This document shows, in pieces, positions 1-64,000 of a DNA stretch of 64,000 nucleotides. The notes beneath the pieces are model-generated. The model had not been told where the DNA came from, did not search any database, and worked only from the letters and a program-made list of their open reading frames with translations. Position 1 is the stretch's first letter. Every line of letters starts with the position of its first letter. Origin of the DNA: Shimia marina (GTDB lineage Bacteria; Pseudomonadota; Alphaproteobacteria; Rhodobacterales; Rhodobacteraceae); contig NZ_CYPW01000006.1 in assembly GCF_001458175.1 (NCBI RefSeq), positions 170,285-234,284 of the forward strand, written 5' to 3'. The translations under genes were made by a program, and so were the position numbers.

Positions 1-2
1 TG

Positions 3-3000
3 CCTGACACGGCCGACTGGAGTTATGCCCCGGTCTGGACCCCAAAATTGGCGGCCTGTGAGATTGATGTGGAGGCCGATCTGGCCACGGCGGATCCACA
101 CAGCTGGCTTATTTTTCTTGACCCGTGGGGCACGGGCGCGGCGCTGGCCGCGCGCCTGCGCGAGGCTGGTCAAGATGTGGTGACTGTCACCACATCAGAT
201 GCCTTTGCGGAACTTGGACCAGACAGCTATGCGCTGGCACCAGAGCGGGGGCGGGACGGCTATGACGCCCTGATTCAGAGCCTGATGCGGCGAGGCCGCG
301 TGCCCGATCGGATCCTGCACCTGTGGCTTCTGACCGAAGACGAACGCCATCGCCCCGGATCCAGTTTTTTCCACCGCAATCAGGAACAGGGGCTGATGAG
401 CCTCTTTTTCCTCGCCCAAGCGGTGAGCAGTGAAAACTTGCCCACGCCGCTGCACATCACCACGGTCACCTCCGGTGCGGTTCAGACCCGCAAAGAGCCG
501 CTGCCCTATCCGGAGAAGGCGACGGTTCTGGGGGCGGTACAGGTGATTGGGCGCGAGTTGCCCGGGGTGCGCTGTTCCCTGCTGGATGTGGAGCCGCCCA
601 CGCGCAAATCGCGCGCGGCGCTGGTGGTCAAACTTCTTGAAGAGGTTTTTGCCCCCTCCGAAACACCCGCCCAAGCCTCCATCGCAGCCTGGCGCGGCGA
701 GAAGCGGTTTGAGCGGGGCTATCGCAAGGTGACGCTGGAGGGGCCATCCCCAGACACCGCCCAAGACACCGCACAGATGCCCGCCTGGAAAAAGGGGGGG
801 ACCTATCTGATCACCGGGGGATTTGGCGGCATTGGTCTGACGCTGGCAGAGCGGATGATCCGGGACGCCGGGGCCAATGTGGTATTGCTGGCGCGGGAGG
901 CATTGCCGCCGCGCGCAGATTGGGCGCGCCACCTGAAGAGCCACGCGCCGCAGGACCGGATCGCGCAGCGTATCCGCGCCGTAGAGCGGTTGGAAAGCCT
1001 TGGGGGAAAGGTGCTCCCGCTGGCAGCAGACGTCTGCAACCTTGATGAGATGACAGAGGCTGTGGCACAGGCCCGCGCCGCTTTTGGCCAGATAGATGGC
1101 GTGGTGCATGCCGCAGGTGTGATTGAGGATGGTCCGCTTCTGAGCAAGACCTCCGCCACAATTGAGGACGTTCTGGCCCCCAAGTTACATGGCACAGAGG
1201 TGCTGGCGCAGCTGTTCCCGGATGGGGCGCTGGACTGGCTGGTGCTGTTTGCCTCCTCCTCCACGGCGACGGCCCCGGCGGGGCAGATCGACTATGTGGC
1301 GGCCAATGCCTATCTGAACGCCTACGCGCAGGCGCGACAGGGTGGCAAGACCCGCGTCTGTGCCATCAATTGGGGCCTGTGGGCAGAGGTTGGCATGGCG
1401 GCCGAGGCTGTGGCAGCGCGGCAGGGCCATGGGCTGGACACTGCGACCACAGAGATTGATGCTCCCCTGTTGCAGAAGGCCGGGTTTGATGGCGCAGGCA
1501 ACCGCATCTTCCTCAGTCGTCTGACGGCGACGGATTGGCTTTTGGATGAGCACCGCACCCGGGATGGGGATGCGGTGATGCCGGGCACGGGCTATATTGC
1601 CCTGGCCTATGAGGCGCTCAAAGCTCAAGGGGAAACCGCACCTTTTGCGCTTCAGGATCTGGTGTTTTTGCGCCCCCTGCATGTGGCAGAGCACGCGGAG
1701 GCCACAGTGAAGCTGCGCATGATCCGCTCTGAAGAAGGCTATCATCTGCAGGTGCAGAGCGCGGTGCCGTTTGAGGGTCAGGCTGGCTGGCAGACCCATG
1801 CAGAGGCGCGGATGTGTCCCGCGCCACAGATGCCTTCCGCGCCTTTGAGGCTGGCAGAGATCAAGGACCGTTGCCCGATACAGCAAAACGGTTTTGGCAG
1901 CGCATTGGCGGCCCCGCAGGAGGCGCATATGCGGTTTGGGCCACGCTGGCAGGTGTTGCGCGAAACGGCGTTTGGCACCGGCGAGGGGCTCGCACGGTTG
2001 TCACTGGACAGCGCCGCGCAGGCCGATGGGCTGCAGCTGCATCCGGGCCTTTTGGACATTGCCACCGGCTGGGCGATGGATCTGATCCCCGGCTATGCGC
2101 AGGGGCATCTTTGGGTGCCTGTGGGCTATGGCCGTATGACCCGGCACCATGATTTACCAGAGGAGGTGTTCAGCCATGTACGCCTCACCGGAGGCAGCAG
2201 TGCTGAGGGCACAGCACGGTTTGACGTTTGGCTGAGTGGGGCGGATGGGCAGATTTGCGTCACGGTGGAAGGTCTGTCGCTGCGGCAGGTCGCAAGCGCG
2301 GCGGGTTTTGCCAAAGCGCAACCGCTGAGCCGGGCTGAAGTGACCTTTGAGGGGGGCGGAGCACAGGCCCCGCTGTCGGCCGCTGAAACGCGACTGGCGC
2401 ATAATCTGTCACAAGGGATCCCACCATCGGAGGGTGCGGCCTTGTTTGAGGCGGCGTTGCGCACAGAGCGGCCTGTGGTGGTGATTTCCTCGCTGGATCT
2501 GCCCGCGCTGATCACCCAAAGCGCGGCGGGACCGGAAACACAGGCTGGCCCCTCTCAGAGCTTTGAGCGGCCCGAGCTTGAGACGGATTATGTTGCGCCG
2601 GAAACGGATATTCAGCGTGTGCTGGCGGGCTTCTGGCAGGAGCTGTTGGGCGTGGATCAGGTGGGCATCCGCGACAGTTTCTTTGATCTGGGAGGCCACA
2701 GTCTGATTGCGGTGCGCCTGTTTGCCATGGTCAAAAAAGCCTGGGCGGTGGAGTTCCCGATCTCGGTGCTGTTTGAAGCGCCCACCATTGAAGCCTGCGC
2801 TGGCCTGATCGCGGATCGGGTGGGGGATGCCCCGTCTGGCCAAAGCCAGACCGCGCCGGGTGAAGGCGCCGCGCCGGACGGCGGGGCGTCTGAAACAGGC
2901 GCGCCCGCCCATGCTGCGCGGGGCAGCCGGTTCACCCATCTGGTGCCCATGCACCAAGGCGAAGGCGGCGCGCGCAGGCCGTTTTTCCTTGTGGCGGGCA

Positions 3001-3788
3001 TGTTTGGCAATGTGCTCAACCTGCGCCATCTGGCCCATTTGATTGGGGCGGACCGGCCCTTTTATGGCCTGCAGGCACGCGGGCTTTTTGGCGATGCCAC
3101 GCCGCATGACGATCTGGTGCAGGCCGCAACAGACTATATCGCAGAGATCAAACAGGTGCAGCCAGAAGGACCTTATCTGCTTGGGGGCTTCTCCGGGGGC
3201 GGCATCACCGCCTATGAGATCGCCCATCAGCTGGAGGCACAGGGCGATGTGGTGGCCTTGGTGGCATTACTGGACACGCCGCTGCCGGTGCGCCGCCCGT
3301 TGTCACGGCAGGACCGGATGCGCATTCAGATGCAGGAGCTCAAATCCAAGGGGGTGGCCTATCCGCTGATCTGGGCGAAGAACCGCATGGCCTGGGAGAT
3401 CCAGAAGCGTCGGCCTGCGGCGGCCACAGAGGGTGAGGCGCAGGGGCAGCAGTTCCATGATGCCGAGATCGAAGCGGCGTTTTTACGCGCCGTGGCGCAA
3501 TACCCCATGCGACCCTGGCAGGGCAATCTGGTGCTCTTCCGCCCGCCGCTGCAAGGTAAATGGGATATGGGAGATGGCCGTCTGGTGGATGCGGATCGGG
3601 CCTATGTGTTTCACGACAACGACTGGCGGCAATGGGTGCCGGATGTGGCGGTATTTGAGGTGCCCGGCGATCATGACAGCATGGTTTTAGAACCCAATGT
3701 GCGGGTGCTGGCCACGCGGATGAAAAAGGTGATTTCTGCAGCCGAGACCAAGACCGCACAGCACCCGCATCAGGAGGCCGCAGAATGA
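3..3788 (+). CDS. Type I polyketide synthase, C-terminal part (KR-DH-ACP-TE), cut by window edge
   Basis: Cytoplasmic modular polyketide synthase. The frame is open from base 3 with no convincing start, so the N-terminal KS/AT region lies outside the window. Domains seen in order: a ketoreductase with the NADPH motif GGFGGIG near nt 810-835 and the catalytic Y-x3-N stretch YVAANAYLN near nt 1290; a dehydratase-like double hot-dog with an H-x4-G-x4-P type motif near nt 1550-1590 (one residue longer than the classic HxxxGxxxxP) and a downstream LLDIA aspartate near nt 2050; an acyl carrier protein with LGGHSL near nt 2685-2705; and a type I thioesterase with GFSGG near nt 3186-3200 and a late GDHDS histidine. 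KR plus DH implies reduction and dehydration of the last extender, and the TE makes this the releasing subunit. Its stop overlaps the next start (ATGA), so the glycosyltransferase is translationally coupled. Domain identities are family inference; the product is unknown. Confidence 0.88.
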   Translation, partial: PDTADWSYAPVWTPKLAACEIDVEADLATADPHSWLIFLDPWGTGAALAARLREAGQDVVTVTTSDAFAELGPDSYALAPERGRDGYDALIQSLMRRGRVPDRILHLWLLTEDERHRPGSSFFHRNQEQGLMSLFFLAQAVSSENLPTPLHITTVTSGAVQTRKEPLPYPEKATVLGAVQVIGRELPGVRCSLLDVEPPTRKSRAALVVKLLEEVFAPSETPAQASIAAWRGEKRFERGYRKVTLEGPSPDTAQDTAQMPAWKKGGTYLITGGFGGIGLTLAERMIRDAGANVVLLAREALPPRADWARHLKSHAPQDRIAQRIRAVERLESLGGKVLPLAADVCNLDEMTEAVAQARAAFGQIDGVVHAAGVIEDGPLLSKTSATIEDVLAPKLHGTEVLAQLFPDGALDWLVLFASSSTATAPAGQIDYVAANAYLNAYAQARQGGKTRVCAINWGLWAEVGMAAEAVAARQGHGLDTATTEIDAPLLQKAGFDGAGNRIFLSRLTATDWLLDEHRTRDGDAVMPGTGYIALAYEALKAQGETAPFALQDLVFLRPLHVAEHAEATVKLRMIRSEEGYHLQVQSAVPFEGQAGWQTHAEARMCPAPQMPSAPLRLAEIKDRCPIQQNGFGSALAAPQEAHMRFGPRWQVLRETAFGTGEGLARLSLDSAAQADGLQLHPGLLDIATGWAMDLIPGYAQGHLWVPVGYGRMTRHHDLPEEVFSHVRLTGGSSAEGTARFDVWLSGADGQICVTVEGLSLRQVASAAGFAKAQPLSRAEVTFEGGGAQAPLSAAETRLAHNLSQGIPPSEGAALFEAALRTERPVVVISSLDLPALITQSAAGPETQAGPSQSFERPELETDYVAPETDIQRVLAGFWQELLGVDQVGIRDSFFDLGGHSLIAVRLFAMVKKAWAVEFPISVLFEAPTIEACAGLIADRVGDAPSGQSQTAPGEGAAPDGGASETGAPAHAARGSRFTHLVPMHQGEGGARRPFFLVAGMFGNVLNLRHLAHLIGADRPFYGLQARGLFGDATPHDDLVQAATDYIAEIKQVQPEGPYLLGGFSGGGITAYEIAHQLEAQGDVVALVALLDTPLPVRRPLSRQDRMRIQMQELKSKGVAYPLIWAKNRMAWEIQKRRPAAATEGEAQGQQFHDAEIEAAFLRAVAQYPMRPWQGNLVLFRPPLQGKWDMGDGRLVDADRAYVFHDNDWRQWVPDVAVFEVPGDHDSMVLEPNVRVLATRMKKVISAAETKTAQHPHQEAAE

Positions 3789-4807
3789 GCGCCCCCACTC
3801 TTCTCACCGTGATTTTGAACTGGCGCACGCCACAGATGACCCTGAAAGCGGCGGAGGCGGCCGCGCGGGAAATGGCCGGGATCGACGGGCAGATCGTCAT
3901 TGTCGATAATGACAGCGGGGACGGCTCCTTTGCGCAGATGCGCGACGCCCTTGCCGCAGCTGATTGGACTGAGAACCACGCAGGCCCGCCTGTGCAGGTT
4001 GTGCAATCCGGCCACAATGGCGGCTTTGGTGCGGGCAATAATTTTGGCATCCGTCACGGGCTGGCGCAGCGGGATTTTGACTTTGTCTATATCCTCAACT
4101 CCGATGCTTTCCCCGATGCGGGCAGTCTGCGCGCCCTGATGGATCACCTGACCCATACCCCCACCTGTGGCTTTGCGGGATCTTATATTCATGGCGAAGA
4201 CGGCATACCGCATCTGACCGCCTTTCGCTTTCCCTCGATCTGGGGCGCGCTGGAAGGCGCGGCGCGGATCGGGCTGATCAGCCGACTTCTGCACCGTCAT
4301 ATCGTGCCTTTGCCCATCCCCGCGGAAACCACGCGGGTGGATTGGTTGGCCGGAGCCTCAATCATGATGCGGCGCGCGGTGCTCGAAGAGATCGGCCTGT
4401 TTGATGAGCGCTTCTTCCTGTATTTTGAGGAAACCGATCTCTGCCTGCGCGCCCGGCGCGCCGGATGGCACACCGATTATGTGCGCAGCAGCGCGGTGAC
4501 CCACATCGGCTCTGTCTCTACCGGCATGAAACAGTGGCAGCGTATTCCCCAGTATTGGCTGGACAGCCGCCTCTATTACTTCCGCAAGAACCATGGGCGT
4601 CTCTCCGCTGCGCTGGCAACGCTGGCGCATCTTGTCGGCCATCTGCTCTGGCAGTTGCGGCGTCTCATCGGGCGCAAACCGGCGCGGGATCCGCATCTGT
4701 TTGGCTGGGACATGACACGCCATTATCTGCGCGCGCTGGTGCAGCGGACACCCCCTGCATCCCACCAAACACCGACAGTGCCCCTACGCAAGGAGGCAAA
4801 ATCATGA
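3785..4807 (+). CDS. Family 2 glycosyltransferase (rhamnosyltransferase-like)
   Basis: Predicted cytoplasmic GT-A fold glycosyltransferase of 340 aa. The N-terminus has the GT2 nucleotide-sugar signature VILNWRT and later VDNDSGDGS, then GHNGGFGAGNN and the metal-binding region ILNSDAFPD. A WLAGASIMMRR segment and FDERFFLYFEETDLC follow, which is typical of rhamnosyltransferase-like GT2 enzymes. The start overlaps the PKS stop, and the stop overlaps the NRPS start, both as ATGA, so all three should be translated in step. That coupling suggests glycosylation of the PKS/NRPS product, or incorporation of the product into the polysaccharide made by the following genes. The sugar donor cannot be told from sequence. 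Confidence 0.88.
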   Translation: MSAPTLLTVILNWRTPQMTLKAAEAAAREMAGIDGQIVIVDNDSGDGSFAQMRDALAAADWTENHAGPPVQVVQSGHNGGFGAGNNFGIRHGLAQRDFDFVYILNSDAFPDAGSLRALMDHLTHTPTCGFAGSYIHGEDGIPHLTAFRFPSIWGALEGAARIGLISRLLHRHIVPLPIPAETTRVDWLAGASIMMRRAVLEEIGLFDERFFLYFEETDLCLRARRAGWHTDYVRSSAVTHIGSVSTGMKQWQRIPQYWLDSRLYYFRKNHGRLSAALATLAHLVGHLLWQLRRLIGRKPARDPHLFGWDMTRHYLRALVQRTPPASHQTPTVPLRKEAKS

Positions 4808-7800
4808 GCCTTGATACCTTCAGCCAAACCGCGCCGATGTCTGCGGCGATGATCGGCAATGAAAGCCTGCTGATCCAATGCGCCACCCTGTGGCAGGACA
4901 TGGGGCATGAGTTGATCGCCGTGGTGACACGCGCGCCTGAGCTGACCCTCTGGGCGCAGGATCAGGGCCTGCGGGTGATTTCATCAGATGCCGATATTGC
5001 AGGGGAGTTGCTGGGCGCGCGGTTTGACTGGCTGTTGAGTGTGGCCAATCTTGACATGCTCCCGGAGGCCTTGCTGAAACTGCCTGCCAAAGGTGCGGTG
5101 AATTTTCATGATGGCCCGCTTCCGCGCTATGCGGGCGTCAATGCCCCGGTCTGGGCGCGGCTCCATCAGGAACCCCGCCACGGCATCACCTGGCATAAGA
5201 TGGAAAGGGACGCGGACACCGGCGAGATTGTCGTCCAGCGTATGTTTGACGTCAGCCAGAATGATACCGCTCTGACGCTGAACACCAAATGTTATGCCGC
5301 CGCCATCGACAGTTTTCCGGAGGTGATCCGCGCGCTTGGCGAGGGCTTGCCAGACTGTCGGACACAGGATTTCAGTCAACGCAGCTACTACAGCCGCGCC
5401 CAGCGTCCAGCCGGGGCCGCGCGGCTGGACTTTCGCCATGATGCACAGGAGGTGGTGGCGCTGATCCGGGCGCTGGATCATGGCAGCTATTTCAACCCGC
5501 TTTGGGCCCCCAAATTTGTCGCCGCCGGGCGTGTGCTGCTGACAAACACCGCAGCTGTGGCGGAGAGTGCTGGGCATGGGGAGCCCGGTGCGGTTCTGCA
5601 GGTCTCCGATCAGCAGGTCACCGTGGCCTGTGGCCGGGGCGCTGTGGTGCTGGGTGGGTTGACCGATGCCAACGGTGTGGCCGTGACGGCGGATCAGGTG
5701 ATCCGCGCCGGTGAACGCCTGCCCTTGCTGGACAAAGCCGCCACGGAGAGCCTCAGCGCCACCATGACAGGTATTGCCAAGGCCGAGGCCTATTGGCGGG
5801 CGCGGCTGGCAGAGTATGTGCCCGCCAGCCTGCCGCTGATCCGGGACGGTGGCGAGCTTACAGACATGCGGCAGGTGCCGCTGAAAATTTCAGAGACTCC
5901 CTCCAAGAGTATCCTGACCGCGGTGGCCCTCTGGGCGCTGCGGTCGGGCCTTCCGGAGGTGTGTGACGTCGCCTATCGTGGTGCGACACATCCGCAGGCC
6001 GCGGGCCTTCTGTCCCCCTGGGTGCCTTTGCGCCTTGGGGTAGAGCTGTTGCAGGGTACGGTGGCAGACGCCCATGCGGCCATGTCTGCGCGCTGTGATG
6101 ATGTTGAGCGCCAAGGCAGTTTTGCCAGCGATCTGATTGCCCGGGATCCAAACCTTGCGCCACTGACCATGCCGGATCTGGCCGTCAGCATGGGCGCCAT
6201 CGCCGCCCCTATTGAGGGCGCGGCCCTGACCGTTGCCATTGGGGTCTCTGGTGCGGTGCTGCATTATGATGCGGCGCGGATCACGCCGGATCATGCAGAT
6301 CGTCTGGCTGCGCGTTTGACGCTTGCCTGTGAGGAGATCACCACCAAAACCCATGTGAAAGACATTGCGGTTTTGCCAGAGGCTGAGCGCGCAGAGGTGC
6401 TCACCCATTGGAATGTCACAGAAGCGCCTTTTGAAGCGGATGTCACCATGGCGGCGCAGTTTGAGGCGCAGGTTGTAAAAACACCGGACGCGCCTGCGCT
6501 GATCTTTGGGCATGACAGCCTGAGCTATGCTGAACTCAATGCGCGCGCCAATCGTGCCGCGCATGTGCTGCGCGAGATGGGCGTGACGCGGGGCGCGCTT
6601 GTGGGGCTTTGCCTGCGACGCTCTCCCGATCTGGTGGTGGCGGCGCTCGCGATCCTGAAAGCCGGGGGGGCCTATGTGCCGATGGACCCGAGCTACCCTG
6701 CGGAGCGTCTGGCGCATTACCTGAGTGACAGCGGCTGTGCCGTGATCGTGACACAGGCGGCTTTGGCAGGAGAGCTGCCCGCGCATGACGCGCAGTTGCT
6801 TGAGATGGACCGGGACGCGCGGCTTGGCACCGCGCCCAGTGACACGCCAGATCCCCTCACCACCGGCGCGGATCTCGCCTATCTGATCTACACCTCCGGC
6901 TCTACCGGCACGCCCAAGGGTGTGATGGTCACCCATGGCAATGTGGCCAATTTCTTTGCCGGGATGGATACCCGCGTGCCGCATCAGGCCGGAGACACAT
7001 GGATGGCGGTCACTTCGCTGTCGTTTGATATTTCGGTGCTCGAACTCTTCTGGACCTTGTCGCGGGGTTTCAAGCTGGTGCTGTCAGGCGATGAGACCAC
7101 CACGCAGATTTCCAATGGGCGGTTGCCCGCAGCCGCAGGTGGTATGGATTTCTCGCTCTATTACTGGGGCAATGATGATGGGCAGGGCAGCAAGAAATAT
7201 GAGCTTCTGCTGGAGGGGGCCAAATTTGCCGATGCGCATGGGTTCTGCGCGGTCTGGACGCCAGAGCGGCATTTCCACGCCTTTGGTGGGCCCTATCCCA
7301 ACCCTTCGGTGACCGGGGCCGCCGTGGCGGCGGTGACGAAGCACATTGGGGTGCGGGCTGGCTCCTGTGTCTCGCCGCTGCATCACACCGCGCGCATTGC
7401 GGAAGAATGGGCGGTGATCGACAATCTGACCAATGGGCGGGCTGGGCTGGCGATTGCCAGCGGCTGGCAACCGGATGATTTTATCCTGCGACCGGAAAAC
7501 ACGCCGCCTGCGAATAAAACGGCGATGTTTGCGCAGATGGAAGATCTGCGCCGTCTGTGGCGTGGAGAGGAGGTGGCTTTCCCCAAGAAAGACGGCAACC
7601 TGCATCCGGTGCTGACACAGCCACGCCCGGTGTCCAAAGAGCTGCCGCTGTGGGTGACCACGGCGGGCAATCCGGAGACCTGGAAAGAGGCGGGGCGCAA
7701 TGGCTGCCATGTGCTGACACATTTGTTGGGGCAAAGCGTGGAAGAGGTCGGCGAGAAGATCGCGCTCTATCACGATGCGCTGCGCGCAGCCGGGCATGAC

Positions 7801-9465
7801 CCCAAGGATTTCACTGTCACGCTGATGCTGCATTCCTTTCTGGCAGAGGATCGCGACACTGCGCGCGAGATCGCACGGGAGCCGATGAAAGATTACCTGC
7901 GCTCTGCGGCCGGGTTGATCAAAAGCTATGCCTGGGCCTTTCCCGCGTTCAAGAAGCCCGAAGGGGTGAACAACGCCTTTGAGCTGGATCTGGGCAGCCT
8001 GAGCGAAGAGGAGCTTGAAGGCATTCTGGATTTTGCCTTTCAGCGCTATTTTGAGGACAGCGGCCTGTTTGGCACGGTGGAGGATGCGCTGGACCGGGTG
8101 GAGCAGGTCAAGCGCATTGGGGTGACAGAGATTGCCTGTCTGATTGATTACGGCATCGACAGCGCCACGGTGCTTGACGGGCTGAAACCGCTGGCAGAGG
8201 TTCTGCGGCGGGCCAATGAGGGCGGGGAGCTGGACCCCGAGGATGTATCAATCGCGGCGCAGATGATCCGGCACGGGGTGAGCCATCTGCAATGCACCCC
8301 GTCGATGGCGCGGCTGTTGAACGACAATGAAGAAGCGCGGTTTGCGCTTGGCGCGGTCAAGCAAATGCTGGTGGGGGGCGAGGCGCTTTCGGGAGCCTTG
8401 GTGGCGGACCTGAACGCCGCGACGGATGCGCAGGTGCAGAATATGTACGGCCCGACGGAGACCACGATCTGGTCCACCACAGCGCAGGCGGATGCGCGCG
8501 AGGGCGTGGCTCAGATCGGTACGCCCATTGCCAATACGCAAGTCTATGTTGTGGATGACGCGCTGGAGCCGGTGCCAGTGGGGGTGGCCGGAGAGCTGTT
8601 GATTGGCGGCGCAGGTGTGACGCGGGGCTACTGGCGGCGCGATGCCTTGACGGCTGAGCGGTTCATTGAGGCACCCTTTGGCACGGGGCGGCTCTATCGC
8701 ACCGGAGATCTGGTGCGTTGGCGCGATGATGCTGCGCTGGATTTTCTGGGGCGTGTGGATCATCAGGTGAAGCTGCGCGGCTACCGGATTGAACTGGGTG
8801 AGATTGAAACCCGTCTGGAAGAGATCGCGGGGGTGGCGCAGGCCGTGGTGATGGCGCGTGAAGAGAGCCCCGGTGATGTGCGGCTGGTGGCCTATCTGCG
8901 CGGGGATGTGCCCGCCGAAGCGGCACTGCGGGCCGCCCTGCGGGCGCAGCTGCCCGCCTTCATGCGGCCCCAGCACTATGTCACGCTGAACAGTTTCCCG
9001 CTGACCCCCAATAAAAAGGTCGACCGCAAGGCCCTGCCTGCGCCGGAAGAAAGCCGCAAGCTCTCCACGCCCAAAGCCGCGCCACAGGAGGTTGCGCCAG
9101 TGGCCAGCGGCGGGGATATGACCAAACTGATCGCCGAAGTCTGGGCCGAGGTGCTTGGCGTGCGCGATGTCGCATTGGGGGACAATTTCTTTGATCTGGG
9201 CGGGCACAGTCTTTTGGCGGTGCAGGCCCATCGCGATATCCGCAGGCGCAGCGGGGCAGAGAAGCTGTCGATCACCGATGTGTTCCGCTTCCCCACTTTG
9301 GGCGCGCTGGCCGGGCGGGTTGAGGCGCTGGTGGGCAGCCCCAAGCCCGAGGATGCCCCGGAGGCCCGCAGCTCTGAGGCGGTCAGCGCACAGGCCACAA
9401 ACCGTGCGGAAACCATAAGCAAACGGCGCGCCATGCGCGCAAGGCGGCGGACGCGGAGCACGTGA
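4804..9465 (+). CDS. NRPS: formyltransferase, condensation remnant, A domain with inserted luciferase-like monooxygenase, PCP
   Basis: Start chosen at the ATG preceded by AAGGAGG and overlapping the upstream stop; this gives 1553 aa. Residues about 1-290 form a methionyl-tRNA-formyltransferase-like domain with NFHDGPLPRY near residue 100 and an aspartate in DADTGEIV near 138. Residues about 320-540 resemble only the C-terminal lobe of a condensation domain (starts YWRARLAE) and lack HHxxxDG. The adenylation domain follows, with core motif A3 (YTSGSTGTPKG, near 700) and A4 (SFDISVLELF). A flavin-dependent luciferase-like monooxygenase of about 350 aa (about 780-1130) is then inserted, after which A5 (YGPTETTIW, near 1212), A8 and A10 resume. 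The carrier protein has LGGHSL with its serine near 1470. This layout is that of the MupA/Atu3671 LLM-containing NRPS group. N-formylation and oxidation of a bound amino acid are inferred; the amino acid is unknown. Confidence 0.87.
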   Translation: MSLDTFSQTAPMSAAMIGNESLLIQCATLWQDMGHELIAVVTRAPELTLWAQDQGLRVISSDADIAGELLGARFDWLLSVANLDMLPEALLKLPAKGAVNFHDGPLPRYAGVNAPVWARLHQEPRHGITWHKMERDADTGEIVVQRMFDVSQNDTALTLNTKCYAAAIDSFPEVIRALGEGLPDCRTQDFSQRSYYSRAQRPAGAARLDFRHDAQEVVALIRALDHGSYFNPLWAPKFVAAGRVLLTNTAAVAESAGHGEPGAVLQVSDQQVTVACGRGAVVLGGLTDANGVAVTADQVIRAGERLPLLDKAATESLSATMTGIAKAEAYWRARLAEYVPASLPLIRDGGELTDMRQVPLKISETPSKSILTAVALWALRSGLPEVCDVAYRGATHPQAAGLLSPWVPLRLGVELLQGTVADAHAAMSARCDDVERQGSFASDLIARDPNLAPLTMPDLAVSMGAIAAPIEGAALTVAIGVSGAVLHYDAARITPDHADRLAARLTLACEEITTKTHVKDIAVLPEAERAEVLTHWNVTEAPFEADVTMAAQFEAQVVKTPDAPALIFGHDSLSYAELNARANRAAHVLREMGVTRGALVGLCLRRSPDLVVAALAILKAGGAYVPMDPSYPAERLAHYLSDSGCAVIVTQAALAGELPAHDAQLLEMDRDARLGTAPSDTPDPLTTGADLAYLIYTSGSTGTPKGVMVTHGNVANFFAGMDTRVPHQAGDTWMAVTSLSFDISVLELFWTLSRGFKLVLSGDETTTQISNGRLPAAAGGMDFSLYYWGNDDGQGSKKYELLLEGAKFADAHGFCAVWTPERHFHAFGGPYPNPSVTGAAVAAVTKHIGVRAGSCVSPLHHTARIAEEWAVIDNLTNGRAGLAIASGWQPDDFILRPENTPPANKTAMFAQMEDLRRLWRGEEVAFPKKDGNLHPVLTQPRPVSKELPLWVTTAGNPETWKEAGRNGCHVLTHLLGQSVEEVGEKIALYHDALRAAGHDPKDFTVTLMLHSFLAEDRDTAREIAREPMKDYLRSAAGLIKSYAWAFPAFKKPEGVNNAFELDLGSLSEEELEGILDFAFQRYFEDSGLFGTVEDALDRVEQVKRIGVTEIACLIDYGIDSATVLDGLKPLAEVLRRANEGGELDPEDVSIAAQMIRHGVSHLQCTPSMARLLNDNEEARFALGAVKQMLVGGEALSGALVADLNAATDAQVQNMYGPTETTIWSTTAQADAREGVAQIGTPIANTQVYVVDDALEPVPVGVAGELLIGGAGVTRGYWRRDALTAERFIEAPFGTGRLYRTGDLVRWRDDAALDFLGRVDHQVKLRGYRIELGEIETRLEEIAGVAQAVVMAREESPGDVRLVAYLRGDVPAEAALRAALRAQLPAFMRPQHYVTLNSFPLTPNKKVDRKALPAPEESRKLSTPKAAPQEVAPVASGGDMTKLIAEVWAEVLGVRDVALGDNFFDLGGHSLLAVQAHRDIRRRSGAEKLSITDVFRFPTLGALAGRVEALVGSPKPEDAPEARSSEAVSAQATNRAETISKRRAMRARRRTRST

Positions 9466-10193
9466 CCCGAGAGATGGGCCATTTGACCGAACTGAAGGCG
9501 CAGACCGAAGCCTGTCTGCCCGAAGGGGTTGTCGTTGCAGTGGCGGATCCGACCACAAAAGATGCGCTGCTCTGGCCTCAAGAAGTGGCGGCAGTGGCCA
9601 AAGCCGTGCCCAAGCGGCGTCTGGAATTTGCCGCCGGGCGGCTGGCGGCACGTCAAGCCATTGCAGAGCTGGGCTGGGGCGCACAGCCTCTGCCTGCACA
9701 AGCGGATCGCACGCCACTCTGGCCCGAAGGGCTCGCCGGGTCGATCAGCCATGACGCCAGCAGCTGTCTTGCCGTTGTTGGCCCTCTTGAGGTCGTGCAT
9801 GCGCTGGGGGTGGACGTAGAACCTAATGCGCCGCTGCCCGAAGATTTGATCCCGGAAATCTGTCGGCCCGACGAGTTGGCGTGGCTGTCAGAGCGCCCGG
9901 CCCCGAAACGGGGCCTGCTGGCACGACAGATTTTTTGTGCCAAAGAGGTCGTATTTAAGGCGCAATTTCCGCTGACTGGGGCCCTGTTTGGCTTTGACAT
10001 ATTGCAGATCACATTCCACCCCCACGGTGGCCGATTTTCCGCGCGTTTCACTGAGCCTGTGCAGGCGATCCCTGCTGGCACTGAGATCCATGGACACTGC
10101 CAAACCACCACAGCACATGTGGTTGCCACTGTGGCGCTTGGGGCGCGGGCGGGTATTGAAAACGCCAATTTCCCCGTTTGCGCCACGCGATGA
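9462..10193 (+). CDS. 4'-phosphopantetheinyl transferase (EntD/Sfp type)
   Basis: Transfers the phosphopantetheine arm from CoA to the carrier-protein serines of PKS and NRPS. Motifs in order: RRLEFAAGRLAAR, GSISHD, the magnesium motif GVDVE, and FCAKEVVFKAQF, matching the EntD-like subgroup of about 240 aa. A GTG start overlaps the NRPS stop (GTGA) and has GGAG six bases upstream; an in-frame ATG at 9474 is the alternative. Placing the activating enzyme directly after the synthases, coupled to them, supports a dedicated role. It also means the cluster does not depend on a housekeeping PPTase. Confidence 0.92.
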   Translation: MTREMGHLTELKAQTEACLPEGVVVAVADPTTKDALLWPQEVAAVAKAVPKRRLEFAAGRLAARQAIAELGWGAQPLPAQADRTPLWPEGLAGSISHDASSCLAVVGPLEVVHALGVDVEPNAPLPEDLIPEICRPDELAWLSERPAPKRGLLARQIFCAKEVVFKAQFPLTGALFGFDILQITFHPHGGRFSARFTEPVQAIPAGTEIHGHCQTTTAHVVATVALGARAGIENANFPVCATR

Positions 10194-10267
10194 CCACATT
10201 GTCTGGCGATAGTCCCATAATAAGAGCGCGGGTGTGAGTCGCGCCGTAGCAGTGTTTGAGGACGGGT

Positions 10268-11539
10268 ATGGATAAAATCCAGACGATTGGCGAAGTGCTG
10301 AGCATGCTGCGCAGGAGATTTTTCCTGTGGGCCAGCGTTATTGCCGCCGGTCTCCTGCTTTCGCTTGCCTATGTGCTGAGCCTGCCGCGTGAATATGAAA
10401 CCTCCGCCACCATACAGATCGAACAGCCCTCCATTCAGACCGGCACAACTTCGCCAGGGTCTCTGAATGCAGACATGCTGCAAAAACTTCAGATTGTGGA
10501 GCAGCGCGTCATGGCGCGTGACAATCTGCTGACGATTATCGAGAAATTCGGCCTCTACAGCGATGCGCCGCTCAGCGACATGCAAAAGGTTGATCTGCTG
10601 CGCCGTGCCGCGCGGGTGGTGCATATCACCAACCCGGAATTCCGCTGGCGTCAGGATATCAGCCCCTCAGCGCTTTTGGTGACCGTGCGCACAACGGATC
10701 CAGTGCTGGCGGCGAATGTGGCCAATGAACTGGTCAACAATGTGCTGGAACAGGAAGAGAAACGGCGCACCGCGCGGGTTGCGGAAACCCTGAGTTTCTT
10801 TGATGGCGAAGAGCGCCGCATTGAAAGCGCGATTGCGGCGCTGGAACAACAGATTGCAAATTACAAACGCGAGAATGCTGTGCTGTTGCCCGGCGGCGTT
10901 GAAGCGCTGCGCACCCGGTTGGTGGATCTGCAGCAGATCGAACTGGAGGTACAGCGTCAGATTTTGGACAATGCGGGCACCCCGGCGAGCGGCACTTCCA
11001 TACGGGCGCAACGGCTGCGGCGGCTGCAGGAAGAAAGCGAACTTTATCAGATCGAGATTGCGGAAATCGAAAGCGCCATCGCCGACATGCCGCGCATCGA
11101 ACAACAGGCCAATCGTCTGCAACGCCAATTGGTGAAACTGGAAGAACAATATCAGGCCATCACTGTCGGCAAGGCGGAGGCGGAGATGTTACAGATGCTG
11201 GAGGCCAACCAGCAATCTGACAGTTTCACGGTATTGGAAAAAGCGCTGCCGCCGGATTGGCCCATTGCCCCTTCCCGCAAGCGCACGCTGGCGATGGGAG
11301 GTCTGCTCAGTGTGGTGGCCGCATTGAGCCTTGTGTTCCTTATGGAGCTGCGCAGCCCGGTGATTTACACCCGCAGCCAGTTGGAACGGCAACTGCGTCT
11401 GCGCGCAGTGGCAGCGATCCCGGTTCTTGAAACCCCAACAAAACGCCGTGCGCGTATTGTGCGCCGCATCCTTAAGGTGGGCGCGCTTGTGGCGGTTTTC
11501 GGCGGGTTGGCTGCAGCCATATTGAACCTCAGCCGCTAG
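10268..11539 (+). CDS. Wzz-type polysaccharide copolymerase / chain-length determinant
   Basis: Inner-membrane protein of about 423 aa that sets chain length or couples polymerisation and export in Wzy-dependent polysaccharide systems. One membrane helix lies near residues 15-40 and a second at the C-terminus (VAVFGGLAAAILNL). A large periplasmic segment between them is rich in coiled coil (the stretch around EERRIESAIAALEQQ), and a PPDWPIAPSRKR-like proline-rich motif precedes a further hydrophobic segment. No cytoplasmic kinase domain is attached, so the separate kinase-like gene at 27013 is a plausible partner. The ATG is chosen because GAGGA lies five bases before it; a TTG twelve bases upstream is less likely. 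Confidence 0.85.
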   Translation: MDKIQTIGEVLSMLRRRFFLWASVIAAGLLLSLAYVLSLPREYETSATIQIEQPSIQTGTTSPGSLNADMLQKLQIVEQRVMARDNLLTIIEKFGLYSDAPLSDMQKVDLLRRAARVVHITNPEFRWRQDISPSALLVTVRTTDPVLAANVANELVNNVLEQEEKRRTARVAETLSFFDGEERRIESAIAALEQQIANYKRENAVLLPGGVEALRTRLVDLQQIELEVQRQILDNAGTPASGTSIRAQRLRRLQEESELYQIEIAEIESAIADMPRIEQQANRLQRQLVKLEEQYQAITVGKAEAEMLQMLEANQQSDSFTVLEKALPPDWPIAPSRKRTLAMGGLLSVVAALSLVFLMELRSPVIYTRSQLERQLRLRAVAAIPVLETPTKRRARIVRRILKVGALVAVFGGLAAAILNLSR

Positions 11540-12053
11540 GCTCAGTCCCAGACAGAAAACTGCCTATTTTTTGACGAAACATGCCAAAACCAGCGCGTTT
11601 TCGCCGAATCATTCCTGCCCTTTGGCAGGAAAACGACTCGCTGTGGAAAACCCGACTTGCGGTTTTGCGGAAACAATGAATTCAGAGGGCTAAAATCGTT
11701 TCCAAAAGACTAGTTTGCCCCTATCCGAATAGACACAATCTTAACCAAGACAAAATATTTCTAATTTTCAAAACCCACACAAATCATTTAATTTCAATAG
11801 GTTATCAAAACCTATCCAAAAGTTAATGTGGATTTCTGAAAAATTGTGACTAAAGTGTGTTCTTGGGTGGGCGCTTCTTTGTAAGGAGCATCAAAGGACT
11901 ACATCGCAAAGATCACTGAGATCGGCCCCTGCTGCCGGGGTGCTTTTCCGTCAGGACGATCACGAGAGCAACATCGCGGTTTTGAGCGACCACGATGACA
12001 GTGACTTTGCGCGTTCGATGATGCCCATCTGAGTAGGGTAATGGGGATTTGTA
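11540..12053 (+). promoter_or_regulatory. 514-bp intergenic region, AT-rich, probable control region of the polysaccharide genes
   Basis: No convincing gene is visible. About 11690-11880 is much richer in A and T than the surrounding DNA and contains an inverted repeat, ATAGGTT at 11797-11803 and AACCTAT at 11809-11815, separated by five bases. The region leads into the sugar-transferase gene and is the likeliest promoter and operator site for the downstream genes. The regulator is not identified. Confidence 0.45.
11612..11631 (+). terminator. Terminator-like hairpin after the Wzz gene
   Basis: Perfect 8-bp stem TTCCTGCC/GGCAGGAA with a CTTT loop, about 70 bases after the stop codon. No run of T follows, so it may be a transcript-end-stabilising hairpin rather than an intrinsic terminator. 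Confidence 0.4.
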
Positions 12054-12719
12054 ATGGCGATGTTTTCGCGCGACAATTTTGCACAGGGCTTTGAGGTTTC
12101 GCCTCCGCGCCGTGGTTTGTACCGCAGTGTGTTCAAACGGGTCTTTGATGTGCTTTTTGTGATGACCATCGCGCTGCCGGTGACGCTTATCGTGACTGTT
12201 TTGGCGATTTTGATCGCAACAGATGGGCATTCCCCTTTCTACAGCCAAGAACGCGTGGGCAAGAACGGGAAGCGTTTCAAGATGTTCAAGCTGCGCTCGA
12301 TGGTGCCAAATGCGGAGCGTAAGCTGGAGGCGTATCTGCGCGCCAATCCAGCGGCGCGGCTGGAATGGAATGAGAAGCAGAAGCTGACCCATGACCCGCG
12401 GATCACACGGATCGGGCGCGTCATTCGCAAGACCTCGCTGGATGAGTTGCCGCAGTTCCTGAACGTGTTGCTTGGAACCATGTCTGTGGTCGGCCCGCGC
12501 CCGATGATGCCACAGCAGGTCGCACTCTATCCCGGCACAGCCTATTTTGAGATGCGTCCCGGTATCACTGGCTTTTGGCAGATTTCCGAGCGCAACGAAT
12601 GCAGCTTTGCCGAACGTGCCATTCATGACAGCAATTATGACCGTGCGCTGTCTCTGCGCACGGATGCAAGCATCGTGCTGCGCACGGTTGCTGTGGTGAC
12701 AGCTGGCACCGGAATGTGA
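12054..12719 (+). CDS. Undecaprenyl-phosphate sugar-1-phosphate transferase (ExoY/WcaJ C-terminal type)
   Basis: Membrane-associated initiating enzyme that moves a sugar-1-phosphate from a nucleotide sugar to undecaprenyl phosphate, starting the repeat unit. The 221-aa protein has one N-terminal membrane segment (about residues 28-55) and the bacterial sugar-transferase core: FYSQERVGKNGKRF, KLRSM, KTSLDELPQFLNVL, GPRPMMP and RPGITGFWQ. It lacks the extra N-terminal membrane helices of WcaJ/WbaP, so it is of the short ExoY type. It follows an AT-rich control region and begins the second half of the polysaccharide locus. Confidence 0.93.
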   Translation: MAMFSRDNFAQGFEVSPPRRGLYRSVFKRVFDVLFVMTIALPVTLIVTVLAILIATDGHSPFYSQERVGKNGKRFKMFKLRSMVPNAERKLEAYLRANPAARLEWNEKQKLTHDPRITRIGRVIRKTSLDELPQFLNVLLGTMSVVGPRPMMPQQVALYPGTAYFEMRPGITGFWQISERNECSFAERAIHDSNYDRALSLRTDASIVLRTVAVVTAGTGM

Positions 12720-12849
12720 GCCGGGTTTTGAGACGCGGCCATAGCTGACAGCATTGGACGCGCGCGCTATAATTGCAGCGCGCGTGTTTGGGGTTCGCCC
12801 TTTCCACGTCGCCCAATGCGGCAGACAACCCAGGAAGACAGCTCTCAAA

Positions 12850-14367
12850 ATGCCCAATGCGCTTGCCACTTTGATGCTGCTGCTTTGGCCCGTGGTGATT
12901 TGGCGCCTTTTTGTCAGCCTGCCACCCGGGCGCGCATTGATCTGGTCCTTGCTGGGGGCCTATCTGCTGTTGCCGCCACCACCGGCGGCGTTTGACTTTC
13001 CGCTGATGCCCGCACTGGACAAGACCAGCCTGCCCAATGTTGCCATATTGATCGCGGTTTTCTTTGTGCTGCCCCAGCGCCCCAAACTTTTGCCCGATCA
13101 CACATTGGTGCGGGTATTGCTGGCGGTTTTTGTGCTCTGTCCCATTGCCACGGTATTCACCAATGGCGAGCCTCTGATTTTCACCGAGACCTATATTCGC
13201 GGGCTCTATCTACAGGATGCCATAGCCCAGCCCATCAATCGGTTCATTCTTGTGATCGGCTTTCTGATGGCGCGGGCCTTGTTGACCACGGCACAGGACC
13301 AGCGTGATCTTCTGTTGGCTCTGATGATTGCCGGGCTGGCCTATTCTGTGCCAATCCTGCTTGAGGTGCGGCTCAGCCCACAATTGAACAATTGGGTCTA
13401 TGGCTATTATCAGCACCTGTTTTCCCAGACCATTCGCGGGGGCGGCTATCGCCCGATGGTGTTCCTCTATCACGGGATCTGGCTGGCGTATTTTGTGCTC
13501 ACGGCGCTCTTGGCCACATTGGCGTTGTGGCGTGGAGACAGCGGCACAAGCCGGGCAAAATACTTACTGGCCGCGCTTTATTTTGCTGTTGTGCTCGTGC
13601 TGTGCAAAACGCTGGCGACGCTGATTTATGCCACGCTTGCAGGTGTGGTGATTGTGCTGCTGTCCAGTCGCGCACAGGTGCGTATTGCTGCCCTGCTCGC
13701 GCTTGTGACACTCAGCTATCCGGTGCTGAAATCCGCCGATCTCGTGCCAACAGAGCTTATTCTATCCCGCGCAGAAGCGGTGAGTGCGGATCGGGCGCAA
13801 TCGCTGAATTTCCGACTGGAGAATGAGGATGTCCTGCTGGAGCGCGCCCTGCGCAAGCCGCTGTTTGGTTGGGGCATATGGGGGCGCAACCACCTGCATG
13901 ATCCAACCACGGGCCTGATCACAACGGTGACCGATGGGTTCTGGATCATTGTGATGGGGGTCTGGGGCTGGTTTGGATACATCGCACAGTTTGGCCTGAT
14001 GTCGCTGCCGATTTTCCTCGTGGCGCGCGAATTGCGGCTGCGCCATCAGGCGGATCAGGACAGCTTTCACAAGGGCACCTCCTTTGCCTTCACCGAGGGC
14101 ACGCAGGCACAGGGGATGCCGCACAGAACGCTGTCGCCTTACCTTGGGCCTCTGGCGGTGATGCTAGGCTTCAATCTGGTCGACATGCTGCCCAACGCCA
14201 CGCTGACACCGACCACATGGCTGATTGCTGGCACGCTTCTGGGTCATGCGGAACTGATGGCGCGGCTGCGCAAGGGGGAAGACACGGTGCCCCCCTCCGA
14301 GAGCGCGCATGCCGATGTCACACAGCCCCCCGCAGAGGCGGACCCGCGCAACCGCCACGTGTTATAA
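12850..14367 (+). CDS. Polytopic membrane protein, O-antigen ligase/Wzy-like polymerase
   Basis: About 505 aa with many hydrophobic segments spread through the first 330 residues, a larger polar loop near 345-380, and a hydrophilic tail. This is the usual plan of Wzy polymerases and O-antigen-ligase-like proteins, which join lipid-linked repeat units in the periplasm. An ATG at 12850 is preferred because it begins directly before the first membrane helix; the longer reading from 12754 adds a basic, non-membrane stretch. Sequence conservation in this family is weak, so the call rests on topology and on position between the initiating transferase and the modification enzymes. Confidence 0.68.
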   Translation: MPNALATLMLLLWPVVIWRLFVSLPPGRALIWSLLGAYLLLPPPPAAFDFPLMPALDKTSLPNVAILIAVFFVLPQRPKLLPDHTLVRVLLAVFVLCPIATVFTNGEPLIFTETYIRGLYLQDAIAQPINRFILVIGFLMARALLTTAQDQRDLLLALMIAGLAYSVPILLEVRLSPQLNNWVYGYYQHLFSQTIRGGGYRPMVFLYHGIWLAYFVLTALLATLALWRGDSGTSRAKYLLAALYFAVVLVLCKTLATLIYATLAGVVIVLLSSRAQVRIAALLALVTLSYPVLKSADLVPTELILSRAEAVSADRAQSLNFRLENEDVLLERALRKPLFGWGIWGRNHLHDPTTGLITTVTDGFWIIVMGVWGWFGYIAQFGLMSLPIFLVARELRLRHQADQDSFHKGTSFAFTEGTQAQGMPHRTLSPYLGPLAVMLGFNLVDMLPNATLTPTTWLIAGTLLGHAELMARLRKGEDTVPPSESAHADVTQPPAEADPRNRHVL

Positions 14368-14385
14368 GACCTGCTGCAGGGCGGC

Positions 14386-14898
14386 TCAGAGGGTGGGATA
14401 CCCCGGTTTCATCTTCAGAATGCGTGCCGGCACGCCGCCCATCACAGCCCCGGCGGGCACATCGGCAGTGACAACGGCATTGGCGCCGATCTCTGCATCC
14501 TGACCCACAATGAGTGGCCCAATCAGCTTGGCACCGGCACCGATGTCCACATGCCCTTCGAGCACCACGGCACCCGCCAGCGTCACTTGATGCATCAGTT
14601 GGCAATTCACACCGATGCGCGCCGCAGGGTGCACGATGATACCGGTAGGATGGGGCAGCCGCAGGCCGCCTGCAATCTCCATATTGAGATGCAGCTCCGA
14701 TTGAGTGATCAGCGACCAGAAGCGATGCACCAGAACCCAGTATTTTGACGCAAGCGTGCCCCAAAGCCCGCCCTTGGCCTGTGCCGCCTGATAGCGGCGC
14801 AGCGCCCGCAACAGCTTGGGGCCCGCGTCCCAGAATCGCTGAGGCACTTCCCGTGTCCAATTCGGGATGGTGGCAGAAACACTGGCTTCTTTTTGCAC
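14386..14898 (-). CDS. Hexapeptide-repeat acetyltransferase (serine acetyltransferase-like)
   Basis: About 170 aa with left-handed beta-helix hexapeptide repeats from about residue 75 (for example IAGGLRLPHPTGIIVHP, then VDIGAGAKLIGP and AEIGANAVVTADVPAG), ending in the typical GVPARILK. The short N-terminal helical part resembles CysE-like sugar O-acetyltransferases found in polysaccharide loci. The GTG at 14898 is chosen because GGAG lies about nine bases upstream; a longer start at 14958 would overlap the divergent acyltransferase region. Its place inside the locus argues for acetylation of a sugar rather than cysteine synthesis, which remains an inference. Confidence 0.8.
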   Translation of the reverse strand: MQKEASVSATIPNWTREVPQRFWDAGPKLLRALRRYQAAQAKGGLWGTLASKYWVLVHRFWSLITQSELHLNMEIAGGLRLPHPTGIIVHPAARIGVNCQLMHQVTLAGAVVLEGHVDIGAGAKLIGPLIVGQDAEIGANAVVTADVPAGAVMGGVPARILKMKPGYPTL

Positions 14899-15033
14899 GG
14901 TAAGACATCTCCAAACAGTCACAGAACGGGCACCTGCGCTTTCAAAACGTTGTCGCAAAACCTCTGTGTTAAAGCAACTTTATCATCCGATGGTGCAAAA
15001 CTTGCCCAAGCCAAAGGAGATGTGTTTGTTGTG

Positions 15034-17148
15034 ATGCAACGACAGAATGACGCGAGGATCAGCACGCGTATGACCCGTGCCCTACCAGAGGATGACCCAG
15101 AGACCGCGGATGTAACTCCGCCAGAAGCCAGCGGAATGGCCTCTGATGGGATGACGCCGGGAGGCACGGCTCATCGCGCAGAGATTGACGGGCTGCGCGC
15201 CATCGCGGTTCTGGCCGTGGTGTTTTATCATTTTGGTGTGCCCGGCTTTGGCGGTGGTTTTGTCGGGGTGGACATTTTCTTTGTCATTTCCGGCTTTCTG
15301 ATTGGCGGAATTTTGTGGCGGGAGCATCAGGCCACCGGCAGGCTTGCGCTTGGTGCGTTTTACATGCGCCGCATACGGCGACTGGCCCCGGCGTATTTTG
15401 TCATGGCCTTTGCGGTTCTGGCTATTGGATCGCTGATCCTGCTGCCCAGTGATTTCCGCGAGACGGCAAAAGGCGTGATTGCCGCCACGGTCTATCTCTC
15501 CAACATCCTGTTCTTCCGGCAAGCGGGCTATTTTGATGGCGCGGCAGAAGAAAAGATCATGCTGCACAGCTGGTCTTTGTCGGTGGAGGAACAGTTTTAC
15601 ATCTTCCTGCCGCTGGTGTTCTTGCTGTTTGCCCGCAATCGCACGGTGTTGATGGCGGCGCTTGGCGGTTGCTTTGCCCTGTCGCTGATCAGCAGTGTTG
15701 TGATGACGTTTCAGGCGCATACGGCAGCATTTTATCTGTTTCCCTTTCGCGCCTGGGAGCTGCTGGCGGGGGTGGGCCTTGCGATCCTGACCATCGAGAA
15801 GCCAGACCTGTGGCGCCCGCATCAGGCGCTGAGCTGGGCCGGGCTGGCGCTGGTTCTGGCCTCTGTGGTGCTGGTGCAGCCGGGCGCGGCTTTTCCCGGC
15901 CTGCAGGTGATTTTGCCGGTGCTGGGCACGGTGCTGCTGATTGGCAATGGCACGCAGAACAATCTGGTCAACAGCGCGCTGTCCCAGCGGGTTCCTGTGC
16001 TGATTGGGTTGATGTCTTATTCGCTCTATCTGTGGCACTGGCCGGTGTTCACGCTCACCACCTATTTGCAGGAACGCTATGCCGGGCCTGCGGAAACCGC
16101 GCTTTGGATTGCCATTTCATTTGTGCTTGCCGGTCTGTCATGGCGTTTTGTGGAACAACCCGTTCGGCGCGCAACCGGGCTGTCAAACTGGGCGTTGCTC
16201 GCGGCGGTTGTGGCGGCCTCCGCTTCGGCGCTGATGCTGTCATGGGCGGTTTATAAAACCGACGGCCTGCCACAGCGTTTTGACAGGCAGGCGCAGGTGC
16301 ATATCGCCGCGACCGGTGATTTCATACAGGATTTCTCTCGCTGTGCGGTGGCCGATACGGGACCGTTTGCAGGGTTGGAGCTTTGCCGCATTGGGCCGGA
16401 CTATGGCGCGCCGAACCTGCTGATTTGGGGCGACAGCCATGTGCGCGCCTATTTTGAAGGGCTGGATCAGGCCGCTCATGAGGCCAACCGCGCCGGGCTG
16501 GTGATCTGGCGAGCGGGCTGTGCGCCGCTGTTTGACATCCGCAAACAGGAAAGCGCCGCCACGCGGGCACAGGATGCGGCCTGTGGCGCAGCCAATGCAC
16601 AAATCCGCCAGGCGCTGGCCATGAGCCCTGATCTACGGGATGTGCTATTGATTGGGAGGTGGTCTTATTATGCCAGTGGCAAAGGGGTGGGCAGCGACGC
16701 ACATAACAGCATCCGACTGAGCAGTGAGCGCTTTGGCGTGATGACGCAGGATGCGCTTTTGGCGAAGGCCCTTCAGGCCACAGTCACGGAAATCGCGCTT
16801 CAGGATCGGGCAGTTTATGTGTTGCGCCAGCCCCCTGAGATTGCGCATTACAATGCGCCCAAAGTGGCGCGGGCGCTGGCACATGGACGCCTGTCTGAGC
16901 AACTGGCACGGCGGATCGGGCAAATCACGGTCACCGATGCGACGCGCCGCGCCGCCGGGGGCGAAATGGCGCTGGCCCGCAGTGGCGCGCGGATTTTGGA
17001 CAGCTGGCGCTGGTTCTGTGATCCCTTCCTCTGTGATGCGGTGCAAAATGGCGTGGGCCAGTTTTTTGACAACAACCATGTGACCAATGCGGCCGCCCGG
17101 CGGATGCGCGAAGTGTTTTACCCCGCGATGCTGCGGCAGGTGCCATGA
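15034..17148 (+). CDS. Acyltransferase 3 with C-terminal SGNH domain (OafA/YrhL-like)
   Basis: Inner-membrane O-acyltransferase of about 704 aa. An N-terminal acyltransferase-3 domain begins EIDGLRAIAVLAVVFYHF and contains GGFVGVDIFFVISGFL, RRIRRLAP and SWSLSVEEQFY; ten or so membrane helices run to about residue 410. The C-terminal periplasmic SGNH domain has WGDSHVRAYF near nt 16425 and a late DNNHVTNAAARRM. Such fused proteins acetylate O-antigen or exopolysaccharide sugars. AAAGGAG lies 14 bases before the ATG at 15034; a GTG at 15031 is equally placed. Its stop overlaps the GMC oxidoreductase start. Confidence 0.92.
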   Translation: MQRQNDARISTRMTRALPEDDPETADVTPPEASGMASDGMTPGGTAHRAEIDGLRAIAVLAVVFYHFGVPGFGGGFVGVDIFFVISGFLIGGILWREHQATGRLALGAFYMRRIRRLAPAYFVMAFAVLAIGSLILLPSDFRETAKGVIAATVYLSNILFFRQAGYFDGAAEEKIMLHSWSLSVEEQFYIFLPLVFLLFARNRTVLMAALGGCFALSLISSVVMTFQAHTAAFYLFPFRAWELLAGVGLAILTIEKPDLWRPHQALSWAGLALVLASVVLVQPGAAFPGLQVILPVLGTVLLIGNGTQNNLVNSALSQRVPVLIGLMSYSLYLWHWPVFTLTTYLQERYAGPAETALWIAISFVLAGLSWRFVEQPVRRATGLSNWALLAAVVAASASALMLSWAVYKTDGLPQRFDRQAQVHIAATGDFIQDFSRCAVADTGPFAGLELCRIGPDYGAPNLLIWGDSHVRAYFEGLDQAAHEANRAGLVIWRAGCAPLFDIRKQESAATRAQDAACGAANAQIRQALAMSPDLRDVLLIGRWSYYASGKGVGSDAHNSIRLSSERFGVMTQDALLAKALQATVTEIALQDRAVYVLRQPPEIAHYNAPKVARALAHGRLSEQLARRIGQITVTDATRRAAGGEMALARSGARILDSWRWFCDPFLCDAVQNGVGQFFDNNHVTNAAARRMREVFYPAMLRQVP

Positions 17149-18743
17149 CCGCGCAGGTGCTGACCCTGACGCAGGCACAGACCCAATCGCAAGCGGGCGG
17201 TTGGGATGTGATCGTGGTCGGCACCGGTATGGGGGGAGGCACCATTGGGCGGCGTCTGGCGGAACAGGGCCATTCGGTGCTGTTTGTGGAGCGGGGTGGT
17301 GCCGGTCAGAGGGCCGAAGAACATGGGCTGAACCCACATATCTGGGATGAGGAGGCCCGTCTGGTGCGCGGCTATTGGCCCAAGCCAATGCAGGCCACCG
17401 TAAATGGCACAACCACCCTGTTTCACGCGCCGCTTGGGGCCGGTGTCGGGGGCAGCTCGGTGTTTTATGCGGCCGCGCTTGAACGCCCTGCCCCCCATGA
17501 TCTGGACGACAGCCCGGACATCCCCCACCCGACCGGCGGCTGGCCGGTGTCCTATGCGGAGATGGCACCCTATTTTGCAGAGGCCGAGGCCCTCTATCAT
17601 GTCTGTGGCGGCGCGGATCCTTTGGCGGCAGAGACCGCAGCTTTGCCAGATGGGCCAGAGATGTCAGAAGCGGATGTGGCGCTTGCTGCCAAGATGCAGG
17701 CGGCGGGGCTGCATCCCTATCAGGGGCATCTGGGCCTGCGCCGGTTTGAAGGCAGCGACGGTTATCTGGGGCGCAAATGCCCCAATGACGCCAAGCTTGA
17801 TGGGCGCTCTGCTGGTGTGGAACCGGCTCTTGCCACAGGCCGTGCGACGCTTTTGCTGCGCGCACCGGTGACAGAGATCCGGCATGATCAGGGCCGGGTC
17901 AGCGGCGTAAAGATCTGGACTGGCGGAGAAGAGGCCATATTGCAGGCCAAGACCTATGTGCTCGCAGCCGGGGCCCTGCACACTCCTCGGCTTTTGCTGG
18001 CCTCCGGGGGGGTGGGCAATGGCAGCGGGATGGTCGGACGCAATCTGATGTTCCATCTCAATGAGATGTTTGCCCTCTGGCCACCACGCCAAACACCCAC
18101 GGCACCGTCAGGCGGCGTGAGCCGTGCGCTGGCGTTTCGTGATCTCTATCACAGTGGTGCAGATCGGTTTGGTATGGTGCAGGCCATGGGTATTGAAGCG
18201 CGCTATGGGGAAATTGTGCATTATCTCAACATGGCGTTTGACCGGTCTCTGCTGCGCCATCTGCCGTGGCTGCGCGCCTTCACACGTCTGCCTGCACTGG
18301 TCGCGGTCAAGCTTCTGGGCAGTGCAAAGATCTTTGTCGGCATTCTCGAAGACCTGCCCTATGCACAGAACCGGGTGATATTTGATCCAGACAATCCGGA
18401 CCATCTGGCGATCCAATATGAGATGGCCCCGGAGCTTCTGGCGCGGCGGCGGGCGTTTCGGCGGGCGCTCAAAACGCGCCTGCGCGGGCTGCGCAAGATG
18501 TTTGTCAGCACGGGTCCGGAGCTGAACTTCGGCCATCCCTGCGGCACGGTGCGCTTTGGGTTGGATCCGGCGACCTCGGTGCTCAATCGGGATTGCCGCT
18601 TGCATGAGGCCGATAATCTCTATGTGGTGGACGCCGGGTTCATGCCGACCTCCATGGGGGTCAATCCCAGTCTGACCATTGCGGCCAATGCGTTGCGGGT
18701 GGGCGATGTGGTGAGCAAGGCGCTGCGCAAAGGAGAGCTGTGA
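17145..18743 (+). CDS. GMC-family FAD-dependent oxidoreductase
   Basis: Flavoprotein of 532 aa oxidising an alcohol group, by family. The Rossmann FAD motif VVGTGMGGGTIGRRLAEQG lies at about residues 25-45. A GAGVGGSSVFYAA segment at about 100-112 and the C-terminal active-site region PTSMGVNPSLTI complete the family pattern. No secretion signal is evident. The start overlaps the acyltransferase stop (ATGA), and the end touches the SDR start, so these three genes form a coupled block. A role in oxidising a sugar or lipid-linked intermediate of the polysaccharide is plausible, but the substrate is unknown. Confidence 0.85.
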   Translation: MTAQVLTLTQAQTQSQAGGWDVIVVGTGMGGGTIGRRLAEQGHSVLFVERGGAGQRAEEHGLNPHIWDEEARLVRGYWPKPMQATVNGTTTLFHAPLGAGVGGSSVFYAAALERPAPHDLDDSPDIPHPTGGWPVSYAEMAPYFAEAEALYHVCGGADPLAAETAALPDGPEMSEADVALAAKMQAAGLHPYQGHLGLRRFEGSDGYLGRKCPNDAKLDGRSAGVEPALATGRATLLLRAPVTEIRHDQGRVSGVKIWTGGEEAILQAKTYVLAAGALHTPRLLLASGGVGNGSGMVGRNLMFHLNEMFALWPPRQTPTAPSGGVSRALAFRDLYHSGADRFGMVQAMGIEARYGEIVHYLNMAFDRSLLRHLPWLRAFTRLPALVAVKLLGSAKIFVGILEDLPYAQNRVIFDPDNPDHLAIQYEMAPELLARRRAFRRALKTRLRGLRKMFVSTGPELNFGHPCGTVRFGLDPATSVLNRDCRLHEADNLYVVDAGFMPTSMGVNPSLTIAANALRVGDVVSKALRKGEL

Positions 18744-19498
18744 TGGCACAAGAGATCGCCGTGGTGACAGGGGCGGGCGGCGGTCTGGGCCGGGCGCTGG
18801 CGGTTGCACTGTGTCAGCGGGGGTGCCGCGTGGCCGGGTTTGGCCGCACGGAAGAGACGCTAGAAGGCACCCGCGCGCAGGCAGGAGAGGGCTTTGTGCC
18901 GGTGGTGGCGGATGTCTCTGATCCGGGGGCGGTGGCACAGGGGTTTGCACAGGTGCGGCGGCATGGGCCGGTGTCGCGGCTGATCAACAATGCCGCTGTT
19001 TATCCGCATCGGGATCTGCTGGATGAAACCCCAGTGAGCTTTCAACAGACCATGGCGACCAACCTTGGCGGCACCGTGGCCTGCACGCTTGAAGCGCTAC
19101 AGGATATGACCAAAGCGGGACGGGGGCGGATTGTGAATGTCTCAAGCTTTGCCGACCTGCAGCCCCTGCCCTGCAGCGCGGCCTATGCGGTGTCCAAAGG
19201 GGCGGTGACCACTTTTTCACGCGCGCTGGTGGCGGATTTGGGCGATCGGCTGCCCAATATCATCGTCACCACATGGATGCCGGGCATGTTGAACACCCAG
19301 ATGGGGCTGGCCGAGGGGCTGGATCCGGCTGTGGCCGCAGACTGGGGCGCGCGGCTGGCGCTTCGGCAGGAGCCGAGCCTCAATGGAGCCGTGTTTGAAC
19401 GCGATCGCGAAGTGCTGCCCGCGCGTGGCCTGAAGGCCCGGTTGAAAGACGCGCTGCGCCTCAGGCGGCCCAAAGTGCGTCAGATCCCCGACCTCTGA
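18743..19498 (+). CDS. Short-chain dehydrogenase/reductase
   Basis: NAD(P)-dependent oxidoreductase of 251 aa with TGAGGGLGRALA at residues about 10-21, NNAA near 80, a serine in VNVSSF, and the catalytic YAVSK. The ATG at 18743 is favoured over GTG at 18740 because AAAGGAG ends seven bases before it. It shares one base with the stop of the GMC gene. Together they look like a two-step oxidation-reduction or epimerisation of a hydroxyl group. The 3' end overlaps the convergent WecG/TagA gene by 19 bases. Confidence 0.85.
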   Translation: MAQEIAVVTGAGGGLGRALAVALCQRGCRVAGFGRTEETLEGTRAQAGEGFVPVVADVSDPGAVAQGFAQVRRHGPVSRLINNAAVYPHRDLLDETPVSFQQTMATNLGGTVACTLEALQDMTKAGRGRIVNVSSFADLQPLPCSAAYAVSKGAVTTFSRALVADLGDRLPNIIVTTWMPGMLNTQMGLAEGLDPAVAADWGARLALRQEPSLNGAVFERDREVLPARGLKARLKDALRLRRPKVRQIPDL

Positions 19499-20235
19499 CG
19501 CAAAGCCTCCCGCAGGAGGCGCGGCAAAATACCGATGCACCGCAGATAGCGCAAGGCCAGGCGGGCCGGATTGCTGAGCGCGCGCCACAGCCACTCCAGC
19601 GCAAGACGGCGCACCCAACGCGGCGCGCGCTTTTGCGTGCCAGCCAGAAAATCCAGCCCTGCGCCAATGCTGGCAAAACCCACGTTGGGCACAAGCTGAC
19701 GCCCGCGCGCCGCCAGTGCCTCCTGTTTGGGGGCGCCCAGCGCCAGAAAGGCCAGACCCGCCCCGGAGGCGGCAACCTCCTGCAAGAGCGTTTCCGCCGC
19801 CGCGCTTTGGGGATCAAACCCCATGGGCGGGGCCACACAGAGCGCCACCTCCAGCCCTGTTACATGCGCGCGCAACGCCGTACTTGCCGCCGCCAAAGCT
19901 TCTTCGGTGCTGCCAACCAAGGCCACGGGCACCCCCGCCGCGGCGCACCATTCTGCCAGAAGGATCACCAGATCCGCGCCGGGCAAAAGCGTAACAGGCC
20001 GGCGGGCCAGCCGCGAGAGCCAGACAATGGGATTGCCATCAGCCACGACAAAATCCTGCGCCAGATAGGCCTGCGCAAAAGCCCCATCAGAGGACAGTTT
20101 TACAAGGTGATCGAGATTGAGCGTGGCCAGCGCAAAGCCCTCTTTCGCCGCCAACCGCCGCCCCACAGCCTGCTTTAACGCCCCGTGATCAGGCACATTG
20201 ACCGTGACCGGCCCCTCAATGGTTGAAAACTGCAC
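19480..20235 (-). CDS. WecG/TagA/CpsF-family glycosyltransferase
   Basis: GT26-type enzyme of 251 aa that adds a sugar to a lipid-linked acceptor at the membrane face. Visible motifs are TLNLDHLVKL, ADGNPIVWLSRL (conserved D-G-P region), a Rossmann-like LVGSTEEAL, and LGAPKQE, followed by a basic amphipathic tail expected to bind the membrane. It is on the opposite strand from its neighbours, converging with the SDR. It is transcribed away from the Gfo/Idh gene, with about 210 bases between the two divergent starts. Confidence 0.9.
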   Translation of the reverse strand: MQFSTIEGPVTVNVPDHGALKQAVGRRLAAKEGFALATLNLDHLVKLSSDGAFAQAYLAQDFVVADGNPIVWLSRLARRPVTLLPGADLVILLAEWCAAAGVPVALVGSTEEALAAASTALRAHVTGLEVALCVAPPMGFDPQSAAAETLLQEVAASGAGLAFLALGAPKQEALAARGRQLVPNVGFASIGAGLDFLAGTQKRAPRWVRRLALEWLWRALSNPARLALRYLRCIGILPRLLREALRQRSGI

Positions 20236-20446
20236 GGCGCAAGCCCCTGCTTTTGCGATTGCTGCAGTTTAACACCCCTTTGACACCCCTTTGACCCCCA
20301 ATGCGCGCAGCCAGAGAGCGCCACATAAGGATTTGTCTCAAGTGGTTCAATTCCGCCACATTTCCCGCGCAGAATAAGGCGCAAATACTGGCATCAGAGC
20401 GCGCAGCCCCTATAGTTGAGGGCAATTGATTGAAAAGGATTCTGCC

Positions 20447-21589
20447 ATGAGTGCCCGCAAGACGCGCAGCGTTTCGATTATTGGCTGTGGTTTTGTTGCA
20501 GATCTTTACATGCGCTCCTTTGCGGCCCATCCCGACATCGCCGTCACGCAGGTCTATGATCACGATCCGGACCGGCTGCGGGCCTTTGCCGATCATTGGC
20601 ATCTGCACAGCGTGGAGAGCCTCGCGCGGTTTCTGGGCAACCTGCCGGAAGGGTCGCTGATCCTCAACCTGACCAACCCTGAGGCACATTACGAGATCAG
20701 CCGGTCCTGTCTTGAGGCCGGGCATCATGTCTATTCGGAAAAACCACTGGCCATGGAAATGTCTGATGCCATCGCATTGCATGAGCTGGCCGCCCAGAAA
20801 GGGGTGTTACTTGCTTCTGCGCCCTGCTCTGTATTGGGGGAAACCGCACAGACGCTGGCCAAAGCCGTGCGGGAAGAGGTGGCCGGGCCAGTGCGGCTGA
20901 TCTATGCGGAGCTGGATGATGGCTTCATCCCGCAGGCCCCCTATGCAGACTGGCGCAGTGAAAGCGGCGCGCCCTGGCCCGCGCAGGATGAATTTGCCGT
21001 GGGCTGCACGCTGGAACATGCCGGATATTATCTCACTTGGCTGATTGCGATGTTTGGCGCGGTGCGCCGCGTGGTGGCCGCCTCTGCCGAATGCCTGCCT
21101 GACAAAGGTCAGAGCGGTGGCACCACCACGCCCGATTATGCAAGCGCCACATTGTTTTTTGAAAATGGGCTGACGGCGCGGCTGACCTGTTCCATTGTCG
21201 CCAGCCATGATCACAGCCTGCGCCTGTTTGGGGATCGTGGTGTGCTGAAGATCAAACAGGCCTGGGACAATGAGGCCGCGGTGCGGTTTCACCGACGCTT
21301 CACCCTGCGGCGACGCCTGATCGAGCATCCGATTGGCAAACGTGTGAGCCTGAGCGGCGACACCCATCCCAAAGTGGATCGTTGGGGCGCGGCGGCGATG
21401 AATTTTGCCCTTGGACCTGCGGAAATGCTGGATGCTTTGGCCGAAGAACGCCCCTGTCGCCTGTCGGCGGATTTTGCGCTGCATCTCAATGAGGTCACGC
21501 TGGCGATCCAGAATGCAGAGGCGGATGGTTGTGCGCAGGATATGTCCACACGCTGTGATCCTCTGCCGCCCATGCCATGGGCCCTATGA
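20447..21589 (+). CDS. Gfo/Idh/MocA-family oxidoreductase
   Basis: NAD(P)-dependent sugar dehydrogenase family protein of 380 aa. The N-terminal Rossmann fold has SIIGCGFVADLYMRSF, and the EKPLAM motif carries the catalytic-type lysine at about residue 100. The C-terminal domain begins near residue 125. ATG at 20447 is preceded by AAGGA eight bases upstream. The stop overlaps the next gene's start. The pairing with an NAD-epimerase is repeated downstream as one fused protein at 24793. Confidence 0.87.
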   Translation: MSARKTRSVSIIGCGFVADLYMRSFAAHPDIAVTQVYDHDPDRLRAFADHWHLHSVESLARFLGNLPEGSLILNLTNPEAHYEISRSCLEAGHHVYSEKPLAMEMSDAIALHELAAQKGVLLASAPCSVLGETAQTLAKAVREEVAGPVRLIYAELDDGFIPQAPYADWRSESGAPWPAQDEFAVGCTLEHAGYYLTWLIAMFGAVRRVVAASAECLPDKGQSGGTTTPDYASATLFFENGLTARLTCSIVASHDHSLRLFGDRGVLKIKQAWDNEAAVRFHRRFTLRRRLIEHPIGKRVSLSGDTHPKVDRWGAAAMNFALGPAEMLDALAEERPCRLSADFALHLNEVTLAIQNAEADGCAQDMSTRCDPLPPMPWAL

Positions 21590-22575
21590 GCACGGCGCCG
21601 ATTGTCATCACCGGGGCCAATGGCTTTATCGGGCGCGCCTGTGTTGCAGAGGCGCGCAGACAGGGGGTGCCGGTGCGGGCTTTGATCCGCGACCCTTTGA
21701 AGGCCCCCCTCAGCTGGGCAGATGACCCAGAGATTGAGATTGTGATCCGCGATCTGGCAGAGGCGGATGAAACACTGCCTGAAGTTTTGGAGGGCGCGGG
21801 AGCGGTGATCCACTGTGCGGCCACGCTGGCGGGCGATCATGCGCGGGACACGCTGGCGGCAAGCACCTATCTGATTGAGGCTCTGGTAGGCGCGAAAGTG
21901 CCGCATCTTGTCTTGGCGGGGTCTCTGTCGGTCTATGACGTTGCAGGCGTACCGGATGGAGGCACCCTTAGGGAAGACTGCGCCGTTGGCACCGAAGGCC
22001 GTGATCTTTATGCGCAGGCCAAAGCGGCCCAGGAACAGCAGTTTTTTGATGGGGCCGCACTTTATGGTTTTGCGCTGTCTGTGCTGCGACTTGGAGCTGT
22101 CTGGGGCGCTGGACAGCTGTTTAATGCCCATATTGGACCAGCCTTGGGGCCACTTGTGCTGCGCATTGATGGGGGTGGCAGCGTGCCACTCTGCCGGAGA
22201 GATCTGGCCGCTGAGACGCTGGTGCGCGCCGCCACCCGTTCGGAAACGGATTTTGGCACGGGGCTGGGCGTGATCAATGTACTGGATGACGATCTGCCAG
22301 ATCGCCGCCGGTTTGTTGCCGCGCTGAAAGCCTGCGGCTGGCCGCGCTATCAGATGCCTGTGCCGTTGCGGCTGATGCGGCTGATTGCGGCGGCGACGCC
22401 CAATAACAATGCATTGCCCGGGCTGTTGCACCCCGCCATTCTCGAAGCGCGCCACCGCCCATTGCACTATGACAATGCCATGATGCACAAACGCCTTGGC
22501 CCTGTCACAATGATGCCCTTTGAAACGGCTATGCAGAGCGCCATTGACCATCCCCAAGACGACCAGCCCCAATAA
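21586..22575 (+). CDS. NAD-dependent epimerase/dehydratase
   Basis: Extended SDR of about 329 aa acting on nucleotide sugars, by family. It has ITGANGFIGRACVAEA at the N-terminus, the GSLSVYD serine region and a YAQAK catalytic dyad. The ATG at 21586 overlaps the upstream stop (ATGA); another ATG lies at 21577. It forms a coupled pair with the Gfo/Idh gene, in the same order as the fusion protein at 24793. Confidence 0.85.
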   Translation: MSTAPIVITGANGFIGRACVAEARRQGVPVRALIRDPLKAPLSWADDPEIEIVIRDLAEADETLPEVLEGAGAVIHCAATLAGDHARDTLAASTYLIEALVGAKVPHLVLAGSLSVYDVAGVPDGGTLREDCAVGTEGRDLYAQAKAAQEQQFFDGAALYGFALSVLRLGAVWGAGQLFNAHIGPALGPLVLRIDGGGSVPLCRRDLAAETLVRAATRSETDFGTGLGVINVLDDDLPDRRRFVAALKACGWPRYQMPVPLRLMRLIAAATPNNNALPGLLHPAILEARHRPLHYDNAMMHKRLGPVTMMPFETAMQSAIDHPQDDQPQ

Positions 22576-22592
22576 GAACAGGCCAACCCGTT

Positions 22593-23816
22593 GTGAGTGA
22601 CACTTTTAACCATCCGATCGCCTATCTGACAGGGGAATACCCCCGCGCCACGGATACTTTCATCCAGCGTGAAGTGGCGGAATTACGGGCACGAGGCCAT
22701 CAGGTGGAAACCTGTTCGGTGCGCCGCACAGGTGCGGAGCATCTGGTCGGGGAAGAACAAAAGATCGAAGCCAAAAACACCTTCTATATTCTTGCGGCGG
22801 CGAAATCTCCGGTCACATTGATAAGCGCAATTTTGGGCGCATTGCTGCGACGTCCGGGTGGTTTTTTGCGCGCGCTGCTGTTGGCGCTGCGCGTGGCACC
22901 ACCGGGGCTGCGCAACCATCTGTATCAACTGTTTTACTTTGCCGAAGCAGCGGTGTTGGCGGCGCATCTGCGCAAGAGGGGCGTGCGTCATCTGCACAAT
23001 CACATCGCAAAATCCTCCTGTACGGTGGCGATGCTGACCAGTGAGCTTTCCGGCATTCCCTTTAGTTTTACGTTGCATGGGCCTGATATTTTCTTTGCGC
23101 CGGACCATTGGCGGCTCGATGAGAAGATCGCACGGGCCAGATTTGTGGCCTGTATCAGCCAGTTCTGCCGCTCGCAGGCGATGGCGTTCTGCGATCCCAA
23201 ACACTGGGGCAAGCTGCATATCGTGCACTGTGGTGTGGATCCTCTGCGTTATGATGGCGGGGATGATCCGGTGGACACCAACCTGCTGTTTGTTGGGCGG
23301 CTGGCACCGGTAAAAGGTCTGCCGATTCTGCTGCGGGCGCTGGAACCTCTGACCCGCCAATTCCCCGACATCCGTTTGACGGTTGTGGGGGACGGGCCCG
23401 GGCGCACAGCGCTGGAACATCAGGTGGAGACTTCGGGGCTTGCGGAACATGTGCGCTTTGTGGGTTATAAATCCCAAACCGAAGTGGCCGAGGCGCTGAA
23501 AGCGGCGGATCTGTTTGTCTTGCCAAGCTTTGCCGAAGGCGTGCCGGTGGTGCTGATGGAGGCGATGGCGGCACGTCGCCCGGTGGTGGCAACACAGATT
23601 GCAGGCATTCCCGAACTGGTGGCGGATGGCGGCGCGGGCCTGCTGGTGCCACCCGGCGATGTTGCGGCCCTCAGCGCAGCGATTAGCAAAATCCTTGCCA
23701 ACCCGGCGCGGGCCACAGCCATGGGCATCGCAGGCCGCGCCAAAGTCGAAGCGGCCTTTGACATCACCAAGGAAGCGGCGCGGCTTTCAGATCTGTTTCA
23801 AGGTCAGCGCCCATGA
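22593..23816 (+). CDS. Family 4 glycosyltransferase
   Basis: GT-B retaining glycosyltransferase of 407 aa. The N-terminal domain contains LHNHIAKSS and FTLHGPDIFF; the donor-binding C-terminal domain contains FVGRLAPVKGLPILL, VVGDGPGR and the E-x7-E element around SFAEGVPVVLMEAMA. It resembles colanic-acid and EPS transferases. GTG start at 22593; the ribosome-binding site is weak. The stop overlaps the following GT2 start. Confidence 0.92.
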   Translation: MSDTFNHPIAYLTGEYPRATDTFIQREVAELRARGHQVETCSVRRTGAEHLVGEEQKIEAKNTFYILAAAKSPVTLISAILGALLRRPGGFLRALLLALRVAPPGLRNHLYQLFYFAEAAVLAAHLRKRGVRHLHNHIAKSSCTVAMLTSELSGIPFSFTLHGPDIFFAPDHWRLDEKIARARFVACISQFCRSQAMAFCDPKHWGKLHIVHCGVDPLRYDGGDDPVDTNLLFVGRLAPVKGLPILLRALEPLTRQFPDIRLTVVGDGPGRTALEHQVETSGLAEHVRFVGYKSQTEVAEALKAADLFVLPSFAEGVPVVLMEAMAARRPVVATQIAGIPELVADGGAGLLVPPGDVAALSAAISKILANPARATAMGIAGRAKVEAAFDITKEAARLSDLFQGQRP

Positions 23817-24796
23817 GCCCAGAAAGCCGCGCCGTGACCGCCATTGTGATTGGCCGCAACGAAGGCAAGCGGCTGGTGGCCTGTCTGGCGTCGCTGCAAA
23901 AGCAGGGCGTGGAGATGGTCTATGTGGACAGCGGCAGCTGGGACAATTCTGTGGCGGAAGCGCGCAAGGTTGGCGCGCTGGTGGTGGAGTTGGACAACAG
24001 CGCGCCCTTCACCGCCGCCCGCGCACGACAGGCCGGGTTTGACGCCTTGGCACAGACCGACGATCTGCCGAAATTTGTGCAGTTTGTGGATGGCGATTGT
24101 GTGGTGGTGGACGGCTGGATTGCAGCCGGGCTGGCCGCGCTTCAGGCTGCGCCGCGCCTTGGGCTGATCACCGGCTGGCGCGCGGAGCTCTATCCCGAAC
24201 GTAGCGTTTACAATGCCCTGTGTGATTTTGAATGGCATCGCCCCGCCGGGGAGATCGTCACATGTGGCGGTGACATGATGGTGCGCAGTGCCGCTTTTCA
24301 GCAGGCGGGCGGGTTTGATGCCACCGTCATCGCCGCAGAGGATGACGAATTCTGTGTACGTCTGGCCAAAGCAGGCTGGCAGCTGCGCCGCCTGCCACAG
24401 GAAATGACCCGCCATGACGCGGCCATGCTGCGCTTTGGTCAATGGTGGCAACGGGCCTTGCGCACCGGACATGGCTTTGCGCAGGTGGGCTGGATGCACC
24501 CGCCCTATTTTCGCAAGGAACAACTGCGGGGACTGATCTACGGGGGGATCCTGCCGCTGCTGGCGCTTTATGGGCTGTGTGACAATATTTTGATCCTGAT
24601 CGCGGTGATGGCGGCCTATGCCATCAATTACAGCCGCACCAAATCCGGCCTTATCACCGAAGGTCTGCCGCATTGGGAAGCGCGCCGCCATGCGCGGCTG
24701 TTAACCCTTTCCAAACTGCCAAATGTGATGGGTATGTTTCTGTTTCACTGGCGTCGCCTGCGTGGCCGGGCGATGCGTATTATCGAGTATAAATGA
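23813..24796 (+). CDS. Family 2 glycosyltransferase with C-terminal membrane segment
   Basis: Predicted membrane-bound GT-A enzyme of 327 aa. Motifs are VIGRNEGKRL, YVDSGSWDNS, QFVDGDCVV (metal site) and CGGDMMVRSAAF. Two hydrophobic stretches near residues 240-265 (ILPLLALYGLCDNILILIAVMAAY) anchor it in the membrane. ATGA overlaps link it both upstream and downstream, placing it in the same translational chain as the GT4 and the fusion enzyme. Confidence 0.88.
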   Translation: MSPESRAVTAIVIGRNEGKRLVACLASLQKQGVEMVYVDSGSWDNSVAEARKVGALVVELDNSAPFTAARARQAGFDALAQTDDLPKFVQFVDGDCVVVDGWIAAGLAALQAAPRLGLITGWRAELYPERSVYNALCDFEWHRPAGEIVTCGGDMMVRSAAFQQAGGFDATVIAAEDDEFCVRLAKAGWQLRRLPQEMTRHDAAMLRFGQWWQRALRTGHGFAQVGWMHPPYFRKEQLRGLIYGGILPLLALYGLCDNILILIAVMAAYAINYSRTKSGLITEGLPHWEARRHARLLTLSKLPNVMGMFLFHWRRLRGRAMRIIEYK

Positions 24797-26913
24797 CCAT
24801 GACAGCCTTTGCCCAAGACCGCCCGATCCGCGCTGCCCTTCTGGGAGCTGGCTATATTGCCGACTGGCATGCCGCTGCAATCGCCGCCACACCGGGCGTA
24901 GAGCTTGTTGCGGTTTGTGATCAATCCGCAGCGGCGGCAGAAGCGCTTTCGCAGAGCTACGGGATCACCGCTTATCATGATCTGGAGAAGATGCTGACCG
25001 CTGGTGTGGCGGATGCGGTGCATATCGTGACGCCGCCCGGCACCCACCGCGCGCTGGCGGAGACGTGTCTGCGGGCCGGACATCATGTGCTGGTGGAAAA
25101 ACCTGTGGCTTTGTCAGGGGATGAAACCGCCGAGATCAGCCAGATCGCCACAGAAACGGGGCGGGTGTTTGCCGCCGGGCATAACTTCATGGGCACGCCG
25201 GGGTATCAACGCCTGAAGACCCGTCTGGAGGCCGGCGAAATTGGCCGGATCGCCGCCGCAGAGATCAACTGGCATTTCCCGATGATGCCGCTGCGCTCCG
25301 GGCCCTTTGGGCTCTGGCTTCTGGCGGAGCCCAAGAACATGCTTCTGGAGCTGGGCCCACATCTTTTTGCCTTTGCGGTGGATCTGTTTGGCCCCCTGAC
25401 GGTGGACCATGTGAGCCTGTCCAAACCCGTTGCCATTCCCGGAGACACCACGCGGCCACAGGGCTGGCGCATTCTGGCCTCTGCGGGGGATGTTTCTGTT
25501 ACGCTCAATTTGTCGCTGGTGGAAACCATGGACGATCGATCGGTGACGCTGCATGGGTCCACCGCGACGGCGCGGTATGACTATGCCCATGACGTGTTGA
25601 CGGTGGATGGTGAGAACGCCGCCGATATTGTGGCCAACCCCTTCCTGCGCCAGATGAGCCTGGCGGGGCAGCATCTGCGCGAAGGCGTGGTGAACGGCGC
25701 GCGTCAGCTTGTGTCGCTCAATCGCAAATCGCCTTATGGTCTGTCTTTTGCCGGGCTGAGCCGGGCCTTTTACAGCGCGATCCGCTCTGGGCGCCCGCTG
25801 GATGCCCGATTTTCCGGCGACGCCGCGACAGAGGTCATGCGCGCCATTGATGCGGCCATTGCGCTCATGCCCAAAGCCGCGAAAAAGCCCAAACCCGCCA
25901 GCCGCGCCAAACCCAAGCCCAGCGTTCTGATCATCGGCGGTACGGGATTTATCGGGCGTACATTAACCCGCGCATGGGTGGCCAAAGGCCGCGACGTGCG
26001 GGTGCTGTCACGCGGCACCAGCGGCCCCTTTGATGACATTGCCGATAACGTGCAACTGACCAGTGCCAGCCTGCGGGATCCCGATCAGTTGACCCATGCG
26101 CTGGAGGGTATTGAGATTGTCTACCACCTTGGCAAATCCATGGATGCCACATGGGAGGCCGCGCTCAAAAACGATGTGGCGGTGACAGAGACCATTGCCC
26201 GCGCCGCCAATGCCGCCGGTGTCAAACGCTTCATATACACAGGCACCATCGCCAGCTATGACATGTCCGACCCGCATGTGACGATTTCGGAAGCCACAGG
26301 CTTTGACGCCGATATGAGCGCGCGCAACATCTATGCCCGCTCCAAGGCCGAATGTGAGGCGCGTCTGCTGGAGATGTACCGCCAGGACGATCTCCCATTG
26401 GTGATTGCCCGCCCCGGCATCGTAGTGGGCCATGGCGGGCCGTTGCAGCATTGGGGCATCGGGCGCTGGCATGGCGCAGGGGCTGTGCGGATCTGGGGCA
26501 AGGGGCATCACGGACTGCCCTTTGTGCTTAATGAGGATGTGGTAGAAGCCTTGATCCTGATGGCGGAAAATGACGCCGCGCTGGGGGAAAGCTTCAACCT
26601 TGTTGGCGGCCCAAAGCTGTCTGCGCGGGATTATTTTGACGCCATCCACGCGCGTCTTGGTGCGCGCATCAAGGTCAAATCCGGAAATCTGGTCGCCTTT
26701 TATGCCTCCGCCAGCGTCAAATACCTGCTGAAAAAACATGTGTTGCGGCGCGGTGGGTTGAGCAACCCGTCTCTGTCGGATTGGAAAAGCCGCGCGCATT
26801 TCTCGCCGTTTGACAACAGGCTGCCCACAGAGCTGCTTGGATGGCAGCCGGAAACCCGCCGGGATGTCTTTCTGACCAAAGCGATTGATGAGGCCAATCT
26901 GCTGGGCTTTTGA
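24793..26913 (+). CDS. Fusion of Gfo/Idh/MocA oxidoreductase and NAD-dependent epimerase/dehydratase
   Basis: A 706-aa two-domain enzyme. Residues about 1-355 are a Gfo/Idh/MocA protein, with LLGAGYIADWHAAAI and EKPVAL. A lysine/proline/alanine-rich linker at about 358-374 (KAAKKPKPASRAKPKP) follows. From about residue 376 an extended SDR begins with LIIGGTGFIGRTL and has a YARSK dyad near residue 515. The same two activities occur side by side as separate genes at 20447 and 21586, in the same order. This supports functional coupling on one nucleotide-sugar pathway. The direction of chemistry and the sugar are not known. Confidence 0.88.
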   Translation: MTMTAFAQDRPIRAALLGAGYIADWHAAAIAATPGVELVAVCDQSAAAAEALSQSYGITAYHDLEKMLTAGVADAVHIVTPPGTHRALAETCLRAGHHVLVEKPVALSGDETAEISQIATETGRVFAAGHNFMGTPGYQRLKTRLEAGEIGRIAAAEINWHFPMMPLRSGPFGLWLLAEPKNMLLELGPHLFAFAVDLFGPLTVDHVSLSKPVAIPGDTTRPQGWRILASAGDVSVTLNLSLVETMDDRSVTLHGSTATARYDYAHDVLTVDGENAADIVANPFLRQMSLAGQHLREGVVNGARQLVSLNRKSPYGLSFAGLSRAFYSAIRSGRPLDARFSGDAATEVMRAIDAAIALMPKAAKKPKPASRAKPKPSVLIIGGTGFIGRTLTRAWVAKGRDVRVLSRGTSGPFDDIADNVQLTSASLRDPDQLTHALEGIEIVYHLGKSMDATWEAALKNDVAVTETIARAANAAGVKRFIYTGTIASYDMSDPHVTISEATGFDADMSARNIYARSKAECEARLLEMYRQDDLPLVIARPGIVVGHGGPLQHWGIGRWHGAGAVRIWGKGHHGLPFVLNEDVVEALILMAENDAALGESFNLVGGPKLSARDYFDAIHARLGARIKVKSGNLVAFYASASVKYLLKKHVLRRGGLSNPSLSDWKSRAHFSPFDNRLPTELLGWQPETRRDVFLTKAIDEANLLGF

Positions 26914-27012
26914 GGACAGCCGCCCTATCTCCGCAATGGTGCCTTTCTTTTGTCGGCATTCCCTTGTTTACTTGTGTCAAACAGCCCCAGAGCAGAACAA
27001 CAGACATCCGCC

Positions 27013-27789
27013 ATGAGCACAGACACCCCGCAGGATATGGATCTTTCCGAGCCACAGGGCGCGCAGGAGGCACGCCTGCCTGCGCTGCATGACCCGGAGG
27101 CGTTCTGGGAGAACCTCAAACCTGCCGCCATCAGCGAGTCGGCTTTGGTGGACAATCATCTGATCAGCGTGACCCGCGCGCACCCTGCACATACGGCGTT
27201 TGATATGCTGCGCACACGTCTGTTGCAGGCCCTGAATGAAAAGGACTGGACTCGCGTGGCGGTCACCGCCCCCACGCGCGGCTGTGGCAGCAGTTTTGTC
27301 ACCGCCAATCTGGCGCTGGCCGTGGCGCGGCTGGAAACTGTGCGCACCGTGATGCTGGATATGGATCTGCGCGCACCCAGTCTGCATGACATGCTGGGGG
27401 TGCCCGCGACGGACAGTATGGCCGACTATCTCAGTGGTGTCATCGCGCCGGAAAACTTTGTTCAGAAGGTGCGCCCAAATCTTGCCCTCGCCCTCAATGA
27501 TACAGCCAGCGACACGTCAGCAGAGCTGTTTCAGAATGACATCACGGCCGAGGTTCTGGAAGAACTCGAAGAGGCGCTTTGTCCGGAGCTGATGCTGTTT
27601 GACATGCCTCCGGCACTGGAATTTGACGATGTGCTCGGATTTCTGCCCAATGTGGATGCGGTGCTGGTGGTGGCCGGTGGAGGCGTTTCCACTGCGGAAG
27701 ACATCACCAAGGTGGAGCAGATCCTGTCTGAGGTGAAACCCATACTGGGTGTGATGCTCAATAAAGCTGACGGGCCTGTCTCTTACTAA
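27013..27789 (+). CDS. CpsD/CapB-like tyrosine-kinase-family ATPase with degenerate Walker A
   Basis: About 258 aa resembling BY-kinases that regulate Wzz-dependent export. The P-loop position reads APTRGCGSSF: the usual GKS/GKT lysine is replaced by serine. Walker A' (MLDMDLRAPS) and Walker B (LMLFDMPPAL) are intact. There is no C-terminal tyrosine cluster, only one final Tyr. ATG at 27013 chosen; the longer TTG start adds 21 residues with no support. As the last gene of the polysaccharide run it may partner the kinase-less Wzz at 10268. Loss of the Walker lysine suggests altered or absent ATP hydrolysis. Confidence 0.78.
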   Translation: MSTDTPQDMDLSEPQGAQEARLPALHDPEAFWENLKPAAISESALVDNHLISVTRAHPAHTAFDMLRTRLLQALNEKDWTRVAVTAPTRGCGSSFVTANLALAVARLETVRTVMLDMDLRAPSLHDMLGVPATDSMADYLSGVIAPENFVQKVRPNLALALNDTASDTSAELFQNDITAEVLEELEEALCPELMLFDMPPALEFDDVLGFLPNVDAVLVVAGGGVSTAEDITKVEQILSEVKPILGVMLNKADGPVSY

Positions 27790-27829
27790 GTTTAGGCGCA
27801 GATGGGGTGCAACCGTGTGGGCCAGCCTG

Positions 27830-28924
27830 TCACTGCCCCATCAACAGGCGACGCCAGCGCCGATCCAGCTCCCGCTTTTCCGCGCCGGTTTTTGGGCCCA
27901 GTACAAACAGGGTCTCTCGCTGGTCCATCGGCAAGGCCAAGCGCATGATTTTCTCCTGAACGTCGCCCCGGCTGTTGTCCAGATTCTGAGCGGCCAAATT
28001 GGCCAAAGCGTAAGAGGCAATTTCGGGGGCCACACTCTTGGACATGAAATAGTTCATCACATCTTCTGCATTTTTCCGCGCATTCTTGCCAGCCGGAGCA
28101 ACAACCGTATCCGCCCACATGACCCCGCCTTCTTTCGGAACCGTGTAGCGATAGGGGACGTCAAAACCGTATATTTCTGGCGCAATCCCCGTGCTGCTCC
28201 AGGTGAGCGCCACACAGATTTGCCCACGTTTGAACTGTGCATATTGATTGCCCGTGACCGTGGTCACATAGGGCATAATCGCGGACAAGGTCTCAAAAGC
28301 CGCGTCGAGATCTGCGCTGGACATGGAGTTGGGATCCCGCCCCAGATAGTGTAGCGCCGTGGCCACCACCTCCTGCACCGAATCCACGATGGAAATGCCG
28401 CACTCGCTGAGCGCTGCCGCATTTTGCGGTTCAAACAATAGTTCCCAGCTGTCCATAGGCGTATCGGGCAGACGTCTTTCTATCTCAGCTTTGTCCAGCG
28501 CCAGACCCGTGGAGCCCCACATGACAGGCAGGGCATAGTCCAGCACCCCCGGCGCCGCTGCACGGATCTTCTCAGTCAGCCACGTATTGGCCGCGTAAGA
28601 TGAGGTAAAATTAAACAGAGACAAGTCCTGCAAAGCGCCCATTTTTGCCATCCGCGGAACGGCCTCTACAGGTAAGATCGCCAGATCATACCCCGTCCAA
28701 CCGGATGCCAGACGCGCCTCAGCTTCGTCGGCGACAGAAAAGCTGTCTACGATCAGTTTGATCCCGCGTTCGCGCTCAAAGCCGACAATCACCTCTGGTG
28801 GGATCGTGGCCTGCCACGTGTAAAACCAGACGTCAGTGTCCTCTGTCTGCGCACGTAGAGCGGTCGAGAAGACTCCACATAATCCAAGAAGCAACATCAA
28901 GGTGGGCGGTTTGATCATACGCAT
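27830..28924 (-). CDS. Periplasmic binding protein, PotD/PotF-like, coupled to a histidine kinase
   Basis: Exported protein of 364 aa with a signal peptide (hydrophobic stretch to about residue 25, cleavage near LRAQ). The mature part reads like a spermidine/putrescine-type binding protein (VWFYTWQATIPPEVI near the start, PVMWGSTGLALDK, and WSSTGIAPEIYGFDVPY). No ABC permease or ATPase is nearby. The gene overlaps the 3' end of the upstream histidine kinase (ATG at 28924 or 28918, the latter an ATGA overlap), so the two are made together. It is more likely a sensory partner, as in NspS/MbaA or TorT/TorS, than a transporter part. The ligand is inferred only from family. Confidence 0.82.
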   Translation of the reverse strand: MRMIKPPTLMLLLGLCGVFSTALRAQTEDTDVWFYTWQATIPPEVIVGFERERGIKLIVDSFSVADEAEARLASGWTGYDLAILPVEAVPRMAKMGALQDLSLFNFTSSYAANTWLTEKIRAAAPGVLDYALPVMWGSTGLALDKAEIERRLPDTPMDSWELLFEPQNAAALSECGISIVDSVQEVVATALHYLGRDPNSMSSADLDAAFETLSAIMPYVTTVTGNQYAQFKRGQICVALTWSSTGIAPEIYGFDVPYRYTVPKEGGVMWADTVVAPAGKNARKNAEDVMNYFMSKSVAPEIASYALANLAAQNLDNSRGDVQEKIMRLALPMDQRETLFVLGPKTGAEKRELDRRWRRLLMGQ

Positions 28925-30771
28925 CGCCGCACCTGTTCATCATCTTGTGTATCTTCCGGCCAATGCCGTAGAAGTTCGCGAACCAGAGCTTTACGATTGA
29001 TCGGTTTTTGCAAATATCCGTTCATGCCAGCAGCCACACAATGGCCTTCATATTCGCTAAGAGCATTGGCCGATAACCCAATAATCGGCAGGCCAGCTGT
29101 ATCCGCACAGTCAGGCTCATCTCGAATGGCGCGCGTGGCCTGCACTCCGTCCATCTTGGGCATCCGCACATCCATGAGAATGAGATCTGGCCCCCAACTG
29201 CGTGCCTCTGCAACAGCTTCAACGCCATTGGAGACCGTTTTGACCTCACACCCGAGGTTTTGCAGCAACTTCTGCGCCACCAGCTGATTGACCCTGTTGT
29301 CATCCGCGACCAAAACCCGCTTTTCGAAGTGACAGGGCCGCAGGTTGAGTGGGCGCTCTGGCGCAGATTTCGCCGTCTCAACCGGGAAAGTGATACTGAA
29401 AACCGACCCTTCGTTCTGCATGCTGTCGACATGCACACGCCCTTGCATGGCTTCTGTCAGACGCTTCACGATGGCAAGGCCAAGACCAGTTCCGCCAAAC
29501 TGTGTCGTGGTAGACGCATCCGCCTGTTCAAACTGCCCAAAGATGCGCCCCAAAGCCTCCGGTGCGATGCCGATGCCCTGATCTTTGACAGAGAGCCGGA
29601 CAAGGCGCCGTGCACCTGCGCGATCTTCGACATTTTCCAGATAAATCGAAACCGTCCCATTTTCAGTGAATTTGACGGCATTTCCCACCAGATTGGTCAA
29701 CACCTGACGTACCGCATTGGGCGCTCCGTGCACATGCCAGTCAGAGGTCGCCTGTTGTGGCAAGACTTCCAAGGTCACAGCGCGTTTTTTCGCCTGCCCT
29801 GAGAAAAGTTCCGCCACTTCGGTACACATCTCCTGTAAATTGAAGTCTTTGTACTCGAGCACCATTTTTCCGGCTTCAAACTTAGCAAGATCCAATACAT
29901 CGTTGATCAGCTGCAGCAGGGACTGCCCACTGGTGGAGATCATGGACACCATCCGCTCCTGTTCATCGTCCAGCTTGGTCTCTGCAAGCACGTCGGCAAG
30001 CCCTAGCACCCCGTTCAAAGGGGTGCGGATTTCATGGCTCATGGTGGCCAAGAACATCGATTTGGACTCAGAAGCCGCCTCGGCGGCCTTTCGACTGCGG
30101 TGAATTTCACTCTGTGCCCCAATCACGTAGCGCTCCATCGGGAGGAAGACAAACCGCGCCGCAACGCCCCCCCCTAACAAGGTGATCAAAAGCGCGCCAA
30201 CACCATACAGCAACTGGCGATCTGCAGCCTGCTCGCCCGCGTCCATTTCGACCTGACGGATCCGATTGAAAATTGGCAAAAGCCGCACAGACAAATCCGC
30301 CGCGAGACTGGCCGCACGTTCAATATTCAGATCCGAATTGCGTGGGTCCACAACGACCTCGGCCATAAACAGAATTTCTTCAAGTTCCCAAAGCGGATTG
30401 AACGTCTCTCGCGTCAAAATTCTCTGCGCATCGGGGGCAAAGCCGATCAGAGCATCAGGCGTCGAGATCCGATCCAGAGCCACCTGTGCCGAGTGCGCCG
30501 CGCGCCGCACCTGCCCGCGTGAGGACACCACGCGCCTGTTGCCTTCGGTTTCCTTGAGTTCATAGAACGCCAGAGACAATTCAGACAGAGACAGTAGGAC
30601 CATATCAATGCTGGAGGTGTTCTCTGTTCGAGTGGCCACGTTTTCACGCCCTATAAAGGCCACCGACATCGCCGTGATGGATGCCAGAAGAACAATGCCA
30701 AGAGCAATGCCGCTGCGCAGGCGGAGATATTTTCGAGTGATGCGCAGTTCTGCCATAGCCGTTCTGGTCAC
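28915..30771 (-). CDS. Hybrid sensor histidine kinase with receiver domain
   Basis: Inner-membrane kinase of 618 aa. Helix 1 is at about residues 20-42 and helix 2 at about 192-215, with a largely helical periplasmic sensor of about 150 aa between them. HisKA follows with SHEIRTPLNG. The HATPase contains NLVGNAVKFTE, DQGIGI and GGTGLGLAI. A C-terminal receiver has VADDNRVNQ and LILMDVRMPKMDG. No HPt domain or separate response regulator is in the window, so the phosphorelay must use a partner encoded elsewhere. GTG at 30771 or ATG at 30756 can start it; neither has a strong ribosome site. Translational overlap with the binding protein suggests that protein is its ligand receptor. Confidence 0.9.
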   Translation of the reverse strand: MTRTAMAELRITRKYLRLRSGIALGIVLLASITAMSVAFIGRENVATRTENTSSIDMVLLSLSELSLAFYELKETEGNRRVVSSRGQVRRAAHSAQVALDRISTPDALIGFAPDAQRILTRETFNPLWELEEILFMAEVVVDPRNSDLNIERAASLAADLSVRLLPIFNRIRQVEMDAGEQAADRQLLYGVGALLITLLGGGVAARFVFLPMERYVIGAQSEIHRSRKAAEAASESKSMFLATMSHEIRTPLNGVLGLADVLAETKLDDEQERMVSMISTSGQSLLQLINDVLDLAKFEAGKMVLEYKDFNLQEMCTEVAELFSGQAKKRAVTLEVLPQQATSDWHVHGAPNAVRQVLTNLVGNAVKFTENGTVSIYLENVEDRAGARRLVRLSVKDQGIGIAPEALGRIFGQFEQADASTTTQFGGTGLGLAIVKRLTEAMQGRVHVDSMQNEGSVFSITFPVETAKSAPERPLNLRPCHFEKRVLVADDNRVNQLVAQKLLQNLGCEVKTVSNGVEAVAEARSWGPDLILMDVRMPKMDGVQATRAIRDEPDCADTAGLPIIGLSANALSEYEGHCVAAGMNGYLQKPINRKALVRELLRHWPEDTQDDEQVRRCV

Positions 30772-30844
30772 GTGCCAAAGAAATGTGAATACTCAATTGC
30801 TTGGCAGTAGGTGGTTAAGGATGTCTTAACCAAAAGCGGCAGAC

Positions 30845-30900
30845 GTCATCACAAAGCGAAAAAAATACATTTGTATCGAAAAAAATCACTTTGTGATGAC
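30845..30900. repeat. Perfect 12-bp inverted repeat with AT-rich 32-bp spacer
   Basis: Arms GTCATCACAAAG (30845-30856) and CTTTGTGATGAC (30889-30900) are perfect inverted copies. The spacer holds a second palindrome, ATACATTTGTAT (30865-30876), flanked by two copies of CGAAAAAAAT. It lies upstream of the histidine-kinase start on the minus strand and downstream of thiX, so it is best read as an operator or looping site for the kinase operon. Confidence 0.6.
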
Positions 30901-30974
30901 AATTTCCCCAATGGCTGCGCGAGGAAAATTTCACAAAACAATCAATAGTTTATTCCTGTTTGCAATACTGCTTA

Positions 30975-30989
30975 GCCCGAAAAGCGGGC
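30975..30989 (-). terminator. Short hairpin at the end of the thiamine operon
   Basis: GCCCG/CGGGC stem with a five-base loop begins three bases after the thiX stop. No T run follows, so termination here is only a weak suggestion. Confidence 0.35.
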
Positions 30990-30991
30990 GA

Positions 30992-31726
30992 TCAGGTTTC
31001 GCGATCCCCCAGTCTGCGCGTGAGTTTTGCCGCCGCCAGGTAGAGCAGAACAGAGAGCACACCCAGTGTCAGCATGGCCGCAAACATCAGATCGGTTTTG
31101 GCGCGTCCATTGGACATGATCATCAGCGCCCCGAGTCCACGCGACGCCCCGACCCACTCGCCGATGACGGCCCCAATCGGTGCATAAACTGCTGCCAATC
31201 GCACACCTGCCCCCAGATTGGGCAAGGCCGCGGGCACACGGATCTGCCACAGGATCCGGCTGGGGCTGGCCTGCATGGTTTTGGCGAGATCCAGATAGCC
31301 CGGTGGGGTGCGCATCAACCCGTCAAAAAAGGCAGAGGTCACCGGGAAATAGATGATCAGAACGGCCATGGCGATTTTCGACCATAGACCAAAGCCCAGC
31401 CAAAGCGTCAGGATGGGGGCCAAGGCAAACACCGGCAAAGCCTGTGTGAAGACCAGAATGGGCTGTATCAAGGTGCGGGCAGTCTTGGAGGTGGCCAGTT
31501 GCAATGCGGTGGCAATGCCCAGCGTTGTGCCGATGGCCATGCCCAGCAAAATTTCCTGCAACGTCACAAGGGTGTGCTCAGCAATCACCAGCCGGTTGGT
31601 CCACCACGCCTCTGCCACGAGGGCGGGCCCCGGAAGAATGAACTTCTGCACGCCTGTTGCGGTGACGATGCTCTGCCAGACGACAAGCGCAAAGATTGTG
31701 GCGGCAAAGGGAGGCCAGACCTTCAT
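30992..31726 (-). CDS. thiX: ThiX-like ABC permease for thiamine precursor
   Basis: Inner-membrane permease of 244 aa in the nitrate/taurine/HMP family, with about six helices and the EAA-loop region DLAKTMQASPSRILWQIRVP. It is the last gene of the thiamine operon, overlapping thiZ by four bases. With ThiY (binding protein) and ThiZ (ATPase) it should import a pyrimidine precursor, in the HMP or formyl-amino-HMP class. The substrate is inferred from the operon and the TPP riboswitch. Confidence 0.88.
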   Translation of the reverse strand: MKVWPPFAATIFALVVWQSIVTATGVQKFILPGPALVAEAWWTNRLVIAEHTLVTLQEILLGMAIGTTLGIATALQLATSKTARTLIQPILVFTQALPVFALAPILTLWLGFGLWSKIAMAVLIIYFPVTSAFFDGLMRTPPGYLDLAKTMQASPSRILWQIRVPAALPNLGAGVRLAAVYAPIGAVIGEWVGASRGLGALMIMSNGRAKTDLMFAAMLTLGVLSVLLYLAAAKLTRRLGDRET

Positions 31727-32451
31727 GCAACCTGCTCCATCAGAAGTTTCAGCAAAGCCGACTGACAGGTCAGCGTGTCAAGCGCCTCCACAGCCCGGGG
31801 CACGGACGATTGGGGCGGGGTCACGGCCTGCAGCTGTGTCGCGGTCATGACGTGGATGGCATGGCCCAATCGCGCGGCCTCTCCGGGATCATGGGTCACC
31901 ATCATCACGGTGCGGCCCTCCAACAGTTCTACCGCCAGATCCTGCATCGCGGCACGGGTCTGCGCATCCAGCGCAGAAAAGGGTTCATCCAACAGAATGA
32001 TCGGCTTGTCTTCCATCAGGGTCCGCGCCAGGGCCACGCGCTGACGTTGACCGCCGGAGAGTTCTGTCGGTTTCTTGTGGCGGTGATCCTGAAGACCACA
32101 GCGGTCAAGCAAATGTTCCAGCCGCGCCGCATCGCCGGTCTGCCCACGCAACCGCGCGCCCAGCGTGATGTTTTTCTCCACCGACGCCCAGGGCAGCAGC
32201 AGGTCACTTTGCGCCATATAGGCGATACGCTCTGCCACAGGCAGCTCATCGGTGGCCGCAATAGTGCCGTCGAACGCCGCACCCGTTGGCAGATCGGCCA
32301 GAAGGCGCAGCACCGTTGTTTTGCCCACACCGGAACCGCCCAACAGGCAGGTCCAGCGCCCGGCATCCAATGTCAGCGACAGCGGCGCAAACAGCTGCCG
32401 TCCCTCGATTGTGGCGGAGCCTTTCAGGGTGATGCCGGGCGCCATGCTCAT
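31723..32451 (-). CDS. thiZ: ThiZ-like ABC transporter ATPase
   Basis: ATP-binding subunit of 242 aa with Walker A GGSGVGKTT, Q-loop YMAQSDLLLPW, signature LSGGQRQRVALA, Walker B IILLDEPFSALD and H-loop THD. It overlaps tenA and thiX by four bases at each end. It energises ThiX for uptake of thiamine precursor. Confidence 0.9.
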   Translation of the reverse strand: MSMAPGITLKGSATIEGRQLFAPLSLTLDAGRWTCLLGGSGVGKTTVLRLLADLPTGAAFDGTIAATDELPVAERIAYMAQSDLLLPWASVEKNITLGARLRGQTGDAARLEHLLDRCGLQDHRHKKPTELSGGQRQRVALARTLMEDKPIILLDEPFSALDAQTRAAMQDLAVELLEGRTVMMVTHDPGEAARLGHAIHVMTATQLQAVTPPQSSVPRAVEALDTLTCQSALLKLLMEQVA

Positions 32452-33128
32452 GGGGTCAGACCCATCTGCCAGAAGCTGACTTCCAGTTCCGTGGCCTTGC
32501 GGAATTTGTCACAGAGGGTCGCAAACCGCGGGCTGTTGGCATAGTCTTTGCCCAGTCGACGCTCCAGCGCGCTGTCGAGCAATTGACCAACGGCGGCGCA
32601 ATCGCCCTGAAAGCCCTCACCGGCGTAGGTGCCAATCCAATCCGCGTAGGTCTCAGAGGATTTCTCTGCGCCCAGACGTGCGCCGATTTCGCCGTAGCCC
32701 ATCACACAGGGGGCCAGCGCCGCCAGCAGATCCAGCAGATCACCGGAATAGCCCGCTTCGAGCACAAAGCGTGTGTAGGCCAGATTTTCAGGCCGCTCCG
32801 GTGTGGCGAACAAGTCTTCCTGCGGGATGCCTGCCGCCTCACAGATACCAACATGAAGCTGCATCTCTTCGGCCACCAGCGCGTTGACCGTGGCGACAGC
32901 GGCGAGCATTTCCTCATGGGTTTCCGATTTCACCACCGCCAACGCCCAGGCGCGGGAGAAATGGATCAGAAACACATAGTCCTGACGCAGATAGTGCAGG
33001 AAAGACTCGCGGGGCAGTGACCCATCTTTCAGCCCTTCGACAAAGGCATGGCGGGTGTAAGCCCCCCATGCCTCCCCGGCGGCTTCGCGCATCAGCGAAA
33101 AGGCCCGGCCATAGTCTGGCGTGCTCAT
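32448..33128 (-). CDS. tenA: TenA-family thiaminase II / aminopyrimidine aminohydrolase
   Basis: Cytoplasmic enzyme of 226 aa that hydrolyses aminopyrimidine to HMP in thiamine salvage. Family features are the FLHYLRQDYVFLIHFSRA helix, the active-site cysteine in APCVMGYGEIG (residue about 138) and the late acidic helix ATELEVSFW. Four-base overlaps with thiY and thiZ tie it to the import system, which fits salvage of degraded thiamine rather than de novo HMP synthesis; no thiC is in this window. Confidence 0.92.
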   Translation of the reverse strand: MSTPDYGRAFSLMREAAGEAWGAYTRHAFVEGLKDGSLPRESFLHYLRQDYVFLIHFSRAWALAVVKSETHEEMLAAVATVNALVAEEMQLHVGICEAAGIPQEDLFATPERPENLAYTRFVLEAGYSGDLLDLLAALAPCVMGYGEIGARLGAEKSSETYADWIGTYAGEGFQGDCAAVGQLLDSALERRLGKDYANSPRFATLCDKFRKATELEVSFWQMGLTP

Positions 33129-34060
33129 TGTGCGGTCACATCAATGGTAATATCAGACACGGGTTTGATGCTGTCGGTCATGCCGCTGTCTTTGAGGAAT
33201 TCCTCAAACCGTGCATACCGCCCTGCGTCAAAGCCGGCAGGGCGCAGTGCGAAACGCGGCAGCGTGTCGACCCAAGCGCGTTTGTTCAGCTCGTCCTGAA
33301 GCTCCGAAGAGGTGGCAGAGAAGATTTCCCAGCTTTTGACCGGATTGTTCACAATGTACTGCGTGGCTTTCTCTGTGGCGGCAAGGAAACGCGCGACTTT
33401 GTCGGCATCCATGGTGTCTGGATTGGCCACATAGATCAGCTCATCATAAGAGGGCACGCCCTCCTCTTCGATGTAAAAGCAGGTGCCCGGCGCGCCTTCG
33501 ATATCCATCTGGTTGAGTTCAAAGTTGCGATAGGCACCGATCACGGCAGAGACCTGACCGGACATGACTGATGGGCCAAGCGAGAAGTTGACATTCACCA
33601 GCTCAACATCGGCCAGATCCACGCCATATTTGCCCAACACCGCGCCCAGCACAGCCTCTTCCACACCGGCCACAGAATAGCCGATCTTCTTACCCTTGAG
33701 ATCCGCAGGGGTTTTGATTGGGCCGTCTTTCATCACCAGAAGACAGTTGAGCGGAGTGGCCACCAATGTGCCCACGCGCTTCAGTGGCAGACCTTCATGC
33801 ACCTGCAGGTGCAGGCTCGGCTGATACGACACGGCCAGATCGGCCTGACCAGCAGCCACAAGGCGCGGCGGCATGGACGGATCCGCAGGCGGCACAATTT
33901 CCACCTCAAGGCCCTGCTCTGCGAAGTAACCATTCTCTTCAGCCACGATGATCGGGCCGTGGTCGGGGTTGACGAACCAGTCCAGCAGAAGGGTCATTTT
34001 GTCGGCGGCCATGGCCGGGGCGGCGGCAAAAATGGCCGCGGCGGTGATCAGGTGCTTCAT
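33125..34060 (-). CDS. thiY: ThiY-like periplasmic HMP-precursor binding protein
   Basis: Secreted NMT1/ThiY-type binding protein of 311 aa. The ATG at 34060 gives a clean signal peptide (hydrophobic to AAPAMA, cleavage before ADK) and has GAGAGGA upstream; longer in-frame readings are not supported. Mature features include LLLDWFVNPDHGPIIVA near the N-terminus and KGKKIGYSV in the first lobe. Sixteen bases separate it from the thiF stop, the only real gap in the operon. Confidence 0.9.
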   Translation of the reverse strand: MKHLITAAAIFAAAPAMAADKMTLLLDWFVNPDHGPIIVAEENGYFAEQGLEVEIVPPADPSMPPRLVAAGQADLAVSYQPSLHLQVHEGLPLKRVGTLVATPLNCLLVMKDGPIKTPADLKGKKIGYSVAGVEEAVLGAVLGKYGVDLADVELVNVNFSLGPSVMSGQVSAVIGAYRNFELNQMDIEGAPGTCFYIEEEGVPSYDELIYVANPDTMDADKVARFLAATEKATQYIVNNPVKSWEIFSATSSELQDELNKRAWVDTLPRFALRPAGFDAGRYARFEEFLKDSGMTDSIKPVSDITIDVTAQ

Positions 34061-34076
34061 GTGGTTTCCTCTCATC

Positions 34077-35042
34077 CTAAGAAGCGGAAGCCGCGACGAG
34101 GACAATCTCGCCGGGCCAGATATCATGGGTGGTTTCTGCGGCACGCCAGGCCCGCAGGCCCGTTGCACAACACAGCGCCAGCCGCCCCTCGGCCACTGGC
34201 AACATGTCTTTGAGATCGGCAGGCGCAATCCGCAACGCCGACGGGTGGGCCGGGATCGGTGCCTCCTGCGTATCGCGCAACTCAACAATCGTGTCGCTGG
34301 CCCCCAGCGTCTGCGGTGCCACAAAGGCAAAAGCCTGTTCAGGCTCTGGCGCGGCGTCAAAGCGGAAGGCTGCGCTGCGCATGGTTTTGGCGTCGAACTG
34401 CACCATCTGTCCCAGCGGGCTTGGGGTCTGCCCCATCAAGCAAGCCAATGCCATCTGCGCCTGCATGGCCCCGATGATGGCCACCACAGGGCCCATCACA
34501 CCCGCGGTTGCGCAGCTTGCGGCATTCTGCGGAGCCTCCGGAAACAGGGCGCGCAACGAAGGAGCCCCACCACAAACGCCCGCCACATAGCCAGACAATC
34601 CCAGCGCGGAGGCGGTGATCAAAGGGATGTTCTTTGCCAGACAGAGATCGCTTAGGCTGTAGCTGACGGCATAGCTGTCGGCGCAATCCATCACCAGCGT
34701 GACGCCCTCCACGAGGTCCGGTGCGGACGCTGGAGACAGCCGCGCAAACACAGGCACGACCGTGATCTCGCTGTTGAGGGCGCGGCAGCGCGCGGCGGCA
34801 ACATCAGCTTTGGGCTGGCCCTGATCGGCCTCTGAAAACAGAGTTTGGCGGTGCAGATTGGAAAGCTCTACCCGATCCCCGTCCACGATGGTGATGCGGC
34901 CCACGCCTGCCCCGGCCAGAAGCGGCAAGGCAGGGGCCGCAAGCCCCCCAGCACCAATCACCAGCACATGGGCGTTGGCCAGTTGGGCCTGACCGCTGCT
35001 GCCCACTTCGGGCAGGATCATCTGGCGGGCATAGCGGCTCAC
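34077..35042 (-). CDS. thiF: ThiF-type adenylyltransferase with C-terminal rhodanese-like domain
   Basis: Adenylates the ThiS C-terminus and, via the extra domain, may hand on sulfur. Residues about 1-215 contain GAGGLAAPALPLLAGAG, the IVDGDRVELSNLHRQ motif, a DCAD aspartate and SCATAGV, whose cysteine matches the one linked to ThiS in E. coli ThiF. The zinc-binding CxxC of MoeB/ThiF is not evident around SLRALFPE. Residues about 240-315 resemble rhodanese, with IVELRD and a CCATGLRA loop. GTG at 35042 is chosen: GGAGG lies seven bases upstream and it forms GTGA with the thiE stop. Confidence 0.88.
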   Translation of the reverse strand: MSRYARQMILPEVGSSGQAQLANAHVLVIGAGGLAAPALPLLAGAGVGRITIVDGDRVELSNLHRQTLFSEADQGQPKADVAAARCRALNSEITVVPVFARLSPASAPDLVEGVTLVMDCADSYAVSYSLSDLCLAKNIPLITASALGLSGYVAGVCGGAPSLRALFPEAPQNAASCATAGVMGPVVAIIGAMQAQMALACLMGQTPSPLGQMVQFDAKTMRSAAFRFDAAPEPEQAFAFVAPQTLGASDTIVELRDTQEAPIPAHPSALRIAPADLKDMLPVAEGRLALCCATGLRAWRAAETTHDIWPGEIVLVAASAS

Positions 35043-35635
35043 GCAGAGACCTCCAGCCACTGACGCACGCGCGCCTCAGGGTCCGCATTTAAGGTGATGT
35101 CGGTGACCGCAGAGACGATATCTGCGCCCGCCTCATAGACACCGGGCGCACGTTCGACGGACATGCCACCGATGCCCACCAGAGGCACCTCCCCCACGCG
35201 GGCTTTCCATTCGGAGACACGTGGCAAGCCCTGTTGGTGCCATTTCATCTTCTTCAGAATGGTGGGGTAGACCGGCCCCAGTGCGACATAATCCGGCTCC
35301 ATTGCCAGCACGCGTTCCAATTCGTCATCATCATGGGTGGAGACCCCCATCTTAAGCCCCGCCGCGCGAATGGCCTTCAGATCGGCGATGTCCAAATCTT
35401 CCTGCCCGAGGTGAATCCAGTCACAGCCTAGGTCAATCGCGGCCTGCCAGTAATCGTTGATCACCAGCACACAATCATGAGCGCGGCACAGCGCCTGCGC
35501 TTCGGCGATCTGCGCGCGCACGTGATCCTCAGTGGCGTCCTTGATGCGCAGCTGTACAAGTTTGATGCCCAGCGGCAACATCCGCTTGAGCCAGCTGACA
35601 TCATCAAAAATCGGGTAGAATTTATGCAGGCTCAT
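35039..35635 (-). CDS. thiE: Thiamine-phosphate synthase
   Basis: Condenses HMP diphosphate and thiazole phosphate. This 198-aa TIM-barrel protein shows [41 protein letters not shown] and VGIGGMS, matching ThiE in order, although it is shorter and more divergent than enteric ThiE. Overlaps thiG by four bases upstream and thiF downstream. Confidence 0.9.
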
Positions 35636-36405
35636 GACAGAAAGGCCTTTCCGATCACCGGGGTGGAAGCTTCGGCCATGTCGCGGGCTTCAATGGGATC
35701 TGCTTCATGGGCGGCCTGTCCGGCCTCCACGGCGGCCATCATGGCGCGCGCCATCTGCACAGGATCGCCCGCACGTGCCACTGCGGTGTTGAGCAGGACG
35801 GCATCAAAGCCCAGCTCCATCGCCGCCGCCGCATGGCTTGGCAGGCCAATGCCTGCATCCACCACCAGCGGCACGTCGGGAAATTCCGCCCGCATGGCCC
35901 GCAGGGCATAGATGTTGTTCAGCCCCCGGCCGGAGCCGATGGGCGCACCCCATGGCATCAGAACCTCACAGCCTGCTTCCAGCAGACGCTCGCCCACGAT
36001 CAGATCTTCGGTCGTGTAGGGGAACACCTCAAAACCGTCCTCTGAGAGGATGCGCGCGGCCTCCACCAGCTGGAACACATCGGGTTGCAAGCTGTCTGTG
36101 TGGCCGATCAGCTCCAGCTTGATCCATTTGGTGTCAAACACCTCGCGCGCCATATGGGCCGTGGTCACCGCTTCTTTGACGGTATGACAGCCTGCGGTGT
36201 TAGGCAGCACATGCACGCCCAGATCCTCAATCATTTTCCAGAAGGTCTGTCCGGTGCCGCCCGCGCCCTCCCGGCGCAGCGAAACCGTGGCCACCGAAGC
36301 CCCAGAGGCCCGGAACGCTTCTTCTAGAATGGCGGGGCTTGGATATTGCGCGGTGCCCAGCATCAGTGGATTGGGCAGGGTGACGCCATAAAACTCTTTG
36401 GACAT
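35632..36405 (-). CDS. thiG: Thiazole synthase
   Basis: Forms the thiazole ring from DXP, dehydroglycine and ThiS-thiocarboxylate. The 257-aa protein has the Schiff-base lysine in [20 protein letters not shown] and [15 protein letters not shown] at 36405 has GGGAGG just upstream; the track's longer start is not needed. It begins one base after the thiS stop codon ends. Confidence 0.95.
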
Positions 36406-36406
36406 G

Positions 36407-36601
36407 TCAGCCTCCCTGCATGGGCGCCACAACCTCGATGCGGTCGCCCTCTGTCACTGGGGTTGTGGCCCGCAAGGTGGCCGGTACAAAGACTTCGTTG
36501 CATGAGGTCGCCACGCGGCCGGAAAAGCCACACTCCTCCAGCAGCGCGGCCAGCGTGGCAGAGGCCACCTCGCGCGGGGTTCCGTTAAGCACGATCTTCA
36601 T
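36407..36601 (-). CDS. thiS: Sulfur carrier protein ThiS
   Basis: Ubiquitin-like carrier of 64 aa beginning [11 protein letters not shown] and ending in the functional Gly-Gly (APMQGG), whose terminal carboxylate is adenylated by ThiF and becomes a thiocarboxylate used by ThiG. The GDRIEVVAP stretch before the tail is typical. Its start lies inside the 3' end of thiO (17-base overlap). Confidence 0.93.
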
Positions 36602-37562
36602 CGACCATCTCCGAATGTGTGTTGTGAAGGGCCAGATCCGCCACGCCGCGCGCCAAAGCAGGCGCCAGCAGATAGCCGTGACGGTAAAGCCCATTGGCAT
36701 AAATGGTGCGTCCAAGGCGGCGAATGCGCGGCAGATTGTCCGGAAAGGCGGGGCGCAGATCCACACCGATTTCCAGCACTTCCGCCTCGCCAAAAGCCGG
36801 GTTCAGCGCATAGGCCGCGCTCAGAAGTTCCAGCATGGAGCGGGCGGTGATGCGGCTGCTGTCTTCGCTTTCGATCATCGTGGCCCCCAGCATGTAGATG
36901 CCCTCGCCACGCGGCACAATGTAGAGCGGCATACGCGGATGCAGAAGCCGCACCGGGCGGGTGATCTCCACATCCGGACAGCGGATCACCAACATTTCGC
37001 CTTTCACGCCACGCAGATCATAGAGATATTCGCGCGCTGACAGGCCCCGGCAATCAATGGCATTCTGAAGCCCGGACGGCGCGATGCGCTTGTGGATGGT
37101 CACGCCTTTGTCCTTCAGACCCCGATAGAGATCCTGCAAAGCTTTGCGTGGATCCAGATGTGCCTCTTCTTCAAAGAACAGGCCCTGACCAAAGCCATGC
37201 AGATCCGGCTCCAGTGCGGCCACACGCGCCCGATCCACTTCAACAAACCCTTCGGTGCGGCGGGCAAAGCGGCGCATATCCGGCAGGTCACGTTTGCTGG
37301 CCACCACCAGCGTACCGGCGCGGGTGACCTCCGTATGGGCCGCCCACCAGACGATGGCCTCTTGTCCCAGCCGCAACACCGGCTCTTCGGCGTTTTCATA
37401 CTCACACCAAGGTGCCAGCATGCCGCCCGCCCACCAGCTACAGCCATGTGGCCCCGGTGGCCCGGCAGGATCATAGATCTCCACCGTCGCGCCGCGCTCG
37501 GTCAGTTCCGTGGCCACGGCCAACCCGGCCACGCCCGCCCCTATGACAGAGTAAACCGTCAT
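36585..37562 (-). CDS. thiO: Glycine oxidase ThiO
   Basis: FAD enzyme of 325 aa that oxidises glycine to the imine used by ThiG. It has VIGAGVAGLAVATELTERG at the N-terminus, GGMLAPWCE, and the C-terminal NGLYRHGYLLAPALA stretch common to ThiO/DAAO proteins. The presence of ThiO instead of ThiH marks an aerobic thiazole route. Overlaps thiD by four bases. Confidence 0.93.
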   Translation of the reverse strand: MTVYSVIGAGVAGLAVATELTERGATVEIYDPAGPPGPHGCSWWAGGMLAPWCEYENAEEPVLRLGQEAIVWWAAHTEVTRAGTLVVASKRDLPDMRRFARRTEGFVEVDRARVAALEPDLHGFGQGLFFEEEAHLDPRKALQDLYRGLKDKGVTIHKRIAPSGLQNAIDCRGLSAREYLYDLRGVKGEMLVIRCPDVEITRPVRLLHPRMPLYIVPRGEGIYMLGATMIESEDSSRITARSMLELLSAAYALNPAFGEAEVLEIGVDLRPAFPDNLPRIRRLGRTIYANGLYRHGYLLAPALARGVADLALHNTHSEMVDEDRA

Positions 37563-38362
37563 GCAGGCCAGACCCGGTGGAAATGGTGCAAAGGCCCATG
37601 ACCCTTGCCGATATTGAGATCATCCGCCGCCGCGATGGCCCCCTGCAGATAGGCATGCGCCTCCCGCACGGCCTCTGGCAAGGTCATCCCTTTCGCCAGA
37701 CCGGCAGCAACGGAAGAAGACAAGGTGCAACCGGTACCATGGGTGTTTTTGGTGGCACGGCGCGGCGCGGTGAGCTCCAACGCAACGCCTTCAGCGGTGA
37801 TGAGGTAATCATGACAGATGTCGCCTGCGGCATGGCCCCCTTTCATCAGAACCGCCTGCGCGCCCAGATTACACAGCGCGCGGCCCTGTGCGATCACCTC
37901 CGCTTCGTCTTTGGCAAATTCTGTCTCCAGCAGGCGCGCGGCCTCGGGAAGATTTGGGGTGATCACCGTGGCGCGGGGTAGAAGCACTTCCCGCAAGGTG
38001 GCCACCGCCGCATCCGCCAGCAAAGCATCGCCGGATTTGGCAATCATCACCGTGTCCAGCACGATGGGGCCTTTGAAGCCCGCCAGTGCATCGGCAACTT
38101 CGTGAATGATTTCCGGCGTGGCCAGCATGCCAATCTTGATGGCATCGGCGCCGATGTCAGACAGCACCGCGTCAATTTGTGCCCGCACCACATCCAGCGG
38201 CACCGGATGCACCGCCGTCACGGCCTCTGTGTTCTGTGCGGTGATGGCGGTGATCACGCTGGTTCCGAATGTGCCCAATGCGCTGAAGGCTTTCAGATCT
38301 GCCTGAATGCCCGCGCCGCCGCCACTGTCGGATCCTGCAATTGTCAAAGCGATATGTGCCAA
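37559..38362 (-). CDS. thiD: Hydroxymethylpyrimidine/phosphomethylpyrimidine kinase
   Basis: Ribokinase-fold kinase of 267 aa phosphorylating HMP and HMP-P. Shows AGSDSGGGAGIQADLK, IKIGMLAT, LDTVMIAKSG, MKGGHA and the anion-hole motif NTHGTGCTLSS. The start is a TTG at 38362 with GGAGG seven bases upstream; the Shine-Dalgarno is also part of a small hairpin linked to the riboswitch. First gene of the thi operon. Confidence 0.94.
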   Translation of the reverse strand: MAHIALTIAGSDSGGGAGIQADLKAFSALGTFGTSVITAITAQNTEAVTAVHPVPLDVVRAQIDAVLSDIGADAIKIGMLATPEIIHEVADALAGFKGPIVLDTVMIAKSGDALLADAAVATLREVLLPRATVITPNLPEAARLLETEFAKDEAEVIAQGRALCNLGAQAVLMKGGHAAGDICHDYLITAEGVALELTAPRRATKNTHGTGCTLSSSVAAGLAKGMTLPEAVREAHAYLQGAIAAADDLNIGKGHGPLHHFHRVWPA

Positions 38363-38371
38363 GGCGATGCC

Positions 38372-38389
38372 TCCCAGTCAAAGATGGGA
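38372..38389 (-). promoter_or_regulatory. Hairpin covering the thiD Shine-Dalgarno
   Basis: On the minus strand, TCCCA (38389-38385) can pair with TGGGA (38376-38372), which overlaps the GGGAGG ribosome site of thiD. This is the expected expression platform of a riboswitch acting on translation initiation; no T-run terminator lies between riboswitch and gene. Confidence 0.6.
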
Positions 38390-38423
38390 TTCCGCGCGGC
38401 CTAAACGTCATCATTTTACGACA

Positions 38424-38512
38424 CCGTTCCCTCCGCCGGAATTGCCCGGATCAGGTTCGATGGGTTTACGCAACAGCGCCTCTCAGCCCCCTCAAGTGGG
38501 ACACCCCAACGG
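38424..38512 (-). ncRNA. TPP riboswitch (THI element)
   Basis: The minus strand carries the conserved pieces in order: CCGTT (P1), GGGGTGTCC, GGGGCTGAGAGG, AACCCATCGAACCTGATC, GGGCAATTCCGG, CGGAGGGAA, and AACGG closing P1. These are the thi-box landmarks CUGAGA, ACCUGAU and GxGxAGGGAA. It lies 61 bases upstream of thiD and should repress the operon when thiamine diphosphate is plentiful. Confidence 0.96.
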
Positions 38513-38521
38513 TTTGGCCAA

Positions 38522-38550
38522 GTGATAGACAAGCGCAACCGTAACGTCAA
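38522..38550 (-). promoter_or_regulatory. Sigma-70-like promoter of the thi operon
   Basis: TTGACG (38550-38545) and TATCAC (38527-38522) are exactly 17 bases apart on the minus strand, which would start transcription a few bases before the riboswitch P1. Confidence 0.6.
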
Positions 38551-38580
38551 TCACAGGGGACCGTGCGTTAGGATCAGAAC

Positions 38581-38608
38581 AAAAAACCCCCGCCATTTCT
38601 GGCGAGGG
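38581..38608 (-). terminator. Intrinsic terminator of the YHS-domain gene
   Basis: On the minus strand CCCTCGCCA and TGGCGGGGG form a nine-position stem with one mismatch and a GAAA loop, followed by six T. It lies 44 bases beyond the stop and just upstream of the thi promoter. Confidence 0.8.
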
Positions 38609-38651
38609 CAGTCGACCATTGGAGTGGTGGTCTTAAAATCAGCGATGCAGA

Positions 38652-39125
38652 TTACTGCTGCAGCTCTTCTGGGGATTTGGTTTCGATGTTCACCCAGTTG
38701 TCATCCGCACGGGCGATCAGACCTGGAACATCTTCTTCCCAGCGCTGCTGGATGTCTTTGGACAGGTTCAGGAAGAGTTCGCCATCAACGATTTTCCAGT
38801 ACTCAGGATCGCCGTCGAATTTGAAGCCCATGGCCGCACCGAAGGCGCAGTAACCGCCATACTGAGGCAGGTAAGCTTCTGGATCTGCGTCAAAAGCCGC
38901 TTTATGCTCTTCAGAAGCAAACCGGTAGGTCGCATCGTTGTATACGGAGCTGATCCGGTAGTCGCCTTTGGTTGGGGCACCTTCGGTGAAGTATGCTACT
39001 GGGTCATAGCCCTGCATCGCGAGACCTGTGGAGCTTGCGTTCAGCTCAACGCCAGCAGCGATGGAAGATGTGGCAACAGCAAGGGAAAGTGCGGCACCGG
39101 TGATCAAAGACTTGAAGACAGACAT
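38652..39125 (-). CDS. Exported YHS-domain protein
   Basis: 157 aa with a signal peptide (to about residue 24, AAG) and a YHS domain: GYDPVAYFTEGAPTKG, then FASEEHKAAFDADPEAYLPQYGGYCAFGAAMG. YHS domains bind metals such as copper in some proteins. Good ribosome site (GAAGGA) before ATG. It is divergent from the TetR regulator, with two operator-like repeats between, so it is the probable target of that regulator. The physiological role is not known. Confidence 0.85.
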   Translation of the reverse strand: MSVFKSLITGAALSLAVATSSIAAGVELNASSTGLAMQGYDPVAYFTEGAPTKGDYRISSVYNDATYRFASEEHKAAFDADPEAYLPQYGGYCAFGAAMGFKFDGDPEYWKIVDGELFLNLSKDIQQRWEEDVPGLIARADDNWVNIETKSPEELQQ

Positions 39126-39153
39126 GGGAGTTCCTTCTCGGTTTTAAATCTCG

Positions 39154-39175
39154 TTAGGAACCGCTTGGTCCCTAA
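39154..39175. promoter_or_regulatory. TetR operator candidate 1
   Basis: TTAGGAACC-GCTT-GGTCCCTAA, an inverted repeat with 8 of 9 positions matching, in the divergent region close to the YHS gene start. Confidence 0.6.
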
Positions 39176-39192
39176 TGAAAATACAATTAGTG

Positions 39193-39214
39193 TTAGGAAC
39201 CGAATGGTACAAAT
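39193..39214. promoter_or_regulatory. TetR operator candidate 2
   Basis: TTAGGAACC-GAAT-GGTACAAAT shares its left arm and spacer length with candidate 1 and is centred 39 bp away, nearer the tetR-type gene. Confidence 0.55.
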
Positions 39215-39257
39215 CAAATGGATGTGAACTTCATGACAAAGGAAAGCGAGCGGTCTC

Positions 39258-39824
39258 ATGGCCCGACCCAGAGAGTTTGACATTGACCAAGCCATTGACG
39301 GTGCCATGGAGATTTTCTGGCGTCAGGGCTTCAAGGCCACCAATATGCCTTATCTGCTGATGGCGATGGGGCTGACGCGCGGCAGCTTCTACAAAGCTTT
39401 TGAGGACAAGGAGTCTGTCTACTTCAAAACACTGGAGCATTATGACGAGAAAGTGGTCACCACCACGGTGGCCATGCTGGAGGGCTGTACTGCGGCCAAG
39501 GCCAGTGACTGTCTGATGCCCTTGTTCTCGCAAAGTCCGAAATCCGGTTATGGCTGCTTCATCTGCAACGCCATGGTCGAAGTGGCCCCCGAGAATCCCA
39601 AAGTGGCCGAAAAGACCCAGGACATGGCACAGCGCCTGAAAACGGCCATCAAAACCGTTCTGGACAAACGCAATGTGGGAAGCTCCTCAGCACAACGTGC
39701 CGATTTGGCCGATGTGATCCTGCACCTCTATTTTGGGTTTCAGGCGATGGGCAAATCCGGCTGGCCACATGAAGACTGGTCCGAGCGGCTCAAACGCCTT
39801 CTGGAAGAAACCGCGCCTGCCTGA
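39258..39824 (+). CDS. TetR/AcrR-family regulator
   Basis: Dimeric repressor of 188 aa. The N-terminal helix-turn-helix (residues about 8-50) reads AMEIFWRQGFKATNMPYLLMAMGLTRGSFYKAF in parts typical of the family. The C-terminal ligand domain has two cysteines in YGCFICN near residue 97, a possible thiol- or electrophile-sensing site as in NemR-like members, which is an inference. It is divergent from the YHS-domain gene and very likely controls it and itself through the two repeats between them. Confidence 0.88.
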   Translation: MARPREFDIDQAIDGAMEIFWRQGFKATNMPYLLMAMGLTRGSFYKAFEDKESVYFKTLEHYDEKVVTTTVAMLEGCTAAKASDCLMPLFSQSPKSGYGCFICNAMVEVAPENPKVAEKTQDMAQRLKTAIKTVLDKRNVGSSSAQRADLADVILHLYFGFQAMGKSGWPHEDWSERLKRLLEETAPA

Positions 39825-39845
39825 TTCAGCACTGAGGTGCGTTCA

Positions 39846-39868
39846 ACAGGTGAGATCGCCTGTGTTTT
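39846..39868 (+). terminator. Probable terminator of the TetR gene
   Basis: ACAGGTG/CGCCTGT stem with an AGAT loop and one G-T pair, followed by GTTTTG, 22 bases after the stop. Confidence 0.5.
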
Positions 39869-39931
39869 GAAGCGGCCCGGCGCGCGGGTTGGGAACCATC
39901 GCGCTCTCCCCTCGCAAACGCGTGTCAGATC

Positions 39932-40648
39932 TTATGCGCTTTCAAGGGAAACCTGAGAGCGCCATGTCTGCAACTGCTCCAGAACCATCAGGCCATAGTC
40001 CCCATTGGCATGATGACCATCCTTCGGATTGGGATGTCGCAGCGCGTCGTGCATAAAGCCCTCGTCATCCAGAGCCGCTGCCGGAATATCCAGAACGGGC
40101 ACATCCCGACGGGATAATTCCGTTTTCATGATCTCTCGATACCGATTGAAGATGCCAAAGACATATGGATGTGGTCGGCGTGCAAAGAGGCCGTTGTCTC
40201 GAAACAGGCCCGGACCAGAGATCACAACGGTTCTAATGTTTTGCCGTTGAAACAACCCAATCAGTTTTAGCACATACTGCTGTTCTGTCAGAACCATCTG
40301 CTGAAACACCTGGTGCGAAATCAGTTGATCTGTCTCAAATTCCGGATTCAACGTCAGCTTCTGACGGTTCATTTTATGCACCACGCGCATTGGCCAAAGG
40401 GGCATAGACAGGGCCATCACATCCACTTGGGGCATAGCCGGTGGCAACTGTTCAAGGTTCTTTCGAAACTCCGGCGGCAAGATCTCCGCATGGGTCCCTG
40501 CATCCCGGAAAAAAGCGGTCGGTAGAAGGTTTCCGATACCCAATGGACGCACAACAATTCCGCTGGGTTCTTTTTTTGCATCTCTCAGCATCTGCAGCCC
40601 ACGCCCAATCGGGCCAGAGTGAGAGTCTCCTGTGACCATGATCTTCAT
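39932..40648 (-). CDS. SGNH/GDSL-like hydrolase family protein
   Basis: 238 aa, start at 40648 where ATG overlaps the stop of the GSCFA gene (ATGA). The N-terminus has the nucleophile motif VTGDSHSGPIG, and the C-terminus has KDGHHANGDYG, matching the DxxH block of SGNH esterases; a GPGLFRDNG loop lies between. No signal peptide. Coupling to a GSCFA protein suggests a shared role on an acylated or glycosylated substrate, but this is not established. Confidence 0.72.
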   Translation of the reverse strand: MKIMVTGDSHSGPIGRGLQMLRDAKKEPSGIVVRPLGIGNLLPTAFFRDAGTHAEILPPEFRKNLEQLPPAMPQVDVMALSMPLWPMRVVHKMNRQKLTLNPEFETDQLISHQVFQQMVLTEQQYVLKLIGLFQRQNIRTVVISGPGLFRDNGLFARRPHPYVFGIFNRYREIMKTELSRRDVPVLDIPAAALDDEGFMHDALRHPNPKDGHHANGDYGLMVLEQLQTWRSQVSLESA

Positions 40649-41706
40649 CGGGCGTCCCCCGAAAATACGTCTAATAATTCTTCGTCGCATCTGATCTGTT
40701 CTTCAATTTCTTCCGGTGAAAACTGTGGTGTCGCCTTGACCACCGGGACAGACACGGCGGGTGGCGCGTGTTCTGCAAAGAAGGTTTTCATGACATGTGA
40801 CACACCATGCGGGGAGACTTCTCTGGCGTCTGGCTCAAAGAAGAACCCCTTCATGAACGGCGACGTGACGATTTCATATGACGGAAAGTAATCCACAAAA
40901 TCATGGGCTGAAAACAACTGCCCCGCCGCCGCTCGCAACACGCTTTTGGAATACGTGGTTGCCACGGCAACCTGCATGTCGCTTGCCGTCGCCATCAGAG
41001 GCACCGGGCTGACCGTAAGTAGAAAGCGCAGATTGGGGTTTACGCCCCGCACAAGCGTAAAAAACGCCTCCATATCCGCAACCACATCCGCAACCGATAG
41101 ATTGTGGAACTGATAGCGGTTTTCATCAAACGTGCCGCCAGATGTTCCTGGGCACAGGGGAAATGCCGCCCCGTCGGCTTTGTCCAGCCAAGCTTCGGTC
41201 AACCCAAGCGTAAATACAAAGACATTCGCCTCTTCAAACAGGGTAGCCACACGCTGCAAATGGTTGGTTTGCAAGGCCAGTGTTTCAGCAACAGTGCCAA
41301 AAGGCTCCGGCTCTATTGTAGGGCGAAACGGGTCAACGACCCCTGCCCCCTTTTCCCAATGTGTTTCCTTTGGGGAGAAAATGCCCAAGGCCCTCTGGGC
41401 CAATTGAAGCAGTTGGCGTGAGGTATACACATTGCCATAGCGGGCAGAATACATTTCATACCCATAGGAAAGTCGCAGCGCCTTCGGCAACAACTCTGGC
41501 GCGGGCTCAGCATCGAGATACCCGAAGCCTTTTTCGCGCATATTTCGCCCGATATGCTGGGCAAAACAGCTCCCCGCAGTGGCCACTTTGGCACCATCCA
41601 GTGAAAACCGTTTTACATACCAATCGGGCACATCCAGCGCATGCCGGTTTGAAACTGTTTTTTTCCAATAAGCTTTTTGAGGCTGACGCCGATAAGGGTG
41701 GGACAT
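40645..41706 (-). CDS. GSCFA-domain protein
   Basis: 353 aa, with the signature TAGSCFAQHIGRN near residue 43 that names the family, plus FTLGLTEAW and LTVSPVPLMAT. GSCFA proteins are SGNH-like and often sit in polysaccharide loci. The downstream SGNH gene overlaps by four bases. The family's reaction is not defined. It lies just outside the left boundary of the integrated element. Confidence 0.85.
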   Translation of the reverse strand: MSHPYRRQPQKAYWKKTVSNRHALDVPDWYVKRFSLDGAKVATAGSCFAQHIGRNMREKGFGYLDAEPAPELLPKALRLSYGYEMYSARYGNVYTSRQLLQLAQRALGIFSPKETHWEKGAGVVDPFRPTIEPEPFGTVAETLALQTNHLQRVATLFEEANVFVFTLGLTEAWLDKADGAAFPLCPGTSGGTFDENRYQFHNLSVADVVADMEAFFTLVRGVNPNLRFLLTVSPVPLMATASDMQVAVATTYSKSVLRAAAGQLFSAHDFVDYFPSYEIVTSPFMKGFFFEPDAREVSPHGVSHVMKTFFAEHAPPAVSVPVVKATPQFSPEEIEEQIRCDEELLDVFSGDAR

Positions 41707-41929
41707 AAATACTGTTCAATATGAGAGTCTAAAAACACACCACCGCCTTAACATGAAAAAAGACACCCCTTCCAAGAATCAGCCAGAATCATGAAAAAAT
41801 ACCAGCCACCCAAATCAAAAATATCAACAAAAGTCCTTTCGCGCAAAAAATAGACAAAACACAAAGTAGTGCTCCAAAAAGCGCAAACGGCTGTCTCGCA
41901 TGTCGAAAATACAATCGCTTTAAAGTCTG

Positions 41930-41977
41930 TTGGCGACCCCGGCAGGATTCGAACCTGCAACCTGCCCCTTAGGAGGG
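41930..41977. repeat. Left attachment repeat (copy of tRNA-Arg 3' end)
   Basis: 48 bases identical to 60634-60681, running from the encoded CCA end into the anticodon arm. Bases beyond 41977 diverge from tRNA, so this is only the displaced fragment. Confidence 0.95.
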
Positions 41978-41991
41978 ATGCGTTCATAGCG

Positions 41992-43086
41992 CTAATCCTT
42001 TTGTGATTCCGTACTGTTGGGTGCTTGTACAGTGTCATCCTGTACGTGGTTTGTACGAAAACGGGCCCTAATGTCGGCCTCATCGGTCTCTGCGTGGGCA
42101 TAAATCCGCATGGGCAAATTGGGGTCTGACCAACGTCCAGCCTTAGCTGCTGTGACGGGATCGACGCCCTGACGGACAACAAGCTCCGTGAAGAACCCGT
42201 GCCGCCCTGCCGGGTGGGCTGAAAGGTACGAGATGCCCGCGCGTTTGCAGATCGTCTTCCAGCGCGTGTTGTAACCGGTGGAGCTCCCATAGCCGAAGAT
42301 GCGCGCCTTCAAGAGCTTGCCGGTCTTGCGGTTCTTGGGACGTTTGGGAGGCAGTGCGAGTAGCTCGTCCATCATCTGAGGCGAAACGGTGATCCAGCTT
42401 TCCGGATGCCCCTTCTGAGCTTTCACGCGGACTTTGTTTTCGTGCGGCCTTAGGTCATCGGGCTCCAAGGACACGGCTTGATCAATCCTTGCAGCCGTCT
42501 CAAACATAAAACGCACCAGTGCGGCATTGTATGGGTCGGCGGCACGACAAAATTCCTCGATCCATTCCTTATCAGCTGGTGTGCGCTCGACGCGGCTGAG
42601 CTTCCCTCGCCGTTTGTCCTGAGCGATCCGCTCGAACTTGTCGTAGGGTTTCACGCGGATCAGCGGCGTGCCTTCCAGCTCATGCGCGTTGTTGATCACC
42701 GCACTCGCGGGCGTCACGATCTCGCGCCACCAGGTATCCGTCGACGCTTTGGGTTTCAGCTTCGGCCCAAGGCTTTTCAGTAACGCGCCAGATATCGCAC
42801 CTAACGACAGGTCGCCGATCACTTCGACAATCGGGATCAACTGCTTCGCCGCCTTCGGGGACGCGTTGTAGAGCATGATTGCATCAGAGAACGTCTTGCT
42901 CGGTTCGTCGCCCACGACATAGCGACGGATCTGACGTTCGGTCTCATGGTTTATCCAGTCCCGTGCGCCCTCTTCTGTAGATGCCTTAGTGCTTCGCCGG
43001 TATGGGCCGGCGATTGGCCTGCCGTTGTATTCGATCCACCCCTTGGCCCAGTAGACACGGCCCCGCTTGTAAATTTGGAGCGGCAT
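41992..43086 (-). CDS. Tyrosine-family site-specific integrase
   Basis: Recombinase of 364 aa that would integrate and excise the element at tRNA-Arg. The first arginine is in FETAARIDQAVSLEPDDL, the histidine-arginine box is SAHPAGRHGF, and the tyrosine is in RIYAHAE near the C-terminus. An N-terminal arm/core-binding part precedes them. ATG at 43086 has GGAGG six bases upstream. It ends 14 bases inside the left att repeat, and its last codons contain TTGTAC repeats that look like arm-type binding sites. Confidence 0.93.
   Translation of the reverse strand: MPLQIYKRGRVYWAKGWIEYNGRPIAGPYRRSTKASTEEGARDWINHETERQIRRYVVGDEPSKTFSDAIMLYNASPKAAKQLIPIVEVIGDLSLGAISGALLKSLGPKLKPKASTDTWWREIVTPASAVINNAHELEGTPLIRVKPYDKFERIAQDKRRGKLSRVERTPADKEWIEEFCRAADPYNAALVRFMFETAARIDQAVSLEPDDLRPHENKVRVKAQKGHPESWITVSPQMMDELLALPPKRPKNRKTGKLLKARIFGYGSSTGYNTRWKTICKRAGISYLSAHPAGRHGFFTELVVRQGVDPVTAAKAGRWSDPNLPMRIYAHAETDEADIRARFRTNHVQDDTVQAPNSTESQKD
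42025..42056. repeat. Putative integrase arm-type sites, left end
   Basis: TTGTAC at 42025 and 42051 and CTGTAC at 42040, same orientation; the last two are 11 bp apart, as are two TTGTAC copies at the right end (60515, 60526). All lie within 80 bp of the left att core. Confidence 0.55.
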
Positions 43087-43298
43087 GACTGGCCTCCTTC
43101 AAAAATCGTATCAATCTGCGCGGGCGTGTTCAGCATGGTCCGCCCAAGGCGATAAAAAGCACCCGTCTCATTCGCGCGCTCGCGCAATGTGCGTTCTGAA
43201 ATATCGATTCCCATCCCGGCCATAACTTCGACCCACTGCGCGGGTGTTTTCCCGAGCCCCAGGATCTGCGAGCTGTCTGAATAGTTGGTCTCTGCCAT
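42951..43298 (-). CDS. Small excisionase-like protein overlapping the integrase
   Basis: 115 aa with an N-terminal half that reads like a small DNA-binding or Xis-type protein: ISERTLRERANETGAFYRLGRTMLNTPAQIDTIF. ATG at 43298 has AAGGA eight bases upstream. Its 3' end runs 136 bases into the integrase gene in another frame. The last 40 residues are low-complexity and may have arisen by read-through. Position upstream of int and divergent from the XRE gene fits a recombination directionality factor; the function is inferred. Confidence 0.55.
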   Translation of the reverse strand: MAETNYSDSSQILGLGKTPAQWVEVMAGMGIDISERTLRERANETGAFYRLGRTMLNTPAQIDTIFEGGQSCRSKFTSGAVSTGPRGGSNTTAGQSPAHTGEALRHLQKRAHGTG

Positions 43299-43403
43299 TT
43301 CAGTCGTCCTTGTCCGCTAAAGTTGAATTGGCGACACGCATGAAATCGCTTGTTCTGCACCTTCTGACGTGGTCAGATGGTTCAAATCGTAAATATGTGT
43401 CAT

Positions 43404-43424
43404 TTTGTGCTATGCTTATACAAA
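43404..43424. promoter_or_regulatory. Possible operator between int and XRE genes
   Basis: TTTGT-N11-ACAAA inverted repeat overlapping a plausible promoter of the XRE gene (TATACA within it), about 30 bases before its start. The divergent 155-bp region would allow one repressor to control both directions. Confidence 0.35.
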
Positions 43425-43453
43425 ATTGCGCACTCGTCAATTGGGAAACTTGC

Positions 43454-43876
43454 ATGGTGCGAGATGATGCTGAATTGTTTGCAGAGATTGGCGCTCGCCT
43501 CGCGATCTGTCGCAATGAGATAGGCGTCTCGCAGGCTGCTATGGCTGAAGCCATTGGCGTATCACATCGTGCCTATCACAGCTATGAAAAGGGCAAACGC
43601 GGCGTCCCGGTCGAGGCCCTCGTCAAGATGCAAAGCCGCTACGATATTGACGTCGCCTGGCTACTGCTCGGCACCAAATCCATTCGGGCTGGGCATGATT
43701 TCGAGGCCCTCAAACACATCGAAAGCTCGCTGGATAAGCACCTCACCGACGAGGGCATAAAAATCAAAAGCGAAAAGCGCGGGGCCATCGTGGCCCGTTG
43801 GTATCAATCACATGTCGAAGGCCGTGAAGTGACGGATGACGACGTGCACACATGGATCGAGTTGGTAAGGGAGTAA
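43454..43876 (+). CDS. XRE-family helix-turn-helix regulator
   Basis: 140 aa with an N-terminal HTH_3 domain: AEIGARLAICRNEIGVSQAAMAEAIGV then HRAYHSYEKGKRGVPVEALVKM, followed by an alpha-helical C-terminus. The ATG at 43454 begins just before this domain; the long upstream reading has no support. It probably represses the divergent xis/int genes and itself, keeping the element integrated. Confidence 0.88.
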   Translation: MVRDDAELFAEIGARLAICRNEIGVSQAAMAEAIGVSHRAYHSYEKGKRGVPVEALVKMQSRYDIDVAWLLLGTKSIRAGHDFEALKHIESSLDKHLTDEGIKIKSEKRGAIVARWYQSHVEGREVTDDDVHTWIELVRE

Positions 43877-43880
43877 TTTG

Positions 43881-44177
43881 ATGAACAAGGCAAGCAAACG
43901 CTGGAACATGTTGCGACATTCAGTCTTGGAGCGCACCCGTCGTGAGGTGATTGAACACTTTGGGCCGCTTTACCTGATCTTCCTGGGAACCAGTGCCTTC
44001 TACCTGATTGGCTTGGGCCAACTATCATTGGCACAACAGACCGCCGAATACTCGGTTTTGGCTGCCATCATGATTTTTGCAATTGCTGCGGCTGGCTTGG
44101 CACTTCCATTTTTGACAGGTGCGGTGCTGACCCTACGCGCGGCCGATCGAAAACTGGAACGTCTCCAACGCGGGTGA
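43881..44177 (+). CDS. Small two-helix membrane protein, unknown
   Basis: 98 aa; the ATG has AAGGGAG six bases upstream and follows the XRE stop by four bases. Two hydrophobic segments lie at about residues 28-47 (FGPLYLIFLGTSAFYLIGLG) and 58-85, with basic ends. No family is recognised. Its location suggests co-transcription with the regulator. Confidence 0.7.
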   Translation: MNKASKRWNMLRHSVLERTRREVIEHFGPLYLIFLGTSAFYLIGLGQLSLAQQTAEYSVLAAIMIFAIAAAGLALPFLTGAVLTLRAADRKLERLQRG

Positions 44178-44181
44178 ACCG

Positions 44182-44463
44182 ATGGCTTTCGGCATCTTCA
44201 TCCGCCGCAGCGACTCGATCTACGACAACATTCCCTCGGAGCGGTATCAGTTTCCCAAGCAATACCTCTCTCGCGCCCAACAGAGCGAAGGGGATTGGAT
44301 CATCTACCTGGAGCCAAGCAAGGTCAAAGAGACCAAAGGCTATTTTGCTGTCGCTAAGGTCCAGGAGATCATTCCGGATCCTAGGAAACCGGACATGTTC
44401 TTGGCCGTGATTGAGCCGGGAACGTATCTTGATTTCGGCGACCCAGTTTCATTCCGGGACTAG
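44182..44463 (+). CDS. Truncated HNH-endonuclease-type protein (N-terminal domain only)
   Basis: 93 aa that I recognise as the N-terminal, PUA/EVE-like part of a family of HNH nucleases (start MAFGIFIRRSDSIYD, then DWIIYLEPSKV and GYFAVAKVQEIIPDP). Full-length relatives continue after the YLDFGDPVSF position with a large HNH domain; here a TAG follows three residues later and no HNH remains downstream. So it is either a remnant or a stand-alone domain. It starts four bases after the small membrane protein. Confidence 0.55.
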   Translation: MAFGIFIRRSDSIYDNIPSERYQFPKQYLSRAQQSEGDWIIYLEPSKVKETKGYFAVAKVQEIIPDPRKPDMFLAVIEPGTYLDFGDPVSFRD

Positions 44464-44725
44464 GGCCTGTTGGGCTGAGCGAAAGAACACCCACCGTTCA
44501 GAATGATGCAGCTCTGTTCATTCGCCGTATTTTTACGCGCTCATTGGGATCACTCCAAAAAACCCAAGGCTCCCTCTGTTTTTTTTGCAAGCAATGAATT
44601 GCTAACGTGACGCCCGATTTATTCGCCCCCCATCATCCGTTCTTTGTTGATCAATTTGCATTACGGATGTTTCCGTTGGTCCGAAGTTCATCTTGCCAAG
44701 CCAGGTTTTTCTCCTTGCCCCTCGG
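44464..44725. other. Non-coding junction, no gene recognised
   Basis: 262 bases between the truncated nuclease and the convergent LysR gene. A T8 run near 44580 follows no clear stem. The stretch probably marks the loss of the nuclease C-terminus. Confidence 0.4.
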
Positions 44726-45628
44726 TCAATCTCCCAAAGTACGGAGTTGCAGATATTGGGTGAGATGTTGCCATATCCGCTCAGCGTGCTCGGGCTGGGT
44801 CTCACTGAGTCTCACAAGACGAATGATCAATGGTTGCGAAGGCAAGACATCGTCGATCCGCACCAACCGCCCTTGCGACAAGTGATCACCAATCAGGGAT
44901 TGCGGCAGCCAGGCAACGCCAATATCCTTTAGCACCAGTTGCAGCATCGCCAGTGTCAGGGCGGTTTCGGCGACTGTCGACACGGTGGTGTCCTTAGGCA
45001 GGCGTGGATTGATCATCCGGGCAAAGACCTGCCCTAGAAAGACCTCAGACGGGTAGCTGATTGTTGGAAGAACCGCTGCGTCGACCTTGTTGCGGACGTT
45101 CGGCGTTGCGACCGGGATCAACGTGTCTGTCCCAAGGATCACCGCCTCAAAGGCGTTACCGGATTCGGGTGTTTCATCTCCGGGAAGCGCATACATGATG
45201 GCAAAATCAACCTCCCTTGAGATCAGATGCATCAGACATTCATCTTGGTTACCCGACCGTACCCGTGTCGAAACTTGACCCTCTGCGCTCAACGCCAGAA
45301 CCACTTGCGGCGACACTGTGGTCGTCAGCGCGTGCTGACACACAAAACCCAGTGATTTCGCGGCCTGATCACTGGCGGTCTTCATGCTATGGCGCAACTT
45401 GTGAAGCCGCGCACTGAGATCGCGCAATTCGGGTTCAAGCGTCCGCACACCGGGCATCAGGGTGACCGGTTTTCGGCGGCGATCAAACAGTGTCGCACCA
45501 ATGCTGTCTTCTATGATCCGCACACGGCGGGTAAAGGCCGACTGCGTCAGCAGTCTCTTTTCTGCCGCGCGCGCCAATGAGCCGCCGTCAAGCACTGCCA
45601 AAATATCATCTATCCATTCAAGCCGCAT
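44726..45628 (-). CDS. LysR-family regulator of the sulfo-lyase operon
   Basis: 300 aa; the N-terminal winged helix contains [25 protein letters not shown], followed by a periplasmic-binding-like effector domain. It is divergent from the CuyA-like gene, whose start is 122 bases away, the normal arrangement for a LysR activator and its target. The AT-rich interval should hold its binding sites. Confidence 0.9.
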
Positions 45629-45750
45629 GGAATGCAGATAGAACGATCTGCATTAACTTACAATATTTGCAATTTATGAACCGAATTTCGCATTTGGAAC
45701 CATCTCATCATGAAGGTAAATTGAGCATAGGCAATATTAGGAGTCCCCAC

Positions 45751-46764
45751 ATGCATCTCGCCCGCTTTCCCCGCCTGCACCTTGCCCACCTGCCCACACC
45801 GCTTGAGCCAATGAAGCGGCTGTCCAAGGAGCTGGGTTGCGAAATCTGGATCAAGCGCGACGATTGCACCGGCATGTCCACCGGTGGCAACAAAACCCGC
45901 AAGCTGGAATTCCTGATGGCCGAGGCCGAGGCGCAAGGCGCCGATATGGTGATGACCCAGGGCGCCACCCAGACCAACCATGGCCGCCAGACGGCAGCTT
46001 TCGCGGCCAAGCTGGGATTTGATTGCCATATCCTGCTGGAAGACCGGACCGGGTATCAGGACGGAAACTACAACACCAATGGCAACGTCCTGCTGGATCA
46101 TCTGCATGGTGCCACGACCGAGAAGTTTCCCGGTGGTCACAACATGGTCGAAGAAATGGAAAAGGCCGCCGAGAAGAAGCGCGCCGAGGGGCGCAACGTC
46201 TATGTCATCCCCGGCGGCGGCTCGAACCCGACCGGGGCGCTCGGCTATGTTAATGCAGCGTTCGAGCTTCTATCCCAGGCCAATGACCGGGGTCTTCGGA
46301 TTGACCGACTTGTGCATGCAACCGGGTCGTCGGGGACGCAGGCTGGTTTGGTCACGGGCATGTGCGCGATGAATTCGCTGGTCCCGGTTCTGGGCATCGG
46401 CACGCGGGCTCCGCAACCCAAGCAGGAACAGATGGTCTATGATCTGGCCTGCAAAACCGCCGAAAAGCTGGGCTGCGCCGGTGTGGTCAAGCGCGAGGAC
46501 GTGATGGCCAACACCGATTACGTTGGTGAAGGTTATGGCCTGCCAACCGAAAGCGGAATCGAGGCGATCCGGATGTTTGCCGAGCTGGAAGGCATCCTTC
46601 TGGATCCGTGCTATTCGGCCAAGGGCGCGGCGGGCCTGATCGACCTCGCGCGCAAGGGCGAGTTCAAGGACCAGCGCGTGGTGTTCCTGCACACCGGTGG
46701 CGCGGCGGCCCTGAGCGGTTACGATTTTGCCTTTGACAATGCGAACCGCTGGGTGAACCTCTAA
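45751..46764 (+). CDS. cuyA: PLP-dependent lyase, L-cysteate sulfo-lyase / D-cysteine desulfhydrase type
   Basis: 337 aa, fold type II PLP enzyme. The PLP lysine is in [26 protein letters not shown] and [12 protein letters not shown] complete the active site; the length and start ([20 protein letters not shown]) are very close to CuyA of Ruegeria pomeroyi as I recall it. CuyA splits L-cysteate to pyruvate, ammonia and sulfite; relatives desulfhydrate D-cysteine. ATG at 45751 has AGGAG eight bases upstream. It is followed by a racemase and a RidA protein, which would interconvert stereoisomers and clear the 2-aminoacrylate intermediate. The exact substrate is inferred. Confidence 0.7.
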
Positions 46765-46767
46765 CTA

Positions 46768-47472
46768 ATGAGCCCACAGAGACCAATTGGCATTCTTGGC
46801 GGGATGGGGCCCGAGGCCACCATCCTGCTCCAGCGCAAGCTGCTGGCGGCCGTGCCGGCGCGCGACGACAGCGACCATATCCCTTTGCTGATCGACATGA
46901 ATCCGCAGGTACCATCGCGGATCGCGCATCTGATCGAGGGGACGGGCACGGATCCGGTGCCGACGCTTGCCGATATGGCTCGGCGGCTTGAGGCAGCTGG
47001 TGCCGTGGCGCTGGCAATGCCCTGCAACACCGCGCATCACTATGCCGACGCAATCACCGGGGCGGTCGATATCCCGCTTTTGAACATGGTCGAACTTGCG
47101 GCGGATCACGCGGCCGGGGCGCTCGGGTCGGGGGGACGTGTCGGCATGCTGGCGTCGCCCGCGGTGCGGCGCACGCAGCTTTACGAAAAGGCGCTGTCGG
47201 CGCGGGGGCTTTCTGTCATCTGGCCTTCCAAGTATGACCCCATGCTGGCCGCGGTCCGCACAATCAAGGCCGAAGGCCCGGGCGGCATGGCGCGTGACAC
47301 GCTTCTAGCGGCCTCGCAGGAGCTTGCCGCTGCCGGGGCGGGCCTGCAATTTGTTGCCTGTTCCGAGTTCTCGCTGATTGCCGACAGTGTGGCACCGGAT
47401 GCCAATGCCGTCGATACGGTCGATCTGTTGGTGCAGGCAATCATCGCAATAGCACGGTCGGATCGCGACTAG
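46768..47472 (+). CDS. Aspartate/glutamate racemase-family protein
   Basis: 234 aa, PLP-independent two-cysteine racemase. Has GILGGMGPEAT, the first catalytic cysteine in MPCNTAHHY and the second in VACSEFSLI. It begins three bases after the lyase stop. By context it could racemise cysteate, cysteine or a related amino acid to the isomer used by the lyase; family members usually act on Asp or Glu. Confidence 0.85.
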   Translation: MSPQRPIGILGGMGPEATILLQRKLLAAVPARDDSDHIPLLIDMNPQVPSRIAHLIEGTGTDPVPTLADMARRLEAAGAVALAMPCNTAHHYADAITGAVDIPLLNMVELAADHAAGALGSGGRVGMLASPAVRRTQLYEKALSARGLSVIWPSKYDPMLAAVRTIKAEGPGGMARDTLLAASQELAAAGAGLQFVACSEFSLIADSVAPDANAVDTVDLLVQAIIAIARSDRD

Positions 47473-47492
47473 ATTACCCCAAAGGACATCCC

Positions 47493-47840
47493 ATGACCCA
47501 GATTGAACGTATGCACAGCAACGGCCGGATGAGCCGGATCGTGATCCATGGTGACACCATCTATCTCTGCGGACAGGTTGGCAACGCCGATTCCAGTGTC
47601 GCAGATCAGACCCGCGAAACCCTTGCCAAGATCGAGGGTCTTCTGGCCGAGGCCGGCTCGGACAAGACCAGAATCCTGCAGGCAACGATCCGGCTGGCCT
47701 CGATGGACGATTTTGCTGAAATGAACGCGATTTGGGACGCTTGGGTGGTTCCCGGCACTGAACCCGCACGTGCCTGCGGCGAAGCCGAGTTGGCGCGGCC
47801 CGAACTCAAGGTCGAAATCATCATCACTGCCGCCCGTTAA
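47493..47840 (+). CDS. RidA-family imine/enamine deaminase
   Basis: 115 aa of the YjgF/YER057c/UK114 family. It has VIHGDTIYLCGQVG and the arginine region EPARACGEAELARPELKVEI that holds the active-site arginine. RidA proteins hydrolyse 2-aminoacrylate and similar imines; the upstream PLP lyase would release just that. Third gene of the operon. Confidence 0.88.
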   Translation: MTQIERMHSNGRMSRIVIHGDTIYLCGQVGNADSSVADQTRETLAKIEGLLAEAGSDKTRILQATIRLASMDDFAEMNAIWDAWVVPGTEPARACGEAELARPELKVEIIITAAR

Positions 47841-47868
47841 GGCATCAGCGCGCAAGAAACCCGTTCTG

Positions 47869-48753
47869 TTACAGAAGGTCCCACAGTTTGCGCGAGGTCG
47901 CGTCAAAGGCCTCGGGGTTCGATAGAGCAGATATCGTCAGTGTGGTGCACCATTTGTCGTCTCCAACCGGCACCAGCACCCCATTGACAAGCTCTGTCGA
48001 AATAGCGGTTTCGGGCATCCAGGCAAATCCACTGCCTTTCAACAGCCGTCGCTTGATTGTTTCCACCAACCCATCAACATAGATCGTTTCGGCATTTAAC
48101 GTCTGCCGTTCCACTGTGTTCTCAACCACCATCCCCAGGAACGACGACCTCTCGTAAGCCAGGTAAGGTATGGGTGGACCGTCCCAACTGCCCAGGTCCC
48201 ACCCATTGGCACGCGCAGGTTCGCTGGCGGCCACGGGAATCAGGCGGTCTGTCAGAATGTCCTTTCGGACAAAGTCGGCCTCGTTAATCATGGGCGAGAC
48301 CGAGTGGTGATAGTAGCACAGAAGGAAGTCCACCGCCCCTTCGACCAGAAGCTCGCAACAGGTGCTGAGAGAGTCGGACATGACACGGGTGCGCAATTCG
48401 GGGATTTGCTTCTGCAGCTTTTCTATGCGAGCCGCCAGAAAATTAACCGATATCGTGTGAAGCACGGAAAACCGGATAAAACGGCTGTCACCGCGATCCG
48501 CATCACGCAGCGACTGCCGGGATTCTGAAAGCTGCGAAATTGCCGCCCGAGCGACCGGCAGGAATTGTTCCCCAGCGTCGGTCAATTGCACCGGGTAGGT
48601 GGCGCGATTGACCAGGGGGAGACCTACCCAACTCTCCAAAGCTTTGATTCTTCTGCTAAATGCCGATTGCGTGATGTTGCGCTCATTGGAGGCGCGGGTG
48701 AAATTCAGTGTCCGGGCGAGGCATTCAAAGTCGCGAAGCCAATTCAAATCCAT
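47869..48753 (-). CDS. LysR-family regulator of the transporter operon
   Basis: 294 aa from the ATG at 48753 (MDLNWLRDFECLA), the conserved LysR start; longer readings add a non-homologous stretch. The wHTH contains TRASNERNITQSAFSRRIKALE. It is divergent from the ProX-like gene (273 bases between) and convergent with ridA. A second, distinct LysR serves the lyase operon. Confidence 0.9.
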   Translation of the reverse strand: MDLNWLRDFECLARTLNFTRASNERNITQSAFSRRIKALESWVGLPLVNRATYPVQLTDAGEQFLPVARAAISQLSESRQSLRDADRGDSRFIRFSVLHTISVNFLAARIEKLQKQIPELRTRVMSDSLSTCCELLVEGAVDFLLCYYHHSVSPMINEADFVRKDILTDRLIPVAASEPARANGWDLGSWDGPPIPYLAYERSSFLGMVVENTVERQTLNAETIYVDGLVETIKRRLLKGSGFAWMPETAISTELVNGVLVPVGDDKWCTTLTISALSNPEAFDATSRKLWDLL

Positions 48754-49025
48754 TCGGTGGGCCTGTCTGATTGATTGCGGCGTTTGGTGAGTGTAATCAA
48801 AATTATGCAAAAACAGAATAGTTTGATGAAATGTTCGAATTGGCCCTTTGAAAACCTCCTGATCTAGACCTCTGACAAGACTTCGCCGGGTTGATCGATC
48901 ACCGGTCTGCAACAGCAGGATAGGTTTGCTGCTTACACGGCTCGTCAGTGAGACGCGCGCGGAAGTCACAAGGAAGCGAAAGAATCGACGCCGGAACTCG
49001 GCGCATCTCAACAAAGGAGATTACC

Positions 49026-49991
49026 ATGAGAACCAAACTGAAATCCCTCGGTATGGCGACCGCAGTCGGCATCTTTGCGATGCCCGCGCTCGCGGCTGAA
49101 GAGGTCAAAATCGGCGTGCCGTCCTGGACCGGCGCACAAGCCATCGCCCACCTTCTTGGGGCCGTAGTCGAAATGCGCATCGGCGGTAAGGTTGAATATG
49201 TGCCGGGCAACAACGCCACGATTTTCCAGGCGATGGACCAGGGCAAGGGCGACATCGACGTACACCCCGATGTCTGGCTGCCCAACCAGGAGAGCTTTAC
49301 CAAGAAATACGTTGACGGTGCCGGCACCGTGACTCTGTCGTCCAACCCTTATGAAGGTAACCAGGGATTTTGCGTCAGTCAGGATTTCGGCAACAAGATG
49401 AACATCACCGATATCGCCGATCTGGGTCGCCCGGATGTTGCTGCGCTGATGGACAGCGATGGCAATGGCAAGGGCGAGATGTGGATCGGCGCGCCGGGCT
49501 GGGCCTCGGCCAACGTGAACGAGGTTAAAATCCGCGACTATGGCCTTTTGGATTTCATCGATCCGATCCGCGCCGAGGAAAGCGTCAAGACCGCACGCAT
49601 CAAGGACAGCATCGCCAAGGGCGAAGGCTATGCGTTCTACTGCTACAAACCGCACGCGGTTTGGTACATGTTCGACGTCAAAATGTTGACCGAGCCGACT
49701 TTCGATCCGGCCAAATACGTGATGGTGCAGCCGTCGGATGACCCCGATTGGTACAACAAATCCAGTGTTGCCACCAAGGACGCGCTGAAGAACGTGCAGA
49801 TTGCATGGTCGAACTCGCTTGAAGGCCGCTCGCCTGCGATTGCGGAATTCTTTGCCAACTTCGCGCTGACAGCCGACGACGTTTCGGGTTTTGCTTACGA
49901 AATCAGCGGCAAAGGCCGGGATCCGGCAGAAGTTGCCCGTGAATGGGTAGAAGCCAACCCCGACCGCGTTGACGCCTGGCTGGGCCTGTGA
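49026..49991 (+). CDS. ProX-like periplasmic binding protein
   Basis: 321 aa, signal peptide to about residue 23 (ALAAEE). OpuAC-type fold with aromatic residues likely to line the pocket (VPSWTGAQ, GAPGWAS, KPHAVWYMF). ATG at 49026 has AAAGGAG seven bases upstream. It belongs to the glycine-betaine/proline class, but in this island the ligand may be another zwitterion. The lyase-racemase neighbours suggest an amino-acid-like compound. Confidence 0.88.
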   Translation: MRTKLKSLGMATAVGIFAMPALAAEEVKIGVPSWTGAQAIAHLLGAVVEMRIGGKVEYVPGNNATIFQAMDQGKGDIDVHPDVWLPNQESFTKKYVDGAGTVTLSSNPYEGNQGFCVSQDFGNKMNITDIADLGRPDVAALMDSDGNGKGEMWIGAPGWASANVNEVKIRDYGLLDFIDPIRAEESVKTARIKDSIAKGEGYAFYCYKPHAVWYMFDVKMLTEPTFDPAKYVMVQPSDDPDWYNKSSVATKDALKNVQIAWSNSLEGRSPAIAEFFANFALTADDVSGFAYEISGKGRDPAEVAREWVEANPDRVDAWLGL

Positions 49992-50009
49992 TCCGGCCCC
50001 AAAAACCTT

Positions 50010-50037
50010 GCCGACACCGGTGACATTCGGTGTCGGC
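50010..50037 (+). terminator. Strong hairpin between binding-protein and ATPase genes
   Basis: GCCGACACCG/CGGTGTCGGC, a perfect 10-bp stem with an 8-base loop, 19 bases after the stop and without a T run. It probably protects the binding-protein message or attenuates downstream expression, giving excess binding protein. Confidence 0.55.
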
Positions 50038-50080
50038 CTCTTCCCCCCTCCTTTCCTTCTCAAGCTTTGGGATGCCTCGC

Positions 50081-51145
50081 ATGAGCCCTGAACCCGCAGA
50101 TACCGTCGTGGAAATCTCGAACGTCTGGAAGATTTTCGGTGCGAACCCGCAAGCCGCTCTTCAGGCGATCCGGGACCGGGGCCTTAGCAAGGCCGAGGTC
50201 CTGGCCGAAATGGGCGCCGTGGTTGGCGTTGCCGATGTCAGCCTGTCGGTGAAGCGCGGCGAAATCTTTTGCATCATGGGGCTGTCGGGCAGTGGTAAAT
50301 CCACGCTGGTGCGTCATTTCAACCGCCTGTTGGAACCCACGGCCGGCAAGATCGAAATCGAAGGCACCGACGTGATGGCGCTGGATCCGAAGGCGCTCCA
50401 GGCGTTCCGCAATCGCAAGATCGGTATGGTGTTCCAGAACTTTGCCCTGATGCCGCACCGTTCCGTATTGGACAATGTGGCGATGCCGCTGGAAATCCGC
50501 CAGGTCGCCAAGAACGAGCGCATGCGTCAGGCCGCCGCCATCCTTGATATCGTCGAGCTGGGCGCCTGGGGGTCAAAATTCGCCCATGAATTGTCCGGCG
50601 GCATGCAACAACGTGTCGGCCTGGCACGCGCCCTGGCCGCGAACCCCGATGTCCTGTTGATGGACGAGCCGTTTTCGGCGCTTGACCCTCTGATCCGGCG
50701 CCAGTTGCAGGACGAGTTCATCCGCCTGTCCAAGATCCTGAAAAAGACCACGATCTTCATCACCCATGATCTGGATGAAGCGGTCCGCATTGGCGACCGG
50801 ATCGCGATCATGCGCGATGGCAAGATGGTACAGATTGGCACCGCAGAGGATATCGTCATGCATCCCGCGGATGACTATGTGGCCGATTTCGTCGCCGGGA
50901 TTTCACGGCTCAAGGTCGTGCACGCCCACGCGGTGATGCAACCGCTTAGCCAGTATACCGCCGCCAACGGACCGGTTCCCAGTGATGTGCCCCGCGTCGA
51001 CGAAAGCGAAACCTTGAGCAACCTGATCAACATGGCAATTGACGACGAAAAACCCATCCTCGTGCAGGATGGCGGCAAGGACGTGGGCATCATCACCCGC
51101 GCCGACCTGCTGCGCACCGTGATCGAAGGGACCGAAGTATCATGA
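50081..51145 (+). CDS. ProV-like ABC transporter ATPase
   Basis: About 354 aa. Walker A GLSGSGKST, Q-loop VFQNFALMPHR, signature ELSGGMQQRVGLA, Walker B LLMDEPFSALD, H-loop ITHD. A C-terminal CBS-like regulatory segment (residues about 255-350) is present, as in ProV/OpuAA. ATG at 50081 is favoured; an ATG at 50072 is also possible. Overlaps the permease start by four bases. Confidence 0.92.
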   Translation: MSPEPADTVVEISNVWKIFGANPQAALQAIRDRGLSKAEVLAEMGAVVGVADVSLSVKRGEIFCIMGLSGSGKSTLVRHFNRLLEPTAGKIEIEGTDVMALDPKALQAFRNRKIGMVFQNFALMPHRSVLDNVAMPLEIRQVAKNERMRQAAAILDIVELGAWGSKFAHELSGGMQQRVGLARALAANPDVLLMDEPFSALDPLIRRQLQDEFIRLSKILKKTTIFITHDLDEAVRIGDRIAIMRDGKMVQIGTAEDIVMHPADDYVADFVAGISRLKVVHAHAVMQPLSQYTAANGPVPSDVPRVDESETLSNLINMAIDDEKPILVQDGGKDVGIITRADLLRTVIEGTEVS

Positions 51146-52692
51146 GCAATCTTGACGATCTTGGCGTCAACCCGCTTGAAGACACCGAAAGCGAAGCTGC
51201 CTTGGCCTATGCCAAGGAACGCCGTGACAACATTCGCACCTTCGTGCGCACCAGCCCGGATTACTACATCCGGAATTTTGACAAGATCGGTGCCTCGTCG
51301 CGGTTCACACCGACCTTCAACCTGATGGCCGGGATTTTCGGCCCGGTCTGGTTCGGGGCCCGTGGGTTATGGTCATGGGCGCTGCCATTTCTGATCCTTG
51401 AAACCCTGGGCTTTGTGCAAATCGCGCGCGGTCTGTTCGGCGACCTGGCCGCGGACGCCATGCAGCGCATCGCGTCGATTGAAGGGACGCTGGAACTGCG
51501 TCGCAAACAACTTGCTGCGGCAATTGAGAGCGAGTCGGACAAGATTGATGTCTACCGAAGAACCGTCGAATCCCTTGAACAAAACATCGGTGGCATCCGC
51601 GCCGAGGCCGATGCGCTTGCCGCCCAGAGCCCCACGATCGTAATGACCGGGATCGTGATCCTGTTGCTGGTCAAGGCCGTGCAATCCATCGTCGCCAACT
51701 GGGCGCTCGAGGCGCGGTTTTCCGAATGGCTGTCGGATCGTTCGATCCGCTCGGCAATGCCGAGCACTCATATCGTGTTCAGCGCGGTTTTCATGTTGCT
51801 GATCGTCACCGCCGCAATGTTGCATTACAGCTTTCCGGGCCGGTTTTCCCTGCTCAGCCACTTTCCCACCGACCCGGACATTCGTCTGACCAGCATCCAG
51901 GGGGTCGAAGACTTCATCGCCTGGTGTGTGCGCAACAGCGAGGCGTTTTTCGACGGGCTGACCTTTGGGATTCGCGCGTTACTCGATGCACTCGAGGTCA
52001 TCCTAGTCCACACGCCCTGGATCGTCATTGCCAGCCTGATCGTGCTTCTGACATGGCTCACCGCAGGCATTCGCACCGCCATCTATTCCGGCGCCTTTCT
52101 GGCCTATATGGGGCTCCTGGGCTTCTGGGAGGGCGCGATGACCACGCTGGCCCTTTTGGGCACAGCGGCCTGTCTGTCCATCGTCATTGGCATCCCGCTC
52201 GGTATGTTCGCCGCACGCCGGCCACGGTTTTATGCCTTCATCCAACCGATCATGGATTTCATGCAGACCATGCCGGCCTTTGTCTTCATGGTGCCGGTTA
52301 TCGCGTTTTTCGGTGTCGGCAAACCGGCGGCGGTTGTAGTCACCATGATCTTTGGTGGCACTCCGGTTGTGCGCCTTACCGTGCTGGGCCTGCGTGGTGT
52401 CCCCGAAAGCGTACGTGAGGCGGCAATCAGCTTTGGTGCCAACAAATGGTATCTGCTGACCAAGGTCGACTTGCCACTTGCAAGCCCGTCGATCCGCGCC
52501 GGGATCAACCAGACCATCATGCTGTCATTGGCCATGGTGGTGGTGGCCTCGCTGATCGGGGCTAAGGGACTCGGCGAAGACGTTCTGGAAGCGCTGCAAT
52601 ATGCCAATGTCGGACAGGGTATCCTTGCCGGGTTCTCGATCCTGTTCTGTGCCATGATCCTTGATCGTATTGTGCAGGGCGGACGCAAATGA
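51142..52692 (+). CDS. ProW-like permease with long N-terminal extension
   Basis: 516 aa. The C-terminal part (from about residue 280) is an OpuAB/ProW permease with DFMQTMPAFVFMVPVIAFFG and the EAA loop REAAISFGANKWYLLTKVDLP. The first 260 residues are unusual: a segment resembling DUF2628 (FNLMAGIFGPVWFGARGLW), a coiled-coil-like stretch at about 105-160 and further membrane helices near 170 and 210. Ordinary ProW is about 280-350 aa. The extension could bind a membrane partner or sense osmotic state; this is inference. Confidence 0.87.
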   Translation: MSNLDDLGVNPLEDTESEAALAYAKERRDNIRTFVRTSPDYYIRNFDKIGASSRFTPTFNLMAGIFGPVWFGARGLWSWALPFLILETLGFVQIARGLFGDLAADAMQRIASIEGTLELRRKQLAAAIESESDKIDVYRRTVESLEQNIGGIRAEADALAAQSPTIVMTGIVILLLVKAVQSIVANWALEARFSEWLSDRSIRSAMPSTHIVFSAVFMLLIVTAAMLHYSFPGRFSLLSHFPTDPDIRLTSIQGVEDFIAWCVRNSEAFFDGLTFGIRALLDALEVILVHTPWIVIASLIVLLTWLTAGIRTAIYSGAFLAYMGLLGFWEGAMTTLALLGTAACLSIVIGIPLGMFAARRPRFYAFIQPIMDFMQTMPAFVFMVPVIAFFGVGKPAAVVVTMIFGGTPVVRLTVLGLRGVPESVREAAISFGANKWYLLTKVDLPLASPSIRAGINQTIMLSLAMVVVASLIGAKGLGEDVLEALQYANVGQGILAGFSILFCAMILDRIVQGGRK

Positions 52693-53408
52693 CGCCGGTC
52701 GTTTTTGTTCACGGCTTTATGGGTGGAAGTCGGCAATGGCAGGGGCAGGCCGATTCCGCGGCTGGGTACGAGGTCATCAGCCTGGATTTGCCGGGATTTG
52801 GGGAAAATGCTCATTGCGATGCTCTGGACAGTATTGCCGGCTATGCTGAATGGTCCCTGGACGAACTGAGTACGCGCGGTGTCGAGCGGTTCAACCTGAT
52901 CGGCCATTCGATGGGCGGGATGGTCGTGCAAGAGATGGTCGCGCGCGCGCCGGAAAGAATCTTGCGACTGGTGCTCTATGGCACCGGTGCAACAGGAATC
53001 CTACCGGGCAGGTTTGAGACCATCTGCACCTCCAAACGCCGCGCTCTTGCAGACGGGCCGCAGGCCACAGCCAGACGGATCGCAGCGACCTGGTTTCTTG
53101 AGCGGGAAAATGCTGCTGGCTATGAGGGCTGCGCAGCTATCGCCGAACAATGCAGTCTGCCGACCATGCTAAATGGCCTCGATGCGATGGAGAACTGGAG
53201 TGGCGTCGAGCGTCTAGAGAACATTGGGACCAGAACATTGGTGATCTGGGGTGACCATGATCGCACCTACCCATGGTGCCAGACCGAGCAATTGTGGCAA
53301 TCCATTCCCAACGCCAACCTTTTGGTGATGCCGGAATGTGCCCATGCTGCACACTTGGAAAAGCCGTGGCTATTCAACAGTGTACTAAAGGACTTTTTTT
53401 CGATCTGA
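52689..53408 (+). CDS. Alpha/beta hydrolase
   Basis: 239 aa with the oxyanion region FVHGFMGGSRQW, nucleophile elbow GHSMGGM, acid in WGDHDRTY and histidine in CAHAAHLEKP. Start overlaps the permease stop (ATGA), so it is co-translated with the transporter and may cleave an ester or amide of the imported compound. No signal peptide. Confidence 0.88.
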   Translation: MTPVVFVHGFMGGSRQWQGQADSAAGYEVISLDLPGFGENAHCDALDSIAGYAEWSLDELSTRGVERFNLIGHSMGGMVVQEMVARAPERILRLVLYGTGATGILPGRFETICTSKRRALADGPQATARRIAATWFLERENAAGYEGCAAIAEQCSLPTMLNGLDAMENWSGVERLENIGTRTLVIWGDHDRTYPWCQTEQLWQSIPNANLLVMPECAHAAHLEKPWLFNSVLKDFFSI

Positions 53409-53529
53409 CGCAGTGTCGATGCGGGCGCTATGCTTAACAAGCCGTCATTGGCGCAGTCGAAGCGAAGGTCGGGAAAGTCCGCATTGCCGACCTTGATGTG
53501 GCGTGCGGCGAAGGTCCGCTGAGCGGATA

Positions 53530-55060
53530 TTTTGTTGAAAAACTCCTCCTTGATTGCGGCCTGAACTGCTGATTCAATTCCCTTATTGATTGGGGGATTT
53601 CGCAATGTTGGGACCGAGACAAGAAGCACAGGCAGCCTTGTTCTACGAGTTCTCGCTTGAAAATCATGTTCCGCAAGATCACCTTCTGCGCTCGATTGAT
53701 CGATTTGTTGATCTGAGCAGCATTCGCGCGCATCTGGCGGATTTCTACAGCCACACGGGCCGTCCTTCCGTTGATCCTGAGTTACTGATCCGGATGCTTC
53801 TGGTGGGCTATTGCTTTGGGATACGGTCGGAGCGGCGACTCTGCGAAGAGGTGCATCTGAACCTCGCCTATCGGTGGTTTTGTCGGCTCGATCTAAACGA
53901 CCGCATTCCGGATCACTCCACCTTCTCCAAGAACCGGCATGGGCGCTTTCGGGAGAGTGAGTTACTGCGGCATTTGTTTGAAACGACTGTCGCCCGCTGT
54001 ATTGAGGAAGGACTTGCCAGCGGGCAGCGCATGGCCGTTGACGCCAGCCTGATTGAAGCGGATGCCAACAAACAAAACTCAACACCGAAGGAAGAATGGG
54101 ATGCGTCGACCGTCGATCCTGTCGACGCGCCTCGCGCAGTTCGAGAATATCTCGAGACACTGGATGAGGCGGCGTTCGGCGCAGCGAGCGAGGTTCAGCC
54201 CAAGTTCACCCCGCATTCCGATCCGGCCAGTCAGTGGACTGCGGCCCGCAAAGGGCCTGCTTTCTTTAGCTATTCTGACAATTACCTGATCGACACGGAT
54301 CATGGTGTCATTTTGGACGTGGAACCCACCCGATCCATCCGGCAAGCGGAGGTTGGTTCAACAAAAACCATGCTGTTGCGGGTGAAAGACAAGTTCGACC
54401 TGGTCCCCGACTGGATGATCGCTGATACCGCCTATGGCTCGGGCCCGATGCTCGGCTGGCTTGTGGGTCGCAAGATCGATCCTTACATCCCGGTGATCGA
54501 CAAGGCCGGACGCCCTGACGGCAGCTGGACACGCGCAGACTTCGAATGGGACGCTGAGATTGATCAATATATCTGCCCCAAGGGTCATGCACTCAAACAG
54601 TTTCGCCGGAATTACTCCGATCCGAACCGAGGCCCAACGGGCAAAGGCCGCGCGAAGTATCGTGCTCAGAAACTGACCTGCCAGGCTTGCCCATCCAAAC
54701 ACAAGTGCTGCCCCAACGCCGACGCCAGGTCTATCACCCGTGAAGAACACGAAGATGCCCGCCAAGTTGCCAGGGATTTGGCCAAAACTGATGATTATGT
54801 GATTGCAATGAAGCGCCGAAAGAAGGTCGAAATACTCTTCGCCCATCTGAAACGCATTCTCGGCCTCAGTCGGCTCCGATTACGCGGACCATGTGGCGCA
54901 AATGACGAATTTCTCCTCGCCGCAACCGCCCAAAATCTCCGAAAACTAGCCAAAATCATTCCTGCACCGCAGCAACCCGCCAAATCCTGATAACAAAGCC
55001 GCTTGCGCTCAGTTCAGCGCACCACTTTCTGCGCTAGCAACACGTTGTTTTTCAACAGAA
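53530..55060 (+). mobile_element. IS1182-family insertion sequence
   Basis: Transposase flanked by imperfect inverted repeats: TTTTGTTGAAAAAC at 53530-53543 and, inverted, GTTTTTCAACAGAA at 55047-55060 (13 of 14 positions matching). Exact outer ends and target duplication could not be settled by eye. It separates the hydrolase from the cyclodeaminase-type gene within the island. Confidence 0.8.
53605..54990 (+). CDS. IS1182-family transposase
   Basis: 461 aa, apparently intact. N-terminal DUF772-type region (HTGRPSVDPELLIRMLLVGY), DDE residues in MAVDASLIEAD, IADTAYGSG and KKVEILFAHLKR, and a cysteine cluster LTCQACPSKHKCC in the C-terminal half. ATG at 53605 follows a GGGGG stretch. Confidence 0.93.
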   Translation: MLGPRQEAQAALFYEFSLENHVPQDHLLRSIDRFVDLSSIRAHLADFYSHTGRPSVDPELLIRMLLVGYCFGIRSERRLCEEVHLNLAYRWFCRLDLNDRIPDHSTFSKNRHGRFRESELLRHLFETTVARCIEEGLASGQRMAVDASLIEADANKQNSTPKEEWDASTVDPVDAPRAVREYLETLDEAAFGAASEVQPKFTPHSDPASQWTAARKGPAFFSYSDNYLIDTDHGVILDVEPTRSIRQAEVGSTKTMLLRVKDKFDLVPDWMIADTAYGSGPMLGWLVGRKIDPYIPVIDKAGRPDGSWTRADFEWDAEIDQYICPKGHALKQFRRNYSDPNRGPTGKGRAKYRAQKLTCQACPSKHKCCPNADARSITREEHEDARQVARDLAKTDDYVIAMKRRKKVEILFAHLKRILGLSRLRLRGPCGANDEFLLAATAQNLRKLAKIIPAPQQPAKS

Positions 55061-55245
55061 TCCAGACAAAGCGACACTTCGCTGCAACTGTGCCAATGGC
55101 CGCTATCGGAAATCAGCAATGGTCAAAAACGGTCGTTATCGCCGCCGACAGAAATGGTTGGGTTTTGTCACATTCTGCGGTGGGAAAAGGTCCCGGTATG
55201 AGCCCAAAGTTCATGCTTCTGCGCGATGAACAAGCGTCGGCCCCT

Positions 55246-56190
55246 TTATCTTGAGAGAGCGAGCTTGTGCCAGAACCCGTTCACTGCGGTCAAATCTTGA
55301 ACTCCCAACCCTGATAGGCACGCCACCGTCGTGTTTGCTTGGCTATTTGTCTCGCCTCCAATCAGACAGCCTATTTCCCCAAGATCGGCCTTACTGATCA
55401 AACCTTTTGCAAGGGCACGGCTGGGTGCGCCGTATTTGACCGCAGACTCAATTGCATCAACATAAACATCGGCGTTTGTCAGGATGGCCGGATCAATTTC
55501 ACACTTCGTTGTGTCGTCAGAGCCAACTGAAGTTATGTGTTGCCCGCGTGTAACCCATTCTGCTTGGATCAACGGTTCTTTTGCGCCGGTCGCTGTTACA
55601 ACGACATCCGATTGTTCGACAGCGGAAGGCAGGTCTCCGGTTTTGAGGATTTCGACATTCGGAAAAGCTTGCCGGAGGTCCCGCACGAGCCCCTCGACGG
55701 CGACATCTGAACGGCCCCAGATATTCAAGAATTTGATCGGACGGACCATCATAAGTGCTTCGGCTTGCAAACGCGCCTGCGTTCCTGAGCCAACAATCAG
55801 TGCGGAGGCCGCATCTTCGGGCGCAAATAACTTCGCAACCAAAGCTCCGGCAGCAGCGGTTCGGTAGTCTGAGATCAAATGATCGTCTTGCAAGATCGCG
55901 AGAGGCTTGCAGGTGTCACTATCGAAGACAGCAATTAGTCCGCTCGACGCTGCTTCGCCCCGATCTGCCAGAACTTGTGACCATCCAGCCATCTTCACTG
56001 TGAATATGGGACAGTCCGGCAAAGTAGCGGACTTCACGTGGATATCAGCCAGATCGTTGGGGTGCAGCACATAGACCGGCGCTTGGGCAGTGCCGCCGGA
56101 TATTGCGCGGAAGGCCGCGTCCGCTGTGGGGATCAAGCTTTCGATATCCAGATATGGCCGGATCGCTTCTGGGCCGAAGAAGGGGATCAT
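55246..56190 (-). CDS. Ornithine cyclodeaminase/mu-crystallin-family protein
   Basis: 314 aa NAD(P)-binding protein. Has VKMAGWSQ (substrate lysine region), DDHLISDYRTAAAGALVA and the Rossmann motif LIVGSGTQARLQAEAL, then VVVTATGAKEPL and GSDDTTKCEID. Relatives include ornithine cyclodeaminase, ketimine reductases and EutC of ectoine breakdown, so imine reduction of a catabolic intermediate is equally possible. ATG overlaps the stop of the PhzF frame. Confidence 0.85.
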   Translation of the reverse strand: MIPFFGPEAIRPYLDIESLIPTADAAFRAISGGTAQAPVYVLHPNDLADIHVKSATLPDCPIFTVKMAGWSQVLADRGEAASSGLIAVFDSDTCKPLAILQDDHLISDYRTAAAGALVAKLFAPEDAASALIVGSGTQARLQAEALMMVRPIKFLNIWGRSDVAVEGLVRDLRQAFPNVEILKTGDLPSAVEQSDVVVTATGAKEPLIQAEWVTRGQHITSVGSDDTTKCEIDPAILTNADVYVDAIESAVKYGAPSRALAKGLISKADLGEIGCLIGGETNSQANTTVACLSGLGVQDLTAVNGFWHKLALSR

Positions 56191-57049
56191 GGAGCGATGA
56201 CCTGGCCTTTGCCCACAAACGCAACCTCGCCAGCGACGGTGACCCGCTCGATGTCGTCCTGCGCTCCAAAGGGGGTTACGATGATCTCACTGGGCCTTCC
56301 CATGAAGTGCCCTTGTTTCAGCACAAAGGCCTCGCCCGGTTTCACAAGTCCGTGTTTTAACGCGTATGCGCCGACGACGCCTGCGGCGCTTCCGGTGGCC
56401 ACATCTTCCATTATCCCGTCATTGTTCCAATGCCGCCCCTCAAATGAGTTGATATCGAAGAGATAGGCGAATTCGGCACCGATGCTTTTCAGCCGATCCT
56501 CGAGGTCCGGCACCGTGATGCGCGCTTCAGCCAAGCCGCCATCAACCGGGACAACGAGATATTTCAAACCAGTGGAAATGACCTCCATGGGGGGGAAGCC
56601 AATGCGTCCAGATTGAAGGCATGGGCAAAATCAGCTTTTGCATCTACGACGCTCAGCATCTCAGGACGCCCTTGGTCCAATGTGCCCAAGTAGCGACCCT
56701 TGCGGTATTCGGTGGTGATTTCCACATACCGTCCACCGTGCAGGTTAAGTGTCCAAACGCGCTTGATCTCACTACCTGCTTGACGGTGCAGCGTACACGC
56801 CGCTCCGATAAGGGGGTGACCGGCGAATGGAAGTTCTTCGAAAAGATCGAAGACCCGCGCAGTTATCTGACCAGTACTTTCCGACAGAAAGATCGACTCA
56901 AAATGGCGAAGCTCCTGCGTCACGGTCAGCATCTGCTCGCCACTCATCCCGTCGCTATCTGTGAAAACAGCGAGGCTGTTGCCAGCGTAGGGCTTGGTCG
57001 CAAAAACATCACAATGGGTGAAGTTGAAGGTTTGATTTAAGGGTGTCAT
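56187..57049 (-). pseudogene. PhzF-family isomerase split by a frameshift at a C7 tract
   Basis: Two overlapping frames make up one PhzF-like protein. The first (57049 down to 56564) has ELRHFESIFLSES with the likely catalytic Glu and FEELPFAGHPLIGAA. The second (56588 down to 56187) continues with LKYLVVPVDG and the DVATGSAAG motif. The break lies at seven C on the minus strand (56595-56589); one more C, or two fewer, would restore a single 287-residue frame through SPPMEVIS. It may be phase variation, a recent mutation or an assembly error. Confidence 0.82.
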
Positions 57050-57080
57050 AAAGCATCTGCATAGCGAGGAATCTATATAG

Positions 57081-57428
57081 ATGAATACCTATTCAGATCA
57101 GGACTTCGAGTCAATGGCGCAAGCCCTCAGCGCGCTGTCGCACGACAATCGCTTGCGCATTGTTCATTGGCTGGCCAAGCCCGAACAACACTTCCCGCCG
57201 CAAGTGGACGGTGACCTGGTGAGTGACGGTGTTTGTGTCGGTTTCATCACCGAGAAGATTGGCCTGAAACAGCCGACAGTGACCAACCACATGAAAGTCC
57301 TTCAAGAAGCTGGCTTGGTCAAAAGCAAACGAATTAAGAATTGGGTGTTCTACAAATTGCAAGAAGACCGGCTTCGTCACTTACTTGAGAGCGTGCACGT
57401 GTTGACCGGGAGTAAACATTCAACTTGA
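57081..57428 (+). CDS. ArsR-type winged-helix regulator
   Basis: 115 aa with SALSHDNRLRIVHWL and the recognition region TEKIGLKQPTVTNHMKVLQEAGLVKSKR. No clear metal-binding CxC motif. It is divergent from the PhzF/cyclodeaminase genes with 31 bases between starts, so it very likely controls them. Confidence 0.87.
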   Translation: MNTYSDQDFESMAQALSALSHDNRLRIVHWLAKPEQHFPPQVDGDLVSDGVCVGFITEKIGLKQPTVTNHMKVLQEAGLVKSKRIKNWVFYKLQEDRLRHLLESVHVLTGSKHST

Positions 57429-57602
57429 GTGATCTTGTGCCTGCAAAGCGCGCACACCGGACATAAATCCCTTGCCAGAACCTATGCGCCAAAAACGGTC
57501 GTTCTTAGCAGGGCCCAAAGAGCGGACATTTGTGCCCCGCGCAGCATTGGTCAAAATGGTCTCACTGCAGACCCTCGAACCACGCCAACATTTGCAGTTA
57601 GA

Positions 57603-59159
57603 TCAAAGCGAATGTCCGGCGCTGCGGTGGCTATCTCTCGCGTCTAACTCTCTTTCAGTCGCTTCTCGGCGTCTTTCGCTAGTTTCCAGCTGGTCTCTAA
57701 CTCCGCTTGCAGCGTCGCGTAATTCTGCTCCTCGCGCAGCAAGTCGGCCAATGTGGTGACGGACGTGAGATGTGATTTCATCAATAGCGCCACGCAATGC
57801 GCCAAGCCATTCACCTTGCTTTCGATCCTGCTGGTCGAGCGTTTCTCCAAGGCGTGCAATTCCTTGGCTGAGCTCTCGCAGGCCGTCACCAACCGTTCGA
57901 CGGATGCGAGCAATTCGCGTTCCAATGCTGTCAGGGACTGTGTCATCTAGGGTTCCTTGATCTCGATACAGATGACCGGCGTCCCGGCCATGGTGCAGGT
58001 CTTCAATTCGGTCCGGTCGGGGTCCAGCGTCACCCATGTCTGCCCAGCCTGTTCGATCCGTGTCAGGCCAAGCCTCGTCATCTCCGAGCGCGTGATCAAG
58101 CCCGTCCAAAACCAACTCGCGATCAGCACTGTCGCGATCCAGGATGAGACCATCACCACGATCACCCAGGGTGAGATCGTCAACCAGCGCCTGATCGTCT
58201 CGCTCCGCCTCTCCAACTCGCTCCTGCTGTCGCTCAGAAAGAACCTGATATCGGTCTCGATTGTATGCAGCGCGCTGGTCGCAATGCTGCTGAAGTCGCT
58301 CCTGAAGCTCTCCAGTTGAGATGCCATCAAGGCGGCGTGGTCGCTGCGTACTGTCTCCAGGTCCGCGTTCAATTTCTCGGCGAGGCGGTTCGGCTTGCCA
58401 GTCGTCATGGAAAATCTCTCCTTTCAAACGCCAGCGCTCGCCGGTGTCGGGGTCTTTGGCTGTGATGTAATTCTTGCTGGCACGGGGGATATCAAAGCCT
58501 GCATCGGCCAAAGCATCGATCATGCTGGCGCGGTCGGTGATGGTGCCGACGCTGATCTGATCGAGGATCCAATCGTGCAGCGCTTCGCGACCTTGCGCGC
58601 GCGTCGGCGCTTCAGTCGTCGCCCTCACTTCGCGAGCGTGATCTGGCTCCAAAGGGTCTGCCCAACCGTGCGTCTTGTTCATCAAATCACGCAGGCTGGA
58701 AAAGGCGTTTTCATGGCCTGGCGGTGCGATGTTCAACGCTTTGCCCGTGCTCAGCTCAAGGCGTGGCGTGCAAAAGTGCAGCTCGACATTGCCTTCATGC
58801 GAGTGGCGCACCCAGAGACAATCGTATTGATCCCTGTCCAGCCCAGCAAAGGCCAGAGCCTCAAATAGCTCAATGGCCTCTTGCTGGGCGGCGGGACTGG
58901 GATCGTCGCTGTCGGCAAAGCTGATCACACCTGCCGTGTAGCTCCATTTGTTGGAGCTCGCATCAATAAGGTCGCGGGTCTGATCGGGATTGCCGTGCAG
59001 CACCTCGGGCAGCGGGTCGCGGATCTTGGTTTGCGGCTGGCCGTTGTCATCACGGATCAGATTGCGGTTCTCGTCATAGGCCAGAACTTCGCGCGCGGTC
59101 AGGTAGTCGATGGGGGCTGCACCGCCTCCCGTACCGGTGGAGAAGAACGACATGATCAT
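57603..59159 (-). CDS. mobA: Mobilization relaxase, MbeA/ColE1-like
   Basis: 518 aa relaxase that would nick oriT and pilot the DNA. Likely catalytic tyrosine in PIDYLTA (Tyr19). The metal/active-site box is RHSHEGNVELHF: His119, Glu126 and His128 have the same spacing (H-x6-E-x-N/H) as the HEN motif of ColE1 MbeA, with His in place of Asn. The C-terminal 230 residues are rich in R, D, G and Q, as expected where a second frame is also under selection: mobB and mobD are coded entirely inside it. ATG overlaps the mobC stop. Confidence 0.85.
   Translation of the reverse strand: MIMSFFSTGTGGGAAPIDYLTAREVLAYDENRNLIRDDNGQPQTKIRDPLPEVLHGNPDQTRDLIDASSNKWSYTAGVISFADSDDPSPAAQQEAIELFEALAFAGLDRDQYDCLWVRHSHEGNVELHFCTPRLELSTGKALNIAPPGHENAFSSLRDLMNKTHGWADPLEPDHAREVRATTEAPTRAQGREALHDWILDQISVGTITDRASMIDALADAGFDIPRASKNYITAKDPDTGERWRLKGEIFHDDWQAEPPRREIERGPGDSTQRPRRLDGISTGELQERLQQHCDQRAAYNRDRYQVLSERQQERVGEAERDDQALVDDLTLGDRGDGLILDRDSADRELVLDGLDHALGDDEAWPDTDRTGWADMGDAGPRPDRIEDLHHGRDAGHLYRDQGTLDDTVPDSIGTRIARIRRTVGDGLRELSQGIARLGETLDQQDRKQGEWLGALRGAIDEITSHVRHHIGRLAARGAELRDAASGVRDQLETSERRREATERELDARDSHRSAGHSL
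57644..57946 (-). CDS. mobD: MobD/MbeD-like mobilization protein nested in mobA
   Basis: 100 aa in the alternative frame within mobA, starting with ATG directly after the mobB stop (TAGATG) and with AAGGA seven bases upstream. The sequence MTQSLTALERELLASVERL resembles MbeD N-termini, and the whole protein is predicted helical/coiled. In ColE1, MbeD sits inside mbeA and acts in mobilization and entry exclusion. Identity rests on position, frame and helical pattern. Confidence 0.68.
   Translation of the reverse strand: MTQSLTALERELLASVERLVTACESSAKELHALEKRSTSRIESKVNGLAHCVALLMKSHLTSVTTLADLLREEQNYATLQAELETSWKLAKDAEKRLKES
57947..58408 (-). CDS. mobB: MobB/MbeB-like membrane mobilization protein nested in mobA
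   Basis: 153 aa in the same alternative frame as mobD. AAAGGAG (58424-58418) lies nine bases before its ATG, strong evidence of translation inside mobA. Helical N-terminal 75 residues, then a membrane segment WLTISPWVIVVMVSSW and beyond (about 90-115), then a short beta-like tail with TWVTLDP. This matches the plan of MobB/MbeB proteins that anchor the relaxosome to the membrane. Confidence 0.72.
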   Translation of the reverse strand: MTTGKPNRLAEKLNADLETVRSDHAALMASQLESFRSDFSSIATSALHTIETDIRFFLSDSRSELERRSETIRRWLTISPWVIVVMVSSWIATVLIASWFWTGLITRSEMTRLGLTRIEQAGQTWVTLDPDRTELKTCTMAGTPVICIEIKEP

Positions 59160-59626
59160 TCGCCAACGTCCGTGTGTGCCGCCACGATCTGCGCCAATTG
59201 TCGCTCGATGGCCACAAGCTGCGTCGCGACCTTGAGCGCATCCACCTGGCTCGCGCGGCCGGATTTGACCGCGCCGTTGATCCAGCGGGAGAGCTGATTG
59301 AGGTTGCCGCCGACGCGGGCAATCGCAAAGGTCAGCTGCGTGTCAACTCGGGGGACGGGCTTGCGCCGACGCGCCTCGGTCAGCCCCAATGCCTCGCGCA
59401 TCAGCGTTGCATTGGGCAGGCCAGCGGCGCGCGCCTTGGCCACAAGCGTGGCCTTTTCCGACGGGGTGCATCGAAAGATCACGCTCTCGGAAAGGCCCTC
59501 TTTGACGCCGCTTGCGTGCGTTTGGTTGGGGTTTGAAGGGGAGGCTGGCCGCCCCTCACAAGTCCCGCCGATGTAATCGGTGGGTAACCTTGCTCTCTGC
59601 TCTTTGTGGAGACCGATCGCACTCAT
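59156..59626 (-). CDS. mobC: MobC relaxosome accessory protein
   Basis: 156 aa. A ribbon-helix-helix-like section (ESVIFRCTPSEKATLVAKA) and the family motif RVGGNLNQLSRWINGA are present. MobC helps open DNA at oriT for the relaxase. It overlaps the Rep-like stop upstream and the mobA start downstream by four bases each, giving the ColE1 order mobC-mobA. Confidence 0.88.
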   Translation of the reverse strand: MSAIGLHKEQRARLPTDYIGGTCEGRPASPSNPNQTHASGVKEGLSESVIFRCTPSEKATLVAKARAAGLPNATLMREALGLTEARRRKPVPRVDTQLTFAIARVGGNLNQLSRWINGAVKSGRASQVDALKVATQLVAIERQLAQIVAAHTDVGE

Positions 59627-60480
59627 GCGCTAAGCCCCGCCGCTTCGATTTCAGCTGAGCTGACTAGGTTCGCGGCTAGCAAAGCGGTCACTTGGCCGGG
59701 TGTTATGTGGCGGCAAAGGGGGTGCTTGTCCGTGACCCAATCGGCCAAACCTTTCAGCAATTCAGCCTCTTTGGCTTTGCCTGCTTCTCGCGCCTCCTCA
59801 ACCTCCTGAAGGTATTTGAACCAACGGCCAGACGTGAACCAATTGTCGGAGAAGCAAACCCTGGAGCGGGTGAAGCCTTCGCTTTCGGTCGCATAGGTCC
59901 GCACGGCTTCCTCGAGGTCTTTAGCATCCACACCATCGGCCAACGCGTGGCGGATTTGTGAGAGGTAAACCGCCTTGCCGCGAATGCGATCTTCGGGATA
60001 GGCGGACAAAATCTTTTCTGAAATCTCATCCTCCACCGCCGCCTTCGCGTGCGAAGGATTTGGTTTTTGATATGGTTTATATCTGTTCTTATAGGATTTG
60101 CCCTCTGGGGCAGATGGCTTGCCCTCAGGGGCAAATGCATCATTTTCCCTTTCGGTCGGATCCATTTGCCCATTTGGGCAAATGGAGTTTCCCAAGGCAT
60201 ACCAGCAGGTCCGATCATAACGATCATCGCTGAAATTGCCCTTGATGATCAGCTCCGCGCTGACCAGCTTTTCGAGCGCTGTGCGGATCTGCTTCTCGCT
60301 CAGATAGGGGAACAACTCGCCAAAGGCCGAGATCGAATTGTAGGTCCAATACCGCCCGTCTCGAAGGTTGCGGCGGTTGGCTTGGTTCTTCTCGATCCAG
60401 AGGGTGATGTTCTGGAAAATCACCGCCGCGTTCAGGCCAACACGTCCCGCGATTTCGGGATCAAAGCTATGGCGGCTCAT
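59623..60480 (-). CDS. Replication-protein-like winged-helix protein
   Basis: 285 aa from ATG 60480 (MSRHSFDPEIA). N-terminal part AAVIFQNITLWIEKNQANRRN and the winged-helix region YLSEKQIRTALEKLVSAELIIKGNF are typical of plasmid/phage replication and DnaD-like proteins. The C-terminal half has a second helical domain (DNWFTSGRWFKYLQEV). Operonic with mobC, so the excised circle may replicate or regulate its mobilization. Confidence 0.72.
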   Translation of the reverse strand: MSRHSFDPEIAGRVGLNAAVIFQNITLWIEKNQANRRNLRDGRYWTYNSISAFGELFPYLSEKQIRTALEKLVSAELIIKGNFSDDRYDRTCWYALGNSICPNGQMDPTERENDAFAPEGKPSAPEGKSYKNRYKPYQKPNPSHAKAAVEDEISEKILSAYPEDRIRGKAVYLSQIRHALADGVDAKDLEEAVRTYATESEGFTRSRVCFSDNWFTSGRWFKYLQEVEEAREAGKAKEAELLKGLADWVTDKHPLCRHITPGQVTALLAANLVSSAEIEAAGLSA

Positions 60481-60514
60481 GATTGGCCCCCAAATACGCA
60501 CAAACGTGCGAATT

Positions 60515-60562
60515 TTGTACAGGTTTTGTACGAGAAATCGGCCGTTTCAGTCGATTACGGCC
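60515..60562. repeat. Right-end TTGTAC repeats and inverted repeat; candidate arm sites or oriT/oriV
   Basis: TTGTAC at 60515 and 60526 (11 bp apart) mirror the pair at the left end. Next to them are CGCAC-AAAC-GTGCG (60497-60510) and GGCCGT/ACGGCC (60540-60545, 60557-60562). This 150-bp non-coding stretch between rep and att is the only free space for an origin in the module. Confidence 0.5.
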
Positions 60563-60633
60563 CGAAAGCTGACGGGACTTTTTGCAGTCTTCCGCACAAC
60601 GTCCTGTAAATAAGCCATATTTTTCAGGTGTTT

Positions 60634-60681
60634 TTGGCGACCCCGGCAGGATTCGAACCTGCAACCTGCCCCTTAGGAGGG
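60634..60681. repeat. Right attachment repeat inside tRNA-Arg
   Basis: 48 bases identical to 41930-41977; covers the tRNA 3' half from the anticodon arm to CCA. Confidence 0.95.
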
Positions 60682-60711
60682 GGCTGCTCTATCCAGTTGA
60701 GCCACGGAGCC
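60635..60711 (-). tRNA. tRNA-Arg (anticodon CCT)
   Basis: 77 nt with encoded CCA. Acceptor GGCTCCG pairs with CGGGGTC (one G-T and one T-G pair), D-arm GCTC/GAGC, anticodon loop CTCCTAA, and T-arm GCAGG-TTCGAAT-CCTGC. Reads AGG codons. Intact because the element restored its 3' end on integration. Confidence 0.97.
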
Positions 60712-60764
60712 ACGCGGGAGCGTTCTAGCCTCGCGTTGAGAGATTGTCATGCAGATATCTGCGC

Positions 60765-61247
60765 TCAGACCTTGTTGCCAAAGGCCGCGACAACCTCTTC
60801 ATAGACGGCGCGTTTGAAGGGGACGATGTTGTCCACAAGCTGATCCACCGGAAGCCAGCGCCATTTGGAAAACTCTTGGTGCTCCACCTCGATGGTGACC
60901 TGATCATCCGTGCCGTGAAAGCGCATCAGATACCATTTCTGCTTTTGACCGCGATATTTGCCTTTCCAGATCTTGGCCTGAATTTCGCGTGGAAGATCAT
61001 AGGCAATCCAGCCCTCTGTCTCTGCCTCAATGGTGACCAGATCTGCGGAAACGCCGGTTTCTTCTTCGAGCTCACGCAAGGCTGCCACGCGGGGCTCTTC
61101 GCCTTTGTCGATACCGCCCTGCGGCATCTGCCAAGCGGGGGTCTGACTGTCGATGCGCTGACCGACAAAGACATGGCCCGCGCCATTCACAAGCATCACA
61201 CCCACGTTTTTGCGATAGGGCAGTTGTTCGATCTCTTGCTCGGTCAT
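60765..61247 (-). CDS. rppH: RNA pyrophosphohydrolase
   Basis: 160 aa Nudix enzyme that removes pyrophosphate from mRNA 5' ends. The Nudix box reads [20 protein letters not shown] with TGV following, and N-terminal YRKNVGVML and QMPQGG are typical of RppH. ATG at 61247 has GAGAGGAG upstream; the longer reading is not needed. First backbone gene beyond the tRNA. Confidence 0.93.
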
Positions 61248-61362
61248 GATTAAGACTCCTCTCACAGGCGATGTTTCTGTCCTATAGCAGTTTGCGTCTG
61301 AGCTGAATCGCTTATTTGCTACCGCTCTCATAGGTCTCTGTAGCGTTTCGGCCTCAACTTGA

Positions 61363-61410
61363 GACACGAATACCCTGCCATGCCTATGGCATTCTCGGGA
61401 CATTCGTGTC
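61363..61410. repeat. 48-bp nested inverted repeat upstream of rppH
   Basis: Outer arms GACACGAAT (61363-61371) and ATTCGTGTC (61402-61410) are perfect; inside are CCAT-GCCT-ATGG and CCC/GGG pairings. No T run on either side, so a simple terminator is unlikely. Confidence 0.55.
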
Positions 61411-61462
61411 GCGAGGTGATTGAGGTAGAACCCGAAACACTTTAGCCAAAGCGCCTCCCAAC

Positions 61463-61489
61463 AAAAAAGGCGCCCCATGGGGCGCCTTT
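61463..61489 (-). terminator. Intrinsic terminator of ctpA
   Basis: AAAGGCGCCCC/GGGGCGCCTTT perfect stem on the minus strand followed by six T, 22 bases beyond the ctpA stop. Confidence 0.9.
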
Positions 61490-61510
61490 GCAATACATTG
61501 ATCAAGAGGC

Positions 61511-62848
61511 TTACTCTTTGGGACCCAATGCGGAGAGACCTTTGAGAATATCCAGCGCATAGGCGAGCTGATAATCCTCTTCGCGCAGTTTTGCGGCCTC
61601 TTCTGCTTTGGTGCGGTCTTCCTCAATCTGGCGGATTTCATCCTCTGTCAGACTGTCATTGTTGAGGCTGCCACGCAGATCCGCTTCAGAACGAGAGAAG
61701 CGGTTGGTTTCTTCCTCGGCGGCTTCCTCTTCAGGCTGACGGCGCGGTTGTTCCACAACGATGTCCGGGCTGACACCCAGCGCCTGAATGGAGCGGCCAG
61801 ACGGCGTGTAATAGCGCGCCGTGGTCAGGCGCATCGCCCCATCGCCGCGCAATGGCATCACGGTCTGTACAGACCCTTTGCCGAAGCTCTTAGTACCCAC
61901 AACAATTGCGCGGCGGTGATCCTGAAGCGCGCCGGCCACAATCTCGGAGGCAGAGGCGGAGCCACCGTTGATCAGCACCACAATCGGCTTGCCTTCGGCC
62001 AAATCGCCCGGCGTGGCGTTATAGCGCTCCCCGTCCTGCGGGTTGCGGCCACGTGTGGAGACGATCTCGCCTTTCTCAAGGAAACTGTCAGACACGGTGA
62101 TCGCCTGCGTCAGCAGACCGCCGGGGTTGTTGCGCAGATCAAGCACGATGCCATTCACGTTGTCCAGACCGCCCAGCGCCTCGACCTGCTCTGCAAAGCC
62201 TGCTTCGAGGTTTGGCGTGGTCTGATCGTTGAAGGTGGTCACACGCAGCACGACGCTGTCGCCTTCGGTACGGGAGCGCACGGCGGTCAGCTTAATGGTG
62301 TCGCGGATGATGGTGACGTCAAACGGCTCTGGCTCGCCTTCACGCACCACGGTGATCACGATCTCGCTGCCCACAGGGCCGCGCATCTTTTCCACCGCTT
62401 CATCAAGATTAAGCCCCAGCACGCTTTCGCCATCCACATGGGTGATGTAATCGCCCGCTTCGATCCCTGCGGCATCGGCTGGCGTGTCATCAATCGGGGA
62501 GACAACTTTCACAAAGCCCTCTTCCTGTGTGACTTCGATGCCCAGGCCGCCAAATTCGCCCCGCGTCTGCACCCGCATGTCATCCGCATCATCCGGCGAC
62601 AGATAGCTGGAGTGCGGATCCAACGAGGTCAGCATGCCGTTGATGGCCGCCTCGATCAGGTCCCCCTCATCGACTTCTTCGACATATTGAATGCGGATCC
62701 GCTCAAAGATGTCGCCAAACAGATCAAGCTGTTCATAGACATTGGTCTTGCGCTCGCTTTCCTGAGCCAAAAGCGGCCCGGCCACCTGGGTGGTGACCAA
62801 AAGCCCGGCCACGATGCCTCCCGCAGCGGCGGCGACGAATTTCTTCAT
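61511..62848 (-). CDS. ctpA: C-terminal processing protease CtpA (S41)
   Basis: 445 aa periplasmic serine protease. Signal peptide/anchor to about residue 28; PDZ domain (about 95-180) with [10 protein letters not shown]; peptidase part with LDLRNNPGG, the serine in [11 protein letters not shown] and the general-base lysine in [11 protein letters not shown] charged Glu-rich region (about 375-395) precedes a helical tail. It starts three bases after the EnvC-like stop, and such pairs commonly manage cell-wall hydrolases. Confidence 0.95.
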
Positions 62849-62851
62849 TGC

Positions 62852-64000
62852 TTATCCATCCTCATTCACTTGGAACCACGTTGCCGGGTCCACGGGCGAT
62901 TTGCCCTCTCTGATCTCTATATAGAGCGTTTCTGTGCGCCCATTGCCAGAGGCTTCACCAGACTGTGAGAGAATAGCGCCGCTTTCCAGCGCATTTCCTC
63001 CCATCAACCCCACGGGCGCGCCTTCGGCAAGCACTTCACCGACATCGCCATAGACCTGCGCCAACCCGGCCAATATGAACAATACACCCGGTTGCGGCTC
63101 AAGGATCATCACATTGCCGAAATCCAGCAAAGGTCCGCGATAGCGAATGGTTGCCGGTGTCGGGGTGACGACCAGCGCATTGGGACGTGTGGCCAGCACA
63201 ATGCCCGGGCGCCGGATGCCTGCGGCATCTGCTTCGCCTGCGGCACGCAGCACGGTTGCCGCCACTGGCAGCGGCAATGTGCCCTTGCGCGTGGTCACAT
63301 CCGGCAAGGCGATATCTTCAAGGCCTTCGACCTGAAGATCGACCAGCGCACTGGCGAACCCTTCCAGGGTTTCGGTGGAGGCAATCAGCAAAGCGGTTTG
63401 CACCGGATCCTCAGAAAAACGGAGCGGTGGGTCCACCCGATCGGCGATGGCCTTGCTGAGTGCGGTGCGCGCATCCTGTGCCCCGGCCAGCCCCTGCTGC
63501 AATGTCTCTGCCGCGCCTTCCTGCAGGCTGCGCAGGATGGTGACTTCTTCAAGATCCCGGCGCAGCTGTGCCGCCTGGCGTTCCAGTGCAGGGGTGACAT
63601 CGGCCACGATCATCCCCGAACGCGCCGTTCCCATCGGGCCGCCGGGGTGCACCATGATCACTTCGGCTGGGCCGGTACTCATGTTCTGCAACACGCCCAA
63701 AAGCCGTGCGATTTCGGCCTCTTGCGCCTTGAGTTGTTTGGACAGCTGCGCTTCGCGGATCGAGGCCCGGCGCAGCCCGGCGCGCAGCGCGGTCAGCCCT
63801 TCCTCATAGGCATGTACCACCCCGGTCAGGGATTTCACCTGATCACGGCTGCTTGAGGCCTGCGCCAATGCAACAGACGCCGCTTCCAATTGATCGGCCG
63901 CGAGCCGCGCGGCCTCGGCCGGATCGGTCTGCGCCATGGCAGGAGCACTGAAGGCGCAGGCCATCAGCAGCGCCAGAATATGGCCGCGCACCCTGTTCAA
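62852..64000 (-). CDS. EnvC-like murein hydrolase activator, possibly cut at window edge
   Basis: 382 aa visible. The first codon is a TTG at the very last base, directly before a signal peptide (HILALLMACAFSAPAMA), so the start is either here, at a GTG nine bases inside, or just outside. A long coiled coil follows (about residues 28-190), then a degenerate LytM/M23 domain (FGNVMILEPQPGVLFILAGL), which lacks the zinc-binding His/Asp set. That is the hallmark of EnvC-type activators of cell-separation amidases. Probably one operon with ctpA. Confidence 0.85.
   Translation of the reverse strand: MNRVRGHILALLMACAFSAPAMAQTDPAEAARLAADQLEAASVALAQASSSRDQVKSLTGVVHAYEEGLTALRAGLRRASIREAQLSKQLKAQEAEIARLLGVLQNMSTGPAEVIMVHPGGPMGTARSGMIVADVTPALERQAAQLRRDLEEVTILRSLQEGAAETLQQGLAGAQDARTALSKAIADRVDPPLRFSEDPVQTALLIASTETLEGFASALVDLQVEGLEDIALPDVTTRKGTLPLPVAATVLRAAGEADAAGIRRPGIVLATRPNALVVTPTPATIRYRGPLLDFGNVMILEPQPGVLFILAGLAQVYGDVGEVLAEGAPVGLMGGNALESGAILSQSGEASGNGRTETLYIEIREGKSPVDPATWFQVNEDG

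Follow-up and report, generated by a model that had tools for sequence, protein, structure and literature searches.

Does the relaxase gene of a chromosomal locus in Shimia marina hold two further genes, as that of ColE1 does, and which of the overlapping frames is kept by selection? We examined the 64,000-nt stretch of DNA in which this locus lies (hereafter the window), for which an initial annotation had proposed such a layout, and found the coordinates and gene arrangement as it had described them (Table 1). The operon runs orf285, mobC, mobA on the minus strand with ATGA overlaps at both joints, orf285/mobC and mobC/mobA, and the two nested ORFs, B and D, lie wholly within mobA and share a single +1-shifted frame. 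The claimed AAAGGAG site was present, ending 9 nt 5′ of the B start, as was the TAG-ATG junction at which the ATG of D begins on the base after the B stop; AAGGA ends 7 nt 5′ of the D start. No match was found for orf285 in Pfam or NCBIfam, and a homologue of it lies upstream of the module in 51 of 69 relatives.

Table 1. Features of the mobilization module and of the element that carries it, by position in the window.
Feature	Position	Strand	Description	Profile matches
Second attachment repeat, other element end	41930–41977		identical 48-bp copy	
Tyrosine-recombinase integrase	41992–43086	−	adjoins second attachment repeat	Pfam Phage_integrase 2.1e-10
mobA	57603–59159	−	518 aa; relaxase, MbeA (MOBP5/HEN) type; nuclease part ~1–250, dual-coded tail from ~251	
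mobD (D), MbeD-like	57644–57946	−	100 aa; inside mobA in the mobB frame, ATG directly 3′ of the mobB stop	
mobB (B), MbeB-like	57947–58408	−	153 aa; nested in mobA, +1 frame	
mobB ribosome-binding site	58418–58427	−	TTGAAAGGAG; doubles as mobA codons Leu-Lys-Gly	
mobC	59156–59626	−	156 aa; nicking accessory protein, NikA/MobC type	Pfam NikA-like 1.3e-10 and MobC 4.8e-7, both above cut-off
orf285	59623–60480	−	285 aa; first operon gene, ATGA overlap with mobC	
Conserved non-coding leader, tRNA end to operon	60481–60634	−	candidate promoter and/or oriT	
Attachment repeat	60634–60681		48 bp; covers 3′ part of tRNA-Arg(CCT), 60635–60711	

An open frame says little here on whether B and D are genes. 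When MobA was held fixed and its codons were randomly recoded with synonyms, B stayed open in 1.2% of trials and D in 22% for the window, and in 14% and 20% on average over 66 relatives. Openness as proof of nested genes was dropped as too weak, and the case was instead rested on conservation among relatives. All of the 89 loci fetched (L001–L089) match MobA, and a non-redundant set of 69 mobA genes, each 480 codons or longer, was kept after setting aside 8 exact duplicates, 7 loci with fewer than 480 open codons (L017, L018, L032, L074, L079, L084, L089) and 5 in which the start at residue 1 was missing or the gene ran past the locus end (L013, L072, L075, L086, L087). L019 and L024 were also omitted from the profiles, the recoding, the 30-pair substitution counts and the tail/nuclease comparison, and L004 from the recoding, the 30-pair counts and the tail comparison, being placed in the outside group for the B/D profile search.

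The D ORF was found in every relative (69 of 69), as was B (69 of 69, with a stop in two). The B start lies 751 nt into mobA in 67 relatives, the exceptions being L004 (730 nt) and L024 (697 nt). For the remaining alternative frame, 10 of the 89 loci had listed ORFs of at least 60 aa, and every one of these ended before B. Codon choice at the B ribosome-binding site was likewise distinctive: the Gly codon is GGA in 67 of 68 relatives, against 4.3% in the first 240 codons, and the Lys codon is AAA in 63 of 66, against 36%; L024 lacks the Leu-Lys-Gly motif. On this codon usage, the putative ribosome-binding site of B is written into the Lys-Gly codons of mobA.

Codon substitutions among mobA homologues, which the initial annotation had proposed as a check, point to constraint in both frames. 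Across 30 disjoint pairs of relatives, 709 of 3460 four-fold sites of mobA differed before the overlap (20.5%), compared with 56 of 2078 in B (2.7%) and 32 of 1515 in D (2.1%); four-fold sites of the nested frame differed at 195 of 1859 in B and 106 of 1281 in D. Change per site at mobA codon positions 1, 2 and 3 (477 pairs of 85–95% identity) was 0.048, 0.028 and 0.212 before the overlap, 0.112, 0.062 and 0.040 in B, and 0.097, 0.028 and 0.029 in D. The most-changing codon position therefore switches in the overlap, the nested-frame wobble leading in pairs above 55% identity, and the contrast fades with distance (0.443, 0.456 and 0.496 in B for 668 pairs below 55%). The nested ORFs might in principle be by-products of a GC-rich relaxase tail and not genes, a reading in keeping with the average of 14% and 20% of recodings that leave B and D open and with the absence of a curated family match for either. 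Against it stand the drop in change at mobA four-fold sites, roughly eight- to tenfold within the overlap, the lead of the nested wobble position, the ribosome-binding-site codons of B and the homology to annotated MbeB described below, and we give it almost no credence.

If B and D are genes, the MobA tail might be a passenger frame, kept open but hardly needed. Over the same 30 pairs, B and D differed at 7.5% and 5.2% of amino acids and the MobA tail over them at 12.2% and 10.2%, about twice the 6.4% of the MobA nuclease part, which is roughly equal to B and D. The MobA model has a mean pLDDT of 51.3 and a pTM of 0.33, with residues 303–413 below 50; the modelled tail thus appears low-confidence and partly disordered, in line with the low-complexity C-terminus that the initial annotation had expected under dual coding. 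Profiles of the tail gave 3.4% against enterobacterial tails, although B does resemble its enterobacterial counterpart. A passenger tail would fit all of these observations, as well as the stops opposite residues 304 (L017) and 357 (L032) that leave B and D uninterrupted.

Other results argue that the tail is needed. With B and D fixed, it stayed open in 0.13% of random recodings on average. Changes at nested four-fold sites were commoner where silent in MobA (24 of 423) than where conservative (154 of 4071) or radical (76 of 3656), and none of 739 possible MobA stops had arisen, a count given lowered weight since truncated genes had been excluded beforehand. The tail profile also gave 94.6% against those of Paracoccus/Yoonia plasmids, and between two gamma/alpha plasmid groups a lengthwise tail match was seen (99.3%); the tails of L100 (Rippkaea), L091 and L103 were outside this comparison. 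We consider a mere passenger rather improbable, and the substitution data indicate that the MobA tail is also kept by selection, more loosely than the nested frame.

Either frame can break alone. MobA is interrupted while B and D run on uninterrupted in L017, L018, L032 and L079 (stops opposite residues 304, 243, 357 and 92), and in L072 a break ahead of the overlap divides MobA between two frames, B and D being intact; the stop opposite residue 507 in L087 may be where the gene normally ends. Interruption of the nested frames by stops had been named at the outset as evidence against the genes. Such a stop was found in B, with MobA open, in two of the 69 relatives, opposite residue 81 in L019 and opposite residue 125 in L024, and the rest had no stop in B.

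The similarity of MobA to MbeA over the nuclease part places it, by profile comparison, among relaxases of the MbeA / MOBP5(HEN) type. NCBIfam relax_MbeA_E1 matched residues 1–355 with an E-value of 9.4e-43 (147 bits, below the model cut-off of 500), and Pfam Relaxase matched at 4.3e-5 (24.2 bits, just short of its 24.6 cut-off). The functional residues of MbeA-type relaxases are a His-Glu-Asn triad and a catalytic Tyr. Among the relatives, Y19, H119 and H128 are kept in 69 of 69 and E126 in 68 of 69, and Y19, H119 and E126 align with the Tyr, His and Glu of the colicin E1 plasmid relaxase. The third motif position is His in all 69, in the Zymomonas and Rippkaea relaxases and in that of Paracoccus plasmid pMARC2, whereas the colicin E1 plasmid relaxase has Asn; the window MobA also has roughly 20 extra residues near its N terminus, and the two are 32.4% identical over 254 residues (colicin E1 plasmid L094).

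B is predicted to be built of a long N-terminal helix that makes up most of the model, a hydrophobic helix and a small C-terminal beta part (helices 8–76 and 80–112, four strands; mean pLDDT 72.7, pTM 0.26). The MbeB-like membrane helix ascribed to it was found as a hydrophobic helix at about residues 82–100 (hydropathy 2.19 over 19 residues from residue 82). Profile searches with the nested proteins, another of the proposed checks, were negative with the public models and positive with our own. Pfam MbeB_N gave no match to window B, nor MbeD_MobD to window D, at E-values up to 1, and NCBIfam likewise gave no MbeB or MbeD match. When ten nested plasmid proteins were tried against Pfam, MbeB_N matched B of L094 (3.6e-22) and missed B of L098, L100, L102 and L104 (Zymomonas, Rippkaea, Halomonas and Yoonia plasmids), so the public MbeB model is narrow. 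MbeD_MobD matched D of L094 (1.9e-35) and of Zymomonas (1.8e-13), gave 0.0068 for Halomonas D (below the cut-off) and had no match to D of Yoonia or pAES4.

A profile made from the nested proteins of other MbeA-type plasmids gave 1.9e-13 for B and a weaker 7.5e-5 for D. The search space was 66 relatives and their reversals (132 sequences), in which the best reversed decoys scored 0.0051 (B) and 0.003 (D). At E < 0.01 the D search returned 66 of 66 relatives. In hhalign comparisons B gave 99.0% over 141 columns and D gave 89.1% over 30 columns (reversed control 0.4%). Against enterobacterial plasmids alone the values were 89.7% for B and 48.5% over 19 columns for D, and against a wider plasmid set 97.8% and 28.6%. 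The Neisseria and Enterobacter D proteins were absent from the D comparison sets, and the Polaromonas and Acinetobacter D ORFs, which are without the motif, were omitted from the D profile.

The nested pair could have arisen independently and be like MbeB and MbeD in position and in coiled-coil or membrane character only. The lack of a curated match and the 12% identity in the hhalign alignment would agree with this, and scores can be inflated by coiled coils and membrane helices, reversed sequences having reached E < 0.01 in 1 of 66 cases for B and 3 of 66 for D. The B alignment, however, runs through the helix, the membrane segment and the C-terminal beta part (reversed control 5.8%), an ORF in the same place and frame recurs in 23 of 23 loci (below), and Paracoccus/Yoonia proteins serve as intermediates (98.0% for B, 90.9% for D); independent origin is in our judgement highly improbable. 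With full-length homology, matching place and frame, and one hydrophobic helix, sequence comparison strongly supports B as a homologue of MbeB. D, placed after mobB in the same frame, has moderate support as a homologue of MbeD, through the intermediates and one 30-residue motif, so that the proposed identities were borne out with less certainty for D.

The ColE1 arrangement mbeC-mbeA(mbeB, mbeD), as in colicin plasmids L092 and L094, has the same order, +1 frame and nested positions as the window, and the match to ColE1 claimed for the locus was recovered in L094, in which the MbeB start lies 688 nt inside the relaxase gene, again in the +1 frame, with MbeD next. The likeness extends to the ribosome-binding site within Lys-Gly codons, the hydrophobic helix in B, the LExxLL start of D, and the places of Tyr19, His and Glu. 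The window differs in carrying the module on a chromosomal element where ColE1 is a plasmid, and in nested proteins that go unmatched by the curated MbeB_N and MbeD models.

The arrangement had been described as known from enterobacterial plasmids, and it is not confined to them: MOBP5(HEN) modules with overlapping mobA, mobB and mobC are reported for Paracoccus plasmids pMARC2 and pAES4 in PMC3832669. Both are small plasmids, 36.1% and 45.7% identical to the window over the matched parts, whose records list both nested ORFs as hypothetical proteins. The closest copies in the plasmid collection were those of Ruegeria conchae NZ_CP081104 (58.5%) and Neotabrizicola shimadae NZ_CP069374 (52.4%), in which the nested ORFs start 751 nt into mobA, as in the window; unlike the window, both are plasmid records, large or linear. 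For NZ_CP081104 the gene table has the relaxase only, and for NZ_CP069374 the nested genes only. The same held for all 23 plasmid records so compared (L002–L004, L090–L109), where the table, known to be incomplete, has an entry for the relaxase or for one or more nested genes, but in no case for the two together.

Each of the 23 loci compared had a B-like +1 ORF at the corresponding position (in L099 cut by the record end); these loci comprise 20 plasmid stretches hand-chosen from hit lists (L090–L109), two further plasmids and the window. Their hosts are Rhodobacterales, Zymomonas, Polaromonas, Neisseria, Enterobacterales, Aeromonas, Halomonas, Acinetobacter and the cyanobacterium Rippkaea, and thus span Alpha-, Beta- and Gammaproteobacteria and one cyanobacterium. 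More distant relaxases were sampled by taking 18 of 26 loci together with plasmid L099, 14 of which were counted as distant. A +1-frame ORF with a B-family match was found in 6 of these 14 (L119, L120, L128, L130, L132, L133; in L119 and L132 at about 1e-4 only) and in none of the other eight (L116, L118, L129, L131, L134, L135, L137, L138). On the present sample, nested B may not be universal among relaxase loci. Within the family, MobA was matched at 1e-20 in 54 of 394 genomes sampled, the window's own included. No title or abstract on Rhodobacterales islands of this kind was found in literature searches of open-licence PMC papers.

The initial annotation had also placed the module on an integrated element in a Rhodobacteraceae-type genome, and we found both an integrase and a 48-bp repeat in tRNA-Arg. 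As this repeat recurs beside the integrase, the element measures about 18.7 kb, with the mobilization genes at the tRNA-Arg end and the integrase at the opposite end. The coupling-protein family PF02534, on which alone the search for a transfer channel relied, had four matches in the host genome (one a fragment) and none on the window's contig. An integrase, attachment repeats and a relaxase without a transfer channel of its own mark an integrative mobilizable element, and with PF02534 standing for the channel the element classes as one. A tRNA scan covering 46 of 55 loci found tRNA-Arg(CCT) about 1.5 kb before mobA in 27, tRNA-Pro(CGG) in 3, tRNA-Ser(GCT) farther off in 3 and none in 13. Two genomes hold two module copies each (L056/L057 and L039/L059), one copy near tRNA-Arg(CCT) and the other with no tRNA in the stretch. 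The cargo of the island (44726–57049) has a look of amino-acid metabolism, with a LysR regulator, a PLP enzyme, an Asp/Glu racemase, an ABC ATPase and an ornithine cyclodeaminase, besides a transposase at 53590–54990. A PhzF-like gene at 56187–57049 is split over two overlapping ORFs (C- and N-terminal parts) and looks frameshifted.

The leader between the tRNA and the operon is common to 31 of the 33 sequences for which this stretch could be taken, window included, and is the leading candidate for promoter and oriT. Within it TTTTGTAC is repeated at 11 bp spacing, and by eye a CGCAC-GTTT-GTGCG inverted repeat can be made out, a candidate oriT or regulator site. Two other oriT candidates were rejected: ColE1 nic-like words gave no convincing match, and TGGCTTA, a word in the leader, has 3 occurrences across the window and is not constant among relatives. 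Of the Paracoccus oriT sequence given in PMC3832669, the 3′ half was not found in the window at up to 3 mismatches.

Together, these results make it very probable that the locus is a ColE1-type mobilization module on an integrative mobilizable element, in which the Mob proteins would have the following roles. MobC as accessory protein and MobA as relaxase, through Tyr19, would nick one strand at an oriT and pilot it, a helper element supplying the transfer channel. MobB would be made by internal initiation from the ribosome-binding site within mobA, as a membrane-anchored coiled-coil protein that helps in presenting the relaxosome to the membrane or the channel. MobD, a predicted small helical protein, would be translated either from a site of its own or through re-initiation at TAG-ATG, and may aid transfer or keep out similar elements. 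The functions given for MbeB and MbeD come from work on ColE1, and plasmid records carry the annotation 'MbeD family mobilization/exclusion protein'.

Islands with a broken relaxase frame keep MobB and MobD uninterrupted, and the pair might therefore serve the resident islands. One could suppose from this that the nested pair is the older and more strongly kept frame, retainable alone, that it excludes or hampers competing elements, and that the relaxase tail has grown over it; we think this unlikely. As a mobilization module, the locus is a largely expected relative of the known ColE1 system in a chromosomal setting, with Paracoccus relatives already in print (PMC3832669). Such modules are easily missed or misread, because curated models miss the nested genes and gene tables list either the relaxase or nested genes, never both. 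Overprinting of the ColE1 kind, which the substitution data indicate is kept by selection in both frames, is found in Proteobacteria and on a cyanobacterial plasmid, and in marine Rhodobacterales it is carried by chromosomal islands.
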